Below, piece by piece: positions 1-46,582 of a DNA stretch of 46,582 bases. Location of the stretch: contig VBOY01000071.1 in NCBI GenBank assembly GCA_005893295.1, forward strand, positions 1 to 46,582, given 5' to 3'. Position 1 is the first letter of the stretch. Each line of letters begins with the position of its first letter. The notes beneath the pieces were generated by a model. The model did no database searches, was not told where the DNA came from, and worked only from the letters and a program-made list of their open reading frames with translations. The translations under genes were made by a program, and so were the position numbers. This DNA is from Candidatus Eiseniibacteriota bacterium (GTDB lineage Bacteria > Eisenbacteria > RBG-16-71-46).

Positions 1-1488
1 CCCCCCCTCGTGTTCGGGCTTTTCCGGGGCCCCGCCCTGATCGACGACGCCCACATCACCTTCCGCTACGCCGAGAACATCGCGCGGGGCCATGCCTTCG
101 GCTTCAATTCGGAGCCTCTGCTCGGTGCGACGGCGCCGCTGTACTGCCTGCTCCTGGCGCTGCTGCGGATGGCTGGAATCGCGCCGACCGTCGCTGCGTT
201 CGCCCTCGGCGTGACGGCGGCGGCACTCACCCCCGTTCTGCTCTGGAGGATTGGCACGGCCGCGGGGCGACCGGTGGTCGGGCTCTTGGGCGGAGGTCTG
301 CTGGCGCTGATGCCGGATTGGTGGCTCAACAGCAAGACGGGAATGGAGACGACGCTCGCGGGGATGCTCCTGTCACTCACCATTCTCTTAGACCTCCGGG
401 GCTGGAGCGCCTCCAGTGGTCTGGCCGCGGCGCTCCTCGGACTCACGCGTCCCGACGCCGCCGGTCTTGCGATCCTTCTGCTCGCGAAGCAAATCCTGGT
501 GGATCGTCGCTTCGCTCGCGCCTGGCGATTCGCCGCCGCGGGACTGGCCGGTCTCGCCCCGTGGCTGTTGTATGCGACCTACACCTTCGGGACTCCGCTT
601 CCCCAGTCCCTGGCCGCCAAGCGCCTGATCCACCCCCTCCCCTGGCCCGAGGCCCTGCAGCGGAACTTCGGGTGGCTCGCGGGGGCAGGCGACGGCTCGG
701 CCGGAATGTTCATCCTGTTCGTGCTCTGGCTCGTCGGGGTGAGCGCCGCGGCGCGCGCCTGGAGGGAGGGGCTTCCGTATCTGGTCTGGCCTGCAGTGGC
801 CCTCCTTGGCCTCTCTCTCCTGCAGATTGGCCCCTTCTTCTGGTATCGGATTCCCCTGCTTCCCTGCGTGGCCTTCGGTGCCGCGCTGGGCTTCGAGGCG
901 TTGCGCGCCCACCTCTGCAGCGCTCGGCTCCGCGTCGCGGCAGCCGCTTCCTGGCTGCTGCCGGTGGCCATCGTCCTCCTCCTCATTGCGAAAAACGGGT
1001 CGTGGATCTGGAACGGCCGCAACCTCCAATCGGTCAACGCCAAGGAGGTCGCCATGGCGGACATGGCCCGCGAGATCCGGGAGAGGACGCAGGCTGTCGG
1101 AAGGGATCCCGCCTCCTTGACGGTCTATGTCGGGGAGGTCGGGGTGATCGGCTACGAGCTGCCGGAGGCGCGAATCATCGACAGCGCCGGAATCAATTCC
1201 CGGGAGGTCTTCGAATTGCGGAAGCGGGACGGGGAGAGGCTGCGTCGTGAGAACCCGGGGTCTCCCTGGTTCGCCTACCCGGAGCAATCGGTGCAATGGA
1301 GCCGGGAAGTGATCCAGACTTTTCGCCCCGACTTCATCGCCTCGGACAGCCGCTACCTCCACCTGCCGGAGCTTGCCGAAGATCCGACCTTCCGCGCCCG
1401 CTACGAGCCGGTGCAGCGCTGGAGCTTCCCGAACGGCGTGTCTCTCGTCCTGCTTCAGCGTCGTGACGGTCCCCGGTCCGGCGGGTAA
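1..1488 (+). CDS. GT-C-like membrane glycosyltransferase, 5' partial
   Basis: The frame is open to the left edge, so the N-terminus is missing; a GTG at 10 is only the first start codon inside the window. About 495 residues are visible. Near the visible N-terminus is a DD motif (LIDDAHITFRYAENIARGH), a hallmark of the first extracytoplasmic loop of polyprenyl-phosphate-sugar GT-C transferases (ArnT/PMT-like). Many hydrophobic segments follow up to about residue 340, then a soluble C-terminal region of about 150 residues. By family it would move a sugar from a lipid-linked donor onto an outer-surface acceptor; donor and acceptor cannot be told. It is separated from the cluster by a regulator and is probably a flanking gene, although glycosylation of the product cannot be excluded. 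Family call moderately sure, role unknown. Confidence 0.6.
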   Translation, partial: PPLVFGLFRGPALIDDAHITFRYAENIARGHAFGFNSEPLLGATAPLYCLLLALLRMAGIAPTVAAFALGVTAAALTPVLLWRIGTAAGRPVVGLLGGGLLALMPDWWLNSKTGMETTLAGMLLSLTILLDLRGWSASSGLAAALLGLTRPDAAGLAILLLAKQILVDRRFARAWRFAAAGLAGLAPWLLYATYTFGTPLPQSLAAKRLIHPLPWPEALQRNFGWLAGAGDGSAGMFILFVLWLVGVSAAARAWREGLPYLVWPAVALLGLSLLQIGPFFWYRIPLLPCVAFGAALGFEALRAHLCSARLRVAAAASWLLPVAIVLLLIAKNGSWIWNGRNLQSVNAKEVAMADMAREIRERTQAVGRDPASLTVYVGEVGVIGYELPEARIIDSAGINSREVFELRKRDGERLRRENPGSPWFAYPEQSVQWSREVIQTFRPDFIASDSRYLHLPELAEDPTFRARYEPVQRWSFPNGVSLVLLQRRDGPRSGG

Positions 1489-1530
1489 GCCAGCAGTCCT
1501 CCTCGGGACCTTCCTCTCATTGGGACGCAC

Positions 1531-1559
1531 TTGACCCGGACCCCCATAAAATCTAGAGT
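1531..1559 (+). promoter_or_regulatory. Candidate sigma70-type promoter for the Crp-family gene
   Basis: TTGACC (1531-1536) and TAGAGT (1554-1559) are 17 nt apart, in an AT-richer patch between the membrane protein and the regulator. Start of transcription would be near 1566. This is a pattern match by eye with a weak -10 (4 of 6). Confidence 0.3.
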
Positions 1560-1705
1560 CGTTCATCCGAGAAACCGAGATTTTGAAGGATTCCTATCCT
1601 TTGCTCTGAATCATGGAGGATGCGGTCCGGCCCTATTTTGTTCGGCGGGGATCAGCGCCAGCTAGGAGACTTGCCAGCAGGTCAATGAATTCGGGAGGTT
1701 TTCAC

Positions 1706-2377
1706 TTGCAAACCACAGACCACGAAAAACTTCACCGCTGCTACCCAGTGCTAGACCAGTTGCCTGCGGATCTGCTCCGGCGAGTTAGACAGGAGGCCAG
1801 GCTTGTGAAGGCACCGGCTGGCCAGGAGCTGTTTTACGACGGAAGCCCCTGTACCGCCTATCCAATGCTGATCGAAGGGACCATTCGAGCCACAAAATCC
1901 GGCCCCGATGGACAGGAGATTCTTCTTTACCACCTGCAGCCGGGAGAATCGTGCGTCATCACGGTGGTGGCGCTGCTCGGTGAGACTCCCTATCCGGCCC
2001 GGGCGGTGGTCGAGACGGAATTGAGCCTCTTCGCCGTTCCCAGAAACCTGTTCCTGGAGCTGGTCCTGAAGTCCCCACCCTTCCGGGTCTTCGTCTTCCA
2101 GTTTCTCTCCATCAGGATGGCCCACCTGATGGCCCTCATCGACGACGTGGCCTTTCGCCGGGTCGATCAACGACTGGCTTCGCACCTGCTGCTTCACAAA
2201 GGGCCCATCACCGTGACCCATCAAACGCTGGCCGATTCCCTGGGGACCACGCGGGAAGTCGTGAGCCGAATTCTGGAATCGTTTCAACAGTCGGGCGTGC
2301 TAAGGCTGGGCCGGAAACGAATCCAAATCTTGAACCGGAATGCTCTGGAACGGGTCCATCGGGCCCAAGAAAGCTGA
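1706..2377 (+). CDS. Crp/Fnr-family transcriptional regulator
   Basis: The protein has about 223 residues from the preferred start. An N-terminal cyclic-nucleotide-binding-type beta-barrel contains YPMLIEGTIRATKSGPDGQE and LQPGESCVITVVALLG. A long dimerisation helix follows (FQFLSIRMAHLMALIDDVAF), then a winged helix-turn-helix with LADSLGTTREVVSRILESF as recognition region. The frame is open from ATG 1613 and has another ATG at 1685, but neither has a well-spaced Shine-Dalgarno. TTG 1706 is preceded by GGGAGG (1693-1698) at 7 nt, and the reading from there begins close to where family members begin. There is no Fnr-type N-terminal cysteine cluster, so an Fe-S sensor is unlikely; the ligand is unknown. 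It lies directly upstream of a perfect Crp-type operator before the PPTase gene, so it is a good candidate for cluster-linked control (inference). The upstream ATGs remain possible. Confidence 0.85.
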   Translation: MQTTDHEKLHRCYPVLDQLPADLLRRVRQEARLVKAPAGQELFYDGSPCTAYPMLIEGTIRATKSGPDGQEILLYHLQPGESCVITVVALLGETPYPARAVVETELSLFAVPRNLFLELVLKSPPFRVFVFQFLSIRMAHLMALIDDVAFRRVDQRLASHLLLHKGPITVTHQTLADSLGTTREVVSRILESFQQSGVLRLGRKRIQILNRNALERVHRAQES

Positions 2378-2621
2378 TGGGTCCGAGCAAAAAGATTGGG
2401 GGGACAGCGTCTCCGCTTTCCCCCCATCCCCCTCTCTCTCCCCTCTGGGGGAGGTGGCCTGCCCCAGAGGACGCCCGGCGGTCTCCGCTCCCCGGAAAAG
2501 GGTCGGCAGTCAGCTCGCTCTCCTGGTCAACCCTCCCGCCGGGGAGCGGAATACACTTCCTAGGCCGAAGGAGAAGTCAACCGCCGGTGGCGGCATTCTA
2601 GAGACCCGCGATGGCCAGCTT
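2378..2621 (+). other. Intergenic region with a C/G-rich hairpin
   Basis: There is no credible gene here; short frames lack start signals and family features. At 2438-2453 CTCCCC and GGGGAG pair around a 4-nt loop inside a pyrimidine-rich tract. This resembles the CCCTCTCCCC-type intergenic repeats common in high-GC genomes. No T-run follows, so an intrinsic terminator for the regulator gene is possible but not supported. Confidence 0.35.
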
Positions 2622-2639
2622 TTGTGACTCCAGTCACAA
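2622..2639 (+). promoter_or_regulatory. Perfect Crp-type operator (TGTGA-N6-TCACA)
   Basis: TTGTGACTCCAGTCACAA is an exact 8-bp inverted repeat with a 2-nt centre and contains the canonical TGTGA-N6-TCACA core. It lies 39 nt before the PPTase ATG and about 245 nt after the Crp/Fnr-family gene. A possible weak promoter (TGGCCA 2612-2617, 17 nt, CACAAT 2635-2640) would overlap it, which suggests repression rather than class I or II activation. The palindrome is seen directly; the binding protein and the sign of regulation are inferred. Confidence 0.75.
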
Positions 2640-2678
2640 TACCGCTCAGGAAAAGCACCGACGAAGGAAGCCGTTGAC

Positions 2679-3341
2679 ATGATCGAGACGCTCTTCCCCA
2701 GGGAAGTCCACACCTGTTGCACCACCGAGGAGCCGGACCCCGGACTGTTGTATCCAGAGGAGGCGGAGTGCGTTCGCGGAGTCGTTCCTCTCCGGCGGCG
2801 GGAGTTCGCCCAGGGGCGCCTTTGCGCCCGACGGGCGCTGGCCGAGCTGGGGATCCGGAACTTTCCCCTGCTCATGAAACAGGATCGATCCCCCGTCTGG
2901 CCCGAGGCGATCGTCGGCAGCCTCTCCCATAGTGGGGGCTACTGCGCCGTGGCCCTGGCCAGAAAGTGCATCATCGGCGGTTTGGGTCTGGACGTTGACA
3001 CCGCCGAGTCGCTGGAAGAGGAGCTTGTCCCATTGATTTGCGGCGCCAGCGAAATCGCCCGGCTGGAGGACTCCCGGGAGGCCGACCGAGGTTTGCTGGC
3101 GAAGCTGGTGTTTAGCGCCAAGGAAAGCGTCTTCAAATGCGTCTATCCGCTGACGGGCGTCTTCCTGGACTTCCATGATTGCGAGATCGAGCTGCAACAG
3201 GGTGCGGGCAGCTTCTCCGCCACCCTCACGAATCCGCGCCTGCCTCCACCCTGGAAGGGGCGGCGGCTCCGGGGACGATTCGCCCGGGGCCCGAAGCAGC
3301 TGTTCACGGGCATTGCCCTCTCCGCCGAGAGCCTCAGGTAG
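2679..3341 (+). CDS. 4'-phosphopantetheinyl transferase (Sfp/EntD type)
   Basis: This enzyme moves the phosphopantetheine arm of CoA onto the conserved Ser of carrier domains, turning the apo ACP/PCPs of this cluster into their active form. The protein has 220 residues, typical for the Sfp/EntD class. Visible motifs are the N-terminal basic stretch RRREFAQGRLCARRAL (about 39-54), PVWPEAIVGSLSHS (about 72-85), the Mg-binding GLDVD (about 103-107) and FSAKESVFK (about 145-153) with its catalytic Glu/Lys. The start ATG is preceded by AAGGAAG (2664-2670) at 8 nt. The first part resembles EntD-like enzymes more than Sfp proper. It sits between the operator and the first synthetase, so it is probably the dedicated PPTase of the cluster. 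Confidence 0.93.
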   Translation: MIETLFPREVHTCCTTEEPDPGLLYPEEAECVRGVVPLRRREFAQGRLCARRALAELGIRNFPLLMKQDRSPVWPEAIVGSLSHSGGYCAVALARKCIIGGLGLDVDTAESLEEELVPLICGASEIARLEDSREADRGLLAKLVFSAKESVFKCVYPLTGVFLDFHDCEIELQQGAGSFSATLTNPRLPPPWKGRRLRGRFARGPKQLFTGIALSAESLR

Positions 3342-3801
3342 TGGCTCGCCGATCCGGCCTGTACGCCAGGCGCGGCCGGAATCCCCCGCCTCTCCACCCT
3401 CCTTATCATCTATAGGGGGTGCGCCGGCAGGTCGGCGGACCGACTCCCGCGGATGGACTGCCGGAATCCTCTCAACCCGCAGGCGTTGCATCCGAGCCTT
3501 CCAAGAACATTCCGCTTGCCGTCCCGCTGAAGCGTGGGTATCATGCATTTCTCTGAGCCGTCAGAAAGATGCCGCCTGAGGCACCCGTTGCCTGGCGGGG
3601 ATTCGGAGCACATTCCGCGTTCTGGGTGCACGGGCCGGTCTCCCGGACGTGTGCCCCCGGAGTCGGACTGCCTTCGGTGGCCTGGGCGGATGGTCGTCGG
3701 AGTCGCGACTCGCTACCGTGCCACCGGGGTGCGATCGGGTCACGCTTCGCACCTCTGACTTGATCTCTGGGTTCGGGAAGCGGGGCCCCATCGGGAGGGC
3801 C
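3342..3801 (+). other. Non-coding leader between PPTase and first NRPS
   Basis: No convincing gene is seen in these 460 nt. Just after the PPTase stop, CCGGCC (3354-3359) and GGCCGG (3374-3379) can pair over a 14-nt loop, but no T-run follows. The frame of the following NRPS is open back to GTG 3649, yet the translated stretch before about 3802 has no family-like sequence and was not used. A candidate promoter lies at 3516-3544. Confidence 0.5.
3516..3544 (+). promoter_or_regulatory. Candidate sigma70-type promoter for the NRPS operon
   Basis: TTGCCG (3516-3521) and TATCAT (3539-3544) have the ideal 17-nt spacing, with a good -10 (5 of 6). Transcription would start near 3551 and give a leader of about 250 nt before GTG 3802. 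This is a pattern match only. Confidence 0.4.
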
Positions 3802-6800
3802 GTGAAACTCCCAGTTCGTACGGCACGTGAGCGTGAGAATGCGGCGGTCGGGAGTGCGCGGACGATCGTCGACGTCCTGCTTCGGCGTGCCGCGGAGCAA
3901 GCCTCCGAGACGGTCTTCGCGTTCATCTCCGACGGGCAAACCGACGCGGCGGCGCTGACCTTCGCCCAGCTCGACGCGCGCGCCCGGGCGATCGCCTCCC
4001 GACTCCTCGTCGATGGCCTGAGCGGCGAGCCTGCCCTGTTGCTCTACCCGGCCGGCTTGGAATTCATCGAAGCATTCTTCGGATGCCTGTACGCCGGTGT
4101 GGTTGCGGTGCCGGCCCCTCCACCGCGGGGCGAGCGGAGCCTGGATCGCCTCGCGGCCATCGCTGCCAATGCGGAGGCCCGTGCCGCTCTCGCTCCCGCA
4201 AACCTTCTGCGGCGTTTCCGGGAGGCGCGTGCGAGCCACGCGGCGCTCGCCGGGCTGCGTTGGATGGCCACCGACGAAGTGCCCGCCGACGCGGCCACCG
4301 GGTTCGTCCCCCAGGCGCTGCAGGCGGAGTCCCTCGCCTACCTCCAGTACACCTCCGGATCGACCTGCGAGCCAAAGGGGGTGATGGTCGGCCACGCAAA
4401 CCTCGTGGCCAACTGCGAGGACATCCGGCGGGGATTCGGCCATACCCGGAAGAGCAGGTCCCTCTCCTGGCTGCCGCATTTCCACGACATGGGGCTCGTC
4501 GACGGCGTGGTTCAGCCCGTCTACTCAGGGTTCCCGGCCGTCCTGATGAGCCCCGGCAGCTTCCTCCAGAGCCCATCCCGCTGGCTCGAGACGATATCCC
4601 GCCACCGGATCACCCATTCCGGCGGCCCCAACTTCGCCTACGACCTCTGTGTCCGGCGCATCGATCCGGACAACGCCAAGCTCGATCTCCGCTCCTGGGC
4701 CGTCGCCTACAACGGCGCCGAGCCGGTCCGCGCGGAGACTCTGGAGCGTTTCGCCTCCCGATTCGCGCCGTGCGGGTTCCGCCGCTCGGCCTTCTATCCC
4801 GCTTACGGCCTCGCGGAGGCGACCCTCAAGGTCAGCGGAGGCCGGCGTGGCGAGGGGCCGCGGATCCTGCACCTGAACCGCGCGGCGCTGCAAGCCGGAC
4901 GCGCCGCGGACGACGACACAGGCCAGGCGCTCGTCGGCTCGGGGCGCCCGGGTGCCGGAACACGAGCCGCCATCGTCGACCCCCTAAGCGGCCACCGCCG
5001 AGCGGAAAACGAGGTCGGGGAAATCTGGGTCTCGGGACCGTCCGTGGCCCTGGGCTACTGGAGCCGGAGCGACGAGACCGCGCGCAGCTTCGGCGCACGG
5101 ATCCCGGGAAACCGATCCCGGTTTCTGCGTACCGGCGACCTCGGATTCCTGCGTGACGGTGAGGTCTTCGTCACCGGGCGGCTGAAAGATCTCCTCATCA
5201 TCCGGGGCCGGAACCTCTACCCTCAGGACATCGAGCGCACCGCCCAGGAGTGCCACGCGGCGTTGCGCGCCGGCGCCGCCTTCGGGGTGGAGGTCGCGGG
5301 AGAGGAGCGCCTGGTTCTCGTGCAGGAGGTCGATCGGCATAGAGGAAGCGACTCGCCGGAGATCTTCGCCGCCCTCCGCACGGCCATCGTCGAGACGTAC
5401 GAGGTGGATCCCTTCGCCGTTGTGCTCGTCGGACCTGCCGGGGTGCCGAAGACTTCCAGCGGCAAGGTGCGACGGGCCGCCTGTCGCGCCATGTTTCTCG
5501 CAGACGCGCTGCCGGTCGTCGCCCGATGGCAGGCTCCCGAGGCCCCCGACACTCCGGACTCCGATAGGGCACCCGCGGACGTCCGCGCCTGGATGGCTGC
5601 GCGACTCACCTCGAAGCTCGGAGTTCCGCCCGGCTCCCTCCGCTTCGACCAGCCGCTGGCGGCCCTCGGATTCGACTCGCTGCGGTCGCTCGAGCTGGCG
5701 CACGAGATCCAGCAGCGCTTCGGGGCGACCCTGCCGGCAGCTGACCTGCTCGCGGCGGCGTCTCTCTCGGAGATCGCGGCGCGGGTCGAGGCCGAATCGG
5801 CCTCCGCTTGCGGCGCGCCGGGCGGCGTGTGCAGCGAGCCGGAGGAATGCCCCCTCTCCGCCGGCCAGCAGGCGATCTGGTTCCTGCAGGAGCTGGCGCC
5901 CGACAGCACGGCCTACACCATGGCCTCGGCGCTGCGCCTCACGGGCCCGCTTCGTGAAGCGGCCCTGGAGGGGGCGGTGCGCGCCCTCATCGCGCGCCAC
6001 GCGTCCCTGCGGGCGAGAATCGTCTCTGAGGGTGTCGGGCCGAGGCAGCGCTTCGATGTCGGGTTCGAGGCGATCTACTCTCGAGAGAATCTGGACGACC
6101 GCGCGCCCGGCAGTCTTGCCGACCGGCTCGCCGAGCAGGCTTACCAGCCGTTCCCTCTGGCCGAGGGTCCCCTTTTCCGCCTCGCGCTCCTGCGCACTGC
6201 CGACTCCCACATCCTGCTGGTCTCGGCCCACCATGCCATCGCGGACCTCTGGTCGCTCTCGGTCGTCCTGCGGGATCTCCAGGCGCTGTACGCGGCCCAG
6301 CTCGGCCTCCCGGGCGGGTGCGAGGCGGCTGCGCCGCATCCCTCGGAGTTCGTCCGCTGGCAGGAGCAGTTGGTGGGGAGCGGCGCGGGCGAGTCGCAAT
6401 TCAAGTTCTGGCTCGGCCAGATCGCAGGCGAAATCCCCGCCCTCGATCTCCCCGCCGATCGGGCACGTCCCCCGGCCCAGACCTTCGCCGGAGCCGCACG
6501 GACGCTGCGCCTCGATCCGGCTCTCGCAGGAAGCCTCCGGGATCTGGCCCGGTCCAGGGGTATCACCCTCTACACGCTGCTGCTCGCCGCCTATCAGGCC
6601 TTTCTGGGTCGAATCACGGGACAAACGCTCGTGCAGGTCGGCTCGCCCGCCTCGGGCCGCACGCTCCCGAGGTTCTCGGGACTCGTCGCCTATCTCGTCA
6701 ACACCGTCGTCCTGCGGGCGGACCTCTCGGAGGACCCGCCGTTCCTGGAGCTGGCCCGCGCGACTCGGGACCGCGTCCTGGGCACCCTCCGGAACCAGGA

Positions 6801-9800
6801 CTACCCCTTTGCGACCCTTGTCCGTCGGCTGGCTCCCAAGCGCGATCCAAGTCGTTCTCCCTTTTTCGACACCCTGTTTGACTTCCAGGGGACCGGGGAC
6901 CTGGTACGCGGCGACCTGGCGGCCGGCAACGGCGGCGCTCGGCTGGAGTTCGCCTTAGGCGTCGCGGCCGAGCCGCTGCCGGTCGCTCGGCGTGGAGCGC
7001 AGTTCGATTTTTCCACCACGGCGATAGACGAGGGAAACGGCATCTCCCTGGAGTTCGAGTACAACTCCGATCTGTTCGACGCGACCACCGTAGACCACCT
7101 GGCGCAGCGGTTCGTGACGCTGCTGGGCGGCGTGGCGGCCGACCCGTCGGCGCGCGTGTCGCAGCTTCCACTCCTGTCGCGCGACGAGCGGGCGGCGGCC
7201 CTGGGAGAATCCAACGCACAGCCGGCGTGCAGGGAGGTGCAGCCGGTGCACCGCCTCTTCGAGCGGCAGGCGGCGCGCCGGCCCGCGGCCGCGGCCGTCC
7301 ATCACGGGGAGGCCTGCCTCTCTTATGGCGAGCTGAACCGGCGCGCCGGCGCCCTGGCGAGGTGCCTGCGTGCAGTCGGCGTCGGACCCGAGTCGCGCGT
7401 GGCCGTTTGCATCGAAAAGTCAGCCGATCTGATCGTGGCGCTCCTGGGGGTGCTCAAGGCCGGCGGCGCCTACGTTCCCATCGACCCGTCGCTCCCTGCC
7501 GCTCGCCGGCACTTCATGGCGGCCGACTCGGGGGCAGTGGTCCTCCTCGCCCGCGCCGGGCTCGCCCGGGGCTTCCCCCCGCAGCTCCTCCGTCTGGACC
7601 GCGAAGAGTGGCCGGACCCTGCCGTCGAGGGCGCGGCGGATGGGGAGAATCTCGCCGTCTCTCCGGCGCCGGGCAACCTCGCCTACCTGATCTACACCTC
7701 CGGAACGTCGGGCACGCCGAAGAGCGTCGGCGTCACCCAGGCGAATCTGCACGGCGCCTTTCGCGCCTGGGAGAAGAGCTACGACCTGCCTTCTCTCGCG
7801 ACCCACCTGCAGATGGCCAATCCTGGGTTCGACGTTTTCACGGGCGACCTGGTGCGCGCCCTCTGCTCGGGCGGCACCCTCGTGCTCTGCGATCGGGACA
7901 CCCTGCTCGATCCGCCCTCCCTCGCCGCCCTGGCTCGAACTCACCGCGTCGAGTTTGCCGAGTTCGTCCCGGCCACACTGCGCGAGCTCGCAGGGCACCT
8001 CTGGCGGGTCGGAGAGCGGCTCGACTCGCTCCGGCTCGTCGCGGTCGGGTCGGACACCTGGTCGATGGCCGACTACGCCCTGTTCCGCCGGGCCTTCGGC
8101 CCGGCGACGCGCCTGGTGAACTCGTACGGTGTGACCGAGGCGACCATCGACAGCACCCTGGATGAGGTTACCGAGGGAGAGCGGCAGCGGGCGGCTCCGG
8201 CCATCGGTCGCCCCCTGGCAAACACCTCCGCCTACGTGCTCGACGGAAACCTCGAGCCGCTCCCGGCGGGAATCCGCGGCGAGCTCTACCTGGGCGGACC
8301 CGCCGTCGCGCGGGGATACGTCGCTCGACCGGACCTCACCGCCGAGCGCTTCGTGCCCGACCCCCACGGCGGTCCCGGCACCCGCATGTACCGCACGGGC
8401 GACGCGGCGAGGCGCCGCGCCGATGGGCGCCTGGAATTCGTCGGGCGCACCGATGCGCAGGTGAAGATCCGGGGCTATCGCGTGGAGCCGGCCGAGGTCG
8501 AGGCGGTGCTGAAGACTCACCCCAAGGTACGCGCCTGCGCCGTCGTCGCCCGGGAGCACCGCACCGGCCCCCGGCTCATGGCGTGCGCCGTCCTGGACGG
8601 CGAACTTCCCGAGGCCGCTCCCGGGCTGAGAGCCTACCTGGCGGACAAGCTGCCCGACTACATGGTCCCCTCGGCGATCGTCGTCCTGGAAGCGCTGCCC
8701 CTCTCTGCCAACGGCAAGGTCGACCGCCGGGCGCTCCCCGAGCCGGAGTGGCCCCAGGACTCGGAGTCGGCCGAGGGAGTGCCGGCGAGCGTGGAGGAAC
8801 GCACCCTCGCGGGCATCTGGCAGGGAGTTCTTGGCTTGGCTCGCGTCGGACGGGACGAAAACTTTTTCGAGCTCGGCGGCGATTCAATCCTCAGCATCCA
8901 GGTCGTTGCGCGAGCCCGCGAAGCGGGGCTGCGGGTCACACCGCGGATGCTTTTCGAGCATCCGACGGTGGCCGGGCTCGCCGGCGCCTCCGAACGGGCC
9001 GCAACCGTCGCCCCCGTGATCCCCGCATGGTCGGGCGAGGCTCCCCTCCTCCCGATGCAGCACTGGTTCCTCGATCAGACATTCTCCGAGCCGAGTCACT
9101 GGAATCTGACGGTGGCCCTCGACACCCGCGAACCGCTCGACGCTCAGGCCGTGCGGCGCGCCGTTGCGGCGCTGGTCGAACACCACGATGCGCTGCGCGC
9201 GCGCTTCGAGCACGACGGGACCCACTGGCACCAGGTGATCGAGCCTCCCGGCGCGCCAGAGGCCGACCTGCTTGTCCTCGAAGCCTCCCCGGGCGAAAGC
9301 TTCGAGGCCGCCGTCGGCAGGTGCGCGCAGCGTCTCAACACGAGCCTGGACATTGAGCGCCGCCCCGTCGTCCGCTTCGGAATCGTCGCGGACCGATCGC
9401 ACGCCTCCACGACCCTCGTCCTGGCGGCCCACCACCTGGTCGTGGACGGCGTTTCCCTGCGCCTGCTCGTGGAAGACTTCGACCGGGCATACCGCCAGGC
9501 GCAGACCGGAGGCGGCGTCGGACTGCCGCCGCGAACGCTGCCGGCCGCCACCTGGGCTGCGGCGCTTGCCGAGGCCGCCCGTGCGGGACGATTTGACGGT
9601 GACCTCGACCATTGGCGGCGGCTCGCGGACACCCCGCCGGCGGTTTTTCCGCTGGACCGGACCGCGGCCGGGCCGCGGGAGGAGACGACGGCGGCGGCCA
9701 CGCTCGAGCTCGATGAGCGCGAGACCGGCGATCTTCTACGGGTCTCGGGGAGCGCCGGAGAGCGGGTCGAAAACGTCTTTCTTGCGGCGCTCGCGTCGTC

Positions 9801-12800
9801 CTCGGCCTTGAGGACCGGCGCCGGCTCATTCTACGTGGAGCTCGAGGGCCACGGCCGCGACGGCCTCGGCGAGCTTGACGTCTCGCGCACGGTGGGCTGG
9901 TTCACCGAGACCCACCCGGTGCTGATCGGCGGAGTCGACCCCGCGGATTTCAGCGCGACGCTGAAGGCCGTGGCGCGCGCCACGCAAGCGGCGGCGGGGA
10001 ACGGCTTCCACGCGCTCCTCCGCCATTCCCCCGACCCGCAAGTGCGCGACACCCTTCGCCGGATCGCCGTCCCCTCCGTCAGCTTCAATTACCTTGGCCG
10101 CTTCGACGCGGCGCTGCAAGCCGGGTCACTCTTCGAGCGCCTGCTGGAACCGTCCTCGGTGCAGCGCTCGCCGAAGGCGCGCCGCACCCACGCCCTGGAG
10201 ATCGACGCCAGCGTGGTGGGAGGGCGGCTGCGGGTCCGATGGTCCTACTCGCGGGCGCAGTTCGAGGCGTCGACGATCGAGCAGCTGGCCGCCGGCTTCC
10301 GCGAGGCGCTGGCCGCCTTTGCGGCGCCTCGCCCAACCCGGCATCCCGTCGTGGAGGACCGGCTGGCCCTCACGCCCATGCAGGAGGGGATGCTCTTCCA
10401 TCACCTCCGGGAAGGGAGCGCCGATCCTTACGTCGCCCAGATCGCTCTGGAGCTCACCGGCAGCGTGGACCGGTCCGCCCTGGCACGCGCCTGGCAGCTG
10501 GCCGTCGACACGCACCCCGCGTTGCGGGCCGAGTTCGTCTGGGAAGGCGTCGAGCATCCGGTCCAGATAATCCGTCGCGACGTGGCGCTGCCGGTGACGG
10601 TCCACGAACGGGCTCAGGTCACGCTCGACGAGGTGATGGCCGGGGCGCGAGCCGGCGGCTTCGACGTGTCGCGGGCACCTCTGGCCCGGGTCGACCTCCT
10701 CGGCAACGGCCCGGGGCAGACGACGGCAGTGTTCACGCACCATCACCTGCTGCTGGACGGCTGGTCGCTGCCGGTGCTGCTCGGGACCGTGTTCGAGGCC
10801 TACGATTCGCTCACTTCCGGAGGGATGGCGCCGCGTCCCGAGGCCGCCACCCTGCGCCGGTACGCCGCCTGGCTCGCGGCGCGCGACCCCGGGGACGCCA
10901 CGCGCTTCTTCCGGAAATACCTGGAGAACTTCGCGTCGCCGACCGCCGCGCCCAATCCGGACCCGCCTTCCGACGCCGATTCCGCCCGCACCTCCGCGAC
11001 CTGCGGTGTGCTTTACGCCCGGGGACCCTGCGACGCCGCGCGCCGCGCCCGGGCCCTCGGCCTGACGATGAGCACCGTCGTGCAGGCCGCCTGGGCGATG
11101 GTGCTCGCTGCCTCCTCGGGCGAACGGGACGTCCTCTTCGGCGCGACCTCCTCCGGGCGGCCACCGGAGATCGAGGGGATTGAATCCCTCGTCGGGCTTT
11201 GCATCAACACGCTTCCCCTGCGCCTGAAGGTGGATGGCCGAGCGCGCGCCCGGGAATGGATGCTGGCTCTCCAGCGTCTCGGCGCCGAACTGAGGCAGTA
11301 CGAGTACGCACCCCTGGCCCTGATCCAGCGCTGCGCCGCGATCCCCCCCAACACGCCGCTGTTCGAGAGCCTTCTGGTGTTCGAGAACTACCCCGTCGAC
11401 ATCGCCGCGCTCGGCCGCCGCGCGCGCTTCGCGGTGACCTCGGTCCGCCTCCACGAGGAGACCCATTACCCCCTGACCCTGGTGGTGTCGCACGAGGACG
11501 GGCTGCGCTTTCGTGCCCTCTACCGCCGCCCGCACTTCAACGAAGGGGGGGTCCGCCTCGTTCTCCAGCGCCTCGTGACCACCCTGGAGGAGCTGCTCAC
11601 GCGCCCCGCGGCGCGTCTCGGCGAGATCTCCGTTCTTCCGGTGAGCGAGCGTGAGCGCGTCCTGTGCGACTGGAACGACACGCGGCGCGACTATCCCCGG
11701 GGCTCCACCATCGCCGAGGTCTTCGAGGGGGTGGCGCGCGAGCGCCAGAACGAGGTCGCGCTGGCATTCGAAGGCGGGGAGGTGACCTACGGGGAGCTCC
11801 GGGATCGTGCGGAGCTCTGCGCCGGTGCACTGCGCGCCCGGGGCGTCGGCCCCGAATCCCGCGTTGCCCTGGCGATGGACCGCTCCCCCGAGCTGATCGT
11901 GGCCATCCTCGGCATTCTCCGGGCGGGCGGGGCCTACGTCCCCCTCGACGCCGAGTCGCCCGGCACGCGAACCGCGCGCCTGCTCGCCGATGCGGGGACG
12001 AGTCTTCTCGTGACCGACGGCCGCCCGGCGGCCTGGGGCGGAGCCTTCCCCCTCGTCTCCTTCGAGGAGCTCGGCGCCGCCGCGGGGGCGGCCGCACCGC
12101 TCCCGGCGCCGGGCGCGGGCCCCGAGGGTCTCGCGTACGTGATGTTCACGTCGGGCTCCACGGGCGAACCGAAGGGGACCGAAGTAACGAACCGCAACGT
12201 GCTGCGCCTGGTGCTCGGCTCCGAGTTCGCGCAGCTCGGGCCCGGCCAGACGTTGCTCCAGCTCGCACCCGTAGCCTTCGACGCGTCCACGTTCGAGATT
12301 TACGGCGCGTTGCTCCGGGGGGGGAGACTCGCCATCGCACCGCCCGGCTCCGCTTCCGCCGCGGACGTTGCCCGGCTCCTCCGGCGCTTTGCCGTGACGG
12401 TGGTCTGGCTCACCGCCGGACTTTTCCACCTGATCGTCGACGCGGAGCCGGACGCCCTTGCCCAAGTAGAACAGGTGCTCGCCGGCGGCGATGTTCTCTC
12501 GCCGACCCACGTGCGCCGCCTGCTCGCCGCCGGCTGCGGCCGGGTCGTGAACGGCTATGGCCCCACCGAGACCACCACCTTCGCCTGCTGCCATGGGCTC
12601 ATGCCCGGGGAGCCGGTGGGCGACCGCGTGCCCATCGGGCGCCCCATCGCGAACACGCGCGTCTATGTGCTGGACGAGGCGATGCGGCCCGTGCCGGTGG
12701 GCGCCCCCGGCGATCTTCACGTGGGCGGCGACGGCGTGGCGCGCGGCTATGCGCGGCGACCCGGCCTGACGGCGGACCGCTTCGTGCCGGACCCGTTCGG

Positions 12801-13548
12801 GCCGCCCGGCTCGCGCCTGTACCGCACCGGAGACACCGTGCGCTGGCGCGCCGACGGCCGGATCGAGTTCCTCGGCCGGCGCGACGGCCAGGTAAAGGTC
12901 CGCGGCTTTCGCGTCGAGTCGGGTGAAATCGAGGCGGCCCTCGTCGCCTCGCCGGGCATCCGCGCGGCCGCAGTGGTGGCGCGGGCCGACGGAGGGTCGA
13001 CGGAGCTCGTGGCCTATCTGGTCACGGACGAGAACCGCGACACCGAAGGGGTGCGGGGGGCACTCGCCAGCCGCCTTCCCCGCTACATGATTCCGTCCCG
13101 GTTCGTGCGCCTGGATGCCCTCCCGCTCACCCCGCAAGGAAAGGTCGACCGGCGCGCGCTGCAGGCCGCCGTCCCGCGGCGCGCCCCTGGCGGCCGTGCA
13201 ACGCGCCCCATGACGCCGGTGGAGGATGCCGTGGCGCAGCTCTGGCGCCGCGTTCTCGGCACCGAGGAGGTCGGCCCCGACGACGACTTCTTCGAGCTCG
13301 GCGGGCATTCGCTGCACGCCACCCGGCTGCTGGCCGCGTTGCGGCGGGCGTTCCGGATCGAGCTACCCCTCGGAGAGCTTTACGAGTCGACGACCGTCGC
13401 CGGCCTGGCGCGCGCCCTGCTTGCCCACCAGCCTGAACCGGGGCACGTCGAGCGGGCGGCGCGCGCCCTGGCAAGGCTGCGGGCGATGACCGGCGCCCAG
13501 CCGCCAGGGGCATTCGAGAGTTCCCGGAGCGAGGTGAAGACACCATGA
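3802..13548 (+). CDS. NRPS A: FAAL-ACP-C-A(Orn-like)-PCP-E-C-A(Val)-PCP
   Basis: About 3248 residues from GTG 3802; GGGAGG ends only 2-3 nt before it, so the start is uncertain. FAAL (about 20-570; YTSGSTCEPKGVMV, LPHFHDMGLV) should adenylate a free fatty acid and load the ACP (GFDSL Ser about 626). C1 (HHAIADLWS) acylates the first amino acid. A1 (about 1145-1645) reads D-V-G-E-A-G-S-I-D-K, 9/10 to the Orn code recalled for gramicidin S/tyrocidine synthetases. PCP1 has GGDSI (Ser about 1695). The E domain (about 1740-2175; HHLVVDG, EGHGRD, RTVGWFTETHP, FNYLGRFD) has the usual motifs and should give a D-residue. C2 (HHLLLDGWS) follows E and should be the D-accepting type. A2 reads D-A-F-W-L-G-G-T-F-K, a Val code. 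PCP2 ends with Ser about 3170. The stop overlaps the next ATG by 4 nt (ATGA), implying coupled translation. Domain calls are sure; substrates are predictions. Confidence 0.95.
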   Translation: MKLPVRTARERENAAVGSARTIVDVLLRRAAEQASETVFAFISDGQTDAAALTFAQLDARARAIASRLLVDGLSGEPALLLYPAGLEFIEAFFGCLYAGVVAVPAPPPRGERSLDRLAAIAANAEARAALAPANLLRRFREARASHAALAGLRWMATDEVPADAATGFVPQALQAESLAYLQYTSGSTCEPKGVMVGHANLVANCEDIRRGFGHTRKSRSLSWLPHFHDMGLVDGVVQPVYSGFPAVLMSPGSFLQSPSRWLETISRHRITHSGGPNFAYDLCVRRIDPDNAKLDLRSWAVAYNGAEPVRAETLERFASRFAPCGFRRSAFYPAYGLAEATLKVSGGRRGEGPRILHLNRAALQAGRAADDDTGQALVGSGRPGAGTRAAIVDPLSGHRRAENEVGEIWVSGPSVALGYWSRSDETARSFGARIPGNRSRFLRTGDLGFLRDGEVFVTGRLKDLLIIRGRNLYPQDIERTAQECHAALRAGAAFGVEVAGEERLVLVQEVDRHRGSDSPEIFAALRTAIVETYEVDPFAVVLVGPAGVPKTSSGKVRRAACRAMFLADALPVVARWQAPEAPDTPDSDRAPADVRAWMAARLTSKLGVPPGSLRFDQPLAALGFDSLRSLELAHEIQQRFGATLPAADLLAAASLSEIAARVEAESASACGAPGGVCSEPEECPLSAGQQAIWFLQELAPDSTAYTMASALRLTGPLREAALEGAVRALIARHASLRARIVSEGVGPRQRFDVGFEAIYSRENLDDRAPGSLADRLAEQAYQPFPLAEGPLFRLALLRTADSHILLVSAHHAIADLWSLSVVLRDLQALYAAQLGLPGGCEAAAPHPSEFVRWQEQLVGSGAGESQFKFWLGQIAGEIPALDLPADRARPPAQTFAGAARTLRLDPALAGSLRDLARSRGITLYTLLLAAYQAFLGRITGQTLVQVGSPASGRTLPRFSGLVAYLVNTVVLRADLSEDPPFLELARATRDRVLGTLRNQDYPFATLVRRLAPKRDPSRSPFFDTLFDFQGTGDLVRGDLAAGNGGARLEFALGVAAEPLPVARRGAQFDFSTTAIDEGNGISLEFEYNSDLFDATTVDHLAQRFVTLLGGVAADPSARVSQLPLLSRDERAAALGESNAQPACREVQPVHRLFERQAARRPAAAAVHHGEACLSYGELNRRAGALARCLRAVGVGPESRVAVCIEKSADLIVALLGVLKAGGAYVPIDPSLPAARRHFMAADSGAVVLLARAGLARGFPPQLLRLDREEWPDPAVEGAADGENLAVSPAPGNLAYLIYTSGTSGTPKSVGVTQANLHGAFRAWEKSYDLPSLATHLQMANPGFDVFTGDLVRALCSGGTLVLCDRDTLLDPPSLAALARTHRVEFAEFVPATLRELAGHLWRVGERLDSLRLVAVGSDTWSMADYALFRRAFGPATRLVNSYGVTEATIDSTLDEVTEGERQRAAPAIGRPLANTSAYVLDGNLEPLPAGIRGELYLGGPAVARGYVARPDLTAERFVPDPHGGPGTRMYRTGDAARRRADGRLEFVGRTDAQVKIRGYRVEPAEVEAVLKTHPKVRACAVVAREHRTGPRLMACAVLDGELPEAAPGLRAYLADKLPDYMVPSAIVVLEALPLSANGKVDRRALPEPEWPQDSESAEGVPASVEERTLAGIWQGVLGLARVGRDENFFELGGDSILSIQVVARAREAGLRVTPRMLFEHPTVAGLAGASERAATVAPVIPAWSGEAPLLPMQHWFLDQTFSEPSHWNLTVALDTREPLDAQAVRRAVAALVEHHDALRARFEHDGTHWHQVIEPPGAPEADLLVLEASPGESFEAAVGRCAQRLNTSLDIERRPVVRFGIVADRSHASTTLVLAAHHLVVDGVSLRLLVEDFDRAYRQAQTGGGVGLPPRTLPAATWAAALAEAARAGRFDGDLDHWRRLADTPPAVFPLDRTAAGPREETTAAATLELDERETGDLLRVSGSAGERVENVFLAALASSSALRTGAGSFYVELEGHGRDGLGELDVSRTVGWFTETHPVLIGGVDPADFSATLKAVARATQAAAGNGFHALLRHSPDPQVRDTLRRIAVPSVSFNYLGRFDAALQAGSLFERLLEPSSVQRSPKARRTHALEIDASVVGGRLRVRWSYSRAQFEASTIEQLAAGFREALAAFAAPRPTRHPVVEDRLALTPMQEGMLFHHLREGSADPYVAQIALELTGSVDRSALARAWQLAVDTHPALRAEFVWEGVEHPVQIIRRDVALPVTVHERAQVTLDEVMAGARAGGFDVSRAPLARVDLLGNGPGQTTAVFTHHHLLLDGWSLPVLLGTVFEAYDSLTSGGMAPRPEAATLRRYAAWLAARDPGDATRFFRKYLENFASPTAAPNPDPPSDADSARTSATCGVLYARGPCDAARRARALGLTMSTVVQAAWAMVLAASSGERDVLFGATSSGRPPEIEGIESLVGLCINTLPLRLKVDGRARAREWMLALQRLGAELRQYEYAPLALIQRCAAIPPNTPLFESLLVFENYPVDIAALGRRARFAVTSVRLHEETHYPLTLVVSHEDGLRFRALYRRPHFNEGGVRLVLQRLVTTLEELLTRPAARLGEISVLPVSERERVLCDWNDTRRDYPRGSTIAEVFEGVARERQNEVALAFEGGEVTYGELRDRAELCAGALRARGVGPESRVALAMDRSPELIVAILGILRAGGAYVPLDAESPGTRTARLLADAGTSLLVTDGRPAAWGGAFPLVSFEELGAAAGAAAPLPAPGAGPEGLAYVMFTSGSTGEPKGTEVTNRNVLRLVLGSEFAQLGPGQTLLQLAPVAFDASTFEIYGALLRGGRLAIAPPGSASAADVARLLRRFAVTVVWLTAGLFHLIVDAEPDALAQVEQVLAGGDVLSPTHVRRLLAAGCGRVVNGYGPTETTTFACCHGLMPGEPVGDRVPIGRPIANTRVYVLDEAMRPVPVGAPGDLHVGGDGVARGYARRPGLTADRFVPDPFGPPGSRLYRTGDTVRWRADGRIEFLGRRDGQVKVRGFRVESGEIEAALVASPGIRAAAVVARADGGSTELVAYLVTDENRDTEGVRGALASRLPRYMIPSRFVRLDALPLTPQGKVDRRALQAAVPRRAPGGRATRPMTPVEDAVAQLWRRVLGTEEVGPDDDFFELGGHSLHATRLLAALRRAFRIELPLGELYESTTVAGLARALLAHQPEPGHVERAARALARLRAMTGAQPPGAFESSRSEVKTP

Positions 13549-16500
13549 GTGATGGGCCCAGCGTGACGGACGAACCGGACCGCCCCGCCGGGGAGATTCT
13601 GGCGGGCGAGGAGCTGCAGCTGCTCGACGCGCTGCTCGACGCGGAAGGCGTGGCGACTTGCCGCACCCCCTGCATCCCGAAGCTCGGTGCGCGGGTCGCG
13701 CCACTCTCCTCCGCCCAACGGCGGCTCTGGTTCCTCCAGGAGATCGATCCCCTCTCCAGCGCCTACACCATCTCGGGGGCCGTGCTGCTGCGCGGCGATC
13801 TCGACCTCGCCGCGCTGCAGGCGGCCCTGGATGGGGTGGTGGCACGGCACGAAGTCCTGAGGACGACCTTCGAAAGCGATGCGGGCGAGCCGCGCCAGAG
13901 GGTCCACGCCGCCATGCCGGTCGTTCTCCGGCGCACCCCAGGCGACGCTTCGCTCCCGGCCGCCGAGAGCGCCCGCGTCGCGGCAGAGCTGGCGCACCCG
14001 GCCTGGGACCTCGGGCGCGGGCCGCTGGTGCGCGCTGCGGTGGTCGAGTTCTCCCCCCGCGAGCACTCCTTGGTGATCGCGATGCACCACATCGTCGCGG
14101 ATGGATGGTCCATCGGCATTCTCCTTCGGGAGCTCGGAGCGCTTTACAACGCAGGCCTCGCGCACCTCCCGCCCAGCCTCCCTGAGCCGCCGGTCCAGTA
14201 TGCCGACTACGCCCTGTGGCAGAGGCAGTGGCTGGAGCGGGAGGTCCTGGATGAGGAGCTCAGGTACTGGAAGCAACAGCTCGCCGGCGCGCCGGAGCGG
14301 CTCGATCTTCCGGCCGACGGGCCGCAGCCTGCGACCCGCGGACGGCGCGGGGCGCAGCAACCGCTCAGCCTCTCCGCGGAGCTGACCGAGTCATTGAAAG
14401 CCCTCGGCCGACGGGAAGGGGCGACCCTTTTCATGACGCTTCTCGCGGCGTTCCAGGCGTTGCTGCACCGCTATACCGGCCAGGACGACATCGTGTTGGG
14501 CACACCGGTCGCGGGCCGGCACCAGAGCGAGGTCGAAGGATTGATCGGCTTCTTCGTCAATACGCTGGTCCTGCGTTCGGATCTATCCGGCGACCCCACG
14601 TTCGTCCAGCTGCTGGGTCGGGTTCGGGAGGTGGCGCTGGGGGCCTACGCCCACCAGGACCTCCCGTTCGAGCAGCTGGTGGAAGCGCTCCGACCGGCAA
14701 GGGACATGCGCCACACACCGCTCTTCCAGGTGATGTTCGCCCTCCAGAACGCTCCGGCGGAGGAGCTCCACTTGCACAGGCTTTCCTCGACCCTTCTGCC
14801 GATCGACGTCCCGACGGCCAAGTTCGATTTGACCTTGAACCTGGCCGAAGAAGGACCGCTCCTGTCGGGCACATTCGAATATGACGCCGACCGGTTCGCA
14901 AGCGCCACCGTCCTGCGCATGGCGGGACATTTCCAGACCCTGCTGGAGGCCATCGCCGCCCATCCCTGGACACGTCTTTCCCGCTTGCCGCTCCTGACGG
15001 AAAAAGAGAGCCACCAGCTGCTCGCCGATCGGGAACCCCTCCACGATGGCGCCCCCGGCCGCTGTGCTCATCAATGTTTCGAGGAGCAGGCCGAGCGCAC
15101 CCCCGAAGCCGTGGCGGTGGAATTCCAGGAACGCATGCTGACCTTTGGTGAGCTCGACCAGCGGGCCAACCAGCTGGCGCACCTGCTTCGAGGCATGGGA
15201 GTCGGTTCCGACGATGTGGTGGGACTGCACATGGAGCGTTCGCTGGAAATGGTCGTTGGATTGCTGGGAATCCAGAAGGCCGGAGGGGCCTACCTGCCCC
15301 TCGATCCTTCCTACCCTCGCGAGCGCCGGTCGTTCATGCTGCGCGACGCCCGGGCCGTCCTCCTCCTCACCCAAACCGGTCTCCAGGACGATCTTCCCGG
15401 GACCGCGGCTCCGATCATCGCAGTAGACGACCGATGGAAGCTCCTTGAGGGACACAGCCGCGCCGCTCCGGCCGGCAGCCCCCGCCCGGAGAGCCTGGCC
15501 TATGTGATCTACACCTCGGGTTCCACGGGCAGTCCCCGAGGCGTCATGATCTCCCACCGCGCCCTTGGCAACCACATGCGCTGGATGGCTGCGGCTTTTC
15601 CCCTGGCGGAATCGGACAGGGTCCTGCAGAAGACCCCTACCAGCTTCGACGCCTCGGTCTGGGAGTTTTACGCCCCGCTGATCGCCGGCGCCCGGCTGAT
15701 CTTGGCCAGGCCGGAGGGGCATCAAGATGCGGCGTATCTCATCGACACGGTTCAGCAGCAGGGAATCACCACGCTCCAGCTGGTGCCTTCCATGCTCGCG
15801 CTGCTGCTCGAAGACGAAGGGGTGCGCTCCTGCACCAGCCTCAAACGGGTCTTCTGCGGGGGCGAGGTCTTGCCCTGGGAGATGCAGGAGCGCTTCTTCG
15901 CCCAGCTGCCCGCCGCGGACCTGATCAATCTTTACGGACCGACCGAGGCGACCATCGATGCAACCTTCTGGGCCTGCCGGAAGTCCGGCCCCCGACGGAA
16001 GGTTCCCATCGGCTCTCCCATCGCGAACCTTCGGGCTTATGTCCTCGACTCGCGCCTCCAGCTCTTACCGCTGGGCGTTCCCGGCGAGCTGCATCTCGCC
16101 GGAGACGGCCTCGCCCGCGGCTATCGCGGCGATCCCGCATGGACGGCGCAGCGGTTCGTTCCGGACCCCTTCTCGGCAGCGGCGGGGGCCCGGCTTTACA
16201 GGACCGGCGACCTGGCTCGCCGCCTGGCGGGCGGCGAGCTCGAGTTCCTGGGCCGGATCGATCACCAGGTCAAGATGCGGGGCTTGCGCGTCGACCCGCA
16301 AGAGATCGAGGCAGTCCTGGCGGAGCATCCGGCCGTGTCGAAGGCGGCAGTGGTGGCTTGCGAAGACCCGGCTGGCAGCGCTTCCCAGGGTCCTCGACTC
16401 GTGGCCTATCTGGCGCCCGTTCCCGGGAAAGCTCCCACCCCGGAGGATCTGCGAAGCTTTCTGGGAGAACGACTCCCCAGGTTCATGATCCCGGCGGTCT

Positions 16501-17552
16501 TTGTAAGCCTCGAGGCGCTGCCGCTGACCCCCAGCGGCAAGATCGACCGCCGTGCCCTCCCCTCTCCCAGGAGCATCGGGCCGGCCCTCGACGGCGCCGG
16601 CATCGCTCCGCGCACCCCAACGGAGGAGATCCTCGCCGGAATCTGGTCGCAGCTCCTGCGAATCGAGCGGGTCGGGCGGGAAGACAATTTTTTCGACCTG
16701 GGCGGGCACTCCCTCCTGGCGATGCGGGTGGCGGTGCGCTTGCGGCGCCTCTTTGGTATCGAGCTGCCGCTGCGCTGCCTGTTCGACGCTCCGACGCTAC
16801 GCGGCTTGGCCGCACGCGTCGAGCAGGCCGGCCGCTCCCCGACTCCGCCCCTCGTGCCGGCCACGCCGGCCCAGCGGCTCAGACCCTCCTACGCGCAGCG
16901 GCGCCTCTGGTTCCTGCATCGCCTCGAGCCGCACAGCCCGGCCTACAACATCGCCAACGCGATTCGCGTCGAGGGAAAGCTCGACGTCAAGGCGATCGGG
17001 AGCGCGCTCTCGGAGATCGTGCGGCGCCATGAAGCGCTGCGGACGCGTTTCGAGGAAGGGCCGGACGGCCCCGTCCCGCTCGTCGACCCTCCTGCGCCGG
17101 TCGCGCTGACCATCGAGGATCTGACCGGATTGGCTCCCGACAGCCGGGAGGGCGAGGCGGCGCGGCTGGCCGGCCGCGCCGCCCGCGAGTCTTTCGATCT
17201 GGCGCACGGCCCGTTGCTCCGGGTGCGACTCCTGCGCCTGGGACCCGCGGACCACATCCTCATCGTCGTAATCCACCACATCGCCGCCGACGGCTGGTCG
17301 ATGGGCGTCCTGGTCCGGGAGCTGGCGGCGGCATACGCCGCCCATGCCCGCGGCGCGACGCTACCGACGCGGACTGGGCGGCATGGCAGCGGGCCTGGCT
17401 TGAGGGCGGAGAGATGGAGAGGCAGCTCGCTTGGTGGCGTACCGAGCTGGACGGCCTCGAACCCCTCGCTCTTCCCACCGACCGGCCGCGCTCCGGGCGG
17501 CCGACCTACGCCGGGGCGTCCCTCGAGGTACGGCTGGATGCGGATCTCGTAG
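13545..17552 (+). CDS. NRPS B, first part: C-A(Gln-like)-PCP-C (frameshifted)
   Basis: ATG 13545 overlaps the previous stop. After a linker of about 45 residues come C3 (about 50-485; HHIVADGWS, L-accepting look), A3 (about 505-1010), PCP3 (LGGHSL, Ser about 1056) and the N-terminal half of C4 (HHIAADGWSMG). A3 reads D-A-W-Q-F-G-L-I-D-K, which I recall as a Gln code. From about residue 1275 the translation turns into non-family sequence (LPTRTGRHGSG...) and stops at 17552. The true continuation of C4 (ADWAAWQRAWLEGGE) is in another frame from 17369. Against sister C domains, the codons for about six residues (ELPVQY) are replaced by 2 nt, a net loss of 16 nt. Originally this was surely one gene with the next entry (13545-27316, about 4590 residues). 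Confidence 0.9.
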   Translation: MSDGPSVTDEPDRPAGEILAGEELQLLDALLDAEGVATCRTPCIPKLGARVAPLSSAQRRLWFLQEIDPLSSAYTISGAVLLRGDLDLAALQAALDGVVARHEVLRTTFESDAGEPRQRVHAAMPVVLRRTPGDASLPAAESARVAAELAHPAWDLGRGPLVRAAVVEFSPREHSLVIAMHHIVADGWSIGILLRELGALYNAGLAHLPPSLPEPPVQYADYALWQRQWLEREVLDEELRYWKQQLAGAPERLDLPADGPQPATRGRRGAQQPLSLSAELTESLKALGRREGATLFMTLLAAFQALLHRYTGQDDIVLGTPVAGRHQSEVEGLIGFFVNTLVLRSDLSGDPTFVQLLGRVREVALGAYAHQDLPFEQLVEALRPARDMRHTPLFQVMFALQNAPAEELHLHRLSSTLLPIDVPTAKFDLTLNLAEEGPLLSGTFEYDADRFASATVLRMAGHFQTLLEAIAAHPWTRLSRLPLLTEKESHQLLADREPLHDGAPGRCAHQCFEEQAERTPEAVAVEFQERMLTFGELDQRANQLAHLLRGMGVGSDDVVGLHMERSLEMVVGLLGIQKAGGAYLPLDPSYPRERRSFMLRDARAVLLLTQTGLQDDLPGTAAPIIAVDDRWKLLEGHSRAAPAGSPRPESLAYVIYTSGSTGSPRGVMISHRALGNHMRWMAAAFPLAESDRVLQKTPTSFDASVWEFYAPLIAGARLILARPEGHQDAAYLIDTVQQQGITTLQLVPSMLALLLEDEGVRSCTSLKRVFCGGEVLPWEMQERFFAQLPAADLINLYGPTEATIDATFWACRKSGPRRKVPIGSPIANLRAYVLDSRLQLLPLGVPGELHLAGDGLARGYRGDPAWTAQRFVPDPFSAAAGARLYRTGDLARRLAGGELEFLGRIDHQVKMRGLRVDPQEIEAVLAEHPAVSKAAVVACEDPAGSASQGPRLVAYLAPVPGKAPTPEDLRSFLGERLPRFMIPAVFVSLEALPLTPSGKIDRRALPSPRSIGPALDGAGIAPRTPTEEILAGIWSQLLRIERVGREDNFFDLGGHSLLAMRVAVRLRRLFGIELPLRCLFDAPTLRGLAARVEQAGRSPTPPLVPATPAQRLRPSYAQRRLWFLHRLEPHSPAYNIANAIRVEGKLDVKAIGSALSEIVRRHEALRTRFEEGPDGPVPLVDPPAPVALTIEDLTGLAPDSREGEAARLAGRAARESFDLAHGPLLRVRLLRLGPADHILIVVIHHIAADGWSMGVLVRELAAAYAAHARGATLPTRTGRHGSGPGLRAERWRGSSLGGVPSWTASNPSLFPPTGRAPGGRPTPGRPSRYGWMRIS
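17361..17371 (+). other. Frameshift/deletion point inside condensation domain C4
   Basis: The upstream frame reads ...RGATLP up to 17366 and the downstream frame resumes at 17369 with ADWAAWQ. Sister domains in this window read LPELPVQYADWAAW or similar, so about 16 nt are missing. It may be an assembly or sequencing error or a real inactivating deletion. Confidence 0.85.
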
Positions 17553-20500
17553 GGAGGCTGACGGGCCTGGCGCGGTCGGAGGGAGCGACGCTGCACATGG
17601 CCCTGCTCGCGGCCTTCGCCGCCGTGCTCGGGCGCTGGTCGGGGCAACGCGATTTCGGGATCGGCACGCCGGTCGCGGGGCGCAGCCGCGAGGAGGCGGA
17701 GCCGCTCATCGGCTGCTTCGTCAACTCCCTCGTGGTGCGGGCACGATTGGGGGGTGACCGGCTTCCCTACCGCGAGCTGCTCGGGCGGATCCGCGAGGCG
17801 GCCCTCGGAGGGTATGCCAACCAGGATGTCCCTTTCGAGCGCGTCGTCGAGGAGCTCCAACCCGACCGCGACCTGTCGCGCACGCCGCTTTTCCAGGTCA
17901 TGTTCATCCTGCAGAACGCCCCGGCCGGCGAGCTGGACCTCGGTGGCGGCGTCCGCTTGACCCCCTTCGACGCCCCCATCGAGACGTCCACGTTCGATCT
18001 GACGCTGTCGCTTGCACCGCTGGGCGATGCCCTGGACGGCTTCATGGAGTACAGCACCGAACTCTTCGAGGAAGCGACGATAAGGCGCCTGTGGGACCAC
18101 TTCGTCCGGCTCCTCGAGAGTGTCGCCGACGACCCGGCGGCGGATGTCCGCCGGGCGCGCCTGCTCGGCTCCGACGAGTATGTCCGCATCGTCCAGGAGT
18201 GGAGCGGCCGAAACCGGGTCGGCTCCGCCGACCGCCTGGTCCATGAGCTGTTTGCCGAGCAGGCGGTGGCGGAACCCGAGCGCCTCGCGGCCGTTCTCGG
18301 CGACCGGCGAGTGACCTACGGCGAGATTCACGAGCGGTCCGACCGTCTCGCCGCGCGTCTCGCGGAACATGCCGTCGGACCGGAGTCGCGGGTCGGGCTG
18401 TGCGTGCAACGCTCCCCCGAGCTGCTGGTGGGCCTGATGGCCGTGCTCAAGGCGGGCGGCGCCTTCGTCCCACTGGACCCGGAGCATCCGCGCGATCGTC
18501 TCGCCTTCGCGCTGCGGGACGCCGGCGCACGCGTCGTACTGGCGACCGGCGCGAGCGCCACCCTGGTCGAGGGTCCAGGTCGCGAGATCATCCGGCTCGA
18601 CGACGAGCGGTCTTATGCGGCCGGCCCGCTGCGCCCCCGGCGGCGCCCCTCCCCAGCGGGCCTCGCCTATGTCATCTACACCTCGGGCACGACCGGCAGG
18701 CCGAAAGGGGTGATGGTCGCCCACGGCGCTCTCTCCGCCGCCTATTTGGCCTGGGAGCGGCTTTACGGCTTCCCGGGGATTCGCAGTCACCTCCAGATGG
18801 CCGGGGTCGGCTTCGACGTCTGCACCGGCGACGTCCTGCGGGCCCTCTGCTCCGGCGGCACCCTGGTGTTCTGCGAGCGCGAGCAGCTGCTCGATTCCGA
18901 GCGTCTCTTCGAGCTGGCGCGGCGCGAGCAGGTCGAGTTCGCCGAGTTCGTGCCGGCGGTCCTGCGCCCGCTCGCAGCCTATGCCCGGAAGGGCGGCCGG
19001 CGGCTCCCCTCCGTGCGCCTGGCGGTCGTCGGCTCGGACCTCTGGACGGCAGCGGAGATCGCCGAGTTCCGAGCGGTCTTCGGGCCCGGCACGCGGCTCG
19101 CGAACGGCTACGGGGTCACCGAGGCGACGATCGACTCCACCTGCTGGTTCGTCGGCGACGGAGTCGCCGCCGGTAACCCGCCCATCGGTCGCCCGCTCGC
19201 GCACACCACCGTCTACGTGCTGGACGACCGCTTCGAGCCGGTGCCCGCGGGGATCACGGGCGAGCTTTTCCTGGGCGGCCCGGCGGTGGCTCGTGGTTAC
19301 ATCGGCAGGCCCGACGCGACCGCCGAGCGCTTCCTGCCGGACCCGTTCGGCGAGCCCGGCGACCGGTTGTACAGAACCGGCGACCGCGCTCGCTATACGG
19401 CGGATGGGTGTCTCCTCTTCGCCGGCCGCTTGGACGACCAGGTGAAGATCCGCGGCCTGCGTGTCGAGCCGGCCGAGGTCGAGACGCTCCTTGCGTCCTT
19501 CGACTCGGTCGCCGCCTGCGCCGTCGTCCCGCGGCGCGACCCCCGCGGCGCCCCGTGCCTCGCCGCCTACGTCGTTCCTCGGGATGGCACTTCCTTCGAC
19601 CCCGAAGCGGCGCGGCGCCTCCTGCGCGCGGAGCTACCCGAGGCGATGGTGCCCGCGGCCATCGTCGGGCTCGAGGCGCTGCCACTCACTCTGAACGGCA
19701 AGGTCGATCGAAGCAAGCTGCCCGAACCGGAATGGGGAGTGTCCGGCGCCTACGAGCCGCCGCGCACCGCCACCGAGCTGGCGGTCGCGGCAGCGTTCGC
19801 CCAGGTGCTCGAGCGCGCGCGGGTGGGTGCGGGCGATGATTTCTTCGCCCTGGGAGGCCACTCTCTCCTGGCGACTCAGGTGATCTCCCGGCTCCGGGCG
19901 GCGCTTGGGGTGGAGCTGCCTCTCCGGGCGATCTTCGAAGCGCCCACGGTGCGGGCCCTGGCGGCGTGCGTCGGAGCGCCCGGCGAGAGCGGCGCTCCAC
20001 CGCCCGTGGGCCGCGCCACCGAGGAGGAGCGCCGACGGCCGTCGTATGCGCAGCGGCGGCTCTGGTTCCTCGACCGCCTCGAGCCGGGGAGCGCGGCCTA
20101 CAACCTGCCGTCCTCGATCCTCCTCGAAGGCGATCTCGACGTGGCCGCGCTGGAGCGCTCCTTCGGCGAGCTGGTGCGGCGACAAGAGGCTCTGCGGACG
20201 CGGTTCGTCGAAGGGCCCGACCCACCGGAACAGGTCATCGATGCCCCCGCCGCGCTCCAACTCGGCTCCGAGGATCTCTCGGGTCTGCCCGAGGGGATGC
20301 GGCAGCGCGCGGTGGAGCGCCTGACGCGGGAGGAGGCGCGGCGGCCGTTCGACCTCGCCCGCGGGCCGCTGCTGCGCGCGCGCCTGCTCCGTCTGGAACC
20401 GGTGCGACACCTGCTCCTCGTGACCGTGCATCACATTGCGGCGGATGGCTGGTCCATGGGCCTGCTCGTGCGCGAGCTCGGCCTCCTCTACGGCGCTTAC

Positions 20501-23500
20501 TGCCGGGGCCACGAGAGCCCGCTCCCGGAGCTCCCGGTGCAGTATGCCGATTGGGCCGCCTGGCAGCGCGCCTGGCTCGCGGCGGGCACCATGGAGCACC
20601 AGCTCGCCTACTGGCGCGCGGAGCTGGAAGGGGTCGAACCGCTCGCACTCTCCTCCGATCGGCCCCGCCCGGCTCGGCCGACTCACGCCGGCGCCCAGAT
20701 CCCGGTGCGGTTGCCGGCGGCGCTGCGCGCGGCGCTGCAGAGGCTTGCCGGCGAGGAGGGAGCCACGCTCACCATGGCGCTGCTCGCCGGCTACGCCGCG
20801 GCCCTCGGGCGCTGGTCGGGGCAGAAGGACTTCGCCGTCGGCATCCCGGTCGCCAACCGCAGGACGCTCGAGGCGGAGTCGCTCGTCGGCTTCTTCGTCA
20901 ACACCCTGGCCGTGCGCCTGCGAGTCGGCGGATCCGGCCTCACGTTTCGCCGACTGCTCGGCCGGGTGCGCGAGGCGGCCCTGGGCGCCTACGCGCATCA
21001 GGACGTGCCGTTCGAGCGGGTCGTCGAGGAGCTCCAGCCCGAGCGGTACCTCGGCCACAACCCCGTTGTCCAGACACTCTTCGCGCTCCAGAACGCCCCG
21101 GTGGGTGCGATCGCCTTGCCCGGCCTCTCCCTGGTCTACGAGGAACCCGACACGGGCGTGACGCGCTTCGACGTCGAGCTGTTCCTTGCCGAGACTCCGT
21201 CCGGCCTGGAAGGGACCCTCAACTACAGCACCGAGCTGTTCGACCGCGAAACCGTCGAGCGCTTCTCTGAAAACTTCGCAGCGTTCCTCCAGTCGGGGGT
21301 GGAGAACCCCGACCGCGCCCTGGGGGACCTCCCGGCGCTCGCGCCGGCGCAGCTCCACCGGGTCCTGGCGGAGTGGAACGCAGCCCGCGAGCCTTACCCC
21401 GATCCGCCCGTCGTCCAGGCGCTTTTCGAGCGCCTCGCGGCCCTCGATCCCGAGGCCCCCGCAGCCTTCTGCGGCGACGCCTGTCTCTCCTACGGTGAGC
21501 TCAATGCGCGCGCCAACCGGCTCGCCCGCTTCTTGCGAAGGCAGGGAGTCGGCGCCGAGAACCTGGTCGCCGTGGGCCTCGAGCGCTCGTTCGACATGCT
21601 CGCGGCGCTCCTGGCGATCCTGAAGGCGGGCGCCGCCTACGTCCCCGTCGATCCCGAGTACCCGCTGGATCGCATCGCCCTGATCTTGGAGGACGCCCGG
21701 ACGCCCGTCGTTCTCACTCAGGCGTCCCACGCCGGCCGGCTGCCCGGGCGCGCGGCGCGTGCCCTCTTGCTCGACGAGGACTGGGAGGCGATCGCCCGCG
21801 AGGATCCCGGCGATCTCGGCCTCGACGTGCCTCCCGACTCGCTCGTCTATTCCGTCTACACCTCGGGCTCCACCGGGCGGCCCAAGGGGGTCGCCATGAC
21901 CCACCGCGCCATCGCCAATCTCCTCTCCTGGCAGAGGCGGGATTCCGGCAGGCTCGGGGCCCTCCGCACCCTCCAGTTCGCGTCCCTTTCCTTCGACGTC
22001 TCGTTCCAGGAGATCTTTTCGACGCTCACGGCGGGGGGCGCGATCGTGCTCGTGACCGAGGAGGAGCGGCGCGACGCGACGCGCCTGCTTCGCCTCATGG
22101 CCGCGCACCGGGTCCAGCGTCTCTTCCTTCCCTTCGTCGCCTTGAACCAGCTGGCGGAGACGGCCCAGTCCGCGGGCCTCTCCCCCGCGGACCTCAAGGA
22201 GATCAACACCGCCGGCGAGCAGCTCCGGATCACTCCCGCCCTCCGGGCCTTCTTCGGGAAGCTGCCCGGCTGCCGGCTGGTGAACCACTACGGCCCCAGC
22301 GAGACGCACCTCGTGACGGCCTTCGAGATGGAAGGGGATCCCTCCCGCTGGCCGGAGCTTCCCTCCATCGGACGACCGATCCCGAACGCGCCCGTCTTCC
22401 TGCTCGACGACGCCGGGCGACCCGTCCCCATCGGAGTCCCGGGTGAGCTGTGCGTGGGCGGGGCGGGTCTCGCCCGCGGCTACCACGCGCGGCCGGAGCT
22501 CACCGCGGAGCGTTTCGTACCCGATCCCTTCTCGGGCGAGGCGGGAGCGCGCCTCTACCGCACGGGCGACCTGGCGCGCTTCCGGACCGACGGCAACCTG
22601 GAGTTCCTCGGCCGGCTCGACCTGCAGGTGAAGGTGCGAGGCTATCGCGTCGAACCGGGCGAGATCGAGGCTGCCCTCTCCCGGCATCCTGCCGTCCGCC
22701 AGGCGGTCGTCGCGGCGCACGAGCACCGGGGCGGGAAGCGGCTGGCGGCTTACGTGCTCCTCCACGAGGGAAAGTGCGCCGCGCCGGCCCAGCTGCGGGA
22801 GCACCTCGCCCGCGAGCTGCCCGAGTTCATGGTGCCGGCGGCGATCCTGGTCCTCGAGGCGCTGCCCGTGACGCCCAACGGTAAAGTGGACCGCTTGGCC
22901 CTTCCCGAGCCCGAATGGGGCGCCGCGGCCACCTATATCGCCCCGCGCACCCCCCAGGAAGAGATCGTGTGCGGCATTTTCGCGGAGGTGCTCGGACTGG
23001 AGCGCGTCGGCGTCGCCGACAACTTCTTCGACCTGGGCGGGCACTCACTGCTGGCGACCCAGGTGATATCCCGGGTTCGGCGGGCGTTCGACGCGGAAGT
23101 GCTGCTGCGAATCCTGTTCGAGTCACCGACCCCGGCGGGGGTCGCCGCCGCGGCGGCACGGAACGTCGGTACGCCGGCTCTCCCACCCATCCGCCGCGCG
23201 GCCGAACCGGAAAGGCGGACGCTCTCCTATGCCCAGCGCCGCCTCTGGTTTCTGCACCAGCTCGAGCCGGCCTCGGGCGTGTACAACCTCCCCGTGGCGC
23301 TGCGCCTCGAGGGGGAGCTGGACATCGCCGCCTTGGGGCGCGCACTGAGCGCGATGGTGCAGCGGCACGAGGCGCTGCGGACCCGGATCGTCGAGGGGCC
23401 AAACGGGCCCGAGTCGATTGCCGACGACCCGTTCGATCTACTCCTGGAAGCGGAGGACCTCTCCCGTGCGGCCGGTCCGCCCGCGGCGGCGGCGCACCAA

Positions 23501-26500
23501 CAGCTCGCCGAAGAGGCGGCACGGCCTTTCGACCTGGCACGCGGGCCGCTGGTTCGCGTGCGGCTCCTGCGACTGGGCCCCGGGGATCACGTGCTGTCGG
23601 TGGTGGCACATCACATCTCGGCGGACGGCTGGTCCATGGGCGTGCTCGTACGCGATCTGGGCGTGCTCTACGCGGCCTTCACCAAGGGCCGTCCGAATCC
23701 ACTGAGGGAGATGGAGGTCCAGTACCCGGACTGGGCGGCGTGGCAGCGGGCCTGGCTGGAGGGAGGGGAGCTCGACCGGCAGCTCGCCTACTGGCGCGCG
23801 GAGCTGGAGGGCGCGCCGCGGGCGCTGGAGCTCCCCACCGACCGCGCCCGGCCGGCCACCGCGACCTGGAGAGGAGCAACGATCCCGGTGGCTCTCGAAG
23901 GCCGGCTGCACGCCCGTCTGCAGCAACTCGCCCGATCGGCAGGCTCTACGCTCCACATGGCGCTCCTGGCCGGTTATGCGTGGACTCTCATGCGTCAGGG
24001 GTCGCAACGCGACGTGGTCGTCGGGACGCCGGTGGCCAATCGGCGCGCCGCGGAAGCCGAGCCGCTGGTCGGTTTCTTCGTGAACACCCTGGCGGTCCGC
24101 GTGTGCGCCGGCGGGCTAGGAATGACCTACCGCGACCTGCTGTCTCGGGTGCGCGCCGCCTGCCTCGGAGCCTACGCGAACCAGGACGTGCCGTTCGAGC
24201 GCGTCGTCGAGGAGATCCAGCCCGAGCGCTCCCTCAACCGTGCGCCCGTTTTCCAGACCGCCTTCGCGCTGCAGAACGCCCGACTGCCGCCCATCGATCT
24301 TCCGGGCTTGCGGGTGACGCCGTTCGAGGTGGACTCCGCCACGGCGAAGTTCGACCTCATGCTTACCCTCGAGGAAACCGCCGAAGGCCTGGCGGGCGCT
24401 TTCGAATACAACACCGATCTGTTCGATCGCGACACCGTCCAGGGGATCTTCTCGCGCTTCGCCAGGGTCCTCGCGGGGGGCGTCACGGCGCCCGACACTC
24501 CCCTCGTGGAGATTCCCCTCCTCGACGAGGTGGAGCGGCGCCGCGTTCTGGTGGAATGGAATCCGCCCGCTCCCGGCCCGCAGGGGCCGGCACTCCTGCA
24601 CGAGCTGTTCGAGCGGCAGGTACGGCGCACGCCCGACGCGCCGGCGCTGGCCCGTGGGCCCGAAACACTGGGCTACTCCGAGCTCGAGGCGCGGGCAAAC
24701 CGCCTGGCCAACCACCTCCGCTCGCTCGGCATCGGTCCCGAGCGGCGGGTCGCGGTGAGCCTCGAGCGCTCGCCGGAGGCGATTCTCGCCATCCTCGCCG
24801 TCCTCAAGGCCGGGGGCGCCTACGTGGCGCTCGATCCCGGGCAGCCGGAGGAGCGCCTTGGCTGGCTCGTCCGGGACAGCGGCGCCAGCCTCGTCGTGGC
24901 CGACAGCCGATCTTCCGCCAAGATCGCGGCCGGTGGCGCGCCCCTCGTCCTCCTGGACCGGGATGCGGCGGCGATCGCGCGGCACCTGGAAAGTTGCCCG
25001 CCCGCCCGTGCCCGGCCGCAAAACCTGGCGTACGTGCTCTACACGTCCGGCTCCACCGGCCGGCCGAAGGGCGTGGGCATCGAGCACCGGCAGATCGTGA
25101 GCTACGTCGATGCGGCCATCGAGCGACTCGGCATCCGCCCGGGATGGCGCTTCGCCCTGCTTTCCACCTTGGCAGCCGACCTGGGCAACACCGCAATCTT
25201 TCCGTGCCTCGCAACGGGGGGCTGCCTCCACCTCTTCCCGCCGGAGATCGCCCTCGACCCTGCGGGGGTCGAAGCTTATTGCGACGAGCACCTCATCGAC
25301 TGCCTCAAGATTGTCCCGTCGCACCTGCAGGCCTTGCAAGGTGGAGCGCGTCCCGAGCGCGTGTTGCCGCGCCGCCTCCTCATCCTCGGCGGCGAGGCCA
25401 CCGGGGGGGCGCGTCTGGCGGCGCTGCGCCAGCGGGCGCCCGATTGCCGTATTGCCAATCACTACGGGCCCACCGAGACGACCGTCGGCGCCGTGGCGGG
25501 ATTCCTCGGTGCAGCGGATGCCGCGCGTGCCGGCGCCCCCCTCGGGCGCCCCCTGGGCAACACCCGCGCCTACGTCCTCGACGAGCGGCTGCAGCCGCTC
25601 CCCGCGGGCGTGCCGGGGGAGCTGTTCCTCTCCGGCGCCGGCGTTGCCCGCGGCTACCTCGGCTCTCCCGGCCTGACCGCCGAGTGCTTCGGTCCCGACC
25701 CGTACTCAGCGGTGCCGGGCGAGCGCCTCTACCGGACGGGGGATCGGGCCCGCTGGCTGACCGACGGACGCCTCGAATTCCTCGGCCGGGGCGACGGGCA
25801 GGTGAAGGTGCGCGGGTACCGCGTCGAGACGGGTGAGGTGAAAACGGCCATCGAGAGCCATCCCGGCGTGCGGCAAGCGGTGGTCGTCGCCCGCGCGGAC
25901 GCTGCGGCCGGGGCCCGTCTTGTCGCTTACGTCGTCCCCGAACCCGCCGCCTCTCCCACCGTCGACGGACTGCCGCGCCGGAGACTGCCGAACGGCCTGG
26001 CGCTCGCCGAGCTCAACCGCAACGAGACCGACTACATCTTCCGCGAAATCTTCGAGCGGCGGGCCTACGTCCGGCACGGCATCACACTGCGCCGCGGCGA
26101 CATCGTGTTCGACGTCGGGGCCAACGTGGGCCTGTTCACGGTCTTCGCGAGCCTCGCCGGCGCCCCGGCAGTCGTCTTCGCGTTCGAGCCCAATCCGCAC
26201 CTCCTGCCGATGCTGCGCGCCAACGCGTCCTTGTACGCGCCGGGCTCGAGGATCTTCCCCGTCGGGCTGGCCGCCGAGGAGCGGACCGCCCCGTTCACGT
26301 TCTTCCCGGGATTCTCCCTCCTCTCGGGCCTCTATGCCGATGCCGAGGCCGACCAGCAGGTCGTGAAATCGTTCCTTGAAAACCAGGGGCGCGCCGGCGC
26401 CGAGGGCGCCGCGGGCCTCGCGCGGGAGGCCGAAGCGCTGCTCGAGGGGCGCTTCGCCGGCCGGACCTTCGACGTGCCGCTGCGGGTCCTCTCGGAGGTC

Positions 26501-27316
26501 ATCGCCGAGCAGGGCGTCGAGCGCATCGACCTTCTCAAGGTCAACGCCGAGAAGGCGGAGCTCGACGTGCTGCTCGGCCTGAGGGAGAAGGACTGGCCCC
26601 GGATCAGCCAGATCGTGGTCGAGGTCGACCTGACCGCGAACCTCGCTCCCATCCTCGCGCTCCTTAAGGAGCACGACTTCGAGGTTCTCGTCGATCGGGA
26701 TCCGCTGCTCGAGCGGACACAGCTGTGCTACGTCTATGCCGCGCGGCGGGCTTCGGGGCGCACTCTCGCTCCCGGGACCGGGCCGTCCACGGGATTGCTC
26801 GAGCTCGGCGTGGCTCTCCTGGCGCCCGACGTCCTGCGCGCCCATCTGGCCCGCTCGCTGCCCGAGCCGATGCTCCCTTCCGCCTGGGTCTTCCTCGAGT
26901 CCCTGCCGCTCACCGCCAACGGCAAGCTTGACCGGTCCCGCCTGCCCGAGCCGGAGGCGCGGGAGGTCGCCTACGTGGCGCCTCGAGGCGAGCTGGAGCG
27001 AGCGGTGGCCGGCATCTGGTCCGAGTTGCTCGGACGGGAGCGCATCGGCGCAGAGGACAACTTCTTCGACCTGGGAGGCCACTCCCTGCTGCTGGCGCGC
27101 GTGCACGCGCGGCTGCGCGACACCTTGAGCGCGGACCTGTCGGTGGTGGACCTGTTCCGCTTCCCGACCGTCGCCTCCCTCGCCGCGCGCCTCGCGGGGC
27201 AGACAGCGGACCTCAGCGCGCCGCAGGCCGACCGAAACCGCGGCGCCCGGCGGCGCGCCGCCATCCGGCCTCGTGCGGGAAGGCGCCGGGCCGCGACGCC
27301 TGGAGGCGACGCATGA
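17414..27316 (+). CDS. NRPS B, second part: (C)-A(Orn-like)-PCP-C-A(Pro-like)-PCP-C-A(Asp-like)+oMT-PCP
   Basis: The first ATG (17414) is internal to C4; coding in this frame begins at 17369. Order: end of C4; A4 (about 18230-19730) with code D-V-G-E-V-G-G-I-D-K, 8/10 to Orn; PCP4 (Ser 19862); C5 (HHIAADGWS); A5 (about 21400-22900) with D-V-Q-L-N-A-H-L-V-K, 8/10 to the Pro code; PCP5 (Ser 23045); C6 (HHISADGWS); A6 (about 24590 on) with D-L-T-K-I-G-H-V-G-K, close to Asp codes. A6 is split after core A8 by an FkbM-type methyltransferase (25960-26756) and finishes with the A10 core (TANGKLDRS). PCP6 has LGGHSLL (Ser 27083). No E domain follows PCP4, PCP5 or PCP6, so L-residues are expected. The basic C-terminal tail (RRRAAIRPRAGRRRAATPGGDA region) could be a docking element. 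The next gene is 118 nt downstream. Confidence 0.92.
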   Translation: MERQLAWWRTELDGLEPLALPTDRPRSGRPTYAGASLEVRLDADLVGRLTGLARSEGATLHMALLAAFAAVLGRWSGQRDFGIGTPVAGRSREEAEPLIGCFVNSLVVRARLGGDRLPYRELLGRIREAALGGYANQDVPFERVVEELQPDRDLSRTPLFQVMFILQNAPAGELDLGGGVRLTPFDAPIETSTFDLTLSLAPLGDALDGFMEYSTELFEEATIRRLWDHFVRLLESVADDPAADVRRARLLGSDEYVRIVQEWSGRNRVGSADRLVHELFAEQAVAEPERLAAVLGDRRVTYGEIHERSDRLAARLAEHAVGPESRVGLCVQRSPELLVGLMAVLKAGGAFVPLDPEHPRDRLAFALRDAGARVVLATGASATLVEGPGREIIRLDDERSYAAGPLRPRRRPSPAGLAYVIYTSGTTGRPKGVMVAHGALSAAYLAWERLYGFPGIRSHLQMAGVGFDVCTGDVLRALCSGGTLVFCEREQLLDSERLFELARREQVEFAEFVPAVLRPLAAYARKGGRRLPSVRLAVVGSDLWTAAEIAEFRAVFGPGTRLANGYGVTEATIDSTCWFVGDGVAAGNPPIGRPLAHTTVYVLDDRFEPVPAGITGELFLGGPAVARGYIGRPDATAERFLPDPFGEPGDRLYRTGDRARYTADGCLLFAGRLDDQVKIRGLRVEPAEVETLLASFDSVAACAVVPRRDPRGAPCLAAYVVPRDGTSFDPEAARRLLRAELPEAMVPAAIVGLEALPLTLNGKVDRSKLPEPEWGVSGAYEPPRTATELAVAAAFAQVLERARVGAGDDFFALGGHSLLATQVISRLRAALGVELPLRAIFEAPTVRALAACVGAPGESGAPPPVGRATEEERRRPSYAQRRLWFLDRLEPGSAAYNLPSSILLEGDLDVAALERSFGELVRRQEALRTRFVEGPDPPEQVIDAPAALQLGSEDLSGLPEGMRQRAVERLTREEARRPFDLARGPLLRARLLRLEPVRHLLLVTVHHIAADGWSMGLLVRELGLLYGAYCRGHESPLPELPVQYADWAAWQRAWLAAGTMEHQLAYWRAELEGVEPLALSSDRPRPARPTHAGAQIPVRLPAALRAALQRLAGEEGATLTMALLAGYAAALGRWSGQKDFAVGIPVANRRTLEAESLVGFFVNTLAVRLRVGGSGLTFRRLLGRVREAALGAYAHQDVPFERVVEELQPERYLGHNPVVQTLFALQNAPVGAIALPGLSLVYEEPDTGVTRFDVELFLAETPSGLEGTLNYSTELFDRETVERFSENFAAFLQSGVENPDRALGDLPALAPAQLHRVLAEWNAAREPYPDPPVVQALFERLAALDPEAPAAFCGDACLSYGELNARANRLARFLRRQGVGAENLVAVGLERSFDMLAALLAILKAGAAYVPVDPEYPLDRIALILEDARTPVVLTQASHAGRLPGRAARALLLDEDWEAIAREDPGDLGLDVPPDSLVYSVYTSGSTGRPKGVAMTHRAIANLLSWQRRDSGRLGALRTLQFASLSFDVSFQEIFSTLTAGGAIVLVTEEERRDATRLLRLMAAHRVQRLFLPFVALNQLAETAQSAGLSPADLKEINTAGEQLRITPALRAFFGKLPGCRLVNHYGPSETHLVTAFEMEGDPSRWPELPSIGRPIPNAPVFLLDDAGRPVPIGVPGELCVGGAGLARGYHARPELTAERFVPDPFSGEAGARLYRTGDLARFRTDGNLEFLGRLDLQVKVRGYRVEPGEIEAALSRHPAVRQAVVAAHEHRGGKRLAAYVLLHEGKCAAPAQLREHLARELPEFMVPAAILVLEALPVTPNGKVDRLALPEPEWGAAATYIAPRTPQEEIVCGIFAEVLGLERVGVADNFFDLGGHSLLATQVISRVRRAFDAEVLLRILFESPTPAGVAAAAARNVGTPALPPIRRAAEPERRTLSYAQRRLWFLHQLEPASGVYNLPVALRLEGELDIAALGRALSAMVQRHEALRTRIVEGPNGPESIADDPFDLLLEAEDLSRAAGPPAAAAHQQLAEEAARPFDLARGPLVRVRLLRLGPGDHVLSVVAHHISADGWSMGVLVRDLGVLYAAFTKGRPNPLREMEVQYPDWAAWQRAWLEGGELDRQLAYWRAELEGAPRALELPTDRARPATATWRGATIPVALEGRLHARLQQLARSAGSTLHMALLAGYAWTLMRQGSQRDVVVGTPVANRRAAEAEPLVGFFVNTLAVRVCAGGLGMTYRDLLSRVRAACLGAYANQDVPFERVVEEIQPERSLNRAPVFQTAFALQNARLPPIDLPGLRVTPFEVDSATAKFDLMLTLEETAEGLAGAFEYNTDLFDRDTVQGIFSRFARVLAGGVTAPDTPLVEIPLLDEVERRRVLVEWNPPAPGPQGPALLHELFERQVRRTPDAPALARGPETLGYSELEARANRLANHLRSLGIGPERRVAVSLERSPEAILAILAVLKAGGAYVALDPGQPEERLGWLVRDSGASLVVADSRSSAKIAAGGAPLVLLDRDAAAIARHLESCPPARARPQNLAYVLYTSGSTGRPKGVGIEHRQIVSYVDAAIERLGIRPGWRFALLSTLAADLGNTAIFPCLATGGCLHLFPPEIALDPAGVEAYCDEHLIDCLKIVPSHLQALQGGARPERVLPRRLLILGGEATGGARLAALRQRAPDCRIANHYGPTETTVGAVAGFLGAADAARAGAPLGRPLGNTRAYVLDERLQPLPAGVPGELFLSGAGVARGYLGSPGLTAECFGPDPYSAVPGERLYRTGDRARWLTDGRLEFLGRGDGQVKVRGYRVETGEVKTAIESHPGVRQAVVVARADAAAGARLVAYVVPEPAASPTVDGLPRRRLPNGLALAELNRNETDYIFREIFERRAYVRHGITLRRGDIVFDVGANVGLFTVFASLAGAPAVVFAFEPNPHLLPMLRANASLYAPGSRIFPVGLAAEERTAPFTFFPGFSLLSGLYADAEADQQVVKSFLENQGRAGAEGAAGLAREAEALLEGRFAGRTFDVPLRVLSEVIAEQGVERIDLLKVNAEKAELDVLLGLREKDWPRISQIVVEVDLTANLAPILALLKEHDFEVLVDRDPLLERTQLCYVYAARRASGRTLAPGTGPSTGLLELGVALLAPDVLRAHLARSLPEPMLPSAWVFLESLPLTANGKLDRSRLPEPEAREVAYVAPRGELERAVAGIWSELLGRERIGAEDNFFDLGGHSLLLARVHARLRDTLSADLSVVDLFRFPTVASLAARLAGQTADLSAPQADRNRGARRRAAIRPRAGRRRAATPGGDA
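25960..26756 (+). other. FkbM-family methyltransferase domain embedded in A6
   Basis: About 265 residues are inserted between adenylation cores A8 and A10. The SAM-binding motif is IVFDVGANVGLFTVF, followed by FAFEPNPHLLPML and the FkbM-family signature region LLKVNAEKAELDVLLGL. FkbM-type domains are O-methyltransferases, unlike the N-methyltransferases usually found at this A-domain position. On an Asp-activating module the likely target is the side-chain carboxylate, giving a methyl ester (inference). Confidence 0.85.
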
Positions 27317-27351
27317 GCCCGACGGCGCGGCCTCCAGAGAATCGGCCTCTC

Positions 27352-27381
27352 TTGACAGGGTGGGGGCAGGTTCGCAACAAT
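27352..27381 (+). promoter_or_regulatory. Candidate internal promoter before the PKS gene
   Basis: A perfect -35 TTGACA (27352-27357) and AACAAT (27376-27381) are 18 nt apart in the 118-nt gap after NRPS B. A start near 27388 would give a leader of about 47 nt before ATG 27435. It could uncouple the PKS and later genes from the long upstream transcript. Pattern match only. Confidence 0.4.
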
Positions 27382-27434
27382 CGCTCCCTCCAAGCCAATC
27401 TCATTTCCCGGCCGCCCGGGAGCTTTGAGACGCC

Positions 27435-30400
27435 ATGAGCCGAGAGAATCCCCTCGACCTCGAGGTCGCCATCATCGGCATGGCGGGCCGCTTTCCCGGC
27501 GCGGATTCCATCGAGGCGTTCTGGCGAAACCTCCGAGCAGGAGTGGAATCGATCCGCGACCTGTCGGACGACGAGCTGCGAGCGGCCGGAGTGGACCCCG
27601 CAACCCTTGCCGACCCGCGCCTCGTACGGCGAGCGGCGGACCTAAGGGGTGCCGATCGCTTCGACGCCGCGCTGTTCGGCTTCACGCCCCGCGAAGCGGA
27701 GCTCATGGACCCGCAATTCCGCGTCTTCCTCGAGGACTCCTGGACGGCACTGGAGAACGCCGGCTACCTGTCCGACCGGCATGACGTGCGCGTGGGCGTG
27801 TTCGCGGGCGCCGGGCCCAATACCTACCTCCTCAACAACGTCTACTCGAACCCGCAGGCCGCCCAGACGCTCGGTGCGTTCCAGACTTCCATCGGCAACG
27901 AGCGGGACTATCTGGCCACCCATGTCTCCTACCGTCTCGACCTGAGGGGGCCGAGCTTGGTCGTCCAGACGGCCTGCTCGACCAGTCTGGTCGCCATCCA
28001 CCTGGCGTGCCAGAGCCTGCTCAACCATGAGTGCGACATCGCCCTCGCCGGCGGCGTTTCCATCAGCGTGCCCCAAACGGCAGGATACCTGTACGAGGAG
28101 GGTGGCATCGCCTCCCCGGACGGCCATTGCCGCGCCTTTGACGAGGCCGCGACCGGATGCGTGAAAGGGAACGGCTCGGGGATCGTCGTCCTCAAGCGTC
28201 TCGCGGAGGCCCTGCGTGACGGCGACACCCTGCGCGCGGTCATCAAGGGCTCGGCCGTGAACAACGACGGCAGCCTGAAGCTGGGCTTCACGGCGCCCAG
28301 CGACGCGGGCCAGGCCGGGGTCATCACCGAAGCCCTCTCCGTGGCGGGCGCGGACGCGGCCAGCGTCACCTATGTGGAGGCGCACGGCACCGGCACCACC
28401 CTCGGCGACCCCGTGGAAGTGGCGGCCCTGGCGCGGGCCTTCGGCGCTCCGGCCGGCCGCATCGGCCGCTGCGCCCTCGGGTCGGTCAAGACCAACGTGG
28501 GCCACCTGGATGCGGCGGCCGGCGTGGCCGGGCTGATCAAAACGGTGCTCTCCCTCGAGCATCGGGAGATCCCTCCCAGCCTGCACTTCCGGCGCCCCAA
28601 TCCGAAGATCGACTTCGCAGCCACCCCCTTCTACGTCAATGCCGACCTGCGTGACTGGCCGGGCGACGGCACTCCGCGCCGCGCCGGGGTGAGCTCCTTC
28701 GGCATCGGCGGCACCAACGCTCATCTGATCCTCGAGGAGCCGCCCGCCTCGGCCCCGTCGGGGCGCGCCCGCCCGGCACAAGTATTCGTCCTTTCGGCGG
28801 CCACCGAGTCGGCGCTGTCGGCGGCCTCGGAGAGCCTCGCAGCGCTGCTGGAGTCGGGCGCCTCTCCGAACCTGGCGGATGCCGCCTACACGCTGCAGGT
28901 CGGACGAAAGCGCCTGCCGTGGCGCCGGGCGGTTACGGGAAGAGACACGGCGGAAGTGATCGCCGCCCTCCGGCAAGGCCCGCATTCGTCACGCGCTCGC
29001 CATGACCTGCGCCGCGGCGCCGAAATCGCCTTCCTCTTCCCGGGCCAGGGTGCGCAGCACCCGGGGATGACCGCCGAGCTGTACCGCCACGAGGCGGCGT
29101 TCCGCGATCCCTTCGACCGGTGCGCCGACCGGCTCCGTCCCCTGCTCGGCCTCGATCTGCGCCGTCTCGTCTTCGCTGCCGACGAGGGTTGGGAGACGGC
29201 GGAAGCGCGCCTCCGCGAGACCTCCCTCTCTCAACCGGCGCTGTTCGCCGTCGAGTTTGCGCTCGCCCGGCTCTGGATCTCCTGGGGTGTCCGGCCCGTG
29301 GCCATGGCCGGCCACAGCATCGGGGAATACGTCGCCGCCTGCCTGGCGGGCGTGCTGTCGTTGGAGGAAGCGCTCGGGCTGGTGGCCGAACGAGGCCGGC
29401 TCATGGGAAGCCTGCCCCGCGGTGCCATGCTCGCCGTGCAGGCCACCGAGGCGGACCTGGCGGCGCGGCTGACTGGCTATCCGGCGCTGTCGGTGGCCGC
29501 GATCAACGGTCCGTCATCGTGCGTCGCCTCGGGGCCGGAGGCGGAGATCGGGCGGCTCGAGGCCGAGCTCGCCGGCACCCCAACGGCACACCGCCGCGTC
29601 CACACGTCCCACGCCTTCCACTCCGCCATGATGGACCCGATCCTCGGGGCGTTCGCGGAGCGCGTCCGGCAAACCCGTCTCAGCGCCCCCTCCATCCCGT
29701 TTCTTTCCAACCTGACCGGGACTTGGATTACGGCGGAGCAGGCGACGGATCCGGCTTACTGGGTGGGTCACCTCCGGAGTGCGGTGCGCTTCGCGGACAA
29801 CCTCGCAACCCTGCTCACCGACCCCGCGCGCGTGCTGCTCGAGGTCGGCCCCGGGACGTTGCTCACGTCCCTGGCCCGTCAGCAGGGAAGCCCCGATATC
29901 ACCCTGGTCGCATCGCTGCGGCACCCTAAGCAGGGCGGCCCCGAGGAAGTCGCCCTGCTCGAGGCGCTGGGGAAGCTTTGGTGCGCCGGCATCGACATCG
30001 ACTGGGAAGCGTTTCACACGGGGTTCGGCCGCCGGCGTGTCCCCCTCCCGACCTATCCCTTCGAGCGGCGGCGCCACTGGATCGAGCCAGGGTCCGGCCC
30101 GGGCGCGGCGGAGGCGACAGGTGTGCCGGCCAAGGAGCCGGACATCGCCCGCTGGTTCTACGCTCCGGGCTGGAAACGATCGCTGACGCGCGGGGCAGCG
30201 CCGGAGGCGGAGCCGCCGTGGCTCGTTTTCGATGACGGTTCGAAGCTCGCGCGCGCCGTCGTCGACCTGGCCGTGGCGCGCGGGGGCTCCGTCACGAGCG
30301 TCCTTGCGGGCGCCGAATTCCTGCACGAGGGAGGAGAGCGGTTCCGGATCGACCCGCGCCGCCGGGAGCACTACGACCGGCTGCTCCGAGAGCTGCACGA

Positions 30401-31580
30401 GACGGGGCGATCGCCGGGGCGCATCGTGCACTTGTGGTGTGCCGACGGATCGCGAATCGACCCCGCGTCCGCCCAGGATGTTGGGTTCTTCTCGCTGCTC
30501 GCTCTCTTCCAGGCGATGGGGGCCGTGGCGGCAGCGGATGACGTCCGGTTGGCGGCCGTGGCGGGCGGACTCTTCGATGTCGTCGGCGAGGAAGTCGTCC
30601 GTCCCGAGCGGGCCACGCTCGTGGGGGCCTGCCGCGTCGCGTCTCAGGAATACCCGGGGTTGACCTGCCGGCTGGTGGACGTGGGAGAGGCGGACATCAC
30701 CCTGGCAGCCCGCAACATCGCCGACGAGCTCGAGGCGGACGATGGCGAGAGAGTGGTCGCCTGGCGCGGCGGCCACCGCTGGGTCCCTGCCTATCAAAAG
30801 ATCCGGCTCGAGCCGCCATCCGGCGGGCCGCCGGTGGTCCGGGCGGGCGGAGCGTTCCTGCTGACCGGCGGCACGGGGCCGCTCGAGCTGGCGATTGCGG
30901 AGCGCCTGGCGGCGGCGGGGGCGAAAGGCATCGCGTTCATCGAATGCGACGGGGGCGCCGAAGCGGCGGTGGCCGGGCTGCGTGACCGCGGCATCGAGGT
31001 CCTCTGCTCCCCGGCCCTCGTCACCCGCCGCGAGGCTCTCGCCGGGGCCGTCGCCGCGGCCCACACCCGCTTCGGCCGCCTCGACGCCATCTTCCACACG
31101 GCCGGCGCCATCGGGGGCGGAATGATCCAGCTCAAGGAGCGCGAGGCCGCCGAGCGCCTGCTGGCGCCGCGACTCGACGGCGCGCGACTCCTGGCCGGCC
31201 AGCTCGAACCCGGCGCGACGCTCGTGCTCTTCTCCTCGGCCATTTCGGCGACCGGGGTCTTCGGTCAGGTCGATTTCTGCGCCGCCAGCGCGTTTCTGGA
31301 TGCCTTCGCCCACTCCCGGAGGCGGAGCCGCCGTGGCTCGTTTTCGATGACGGTTCGAAGCTCGCGCGCGCCGTCGTCGACCTGGCCGTGGCGCGCGGGG
31401 GCTCCGTCACGAGCCGATCGACGAGGGGGTCGAGGCGCTCTGGAGGGCCCTCGATCTGGGTCTTCCCCAGGTGGTCGTGTCGACGCAGGATCTCGACGAA
31501 CTTGTGGCCCAGGCGACTTCGTCCTCGGTGGCCGAGTTTCTCGAGGGGGTCGGCCGGGCGACTCCGCAGCAGGATGGTGA
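27435..31580 (+). CDS. Type I PKS C: KS-AT(malonyl)-degenerate KR, frame broken near 31316
   Basis: KS (about 8-430) has TACSTS (Cys about 181), EAHGTGT and KTNVGHLDAAAG. AT (about 530-820) has FPGQGAQ, GHSIGEY (Ser about 628) and HAFHS, the pattern of malonyl-CoA specificity. The KR (about 905-1290) is eroded. The NADPH motif reads TGGTGPLEL, losing the last Gly of GxGxxG. The usual Lys is Arg (APRLDG, about 1246). The active Tyr is Phe and the Asn is Ser (GQVDFCAASAFLD, about 1281 and 1285); only the Ser (about 1268) remains. From 31316 a 99-bp copy of 30201-30299 replaces the end of the KR and shifts the frame; residues after about 1294 are not real PKS sequence. The ACP continues in another frame (31417-31941). 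ATG 27435 has only a distant GGAG. Expected role: add one C2 unit to the Asp-terminated chain, leaving a beta-ketone. Confidence 0.92.
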   Translation: MSRENPLDLEVAIIGMAGRFPGADSIEAFWRNLRAGVESIRDLSDDELRAAGVDPATLADPRLVRRAADLRGADRFDAALFGFTPREAELMDPQFRVFLEDSWTALENAGYLSDRHDVRVGVFAGAGPNTYLLNNVYSNPQAAQTLGAFQTSIGNERDYLATHVSYRLDLRGPSLVVQTACSTSLVAIHLACQSLLNHECDIALAGGVSISVPQTAGYLYEEGGIASPDGHCRAFDEAATGCVKGNGSGIVVLKRLAEALRDGDTLRAVIKGSAVNNDGSLKLGFTAPSDAGQAGVITEALSVAGADAASVTYVEAHGTGTTLGDPVEVAALARAFGAPAGRIGRCALGSVKTNVGHLDAAAGVAGLIKTVLSLEHREIPPSLHFRRPNPKIDFAATPFYVNADLRDWPGDGTPRRAGVSSFGIGGTNAHLILEEPPASAPSGRARPAQVFVLSAATESALSAASESLAALLESGASPNLADAAYTLQVGRKRLPWRRAVTGRDTAEVIAALRQGPHSSRARHDLRRGAEIAFLFPGQGAQHPGMTAELYRHEAAFRDPFDRCADRLRPLLGLDLRRLVFAADEGWETAEARLRETSLSQPALFAVEFALARLWISWGVRPVAMAGHSIGEYVAACLAGVLSLEEALGLVAERGRLMGSLPRGAMLAVQATEADLAARLTGYPALSVAAINGPSSCVASGPEAEIGRLEAELAGTPTAHRRVHTSHAFHSAMMDPILGAFAERVRQTRLSAPSIPFLSNLTGTWITAEQATDPAYWVGHLRSAVRFADNLATLLTDPARVLLEVGPGTLLTSLARQQGSPDITLVASLRHPKQGGPEEVALLEALGKLWCAGIDIDWEAFHTGFGRRRVPLPTYPFERRRHWIEPGSGPGAAEATGVPAKEPDIARWFYAPGWKRSLTRGAAPEAEPPWLVFDDGSKLARAVVDLAVARGGSVTSVLAGAEFLHEGGERFRIDPRRREHYDRLLRELHETGRSPGRIVHLWCADGSRIDPASAQDVGFFSLLALFQAMGAVAAADDVRLAAVAGGLFDVVGEEVVRPERATLVGACRVASQEYPGLTCRLVDVGEADITLAARNIADELEADDGERVVAWRGGHRWVPAYQKIRLEPPSGGPPVVRAGGAFLLTGGTGPLELAIAERLAAAGAKGIAFIECDGGAEAAVAGLRDRGIEVLCSPALVTRREALAGAVAAAHTRFGRLDAIFHTAGAIGGGMIQLKEREAAERLLAPRLDGARLLAGQLEPGATLVLFSSAISATGVFGQVDFCAASAFLDAFAHSRRRSRRGSFSMTVRSSRAPSSTWPWRAGAPSRADRRGGRGALEGPRSGSSPGGRVDAGSRRTCGPGDFVLGGRVSRGGRPGDSAAGW
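30201..30299 (+). repeat. 99-bp direct repeat, copy 1 (native)
   Basis: It is identical over 99 bp to 31316-31414. Here it is in frame with the PKS (PPWLVFDDGSKLARAVVDL) and reads as the normal structural subdomain ahead of a KR, so this is the original copy. Confidence 0.93.
31316..31414 (+). repeat. 99-bp direct repeat, copy 2 (displaced, breaks the KR)
   Basis: It is an exact copy of 30201-30299 placed 1115 bp downstream, where the last 40-50 residues of the KR core are expected. The PKS frame before it, the native reading of the repeat, and the PKS frame after it are three different frames. No inverted ends or transposase are present. The length of exactly 99 bp suggests a k-mer-type assembly join (inference). 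Confidence 0.93.
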
Positions 31581-31941
31581 AGGGACCGATGTCTCGGCGC
31601 TCGAGTCCGACACCCAGCGCCGGGTCGCGGCGTTATGGTCCCGGCTTCTCGGCGTCGGACGGATCGGTCGGCAGGACAATTTCTTCGACCTCGGCGGGAA
31701 TTCGCTGCTCGCCATTCAGCTCGCCTCACACCTTCGCAAGGCGTTCGACATCGACCTGACGATCGCCCGATTGTTCGAGTCGCCCGACCTCGCGAGCCTC
31801 GCGGCCGCGGTGGAGGCGTCTTTGGAGGAGCGGCGCAAGGGCGAGGAGGTCGCCCGGCTACTGGAGGAAATCGAGAGTCTGTCGGAGGACGAGGTCCGAA
31901 CTGAGCTTACCCGCGCCGTCGGAGCAGAGGGGGGGAGGTAG
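31417..31941 (+). CDS. PKS C, C-terminal part: KR end and ACP
   Basis: This is the continuation of the PKS in a different frame. It starts with the usual end of a KR (EGVEALWRALDLGLPQVVVS) and continues to an ACP with FFDLGGNSLL (Ser at 31702) and the post-Ser helix LFESPDLASLAAAVEAS. The tail LLEEIESLSEDEVRTELT is an acidic amphipathic helix of the kind used for docking to the next subunit. An internal GTG at 31471 is the first start codon but lacks support as a real start. The stop is 4 nt before the next gene. It should be read as part of one protein spanning 27435-31941. Confidence 0.88.
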   Translation: MDEGVEALWRALDLGLPQVVVSTQDLDELVAQATSSSVAEFLEGVGRATPQQDGEGTDVSALESDTQRRVAALWSRLLGVGRIGRQDNFFDLGGNSLLAIQLASHLRKAFDIDLTIARLFESPDLASLAAAVEASLEERRKGEEVARLLEEIESLSEDEVRTELTRAVGAEGGR

Positions 31942-31945
31942 CCCG

Positions 31946-33232
31946 ATGAGCGACGTGAACGACCGCCTGGCGAAGCTGAGCCAGGAGCAGCGGCGACTGC
32001 TGGAGAGGAAGCTGAGAGAGCGCGGCCTCGAGGCGCCGGGAGCCCGCCCGGTGCGCCGCGCGAACCCCGACTCCGCCGCAGCCGAGGAGCGGGAGCCGGA
32101 CGCCTGGCGCCGCCGGCCTCCGGAGCACCCCCTGCGCTTCAGTCTCTACTTCTTCTCGGACGACGGCTCGAAGGAGACCCAAGACAAGTACCGCCTGGTG
32201 CTGGAGAGCGCGCGCTTCGCCGACGAGCACGGCTTCGACGCGGTGTGGACGCCCGAGCGGCACTTCCAGGCTTTCGGAGGCCTCTATCCGAATCCGTCGG
32301 TGCTGGGAGCGGCGCTGGCCGCCATCACCTCCCGCGTCGGCATCCGGGCCGGGAGCGTGGCGCTGCCGCTGCACCATCCCGTCCGGGTCGCCGAAGAGTG
32401 GTCGGTGGTCGACAACCTCTCCCACGGGCGGGTGGCACTCTCCTTCGCTTCGGGCTGGCACCCCGATGATTTCGTTCTCTCTTCGAGCCCCTACGGCGAA
32501 CGGAAGGAGGTCATGTTCCGCGGCATCGAAACGATTCGGCGTCTTTGGGCGGGTGAGGCAATTCCCTTGGAGGGGCCGGAGGGACGGGTCGTGGAAATCC
32601 GCATCCTCCCCCGCCCGGTGCAGCCCGAGCTCCCCATCTGGGTAACCAGTGCGGGCAGCCCCGAGACCTGGGAGCGCGCCGGAGCCATCGGCGCCAACGT
32701 GCTCGCCGCGCTGGTCGGTTATCCGCCCGAGGAGCTCGCGGACCAGATCCGGCGCTACCGGCGGGCCCGCGCCGCCGCCGGGCACGACCCCGACCGGGGG
32801 ATCGTGACGATCGTCGTCCACACCTACGTCGGGACGGACAACGCGGAAGTGCGCGAGCGAGTGCGCGAGCCGATGACGAACTACCTGAAAACCTACCTCA
32901 AGCAGTTTCAGAGACTGGCGCTGGAGCCGACCCACGCCACCGAGCGCGACGCGCGCGACGTCGCGGCGCTGGCCTTCGAGCACTACTTCGACTCCAGCAC
33001 GCTGCTCGGGACGCCGAACAAGTGCGCCCGGATCGCGGACGCCGTCGCCCGGTGCGGGGCGGACGAGATCGCCTGTCTGATCGACTTCGGACTCGACGCG
33101 GACCTGGTGCTCGCAGCGCTCCCCCGGCTCGCCCAGCTGCGGGAGCACTACGCCGCCGGTCCGGCCCGGACCCAGAGAGCTTTCGACGGCAAGGCCCCGC
33201 CGGTCGTCGCCGGCGACGAGGTAAGTGCGTGA
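31946..33232 (+). CDS. Luciferase-like flavin-dependent monooxygenase (LLM class) with N-terminal docking-like helix
   Basis: The protein has 428 residues. The LLM domain runs from about 63 to 400, with WTPERHFQAFGGLYPNP, GSVALPLHHPVRVAEEW and LSHGRVALSFASGWHPDDF, typical of the secondary-metabolism branch of luciferase-like monooxygenases found in PKS/NRPS clusters. It would use reduced FMN and O2. In that branch MupA of mupirocin biosynthesis is linked to hydroxylation of the polyketide; Baeyer-Villiger chemistry also occurs in the wider family. Residues 5-29 (RLAKLSQEQRRLLERKLRER) match the N-terminal helices of NRPS F and G, so it probably docks to the PKS ACP or its neighbours and acts on a tethered chain (inference). 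ATG 31946 follows a strong GGGGGGAGG. It lies 4 nt after the PKS stop. Confidence 0.9.
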   Translation: MSDVNDRLAKLSQEQRRLLERKLRERGLEAPGARPVRRANPDSAAAEEREPDAWRRRPPEHPLRFSLYFFSDDGSKETQDKYRLVLESARFADEHGFDAVWTPERHFQAFGGLYPNPSVLGAALAAITSRVGIRAGSVALPLHHPVRVAEEWSVVDNLSHGRVALSFASGWHPDDFVLSSSPYGERKEVMFRGIETIRRLWAGEAIPLEGPEGRVVEIRILPRPVQPELPIWVTSAGSPETWERAGAIGANVLAALVGYPPEELADQIRRYRRARAAAGHDPDRGIVTIVVHTYVGTDNAEVRERVREPMTNYLKTYLKQFQRLALEPTHATERDARDVAALAFEHYFDSSTLLGTPNKCARIADAVARCGADEIACLIDFGLDADLVLAALPRLAQLREHYAAGPARTQRAFDGKAPPVVAGDEVSA

Positions 33233-33278
33233 CTCACTTTCAAGCGCGGCGCAGGCCGCAGACAAGGAGGACTCCCCG

Positions 33279-33965
33279 ATGCTAGCTCGACGACTCAAGG
33301 AAACGCTCACCAACCATCCATTGCGCCAGCAGCTCGTCTCCCACTCGTTTTTCGACCGAATCCGCACCGCGCCCCTGTCCCGCGGCCAGGTGGCCACGTT
33401 CCTGGGTCAGTGGTGGCATCCGCTGCACTATTTTCCCGTCTTCCTGTCGCGGCTCATCTCGATCTCGCCGCGCGTCGAACTGCAGACGGCGGTCTCCAAG
33501 ATCCTCTACCAAGAGCTTGGCGAGGGGGACGAGCGCCGGGCGCACGAAGTCCTTTATCTCAGCACCATGACACCCCTCGGCTTCGCAAAAGCCGAAGTGA
33601 GCGGAGCGGCCCCCTTTCCGGCAACGGCGCGCCTGGTCGCCGCCTATGCCGAGTCCTCGGCCGATCTGCTCGCCGGCCTCGGCTTCATGTACGGGACGGA
33701 AGTGGCCGATCTGGCCATGGTCTCCGGGATCGGGACGGCAGTGCGGCGCGTGACCGGCGCGGCGGCCCTCCCGTGGGTCGACATCCACGTGGAGCAGGAG
33801 CCCGAGCACGTCGCCCGGGCCAACGACTCCCTGGGGCTGGATCTGTCGGAGACCCAGGAGAAGGCGCTGCTGGCCAGCGCCGAGTCGATGTGGCGCCACT
33901 GGATCGCGTTCTTCGACGCGCTGGAACGCGCGGCCTTCGCATCCCAAGCCGCCACCGCGTCCTGA
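33279..33965 (+). CDS. Heme-oxygenase-like diiron-type oxidase (iron-containing redox enzyme family)
   Basis: The protein has 228 residues and looks all-helical. The start ATG 33279 is chosen because AAGGAGG (33264-33270) lies 8 nt before it; the frame is open further upstream to 33225. Candidate metal ligands follow the pattern of the TenA/PqqC/heme-oxygenase-like (HDO) superfamily: YQELGEGDERRAHEV (Glu79, His89), GTEVADL (Glu141) and DIHVEQEPEHV (His170, Glu174, His177). Family members include UndA, SznF and other O2-using diiron enzymes that do decarboxylation, N-oxidation or C-H oxidation. Here it sits between the flavin monooxygenase and the next NRPS, so it likely acts on the chain after the PKS step or on the building block of NRPS F (inference). 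The exact reaction is unknown. Confidence 0.82.
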   Translation: MLARRLKETLTNHPLRQQLVSHSFFDRIRTAPLSRGQVATFLGQWWHPLHYFPVFLSRLISISPRVELQTAVSKILYQELGEGDERRAHEVLYLSTMTPLGFAKAEVSGAAPFPATARLVAAYAESSADLLAGLGFMYGTEVADLAMVSGIGTAVRRVTGAAALPWVDIHVEQEPEHVARANDSLGLDLSETQEKALLASAESMWRHWIAFFDALERAAFASQAATAS

Positions 33966-33996
33966 GGACGGATATGCGCCCGCAGGAGCCGACCCT

Positions 33997-36900
33997 GTGA
34001 CCGGCCTCGACGCGCGACTCGCGGCGCTCACACCCGAGCAGCGCGCTCTCTTCGAGGCGCGGCTGAAGCAGAAAGGTCTCACTGCGCCTCGGCCGCAGCG
34101 CATCCAGCCCATCCCGAACCGGGAGCGCCTCGAGTCGTTTCCCACCTCCCTGGACCAGGAGCGGCTGTGGTTCATCGATCAGATGGAGCCGGGCAACCCC
34201 GCCTACAACATCCACCAGGCGAGCCGCCTGTTCGGTCCCATCGATGCGGAGCTCATGCGGCGTGCCGTCAACGCCTCCCTGGCCCGGCACGAGGTGCTCC
34301 GCACCACGTTCCGGGTGGTGGACGGGCGGCCTGTCCAGGTGGTCGCGCCATCGCTGGAGATCGACGTGCCCGTCACCGACCTCTCCCGCGTCCCGGACGG
34401 CGAGCGGGAAGCGGCCGCCTTGCGGGCGGCGGTGCAGGCGGCGGCCGTGCGCTTCGACCTCGAGCGCGGGCCGCTGGTGCGGGTCGGCCTCGCCCGGCTC
34501 GGCCCCGGGGACCATGTCCTCACCATCTGCATGCACCACGCGGTGACGGATCGCTTCTCCTTCGACATCTTCGAGCACGAAATCTCGCGGATCTACGTCG
34601 CGCTGCGCGACGGCGGCACGGCGGAGCTGCCGCGCCTCCCCATCCAGTTCGCGGATTTCGCCGCATGGCAGCGGGAGGAGCTCTCCGGCGAGCGCCTCGA
34701 GCGTCACCTGGCGTATTGGCGCGACAAGCTCGCCGGCGCGCCGCCGGTGCTGGAGATCCCCACGGACCGGCGGCGTCCGCCCGTCCAGACCTTCCAGGGG
34801 GCGCGCGCCACCATCGTCTACCCCGACGCCTTGCTCGTGGCCCTCAAGGCGGTCGCCCGCGAGGCCAACGCCACGATGTTCATGACCATGCTCGCCGCCC
34901 TGGACGTGCTCTGCTGGAAGTACACCTCGCAGCGCGATCTGATCATCGGCTCCGCCATCGCCGATCGCAACCGGTCCGAGACGGAAAACGTCATCGGCTA
35001 CTTCCTCAACATGCTGCTGCTGCGCGCCACCCTCGATCCGGTCATGAGCTTCCGCCAGCTCCTCGCCCAGGTGCGCGAGACGGCGCTGGGCGCCTACGCC
35101 CACCAGGACGTCCCCTTCGCGACCCTCGTCGCCGAGCTCCGCCCGCGGCAGGACCCCAGCCGCAACCCCCTCATCCAGGTCTCGTTCATCTACCTCGACT
35201 TCCCCGTCCTGGAGACGCCCGAGTACGCCGGCCTCTCGTCGGCCCCCATGGACGTGGACAACGGCGCGTCCCGCTTCGACATGACGCTGGCGTGCACGGA
35301 GCTGCCGGGTACGGGAATCCACGGCTACATCGAGTACAACACCGACCTCTACGATCGGTTGAAGGTCGAGCGCATGCTGCGCCACCTGGGCCGGATCCTC
35401 GAGTCGGTCGCGGCCGAGCCGGACCGACCCTTGGGCGAGATCGAGATGCTCACCGCCCAGGAGCGGGAGGGTCTGACGGTCCGGTTCAACGACACGGTGC
35501 GGCAGGCCGACGACGCCTGCCTGCACGAGCTGTTTGAGCGCGCCGTCACCGCTTCGCCGGACCAACCCGCCCTGGTGTTCGGCAGGAGCGTGACGACCGG
35601 AGGCCGGCTCGACGCTGCGGCCAACCGGCTCGCCCGCCGGCTGCGCGAGGCGGGCGTCGGAGCGGGCTCGTTGGTGCCCGTGTGCGCCGAGCGCTCGCCC
35701 GAGCAGGTGGTCGCGGTCCTGGCCGTGCTCAAGGCGGGAGGCGCTTACGCTCCGCTCGACGCCGGACTTCCCTCCGGGCGCCTCGCGAGCATGCTCGCCG
35801 ACCTGAGTCCTACGGTGGTCCTGGTTCAGCGCCGCCTGGCACCCGCGGTCCCTCAGACCGGCGGCGCCGCGCTCCTCGAGATCGAACCGGCGTGGGATGA
35901 GAGTCTCGAGAGGCGCCACGAGACGCCGCCCCTGCCCGCGCCCGGTGACCTGGCCTACGTGATGTTTACCTCGGGCTCCACGGGGGCACCGAAGGGAGTC
36001 ATGGTCCCCCACCGGGCCATCGTCAATCGGCTGCGGTGGGCGCAGGAGAGGTATCCCATCCGGCCGGGCGAGAGGGTGCTCCACAACTCCTCCTTCGGGT
36101 TCGACATCGCCGTGTGGGAGCTCTTCGGCCCGCTCCTGGCCGGCGGGACGGTGGTCCTTCCACGGGAGGGCGAGCATAAGGATCCGGCGGCGCTGGCCCG
36201 CCTCGTCCGCGACGAGCGCGTCGCCGTGGCCCATTTCGTCCCGTCGCTGCTGCGCCCATTCCTCGACGCCCCCGAACTCGCCGAGTGCCGCTCACTGCGG
36301 GCGGTGTTCTGCGGGGGGGAGGGGATGGATCGGGAGCTGCACGACCGATTCTTCGAGAGGCTTCCGGGCCGCACCTTGGCCCACTTCTACGGTCCGACCG
36401 AGGCCGCCATCAGTTGTCTGGCCTGGGACTGCGGGCCCGGCCTCGCCCCCGGCGCGGTGCCGCTGGGCCGGCCCGTCGCCAACACGCGCGTCTACTTGCT
36501 GGACTCCTCGTTTCAGCCGGTCCCGGTGGGCGTGCCGGGAGAGATCGCCATCGGCGGCGTGGGGCTGGCGCGCGGCTATCTCGCGCGACCCGATCTCACC
36601 TCCGACCGCTTCGTGCCCGATCCGATCTCCGGGGAGGCGGGGGCACGGCTCTATCGTACGGGGGACGTCGCAAAGTTCCGCGACGACGGCGTGCTGGAGT
36701 TCCTCGGGCGCTCCGATCATCAGATCAAGATCCGCGGACATCGCATCGAGCCGGGCGAGATCGAGACGGCCCTCGAACGGATTCCGAACGTGAGGCGGGC
36801 CGTCGCCGTGGCCCGCGGGGAAGGTGCGGCGCGTCGGCTCGTGGCCTACTTGGTCGCGGACGGGGAGGCGCCCGACGAATCCGCCCTGCGCGCGGCGCTG

Positions 36901-37356
36901 CGGCGCTCGCTCCCCGAAGTCATGATCCCCGCGGCATTCGTGGCGCTGGACGAGCTGCCGCTGGGCGCCCACGGCAAGGTCGACCGCGCGGCGCTCCCGG
37001 AGCCCGGCGCCCCCGCCGCATCCTCCTCGACCGTCGCCCCCCGAACCCCCGCCGAAGAGTTGATCGCCCGGATCTGGGCCGAGCTGCTGCGGCGCGACCG
37101 CGTGGGAGTCGAGGACAATTTCTTCGATCTGGGCGGCGACTCGCTCCTCGCGACCCAGGTTGTTTCGCGCGTGCGCTCCGCCTTCGGCGTGGACCTGCCG
37201 CTCCGCCGCTTCTTCGAGGGATCCACGGTCGCCGCGCTGGCGGGGATGGTCGAGGCTCTGCTCGTCGACAAGCTCCGGTCCATGCCCGAAGAGGAGGCGG
37301 CACGGCTCCTCCACTCCGAGCCCGGTCCTTTCCAGCAGGTGAGTGATGAGCCCTGA
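33997..37356 (+). CDS. NRPS F: C-A(unassigned)-PCP
   Basis: 1119 residues. GTG 33997 is supported by AGGAG (33984-33988) at 8 nt. The N-terminal helix RLAALTPEQRALFEARLKQK is docking-like. C7 (about 40-480) has HHAVTDRFSFD, keeping HHxxxD but with Arg-Phe in place of the usual Gly-Trp; it must accept the upstream ketide. A7 (about 510-1005) reads D-I-W-H-F-G-F-I-S-K. It shares five positions with Ser codes (D, W, H, F, K), not enough to name a substrate. The segment before core A2 is also odd (VTTGGRLDAAANRLA where YxELxxxANRLA is usual). PCP7 has FFDLGGDSLL (Ser at 37141), with no E domain after it. The C-terminal tail (LRSMPEEEAARLLHSEPG) may dock NRPS G. The stop lies 11 nt inside the next gene. 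Confidence 0.93.
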   Translation: MTGLDARLAALTPEQRALFEARLKQKGLTAPRPQRIQPIPNRERLESFPTSLDQERLWFIDQMEPGNPAYNIHQASRLFGPIDAELMRRAVNASLARHEVLRTTFRVVDGRPVQVVAPSLEIDVPVTDLSRVPDGEREAAALRAAVQAAAVRFDLERGPLVRVGLARLGPGDHVLTICMHHAVTDRFSFDIFEHEISRIYVALRDGGTAELPRLPIQFADFAAWQREELSGERLERHLAYWRDKLAGAPPVLEIPTDRRRPPVQTFQGARATIVYPDALLVALKAVAREANATMFMTMLAALDVLCWKYTSQRDLIIGSAIADRNRSETENVIGYFLNMLLLRATLDPVMSFRQLLAQVRETALGAYAHQDVPFATLVAELRPRQDPSRNPLIQVSFIYLDFPVLETPEYAGLSSAPMDVDNGASRFDMTLACTELPGTGIHGYIEYNTDLYDRLKVERMLRHLGRILESVAAEPDRPLGEIEMLTAQEREGLTVRFNDTVRQADDACLHELFERAVTASPDQPALVFGRSVTTGGRLDAAANRLARRLREAGVGAGSLVPVCAERSPEQVVAVLAVLKAGGAYAPLDAGLPSGRLASMLADLSPTVVLVQRRLAPAVPQTGGAALLEIEPAWDESLERRHETPPLPAPGDLAYVMFTSGSTGAPKGVMVPHRAIVNRLRWAQERYPIRPGERVLHNSSFGFDIAVWELFGPLLAGGTVVLPREGEHKDPAALARLVRDERVAVAHFVPSLLRPFLDAPELAECRSLRAVFCGGEGMDRELHDRFFERLPGRTLAHFYGPTEAAISCLAWDCGPGLAPGAVPLGRPVANTRVYLLDSSFQPVPVGVPGEIAIGGVGLARGYLARPDLTSDRFVPDPISGEAGARLYRTGDVAKFRDDGVLEFLGRSDHQIKIRGHRIEPGEIETALERIPNVRRAVAVARGEGAARRLVAYLVADGEAPDESALRAALRRSLPEVMIPAAFVALDELPLGAHGKVDRAALPEPGAPAASSSTVAPRTPAEELIARIWAELLRRDRVGVEDNFFDLGGDSLLATQVVSRVRSAFGVDLPLRRFFEGSTVAALAGMVEALLVDKLRSMPEEEAARLLHSEPGPFQQVSDEP

Positions 37357-40300
37357 CGCCGCTCCCCGGAGGGCTGGACTCTCCCCTTCCAAGCAGGCGC
37401 TGCTGGAAGAGATGTTGCGGGGCAAGCGCGCGAACGCCGCGCCGGTGATCCCGCGCCGCCACCCCGCCGGCGCGCCGCCCCTTTCCTTCGCCCAGCAGCG
37501 GCTCTGGTTCATTCACCAGATCGACCCGTCCAGCCCCGCCTATAACGTGCCCACGGCGCTGCGGTTTCGTGGGGCCCTCGACCCGGCGCTGCTGCAACGC
37601 TGCCTCGGCGAGGTGGTGCGGAGGCACGAGAGCCTCAGGACACGCTTCGAGGTCCAAAACGGCGCCCCGATCCAGGTGGTCGACCCCGGCGGGCGCGTCG
37701 ATCCGGACCGGATCGACCTCTCGCACCTGCCGGGCCCCGACCGCGAAGCCGCCATCCGGCGCCTCGCAGATGATGAGGCGGCCGCGCCCTTCGACCTCGC
37801 CCGGGGCCCCCTGCTCCGCGCCCGCCTGGCCCGCCTGGCCCCCGACGACCACGTCTTCTTCCTGACCCTGCACCACATCGTGTCGGACGGCTGGTCCATG
37901 GGCGTGCTGGTGCGGGAAGTGGCGGCGCTCTACGAGGCGTTCGCGGCAGGCCGCCCCTCGCCGCTGCCGGAGCTGACGATCCAGTATTCCGACTTCGCCG
38001 CGTGGCAGCGCGAAGCGCTCTCCGGGGAACGCCTCGAATGCGAGCTGGCCTACTGGAGAGAGATTCTGACGCCGCTGCCGCCGCCGCTGGAGCTCCCGGC
38101 CGACCGGCCGCGACCGCCGGTCCAGACGTTCCGAGGCGGAGTCGAGCGCGTTGCGGTCCCGGAAGAGGTCGCGAACGCCCTGCGTGTTCTGGCCCGCGAG
38201 GAAGGCGCCACGCTCTTCATGGCGCTCCTCGCAGCCTTCGACGCGCTGCTGGCGCGCCTGACCGGGCAGGCGGACATCACCCTCGGCACGGGCATTGCGA
38301 ACCGGACCCTCCCGGAGATCGAGCCGCTCATCGGCTTCTTCGTGAACGCGCTGGTCCTGCGGGTGAGCTGCGAGGGCGATCCTTCCTTCGTCGAGCTTCT
38401 GCGCCGCGTCCGGGAGACGACCCTGGGAGCATTCGCCCATCAGGATCTGCCGTTCGAGCGGCTCGTGGAGGAGCTCCAGCCGGCGCGGGACCTCGGCCGG
38501 AACCCGATCTTCCAGATCGCCTTCGCCCTCCAGAATGCGCCCGCGGGCGCCTTCGAGCTGCCGGGTCTCTCCATCGACCCGGTCTCCTCCGAGACCGGCG
38601 CCACGCGCTTCGACCTGGAGTTCCACCTATGGGAGGAGACGGGCGGCGGGCTGGACGGCTTCCTGTTCTACAGCGCCGATCTCTTCGATGCGACGACGGT
38701 TCGGCGGATGGCGGAGCGTTACCGTACCCTCCTGGCGTCCGTGGCCCAGGACCCCCGGCGCAGGCTGTCGGAGCTGCGCGTCGCCGCGGGGGACGAGCTC
38801 GAGGTTGCGACGCAGGTCCTGTCCCGCGGTGAGGTGCTGCCCGTCCCGCCCTGCCCCGTCTACGAGCTGTTCGACGAGCGCGCCGCGCAAACTCCGGAGG
38901 CGCCGGCCCTCGAGCAGGGGAGGCGTCAGGTTACCTACGGCCGGCTCGCAGCGACCTCCAGACGCCTCGCGGCGCGGCTGCGCCGCGTCGGAGTCGGCCG
39001 CGGGTCCCGCATCGCCGTCCTCGCGGACCGCTCCAGCGAGCAGGTCACGGCGGTCCTCGCCGTGGCCAAGGCGGGGGCCGCCTACGTTCCGCTGGACCCT
39101 GCCCATCCGGACGGCCGGCTCGCCACCCTGCTGGATCGCTCGGGTGCCTGCGCCGTGCTCGCGCCCGAATCGCTGGCGGCGCGCGCCGCCCGTTTGGGCC
39201 CGAAGGTGATCGGGCTGGATGACCCGGCGCCCTCCGAGGAGGAAGCCGCCTGCCCGCGGTGCTCCGCAGCCCCCGCCGACCTCGCCTACGTGATCTTCAC
39301 GTCGGGCTCCACAGGCGAGCCCAACGGCGTCGAGGTGACCCACGCCAACCTCGCCGCGCTCGTCGCCTGGCACCGCGCGACTTTCGCTCTGACCGAGGCG
39401 GACCGCACGACGCTGATCGCCGGCGTCGGCTTCGACGCCAGTGTGTGGGAGCTGTGGCCGGCCCTGGCGTCGGGCGCCTGCCTGCTCATCCCCGACGACC
39501 CCACGCGGCTGGACCCCGCGGGGCTGCGCGACTGGCTGGTGGGGCACGGCGCGACCGTCTCGTTCCTCCCCACGCCCCTCGCCGAGCCCGTTCTCGACCT
39601 CGACTGGCCGCAGGAATGCGCTCTCCGGATGCTGCTCACCGGCGGTGACCGGCTGCACGCCCTGGGCGCCCGCCGGCTCCCGTTCCGGGTCGTGAACAAC
39701 TACGGCCCGACGGAGACCACCGTGGTCGCCACGTCGGGAGAGGTGGACTCGGGTGCGTGGCATGGGGCGCCCAGCCTCGGACGCCCGGTGGCCAATGCGC
39801 GGACGTGCGTCCTGGATGCGGCGCTTCGTCCCGTGCCGGTGGGCGTCGCGGGCGAATTGTTCGTCGGCGGCGCCGGCGTCGCCCGGGGCTATGCCGGCCG
39901 GCCGGATCGGACGGCGGAGCGTTTCCTGCCCGATCCCTACGCTGATGCGCCCGGCGCGCGCCTGTACCGCACCGGGGATCGGGCTCGCCAGCTCGCCGAC
40001 GGCCGCATCGAGTTCCTCGGCCGCCTCGACGCCCAGGTGAAGGTGCGCGGCCACCGGATCGAGCCGGGGGAGGTGGAGGCGGTCCTCGCGGCGCACCCGG
40101 CTGTCGGAGCTGCGGCGGTCGTCCCGCGGCGGGAGAGCGGCGAGACCCGGCTCGTCGCCTACGTGGCTCCGCGTCGCGCGGCCGGGGATCGCGCCCGGTG
40201 GGAAGCCGAGCACATCGCCCGCTGGCGCGACCTGTACGACGAGACGTACGGCCGCACGAGCGAGCGCCACGACCCTTCCTTCAACATCGCGGGCTGGAAC

Positions 40301-43300
40301 AGCAGCTACACGGGGGAGCCGCTCCCCGTCGAGGAGATGCGCGAGTGGCGGGATCGTACCGTCGACCGCGTCCTCGGCCTCACTCCGCGCCGCGTGCTCG
40401 AGATCGGATGCGGCACCGGTCTCCTGCTCACCCGAATCGCACCCCTATGCCAGCGCTACGTGGCGACGGACTTCTCCCGCGTCTCCCTGGATCTCGTCCG
40501 GCGCGCCACGGCGGGCCGGAAGGAGTTTGCCCACGTCGAGCTGCTGCAGCGCGGTGCGGAGGACTTCGGCGGCCTGGAGCCCGGTTCCTTCGACACGGTC
40601 ATCCTGAACTCGGTCGTGCAGTACTTCCCGGGCGCCGAATACCTCCGGCGCGTCCTCGAGGGGGCGATGCGGATCCTCTCGGCGGGCGGATCGGCGTTCG
40701 TCGGCGACGTGCGCGACGCCCGGCTGCACCGTGCTTTCGCGGCGTCGGTGGCTCTGTGCAATGCTCCGGAGGGCGCCGCCGCCGAGGCGCTCGCCCGCGC
40801 CGAGCGGATTCTTGCCAACGAAGAGGAGCTGCTCGTCTGCCCGCAGTTCTTCGCCTCCCTGGCGGCGCGCCAGCCGCGCGGCGCGTGGTCCGAGGCGCTG
40901 GTGAAGCGCGGCCGCGCCGACAACGAGCTCACCCGATTCCGGTACGACGCCGTGCTCCACGTGGGAAGTGCGGCGCCGGTGCGGCCGGCGGCCGAGGTCA
41001 CCTGGGGCGAGTCCGCGCCGGCCCGACTCCTCGAGCTGTTCCGATCCGGCGTGGAACGGGTCGTCCTGCGCGGCGTGCCGAACGCCCGCGTCGCGGGTGA
41101 TGTCGCTGCCGGCCGTGCCCTCCGGGCCGGCGGGAAGCTCGCGGACTTGCAGGCGATCCTCGCCGGCGCCGCGCACCCCGACGACGCCGCGGCCCTGGGC
41201 GACGCCTCGGGCTACACCGGCGTCGCCGCACTTTCGCCCGAGCGGGAAGACGCATTCGACGTGGCTTTCGTGCGTGGGAGGCCCGGGGCCGTGGCACCAG
41301 CCCTCCCGATTCCCCCTTCAACGGATGGAGCTCCCCTGCTCCGGCTCACCAATGCTCCCTGGCTTGCCACCCTGGCGGGGAGCCTGGTTCCGGAGCTGCG
41401 GGAGCTGGCCGGCTCGCGCCTTCCCGAGGTGATGGTGCCATCGGCGATCGTGGTGCTGGACGAGCTGCCGCTCACGCCCAGCGGCAAGGTCGACCGCCGC
41501 GCGCTTCCGGCTCCCTTCGGTCCACCGGTCGGGACCGCTGCGGCCGCGGCGCCGCGGACACCGGCCGAGCGGGAAGTCGCGCGGGTGTGGGAGGAGGTGC
41601 TCGGCGTTGACCGCGTGGGCGCCGGCGACAACTTCTTCGACCTGGGCGGGCACTCGCTGCTGGCGACCCAGGTGATCTCTCGCCTGCGTGCCGTCCTGGG
41701 CGTCGAGGTGCCGCTGCGCGCGGTCTTCGAGGCTCCCACGGTGGAGTCTCTGGCGGCTTTCCTGGACGCGAGCGCCGCGCCGGCCCGCGGCGGCCCGATC
41801 CCGCGTCTCGACCGCGGTGGGCCGATCCCGCTCTCCTTCGCCCAGCAACGCCTCTGGTTCATCGACCGTCTCGAGCCGGGGCTCGCCGCGTACAACATCC
41901 CCAATGCGCTCCGCCTCGAAGGGGATCTGGACGTCGAGGCCCTCGGGCGCGCCTTGTCCGAGATCCTGCGGCGTCACGAGGCCCTCCGGACGCGGTTCGT
42001 GGAGGGAGAAGCGGGGCCGCGGCAAGTGGTCGACCCGCCGTCCTCCGTTTCTCTAAGAGCCGAGGACCTCGCATCCGAGCCCGACCCCGAATCCGCGGCC
42101 CGCCGGCTCGTCGCCGAGGAGGCGGCGCGCCCGTTCGATCTCGGGCGCGGACCGGTCCTGCGGATACGGCTGCTGCGACTATCCGCCCGCGAGCATGTCC
42201 TCTGCCTCGTGGTGCACCATATCGCGGCGGACGGGTGGTCCATGGGGCTCCTGGTGCGCGAGCTGGGCTCCCTCTACGAGGCGTCCGTGACGCACCGCGA
42301 CACGGTGCTACCCGACCCGCCCATCCAGTACGCCGACTGGGCGGCCTGGCAGCGGGCCTGGCTCGAAGGTGGGGAGCTCGATCGCCAGTTGGCGTACTGG
42401 CGGCAGGCCCTCGCCGGCGTCGAGCCGCTGGCCCTCCCCTACGACCGGGCCCGCCCGGCGCATCCGAGCTACGCCGGTGCTGCTCTTGAAACATCGCTCG
42501 ACGCGGGCCTGGTGGAGCGAATCACCCGCCTGGCGCGCTGTGAGGGCGCGACCCTCCACATGGCTCTCCTCGCCGCCTTCGCCGCGCTGCTGGGTCGGTG
42601 GTCGGGACAAGGCGATCTGGCCGTCGGAACGCCCGTCGCCGGCAGGACGCGCGTGGAGACGGAAAAGCTTGTCGGCTTTTTCGTCAACACGCTCGCGGTG
42701 CGCGTGCGGCTGGACGGTCGCGGTCTCACCTACCGCGAGCTGCTCCGACGCGTCCGCGACGCAGCGCTGGGCGCCTACGCCCACCAGGACGTCCCCTTCG
42801 AGCGCGTCGTGGAGGGAATTCGCCCGGAGCGGGATACGAGCCGCAATCCGCTTTTCCAGTCGATGTTCGCGCTCCACAACGTGCCGCTGGGCGGGCTGTC
42901 GCTTCCGGGTGTCGCCGTCCGCTCCTTCGAGATCGAGCCGAGGACCGCGCAGTTTGACGTCGAGATGTCGCTCTTCGAGGGGGAGGGTGCGATCTCGGGG
43001 CGGCTTCACTGGAGCACCGACCTGTTCACCGCCGGGACCATGGAGCGCTTCGCCGCCCATTTCCTCCGCCTGGTCCGGTCGGCGGCCCGCGATCCGGACC
43101 TTGCCGTCCACCGGGCGTCGATCCTGCCAGGAAGAGAGAAGCGGGCCCTTCTATCCGGGTTCAACGCCACCGCGCGGACCTTTGAGATCGAGCCGACGCT
43201 GGTCGGACTGTTCGAGGCCCAGGCGGACGCCCGGTCCGCCGCGCCGGCGCTACGCGCCGCCGGCCGCGACCTTTCCTACGCCGAGCTGGACGTCCGCGCG

Positions 43301-46300
43301 AACCGGCTGGCTCGCCTTCTGTCCGGTCGCGGCGTCGGCCGGGGCGACCGCGTCGGTGTCTGCCTGGAGCGGGGCGTCGACCTCATCACGGCCGTGATCG
43401 CAGCGCTCAAGGCCGGTGCCGCCATCGTCCCTCTCGATCCGACCTATCCTGCCGAAAGGCTCGCGTGGATGGTCGAAGACGCCCGCCTCGCGGCTCTCGT
43501 TACCACCGGCGCCCTCGTCGGGGCTCTGCCGGTGGCGCCGGGGAAGGCCGTGCTCCTCGACCGCGAAGCGGAGGTCCTCGCCCGCGTCGACAGCTCCCGG
43601 CCGGGCCTCCAGACGGCCCCCGGCGATCTCGCCTACGTGATCTACACGTCGGGATCCACGGGGCGGCCGAAGGGAGTCGCCATGCCGCAGGGCCCGCTCG
43701 TCAACCTGGCCGCGTGGCAGCGCGAGCGCTCCGCCGCGCTCCCTCTCCGGCGCACGCTCCAGTACTCGTCCCTGTCGTTCGACGCCTCTTTCCAGGAAAT
43801 CTTCTCCACCTTCGCCGAGGGCGGCACGCTGGTTCTCGTCTCGGAGGCCGATCGGAGGGACCCGGCGGAGCTCCTCGGCGTCCTGTCCGGCGAGCGTGTG
43901 GAAAGGCTGTTCCTGCCCTTCGTCGCCCTCCAGAGCCTGGCCGAGACCGCCGAGGAACGCCCGGCGCCCCTCTGCTTGCGCGAAGTGGTCGCAGCGGGAG
44001 AGGCGCTGCGGGTCACGGATCCGATCCGCCGCTTCTTCGGGCGCCTCCCCGGCGCCGTGCTCGACAACCACTACGGGCCGACCGAGACCCATGTGGCGAC
44101 GGCCGAGCGCCTCGAGGGCGACGCCGGGGAGTGGCCGGAGCTGCCCTCCATCGGTCGCCCCATCGGGAACGCGCGCGCCTACGTCCTGGACGCGTGGCTC
44201 GAGCCGGCTCCCATCGGAGTGGCGGGCGAGATCTACCTGGGAGGCGAGGTCCTGGCCCGCGGATACCTGGCCCGCAGCGACCTCACCGCCGAGCGGTTCG
44301 TCCCCGACCCCTTCGCGACCGGCGCGCGGCTTTACCGGACGGGAGATCTGGGACGCGTGCTCGCCGACGGACGCCTGGAGTTCCTGGGCCGTCGCGACCG
44401 CCAGGTCAAGGTGCGCGGCTACCGGGTCGAGCCGGGAGAGGTCGAGGTGGCCCTCGCCCGGTGCGCGGGAGTTCGAGCCGCGGTGGTGGAGGCGCGGACG
44501 CTGCCCGGCGCGGGCCCGCGGCTGGTGGCCTACGTCGTGCCGGAGGAAGGCCGGCGCGGCGGCGGGCGGGCGCTGCGGGACGAACTGGCGAATTCTCTTC
44601 CTGAACACCTGGTTCCCTCCTTCTTCGTCGAGGTCGAGGCACTCCCGCTCACCCCCAGCGGCAAGGTGGACCGCCGGGCGCTCCCCGATCCGGAGCCCGA
44701 GGCAGGGCCGGCCGTCTCGGACCTCTCTCCGCTGGAGGCCCTGGTCGCCGACGCGTTCGAGGAGACGCTCGGCGCGCGCCGTCTCGGCCGCGATGCCCAT
44801 TTCTTCGATCTGGGCGGCCACAGCCTGCTCGCGACCCGGGCAGTCGCGCGCCTGCGCCGCCTTGCCGGGGTCGACGTCCCGCTTCGCGCCCTGTTCGACG
44901 CCCCCACCGTCCGCGGCCTCGCAGCGGTTCTGGCCACGGCCCTGCGCGGGGGCGGCGTCCCGTCGCCGCGGATTCCGCGCGCCCGGCGTGGCGATCGCGC
45001 CCCCGTCTCGTTTCAGCAGGAGCGCATGTGGTTCCTGGACCGGTTCGAGGCGGGAGGCTCCACCTTCTCGATCACGGCCGCCCTGAGGCTCGCTGGCGAG
45101 CTCGACATGGCGGCCCTCGAGAGGGCCCTGGGCGAGCTGGCGCGCCGGCACGAGACGCTCCGCACCCGCTTCGAGAGCGAGGACGGGCGGCCCGTCCAGG
45201 TCGTGGAACCGCCGCGCCCCGCCTTCCTCGCCCCGGTGGACCTGACCGGCGCTCCCGATCCGGAGCGCGAGCTCCGGATCCGAGTCGAGGCGGAAGCGGC
45301 CGCTCCCTTCGATCTCGCCCGTGGGCCGGTCTGGCGCGCCCTTCTCCTGCGGCTCGACCCTCGCCTCCACGCACTCGTCATGACGTTGCACCACATCGTG
45401 ACGGACGGCTGGTCCATGGGGGTGCTCGTGCGCGAGCTGGGCGCGCTCTACGAGGCGGCTTCACGAGGGCATGGGGCCGCGCCGCCGGAGCCGCCCATCC
45501 AGTACGCGGACTACGCCATCTGGCAACGCCGCTGGCTCGCAGGGGCGGAGCTCGAGCGGCAGCTCGCCTACTGGCGGCGCCAGCTCGACGGGGTGCCGCC
45601 GCTGGAGCTGCCGACCGACCGCCCCAGGCTGGCCGCCCAGAGCCACGCCGGGGCGCGCGTCCGCGGGCGACTCGACCCCGATCTCACAGACCGACTCCGG
45701 AGGCTGGCGCGCGCGGAGGGCGCTACCCTCCACATGGTGCTGCTCGCGGCCTACGCGCTCATCCTGGCCCGATGGTCGGGCCAGGATGACTTCGCCGTCG
45801 GTATGCCCGTGGCGAACCGCACCCACGAGGAGACCGAGGGGCTCATCGGCTTCTTCGTCAACACGCTCGCCCTGCGGGTCCAGCCCGGCGGAGCGGGCAC
45901 GACTTTCCGCGACCTCCTCGCGCGGGTGCGCGAATCGGCGCTGGGCGCCTACGCACACCAGGACGTCCCGTTCGAGTCGCTCCTCGGCCCGCTTGACGCG
46001 CCACGCGATCTTTCGCGGACGCCGATCTTCCAGGTCTGGTTCAACCTCGTCAACGTTCCCGAGGAGGAGCTGCGCTTCGGTCCTCTCCGGACGGAACCGC
46101 TCGGCGCCGAAGCGGTGGACGCCAAGTTCGACCTGAGCCTTTACGCGGCCGAGGTCGAGGGAGCCATCGACCTGGACGCCGTTTACAGCACGGACCTCTT
46201 CGACGCGTGGCGGATCCAGGAGTTCCTGGACCAGCTCGTCCTCGCCCTCCGGCAGGTCTCGGAAGAGCCCGGGCGGGATCTGGACGACGTGTCGCTGGTC

Positions 46301-46582
46301 ACGGCGCAGGCCCGTGCCCACCTCCCCGATGCCGCCGCGCCGCTCCCAGCCCGGTGGCACGGCGCGGTCCACCAGCGCTTCGCGCGGCAGGCCGGGCTCG
46401 TTCCGGCCGCGCTCGCCGTCGAGGACCCGCAGGGGGCGTGGACCTACGGCGAGCTCGAGGCACGGGCGAGCCAACTGGCCCGCTGGCTGCTCGATCATGG
46501 AGTCCGCCGGGGCGACGCCGTCGCGGTCCTGGCGCACCGGAGCGCGCCCGTCGTCTGGGCCATGCTCGGCGTGCTGAAGGCG
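37346..46582 (+). CDS. NRPS G: C-A(Leu)+nMT-PCP-C-A(Pro-like)-PCP-C-A..., 3' partial
   Basis: ATG 37346 overlaps the end of NRPS F by 11 nt. The frame stays open to the right edge (3079 codons), checked at several conserved motifs. The N-terminus (LSPSKQALLEEMLRGKRA) is docking-like. C8 (HHIVSDGWS); A8 with code D-A-W-F-L-G-N-V-V-K, the classic Leu code if FLPTP is aligned as in other Leu domains. A8 carries an N-methyltransferase, and its A3 core reads TSGSTGEPNG, with Asn for the usual Lys. PCP8 (Ser at 41654). C9 (HHIAADGWS); A9 with D-A-Q-L-V-A-H-V-A-K, 7/10 to Pro; PCP9 (Ser at 44822). C10 (HHIVTDGWS) and the first 80 or so residues of A10 (WTYGELEARASQLARW, MLGVLKA) reach the edge. No release domain is visible. 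Confidence 0.95.
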   Translation, partial: MSPDAAPRRAGLSPSKQALLEEMLRGKRANAAPVIPRRHPAGAPPLSFAQQRLWFIHQIDPSSPAYNVPTALRFRGALDPALLQRCLGEVVRRHESLRTRFEVQNGAPIQVVDPGGRVDPDRIDLSHLPGPDREAAIRRLADDEAAAPFDLARGPLLRARLARLAPDDHVFFLTLHHIVSDGWSMGVLVREVAALYEAFAAGRPSPLPELTIQYSDFAAWQREALSGERLECELAYWREILTPLPPPLELPADRPRPPVQTFRGGVERVAVPEEVANALRVLAREEGATLFMALLAAFDALLARLTGQADITLGTGIANRTLPEIEPLIGFFVNALVLRVSCEGDPSFVELLRRVRETTLGAFAHQDLPFERLVEELQPARDLGRNPIFQIAFALQNAPAGAFELPGLSIDPVSSETGATRFDLEFHLWEETGGGLDGFLFYSADLFDATTVRRMAERYRTLLASVAQDPRRRLSELRVAAGDELEVATQVLSRGEVLPVPPCPVYELFDERAAQTPEAPALEQGRRQVTYGRLAATSRRLAARLRRVGVGRGSRIAVLADRSSEQVTAVLAVAKAGAAYVPLDPAHPDGRLATLLDRSGACAVLAPESLAARAARLGPKVIGLDDPAPSEEEAACPRCSAAPADLAYVIFTSGSTGEPNGVEVTHANLAALVAWHRATFALTEADRTTLIAGVGFDASVWELWPALASGACLLIPDDPTRLDPAGLRDWLVGHGATVSFLPTPLAEPVLDLDWPQECALRMLLTGGDRLHALGARRLPFRVVNNYGPTETTVVATSGEVDSGAWHGAPSLGRPVANARTCVLDAALRPVPVGVAGELFVGGAGVARGYAGRPDRTAERFLPDPYADAPGARLYRTGDRARQLADGRIEFLGRLDAQVKVRGHRIEPGEVEAVLAAHPAVGAAAVVPRRESGETRLVAYVAPRRAAGDRARWEAEHIARWRDLYDETYGRTSERHDPSFNIAGWNSSYTGEPLPVEEMREWRDRTVDRVLGLTPRRVLEIGCGTGLLLTRIAPLCQRYVATDFSRVSLDLVRRATAGRKEFAHVELLQRGAEDFGGLEPGSFDTVILNSVVQYFPGAEYLRRVLEGAMRILSAGGSAFVGDVRDARLHRAFAASVALCNAPEGAAAEALARAERILANEEELLVCPQFFASLAARQPRGAWSEALVKRGRADNELTRFRYDAVLHVGSAAPVRPAAEVTWGESAPARLLELFRSGVERVVLRGVPNARVAGDVAAGRALRAGGKLADLQAILAGAAHPDDAAALGDASGYTGVAALSPEREDAFDVAFVRGRPGAVAPALPIPPSTDGAPLLRLTNAPWLATLAGSLVPELRELAGSRLPEVMVPSAIVVLDELPLTPSGKVDRRALPAPFGPPVGTAAAAAPRTPAEREVARVWEEVLGVDRVGAGDNFFDLGGHSLLATQVISRLRAVLGVEVPLRAVFEAPTVESLAAFLDASAAPARGGPIPRLDRGGPIPLSFAQQRLWFIDRLEPGLAAYNIPNALRLEGDLDVEALGRALSEILRRHEALRTRFVEGEAGPRQVVDPPSSVSLRAEDLASEPDPESAARRLVAEEAARPFDLGRGPVLRIRLLRLSAREHVLCLVVHHIAADGWSMGLLVRELGSLYEASVTHRDTVLPDPPIQYADWAAWQRAWLEGGELDRQLAYWRQALAGVEPLALPYDRARPAHPSYAGAALETSLDAGLVERITRLARCEGATLHMALLAAFAALLGRWSGQGDLAVGTPVAGRTRVETEKLVGFFVNTLAVRVRLDGRGLTYRELLRRVRDAALGAYAHQDVPFERVVEGIRPERDTSRNPLFQSMFALHNVPLGGLSLPGVAVRSFEIEPRTAQFDVEMSLFEGEGAISGRLHWSTDLFTAGTMERFAAHFLRLVRSAARDPDLAVHRASILPGREKRALLSGFNATARTFEIEPTLVGLFEAQADARSAAPALRAAGRDLSYAELDVRANRLARLLSGRGVGRGDRVGVCLERGVDLITAVIAALKAGAAIVPLDPTYPAERLAWMVEDARLAALVTTGALVGALPVAPGKAVLLDREAEVLARVDSSRPGLQTAPGDLAYVIYTSGSTGRPKGVAMPQGPLVNLAAWQRERSAALPLRRTLQYSSLSFDASFQEIFSTFAEGGTLVLVSEADRRDPAELLGVLSGERVERLFLPFVALQSLAETAEERPAPLCLREVVAAGEALRVTDPIRRFFGRLPGAVLDNHYGPTETHVATAERLEGDAGEWPELPSIGRPIGNARAYVLDAWLEPAPIGVAGEIYLGGEVLARGYLARSDLTAERFVPDPFATGARLYRTGDLGRVLADGRLEFLGRRDRQVKVRGYRVEPGEVEVALARCAGVRAAVVEARTLPGAGPRLVAYVVPEEGRRGGGRALRDELANSLPEHLVPSFFVEVEALPLTPSGKVDRRALPDPEPEAGPAVSDLSPLEALVADAFEETLGARRLGRDAHFFDLGGHSLLATRAVARLRRLAGVDVPLRALFDAPTVRGLAAVLATALRGGGVPSPRIPRARRGDRAPVSFQQERMWFLDRFEAGGSTFSITAALRLAGELDMAALERALGELARRHETLRTRFESEDGRPVQVVEPPRPAFLAPVDLTGAPDPERELRIRVEAEAAAPFDLARGPVWRALLLRLDPRLHALVMTLHHIVTDGWSMGVLVRELGALYEAASRGHGAAPPEPPIQYADYAIWQRRWLAGAELERQLAYWRRQLDGVPPLELPTDRPRLAAQSHAGARVRGRLDPDLTDRLRRLARAEGATLHMVLLAAYALILARWSGQDDFAVGMPVANRTHEETEGLIGFFVNTLALRVQPGGAGTTFRDLLARVRESALGAYAHQDVPFESLLGPLDAPRDLSRTPIFQVWFNLVNVPEEELRFGPLRTEPLGAEAVDAKFDLSLYAAEVEGAIDLDAVYSTDLFDAWRIQEFLDQLVLALRQVSEEPGRDLDDVSLVTAQARAHLPDAAAPLPARWHGAVHQRFARQAGLVPAALAVEDPQGAWTYGELEARASQLARWLLDHGVRRGDAVAVLAHRSAPVVWAMLGVLKA
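40192..40985 (+). other. N-methyltransferase domain embedded in A8
   Basis: About 265 residues sit between adenylation cores A8 and A10. They contain FNIAGWNSSYTGEP, the SAM motif VLEIGCGTGLLLTRI, YVATDFS and FDTVILNSVVQYFP. This is the usual NRPS nMT that methylates the amino group of the PCP-bound residue, here giving N-methyl-Leu if the A8 call holds. Confidence 0.92.

Follow-up and report, generated by a model that had tools for sequence, protein, structure and literature searches.

KtzH of the kutzneride pathway contains a side-chain O-methyltransferase located between motifs a8 and a9 of its adenylation domain, which acts on a carrier-bound amino acid, and O-methylation of Ser has been reported for it (PMC11355689). 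ColG of the columbamide pathway, with the domain order A-Ms-Mb-A, has a side-chain O-methyltransferase at the same site (PMC11355689). An FkbM-family domain with the motif DxGxNxG is present in module 16 of HtmB1, a nonribosomal peptide synthetase (NRPS) of the hangtaimycin pathway, and O-methylation was assigned to it by elimination, as deletion of the domain abolished the product (PMC10624959). EreM belongs to the same Pfam family, PF05050, and acts on a peptide (PMC9259500). In polyketide synthase (PKS) methyltransferases, the catalytic Glu is Gln where the 3-oxo acceptor needs no deprotonation (PMC10127204).

The window analysed here, a stretch of 46,582 nucleotides from a Candidatus Eiseniibacteriota bacterium, contains an NRPS module in which an FkbM-family domain interrupts an adenylation domain with an aspartate code. 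Judged from its sequence, this module of condensation, adenylation, FkbM and carrier domains probably loads L-Asp and methylates the side chain of the tethered residue to an Asp beta-methyl ester. A side-chain methyl ester had been predicted in a preliminary description of the locus, and comparative evidence points to it as the most likely product. The features of the module and of its downstream neighbour are as follows.

23225-24523, + strand: condensation domain of the same module as the FkbM insert (domain scan, Pfam)
24674-25807, + strand: adenylation core (A1-A7) with the Asp code D-L-T-K-I-G-H-V-G-K (PF00501, GrsA alignment, domain scan)
25025-25072, + strand: A3 motif of the Asp-coded adenylation core
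25172-25201, + strand: AADLGNTAIF in the Asp-coded adenylation core
25784-25816, + strand: A8 motif GRGDGQVKVRG, flanking the insert on its upstream side
25919-25945, + strand: LVAYVVPEP strand between A8 and the insert
25961-26755, + strand: FkbM-family (PF05050) methyltransferase domain between A8 and A9 (profile matches, AlphaFold2)
26108-26137, + strand: SAM-binding motif I, FDVGANVGLF
26177-26197, + strand: FEPNP motif
26528-26560, + strand: motif IV region DLLKVNAEKAE, with N195 (codon AAC, 26543-26545) where Asp is usual
26858-26893, + strand: A9 motif LPEPMLPSAWVF, downstream of the insert
26858-26947, + strand: remainder of the C-terminal adenylation subdomain beyond the insert (A9 and A10)
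26918-26947, + strand: A10 motif NGKLDRSRLP
27002-27193, + strand: peptidyl carrier protein (PCP) of the Asp module (domain scan, Pfam)
27435-31941, + strand: next module, KS-AT-KR-ACP, for polyketide extension, its frame broken by an exact 99-bp duplication

Three NRPS modules lie in the open reading frame 17414-27316, and the last of them consists of the condensation domain, the adenylation core, the insert, the C-terminal rest of the adenylation domain and the PCP, the presumed carrier of the Asp thioester to be methylated. Alignment to GrsA returned the code DLTKIGHVGK, identical to the Asp-type code of the preliminary description. It is the established Asp code of the Stachelhaus scheme, and the adenylation domain is predicted to be Asp-specific. 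The FkbM domain lies inside the adenylation domain, as had been claimed, in the frame 25961-26755 of the same open reading frame. The interruption had been placed between A8 and A10; it can be narrowed to A8-A9, with both motifs intact around the insert. The site was also correctly equated with that of the N-methyltransferase of the window, the insert of the Leu module (40223-41242), which is likewise located between A8 and A9 and matches PF08242 and PF08241. The FkbM insert matches Pfam PF05050 (Methyltransf_21, FkbM) with 54.2 bits (cut-off 22.7, E=2.6e-14) and NCBIfam TIGR01444 with 82.5 bits (cut-off 37.7), and contains both membership motifs of the family, DxGxNxG (FDVGANVG) and FEP (FEPNP). 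Its protein, P0001, matches only PF05050 and none of the Methyltransf_11/12/25-type profiles of backbone N-methyltransferases (Mb).

The assembly line of the window begins with a fatty acyl-AMP ligase and is predicted to produce a lipopeptide. Its codes presumably specify Orn-like, Val, Gln-like, Orn-like, Pro and Asp residues, the last with FkbM, followed by a malonyl-type unit with a KR. After this unit we read an unassigned residue, N-methyl-Leu and Pro, on the same assumption. The PKS module expected directly downstream of the Asp module is present, with KS, AT and KR from position 27435 onward. A stand-alone luciferase-like monooxygenase of the MupA/Atu3671 type (TIGR04020, 31946-33229) and a haem-oxygenase-like PF14518 protein (33225-33962) follow between the PKS and NRPS genes, and both are kept with the cluster in the Acidobacteriota genome G125. 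The domain order C-A-FkbM-PCP-KS-AT-KR-PCP-monooxygenase-HO also occurs in G125, and the cluster architecture is shared with G125 and, to the end of the contig, with G191, with 68% identity of the methyltransferase. The FkbM-Asp module is therefore not a product of chance.

Two parts of the window probably contain assembly errors. Within the PKS gene, the segment for the KR includes a direct repeat (30201-30299 and 31316-31414), the second copy of which coincides with a frame break, and the ACP (31471-31941) lies in another frame. In the G125 relative (L113), the KS, AT, KR and ACP are all in one frame. Because the repeat is exactly 99 bp long and its copies are 100% identical, the duplication is a probable k-mer misassembly of the metagenome. 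The second frame break (17330-17552) is located in a condensation domain between the open reading frames 13545-17552 and 17414-27316. The counterpart of this condensation domain in L112 is continuous, and the break is probably an assembly or sequencing error as well, in which case the two frames belong to one gene.

FkbM domains at this site are common. When plasmids were searched with tblastn and genome contigs were scanned with an eight-domain alignment, dozens of them were identified between A8 and A9, in Cyanobacteriota, Actinomycetota, Pseudomonadota, Acidobacteriota, Gemmatimonadota, Myxococcota, Bacteroidota and Bacillota, and with further genomes the number rose to more than 60. This does not support the earlier view that the site normally belongs to N-methyltransferases, and an exceptional status of the FkbM insertion is ruled out by its spread across many phyla. 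Most of the interrupted domains are Thr-coded (DFWNIGMVHK) or Ser-coded (DVWHxSLxDK), as expected for the formation of O-methyl-Thr and O-methyl-Ser. The minority codes are Asp (DLTKxGHVGK), Glu-like (D-x-K-D-xxx-VDK), Gln, Asn, Tyr-like and unassigned. Recognised codes for aliphatic residues were found in none of the 64 readable FkbM-interrupted domains; N-methyltransferase insertions at the same site occur with Leu, Val/Ile-like and Gly codes in addition to polar residues. Two loci (L033 and L037) contain FkbM within Gln-coded (DAWQFGLIDK) adenylation domains, where methylation of the side-chain amide is possible. Four others (L010, L078, L038 and L043) combine a luciferase-like monooxygenase and FkbM in one adenylation domain (A-LLM-A-FkbM-PCP), which probably enables hydroxylation and then O-methylation of one residue.

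The acid-coded domains differ from the others in a motif that follows strand beta-4. The collected relatives usually have LKIDxE at this position, a motif on which FkbM membership does not rest, and the domain of the window has LKVNAE instead, with the exchange of Asp for Asn common to its subclade. In the first set of 47 domains, Asn follows LKI in the window domain and eight others, and the subsequent Glu is replaced by Gln in six more. All 15 Asp- or Glu-like-coded domains of this set carry either the Asn or the Gln, and both acids are kept in all 32 non-acid-coded domains. The assignment of the DTKD code to Glu is by analogy. The rule formed on the first set was correct for all 16 non-redundant domains with readable codes from new genomes (N or Q in 7/7 acid-coded and 0/9 non-acid-coded domains). 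Pooled, one of the two acids of LKI-D-x-E is neutralised by D->N or E->Q in 22 of 22 acid-coded domains and in none of 41 non-acidic ones. The raw Fisher values of 1.3e-12 for the first set and 8.7e-5 for the new genomes overstate the link, because shared ancestry leaves about two independent co-occurrences.

A second change concerns a conserved EVH of FkbM domains, in place of which the window has EVD (EVDLTANL, 26615-26644), as do the N-type Asp subclade and the monooxygenase-linked domains of L010 and L078. The E->Q motif is also frequent in FkbM domains that terminate PKS modules (AT-ACP-FkbM), as in L034, L075, L081, L091 and L035; E->Q alone is therefore not specific for acids. A KR was not seen in four of these five modules. 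Being without a KR, most of them would present an enolisable 3-oxo group, which is suggestive of enol-ether formation and no more than suggestive.

The structure of the FkbM domain predicted by AlphaFold2 has a class I methyltransferase fold (mean pLDDT 89.4, pTM 0.89); structure predictions covered sequences other than those from plasmids. In the model, residue 195 is positioned immediately after strand beta-4 (191-194), so N195 directly follows the strand in place of the usual Asp. In class I methyltransferases, the spot after beta-4 holds catalytic residues beside the methyl group of SAM. The best 50 Foldseek matches were generic class I methyltransferases only and did not separate FkbM from N-methyltransferase folds, and sequence searches identified no close relative in the PDB.

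A maximum-likelihood tree of FkbM domains was calculated with the motif columns removed. The first 15 acid-coded domains are united in a single group (93/79) that includes no domain of another code. Inside it, the nine N-type domains are a well-supported group (95/92), and a well-supported subgroup is formed by the Asp type (100/97). In a larger tree, the FkbM domain of the Asp-coded locus L123 is placed among the Ser/Thr types and has its own E->Q change, and an AU test rejects a single clade of all acid-coded domains (p=0.022). The trees thus indicate at least two origins of acid-type FkbM, not twenty-two. In the tree of adenylation cores, interrupted Asp-type cores are placed with five Asn-coded ones (SH-aLRT 92). 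Two of these five contain an FkbM domain from a different branch, and three are background adenylation domains. Glu-type cores form a separate well-supported group; nonetheless, the FkbM domains of the N-type Asp modules and of the Glu modules group together. Because Asp cores are sisters to Asn cores and yet their FkbM domains group with those of the Glu type, METHYLTRANSFERASE (the methyltransferase) tracks the acid and not the descent of the adenylation core. Adenylation cores are exchanged by recombination (PMC8097286), and the retention of the acid code with this FkbM branch therefore looks like functional matching.

Based on these comparisons, a mechanism of methylation can be proposed. 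The adenylation domain of the module would load L-aspartate, and Asp or peptidyl-Asp would be methylated while tethered to the module's own carrier protein. The FkbM domain would transfer the methyl group of SAM to the beta-carboxylate, giving the Asp beta-methyl ester. FkbM domains acting on Ser or Thr may retain both acids of LKIDxE, Asp and Glu, because these assist in removing the proton of the hydroxyl or in holding it in place. A carboxylate acceptor would already be ionised, and one of the acids may be dispensable or repulsive and become Asn, as in the window, or Gln. The loss of one of the two acids fits an ionised acceptor and thus favours methylation of the beta-carboxyl of carrier-bound Asp; an equivalent argument has been published for other methyltransferases, those of PKSs (PMC10127204). 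Methyl transfer to an ionised carboxylate also appears to fit the link between code and motif better than backbone N-methylation, for which the association with acidic codes has no evident reason. Methylation of the Asp amino group, with FkbM replacing the usual N-methyltransferase, would be consistent with the identical insertion point and with the reported activity of EreM, a member of the FkbM family that methylates the backbone amide nitrogens of a RiPP (PMC9259500). We nevertheless consider it unlikely, since FkbM-interrupted domains have codes for heteroatom side chains and no recognised aliphatic ones, unlike N-methyltransferase insertions, and since a Ser-coded adenylation domain at L019 holds both an FkbM domain and an N-methyltransferase, which suggests separate jobs.

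The monooxygenase and the haem-oxygenase-like protein just downstream, both retained in G125, could install a hydroxyl on Asp, and its O-methylation would result in methoxy-Asp. The sharing of one adenylation domain by a monooxygenase and FkbM in L010 and L078 agrees with such a reaction. However, the FkbM domains of these two loci keep the D/E motif, unlike the Asp type, and no luciferase-like monooxygenase was found in the 20-54 kb read of the other Asp-FkbM loci (L130-L142 and L115), which makes methoxy-Asp an improbable product. It is very improbable that the FkbM domain is an inactive or structural relic, as might be read from its off-consensus motif after beta-4 and the EVD of the N-type Asp subclade, because its SAM motifs are intact, it is conserved at 68% identity in the two Acidobacteriota genomes that share the cluster, and it also occurs in Asp modules of other phyla.

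For the beta-methyl ester, a masking role ahead of the PKS module had been suggested, which does not hold as a general explanation. Among Asp-FkbM modules with readable downstream sequence outside the cluster family of the window, a condensation domain comes next in L012, L013, L014, L136 and L142/L123, and no domain follows the PCP in the stretch read of L115 and L134. PKS-specific masking as a general role is ruled out by the condensation domain that follows most other acid-coded FkbM modules. In the stretches read of the Asp-FkbM loci outside the cluster family, no PKS follows the module and no luciferase-like monooxygenase was found nearby, so neither is a general partner. Cultured strains with an acid-coded FkbM module include Paraburkholderia ribeironis STM 7296 and Paenibacillus polymyxa M1. 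A Glu-type module precedes a PKS on the plasmid of the latter, pPPM1a; our literature search found no paper visibly naming the product of this plasmid. The argument that the ester prevents decarboxylation of a beta-keto acid was mistaken: the side-chain carboxyl of Asp is gamma, not beta, to the ketone formed by the next KS. Spontaneous decarboxylation is therefore not expected, and a KR domain also follows. As to cyclisation, the only obvious and plausible ring is a gamma-lactone closed through the KR-derived hydroxyl, and the methyl ester could promote its formation as well as block it.

We speculate, with little confidence, that the ester serves as an activated carboxyl instead of a cap, as in the aspartimide logic of PIMT, and that a neighbouring nucleophile displaces it, either during assembly or once the product has been released. 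In the window, the hydroxyl from the next KR would attack the ester, giving a gamma-butyrolactone, and in Asp modules before a condensation domain, attack by the next amide would give a succinimide or an iso-peptide. On this view, the acid modules with an FkbM insert would be units for ring closure that are built into the line.

If the assignment of the beta-methyl ester is correct, NRPS lines can place methyl esters on carboxylates one residue at a time, and the residue after beta-4 of an embedded FkbM domain separates hydroxyl from carboxylate methylation. This would provide a sequence rule for such modules in genome mining, an easy system for studying the adaptation of class I methyltransferases to acidic or neutral oxygen nucleophiles, and a possible engineering handle for ester-masked or cyclised Asp and Glu residues. 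A literature search, thin on subscription papers, found no paper on an interrupted adenylation domain that methyl-esterifies the side chain of Asp or Glu. FkbM at A8-A9 is itself common, and the unusual feature is the acid subclass with its neutralised residue.

Compared with the described systems, the module of the window resembles KtzH and ColG in the site of the insertion and in the predicted side-chain O-methylation. KtzH differs from it in having a Ser hydroxyl as the acceptor and an ether as the product. ColG also acts on Ser and contains a second, backbone N-methyltransferase; the A-FkbM-nMT order of the Ser-coded Okeania locus L019 is comparable to it. Module 16 of HtmB1 shares the FkbM family and differs in its acceptor, O-21, with no acid side chain mentioned in the accessible part of the description (PMC10624959). 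EreM, in contrast, is a stand-alone RiPP enzyme that methylates backbone amide nitrogen (PMC9259500). The Sti-type methyltransferase domains of the PKSs LynB2, BarF and JamN are not FkbM domains and act on 3-oxoacyl-ACP, yet in comparison with StiD and StiE they display the same replacement of Glu by Gln as part of the acid type, for an acceptor oxygen from which no proton has to be removed (PMC10127204).

Follow-up and report, generated by a model that had tools for sequence, protein, structure and literature searches.

A candidate oxidation step formed by a luciferase-like monooxygenase and an HDO after a PKS module with a degenerate KR in an NRPS-PKS cluster of Candidatus Eiseniibacteriota

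Introduction

Several described assembly lines place an oxygenase at the point where a PKS module hands its product to the next module. Microginin-type cyanobacterial units combine a PKS with an aminotransferase, a monooxygenase and an NRPS. In puwainaphycin biosynthesis, the luciferase-like monooxygenase (LLM) PuwE lies between PKS and NRPS modules, and the product carries a 3-amino-2-hydroxy unit (PMC4219810). The mupirocin MmpD/MmpA bimodule works with MupA, an LLM that hydroxylated only a beta-keto substrate, bound to the ACP; in that system, the KR acts once the hydroxyl group is in place, and the next domain is a KS0 (PMC10952193). The MupA homologue OocM is likewise an alpha-hydroxylase (PMC10952193). 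In keramamide- and calyxamide-type pathways, a PKS module and an oxygenase domain yield an oxidized amino acid extended by one carbon (PMC12858407), and YM-47141 contains a vicinal tricarbonyl group (PMC7291377).

Heme-oxygenase-like diiron oxidases (HDOs) form a separate family of O2-dependent enzymes. The known members BesC, CADD, PolF, HrmI and UndA share one fold. Their known substrates are free amino acids, fatty acids or peptides, and they are not known to use the product of a PKS module; BesC breaks a C-C bond. Substrates of known HDOs are mostly amino acids or peptides, and C-C scission and methine excision are among the reactions of the family (PMC13185094).

Here, we describe a locus that joins an LLM and an HDO between a PKS module with a degenerate KR and an NRPS. 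It lies in a 46,582-nt stretch of DNA from Candidatus Eiseniibacteriota (contig VBOY01000071.1), which we call the window. Like the mupirocin system, it has an LLM of the same NCBIfam family at a module junction with a predicted ACP-bound beta-ketoacyl chain (PMC10952193), but its KR is degenerate, the module is followed by an NRPS C domain, and there is an HDO in addition. It shares the position of its LLM with PuwE, whereas no aminotransferase of the kind that turns the beta-ketone into an amine in puwainaphycin (PMC4219810) and in microginin-type units is seen, and an HDO is found instead.

Architecture of the cluster

By its Pfam and domain map, the window (positions 1-46582) is an NRPS-PKS cluster for a putative fatty-acid-tailed peptide (Table 1). 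Genes for a Crp-type regulator and for a phosphopantetheinyl transferase lie upstream. The code of the loading domain is not amino-acid-like, and the domain resembles a fatty-acyl-AMP ligase. Residues named for the other adenylation (A) domains of the window (Orn, Val, Gln, Pro, Asp, Leu) are presumed assignments from specificity-code tables. An earlier note, made from the sequence of this DNA, had described two O2-using enzymes in one block after a PKS module and before an NRPS, and every part that it named is present where it had been placed. The Asp/FkbM module said to precede the PKS is borne out by the code DLTKIGHVGK (DLTKVGHVGK in an acidobacterial orthologue, G142) and by a PF05050 match, and the C domain after the HDO, called unusual, carries HHxxxDR where HHxxxDG is expected.

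A smaller frame break lies further upstream, at ~17342-17363 (near 17350) within the C domain 16887-18169, and makes one NRPS gene read as two ORFs, 13545-17552 and 17414-27316. The same genome holds a second large NRPS contig (C131, locus L093), which may continue the cluster; no end sequence common to it and the window contig was found in the part compared.

Table 1. Features of the window (all positions on the forward sequence; A-domain residues are presumed assignments)
Feature	Position	Strand	Remarks
Upstream NRPS	3649..27316	+	FAAL-type loading domain, then Orn, Val, Gln, Orn, Pro, Asp modules; annotated as three ORFs
Asp-coded A domain, module directly before PKS	24602..25990	+	code DLTKIGHVGK
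FkbM-type methyltransferase domain in Asp module	26054..26713	+	PF05050; 66% identity in G142
Carrier domain of Asp module	26978-27196	+	domain map
PKS module KS-AT-KR(dead)-ACP, one gene with broken frame	27435..31941	+	frame broken at ~31316-31414; intact orthologous ORFs in G142 and G208 (L052)
PKS KS	27459-28742	+	ketoacyl-synt
PKS AT	29019-29984	+	Acyl_transf_1; HAFH, malonyl type
PKS KR	30135-31322	+	KR family match; degenerate
99-bp exact repeat, copy 1	30201..30299	+	read in frame within structural subdomain of KR; its true place
99-bp exact repeat, copy 2	31316..31414	+	out of frame, takes place of KR 3' end; probable assembly artefact
PKS ACP	31549-31848	+	frame other than KS-AT-KR; open frame ends at 31938
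Spurious ORF	31635..31904	+	no family match; overlies true ACP frame
LLM, MupA/Atu3671 family	31946..33232	+	TIGR04020
HDO	33225..33965	+	PF14518
C-A-T module that would accept chain	33997..37356	+	A code DIWHFGFISK
Downstream NRPS	37343..46582	+	one module with Leu code and N-methyltransferase, one with Pro code, one more; runs on to contig end 49457

A PKS module with a degenerate KR

The PKS had been read as a single ORF, 27435-31580. This ORF does contain the KS, AT and KR, but it lacks an ACP and terminates out of frame. A PKS without ACP was considered and rejected, as the ACP (..DNFFDLGGNSLLAIQL..) is encoded in a different frame, behind the second copy of a 99-bp repeat that shifts the frame of the gene. 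The two copies form the sole exact repeat of at least 40 bp in the 46.6-kb window. Because this k-mer-sized repeat coincides with the break, the break is probably an assembly error; where the window carries the second copy, the G142 orthologue has ~42 residues (..GPRVVAIDWG..).

The degeneracy of the KR, also claimed earlier, recurs in three orthologues. A lysine-to-arginine change (LAPR), an asparagine-to-serine change (CAAS) and replacement of the last Rossmann glycine by glutamate (GGTGxxE) are common to the KRs of the window, G142 and G208, and a tyrosine-to-phenylalanine change is found in the window alone among the three. The complete set of K, S, Y and N catalytic residues with GGxGxxG that marks a functional KR is thus not retained in any of the three. 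Decay merely resulting from the frame break was rejected, since the orthologues with intact frames have the same losses. Of all domains compared, the KR moreover shows the lowest conservation (57% and 59% identity to G142 and G208, respectively). The PKS of a Pseudanabaena locus with a PKS and LLM and no HDO (L097) retains the lysine, the asparagine and the Rossmann glycine. Given the loss of catalytic residues and of the Rossmann glycine, the ACP of the window module is predicted to present an unreduced beta-ketoacyl thioester.

The luciferase-like monooxygenase

The LLM is encoded between the PKS ACP and the NRPS C domain and scores 474 bits against TIGR04020 (cutoff 244; orthologue 466 bits). 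Its nearest solved structure is PuwE (6ket, E 1e-107). Docking of the LLM to the assembly line had been proposed. Residues 1-55 (31946-32110) do form an N-terminal segment (MSDVNDRLAKLSQEQRRLLERKLRERG) that resembles the N-terminus of the NRPS protein encoded downstream (MTGLDARLAALTPEQRALFEARLKQKG); docking through this segment is itself plausible from the likeness.

Among the three chemistries put forward for the unit, alpha-hydroxylation by the LLM is the best supported, because MupA requires a beta-keto substrate and the PuwE pathway yields an alpha-hydroxy unit. By analogy with these relatives, the LLM is likely to alpha-hydroxylate the beta-ketoacyl-ACP. Features specific to the two known settings are missing: an NRPS C-A-T module follows the ACP in the place of a non-elongating KS0, and in the window, G142 and G208 alike, the HDO gene is the only one between the LLM and the NRPS that follows, with no aminotransferase there.

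LLMs also occur in other arrangements among the loci collected. MtaG of myxothiazol biosynthesis, where glycine is hydroxylated to give a terminal amide, offers a parallel to LLMs inserted in A domains with Gly-type codes (e.g. GVKQLGMIWK), as seen in loci L046, L047, L054 and L055. In two further loci (L096, 3706-9168; L100, 1-2733), an LLM-inserted A domain is followed by an FkbM domain of the same module, which suggests O-methylation of an alpha-hydroxy amino acid.

The HDO and its relatives

The ORF of the HDO overlaps that of the LLM by 8 bp. Its AlphaFold model (pLDDT 92.4) has the HDO fold, with Foldseek matches to CADD, PolF, HrmI, BesC and UndA at ~11-18% identity. All six predicted metal ligands (E97, H107, E159, H188, E192, H195) stay unchanged across 19 sequences and align with those of BesC, which of the solved HDOs matches best by profile. 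Identity to BesC is 16-17%, and scores stay under the curated subfamily cutoffs for BesC (NF042919, 19 bits against 500) and CADD (TIGR04305, 42.5 bits against 200).

Profile sampling, in which the seed genomes are counted, found HDO relatives in 3 of 396 Acidobacteriota, 16 of 195 Myxococcota, 1 of 292 Cyanobacteriota, 1 of 399 Pseudomonadota and 2 of 397 Actinomycetota genomes; none were found in the other genomes of the window's own phylum that were examined. A genome-contig scan gave 29 HDO loci, none with an LLM or KS within ~10 kb and many in NRPS clusters. PKS- and LLM-free relatives (by ~10-kb flanks) include those of Streptomyces, Sorangium and Corallococcus, and several of the NRPS clusters concerned carry Pro-coded A domains. 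The neighbours vary widely, with P450, Fe/2OG chlorinating enzyme, PhzF and desaturase-like genes, and some of the genomes hold LLMs elsewhere. The idea of the HDO as an obligate partner of the LLM was therefore rejected, and, as most relatives are without LLM or KS within ~10 kb, HDO chemistry in this group is not tied to PKS units.

Other relatives are linked to PKS modules independently of the window cassette. The HDO of genome G048, among the closest relatives of the window HDO, belongs to a cluster in which a PKS module that lacks a KR is succeeded by a free ACP, an acyl-CoA dehydrogenase and FkbH (278 bits, cutoff 147). From these genes, a hydroxy- or methoxymalonyl extender probably gives an alpha-oxygenated beta-keto unit by another route; a complete dehydrogenase of the extender pathway was not found in G048, only a truncated dehydrogenase-like ORF, and the HDO gene is on the opposite strand, some 20 kb away from the PKS. 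In G063 (L054), the neighbours of the HDO are a KR-less PKS and an NRPS whose Gly-type A domain contains an inserted LLM, and in one Nocardia genome an LLM lies ~10 kb from the HDO. A single C-domain type following all HDO-linked PKS modules was rejected, as the C domain of G048 is unrelated to that of the window.

Two recurrent gene sets involve HDOs of the window clade. L025 (8071-12564) and similar actinomycete loci (L019, L026, L027) encode the HDO with a Pro-coded A-T didomain, an Fe/2OG chlorinating enzyme, a hydroxylase, a desaturase-like protein and PhzF, an uncharacterized amino-acid tailoring set. In L009 (8907-10669) and other Corallococcus loci, the HDO gene is divergent from a fatty-acid-desaturase-like gene, a pair conserved across Corallococcus with no NRPS nearby.

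Conservation of the cassette

Co-occurrence of an LLM, an HDO and a degenerate KR in other genomes, for which the earlier note had proposed a search, was found in two Acidobacteriota. G208 (L052) and G142 (L053) carry KS-AT-KR(dead)-ACP, LLM, HDO and C-A-T in the same order, and since this order recurs in two independent genomes, the arrangement is not due to chance. Only the contig of G142 reaches far enough upstream to show what precedes the cassette, namely FAAL-type loading, Orn, Orn, Pro and Asp with FkbM, all of which are found in the window too. The A code after the HDO, DIWHFGFISK, is identical in L052. Identities between the window and G142/G208 are 76/79% for the LLM, 69/86% for the HDO, 75/79% for the KS and 75/78% for the next C domain; most other NRPS domains compared are at 59-66%, with the Pro A domain at 70%. 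The HDOs of the window, G208 and G142 group together in the tree (support 97/98).

The order PKS, LLM and NRPS (or C domain) also exists without an HDO. Loci of Pseudanabaena ABRG5-3, Allorhizobium ampelinum S4 and Streptomyces KN37 share it with the window but, unlike the window, have no HDO within the flanks examined, and the KR of the Pseudanabaena locus has intact catalytic residues. The set had been called unmatched among described pathways. This part of it, PKS-LLM-NRPS, is already known; in the open-licence papers searched, we found no pathway that combines an LLM, an HDO and a dead KR, and no matching pathway for alpha-ketoamide formation or for FkbM-Asp. As the complete cassette recurs in two other bacteria, it is probably a real and undescribed oxidation step.

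Proposed mechanism and alternatives

We propose that the cassette is a conserved oxidation station in an NRPS-PKS lipopeptide line, where the LLM and then the HDO act on one beta-keto unit, a reading to which we give a probability of roughly 0.5. The KS-AT-ACP module would extend the Asp-loaded, FkbM-modified peptidyl chain with malonate, and the dead KR would leave a 3-oxo (beta-ketoacyl) thioester on the ACP. The stand-alone LLM, with FMNH2 and O2, would hydroxylate the alpha carbon. The HDO would then carry out a second O2-dependent oxidation on the alpha-hydroxy-beta-keto unit, before the distinctive C domain takes over the oxidized chain. Possible products are a vicinal alpha,beta-diketo amide and, if one carbon is lost, an alpha-ketoamide; C-C cleavage is a further possible outcome. 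The vicinal tricarbonyl of YM-47141 (PMC7291377) offers a parallel for the diketo amide, and the C1 extension of keramamides and calyxamides (PMC12858407), with methine excision as an HDO reaction (PMC13185094), for the alpha-ketoamide. We tentatively suggest, as an outcome that is possible though not favoured, that the two enzymes turn the beta-ketoacyl-ACP, still on its carrier protein, into either an alpha-ketoacyl unit, extended by one carbon, or an alpha,beta-diketo unit.

The role of the LLM in this scheme is firmer than that of the HDO, for which action on the LLM-hydroxylated unit stands at about even odds. Such action is supported by the conserved adjacency to the LLM and by the independent link of HDO relatives to alpha-oxygenated, unreduced PKS units. 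The HDO could instead tailor another residue (Pro, Orn, Asp or the one coded by DIWHFGFISK), free or carrier-bound, while the LLM alpha-hydroxylates the beta-keto unit; the place of its gene beside the LLM would then be a convenience of the operon. This is a serious if somewhat doubtful possibility, which draws on the relatives in NRPS clusters without LLM or PKS within ~10 kb, several of them with Pro-coded A domains, and on the preference of known HDOs for amino acids or peptides (PMC13185094). It sits poorly with an LLM adjacency kept in two phyla at high identity, with the gene overlap in the window, and with the clusters of G048 and L054, whose KR-less PKS modules come with a route to alpha-oxygenation.

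Two other chemistries suggested earlier appear improbable. A Baeyer-Villiger insertion by the LLM at the beta-ketone, giving a backbone ester, would make use of the ketone that the dead KR retains, and flavin monooxygenases of other families (OocK, LmbC_OX) do perform this reaction in trans-AT PKSs (PMC10952193). It finds no support among characterized members of the LLM's own family, where alpha-hydroxylation is the activity of both the TIGR04020 member MupA and its homologue OocM (PMC10952193) and the PuwE pathway gives an alpha-hydroxy unit (PMC4219810), and we consider it the least probable of the readings. Cleavage of the beta-keto unit by the HDO is possible as a reaction, as C-C scission and methine excision are listed for the family (PMC13185094). 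BesC, its best solved profile match, also breaks a C-C bond. On the other hand, identity to BesC is only 16-17%, and the complete C-A-T and further modules directly downstream imply that the chain must stay on the line. An HDO that acts first or alone, removing polyketide carbons and ending or shortening the chain, is accordingly given a very small chance, hardly above that of the ester.

Significance

The cassette of three genomes provides a compact set for testing, with one ACP, one LLM and one HDO. If the HDO works on the PKS unit together with the LLM, the scope of diiron HDO chemistry would grow beyond amino acids to polyketide intermediates bound to a carrier, and this could explain electrophilic alpha-keto or vicinal dicarbonyl groups such as those of the elastase inhibitor YM-47141 and of keramamide-type peptides. 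Should the proposed conversion by the LLM and HDO hold true, the two enzymes would form a dedicated route by which a lipopeptide acquires an electrophilic ketoamide derived from Asp.
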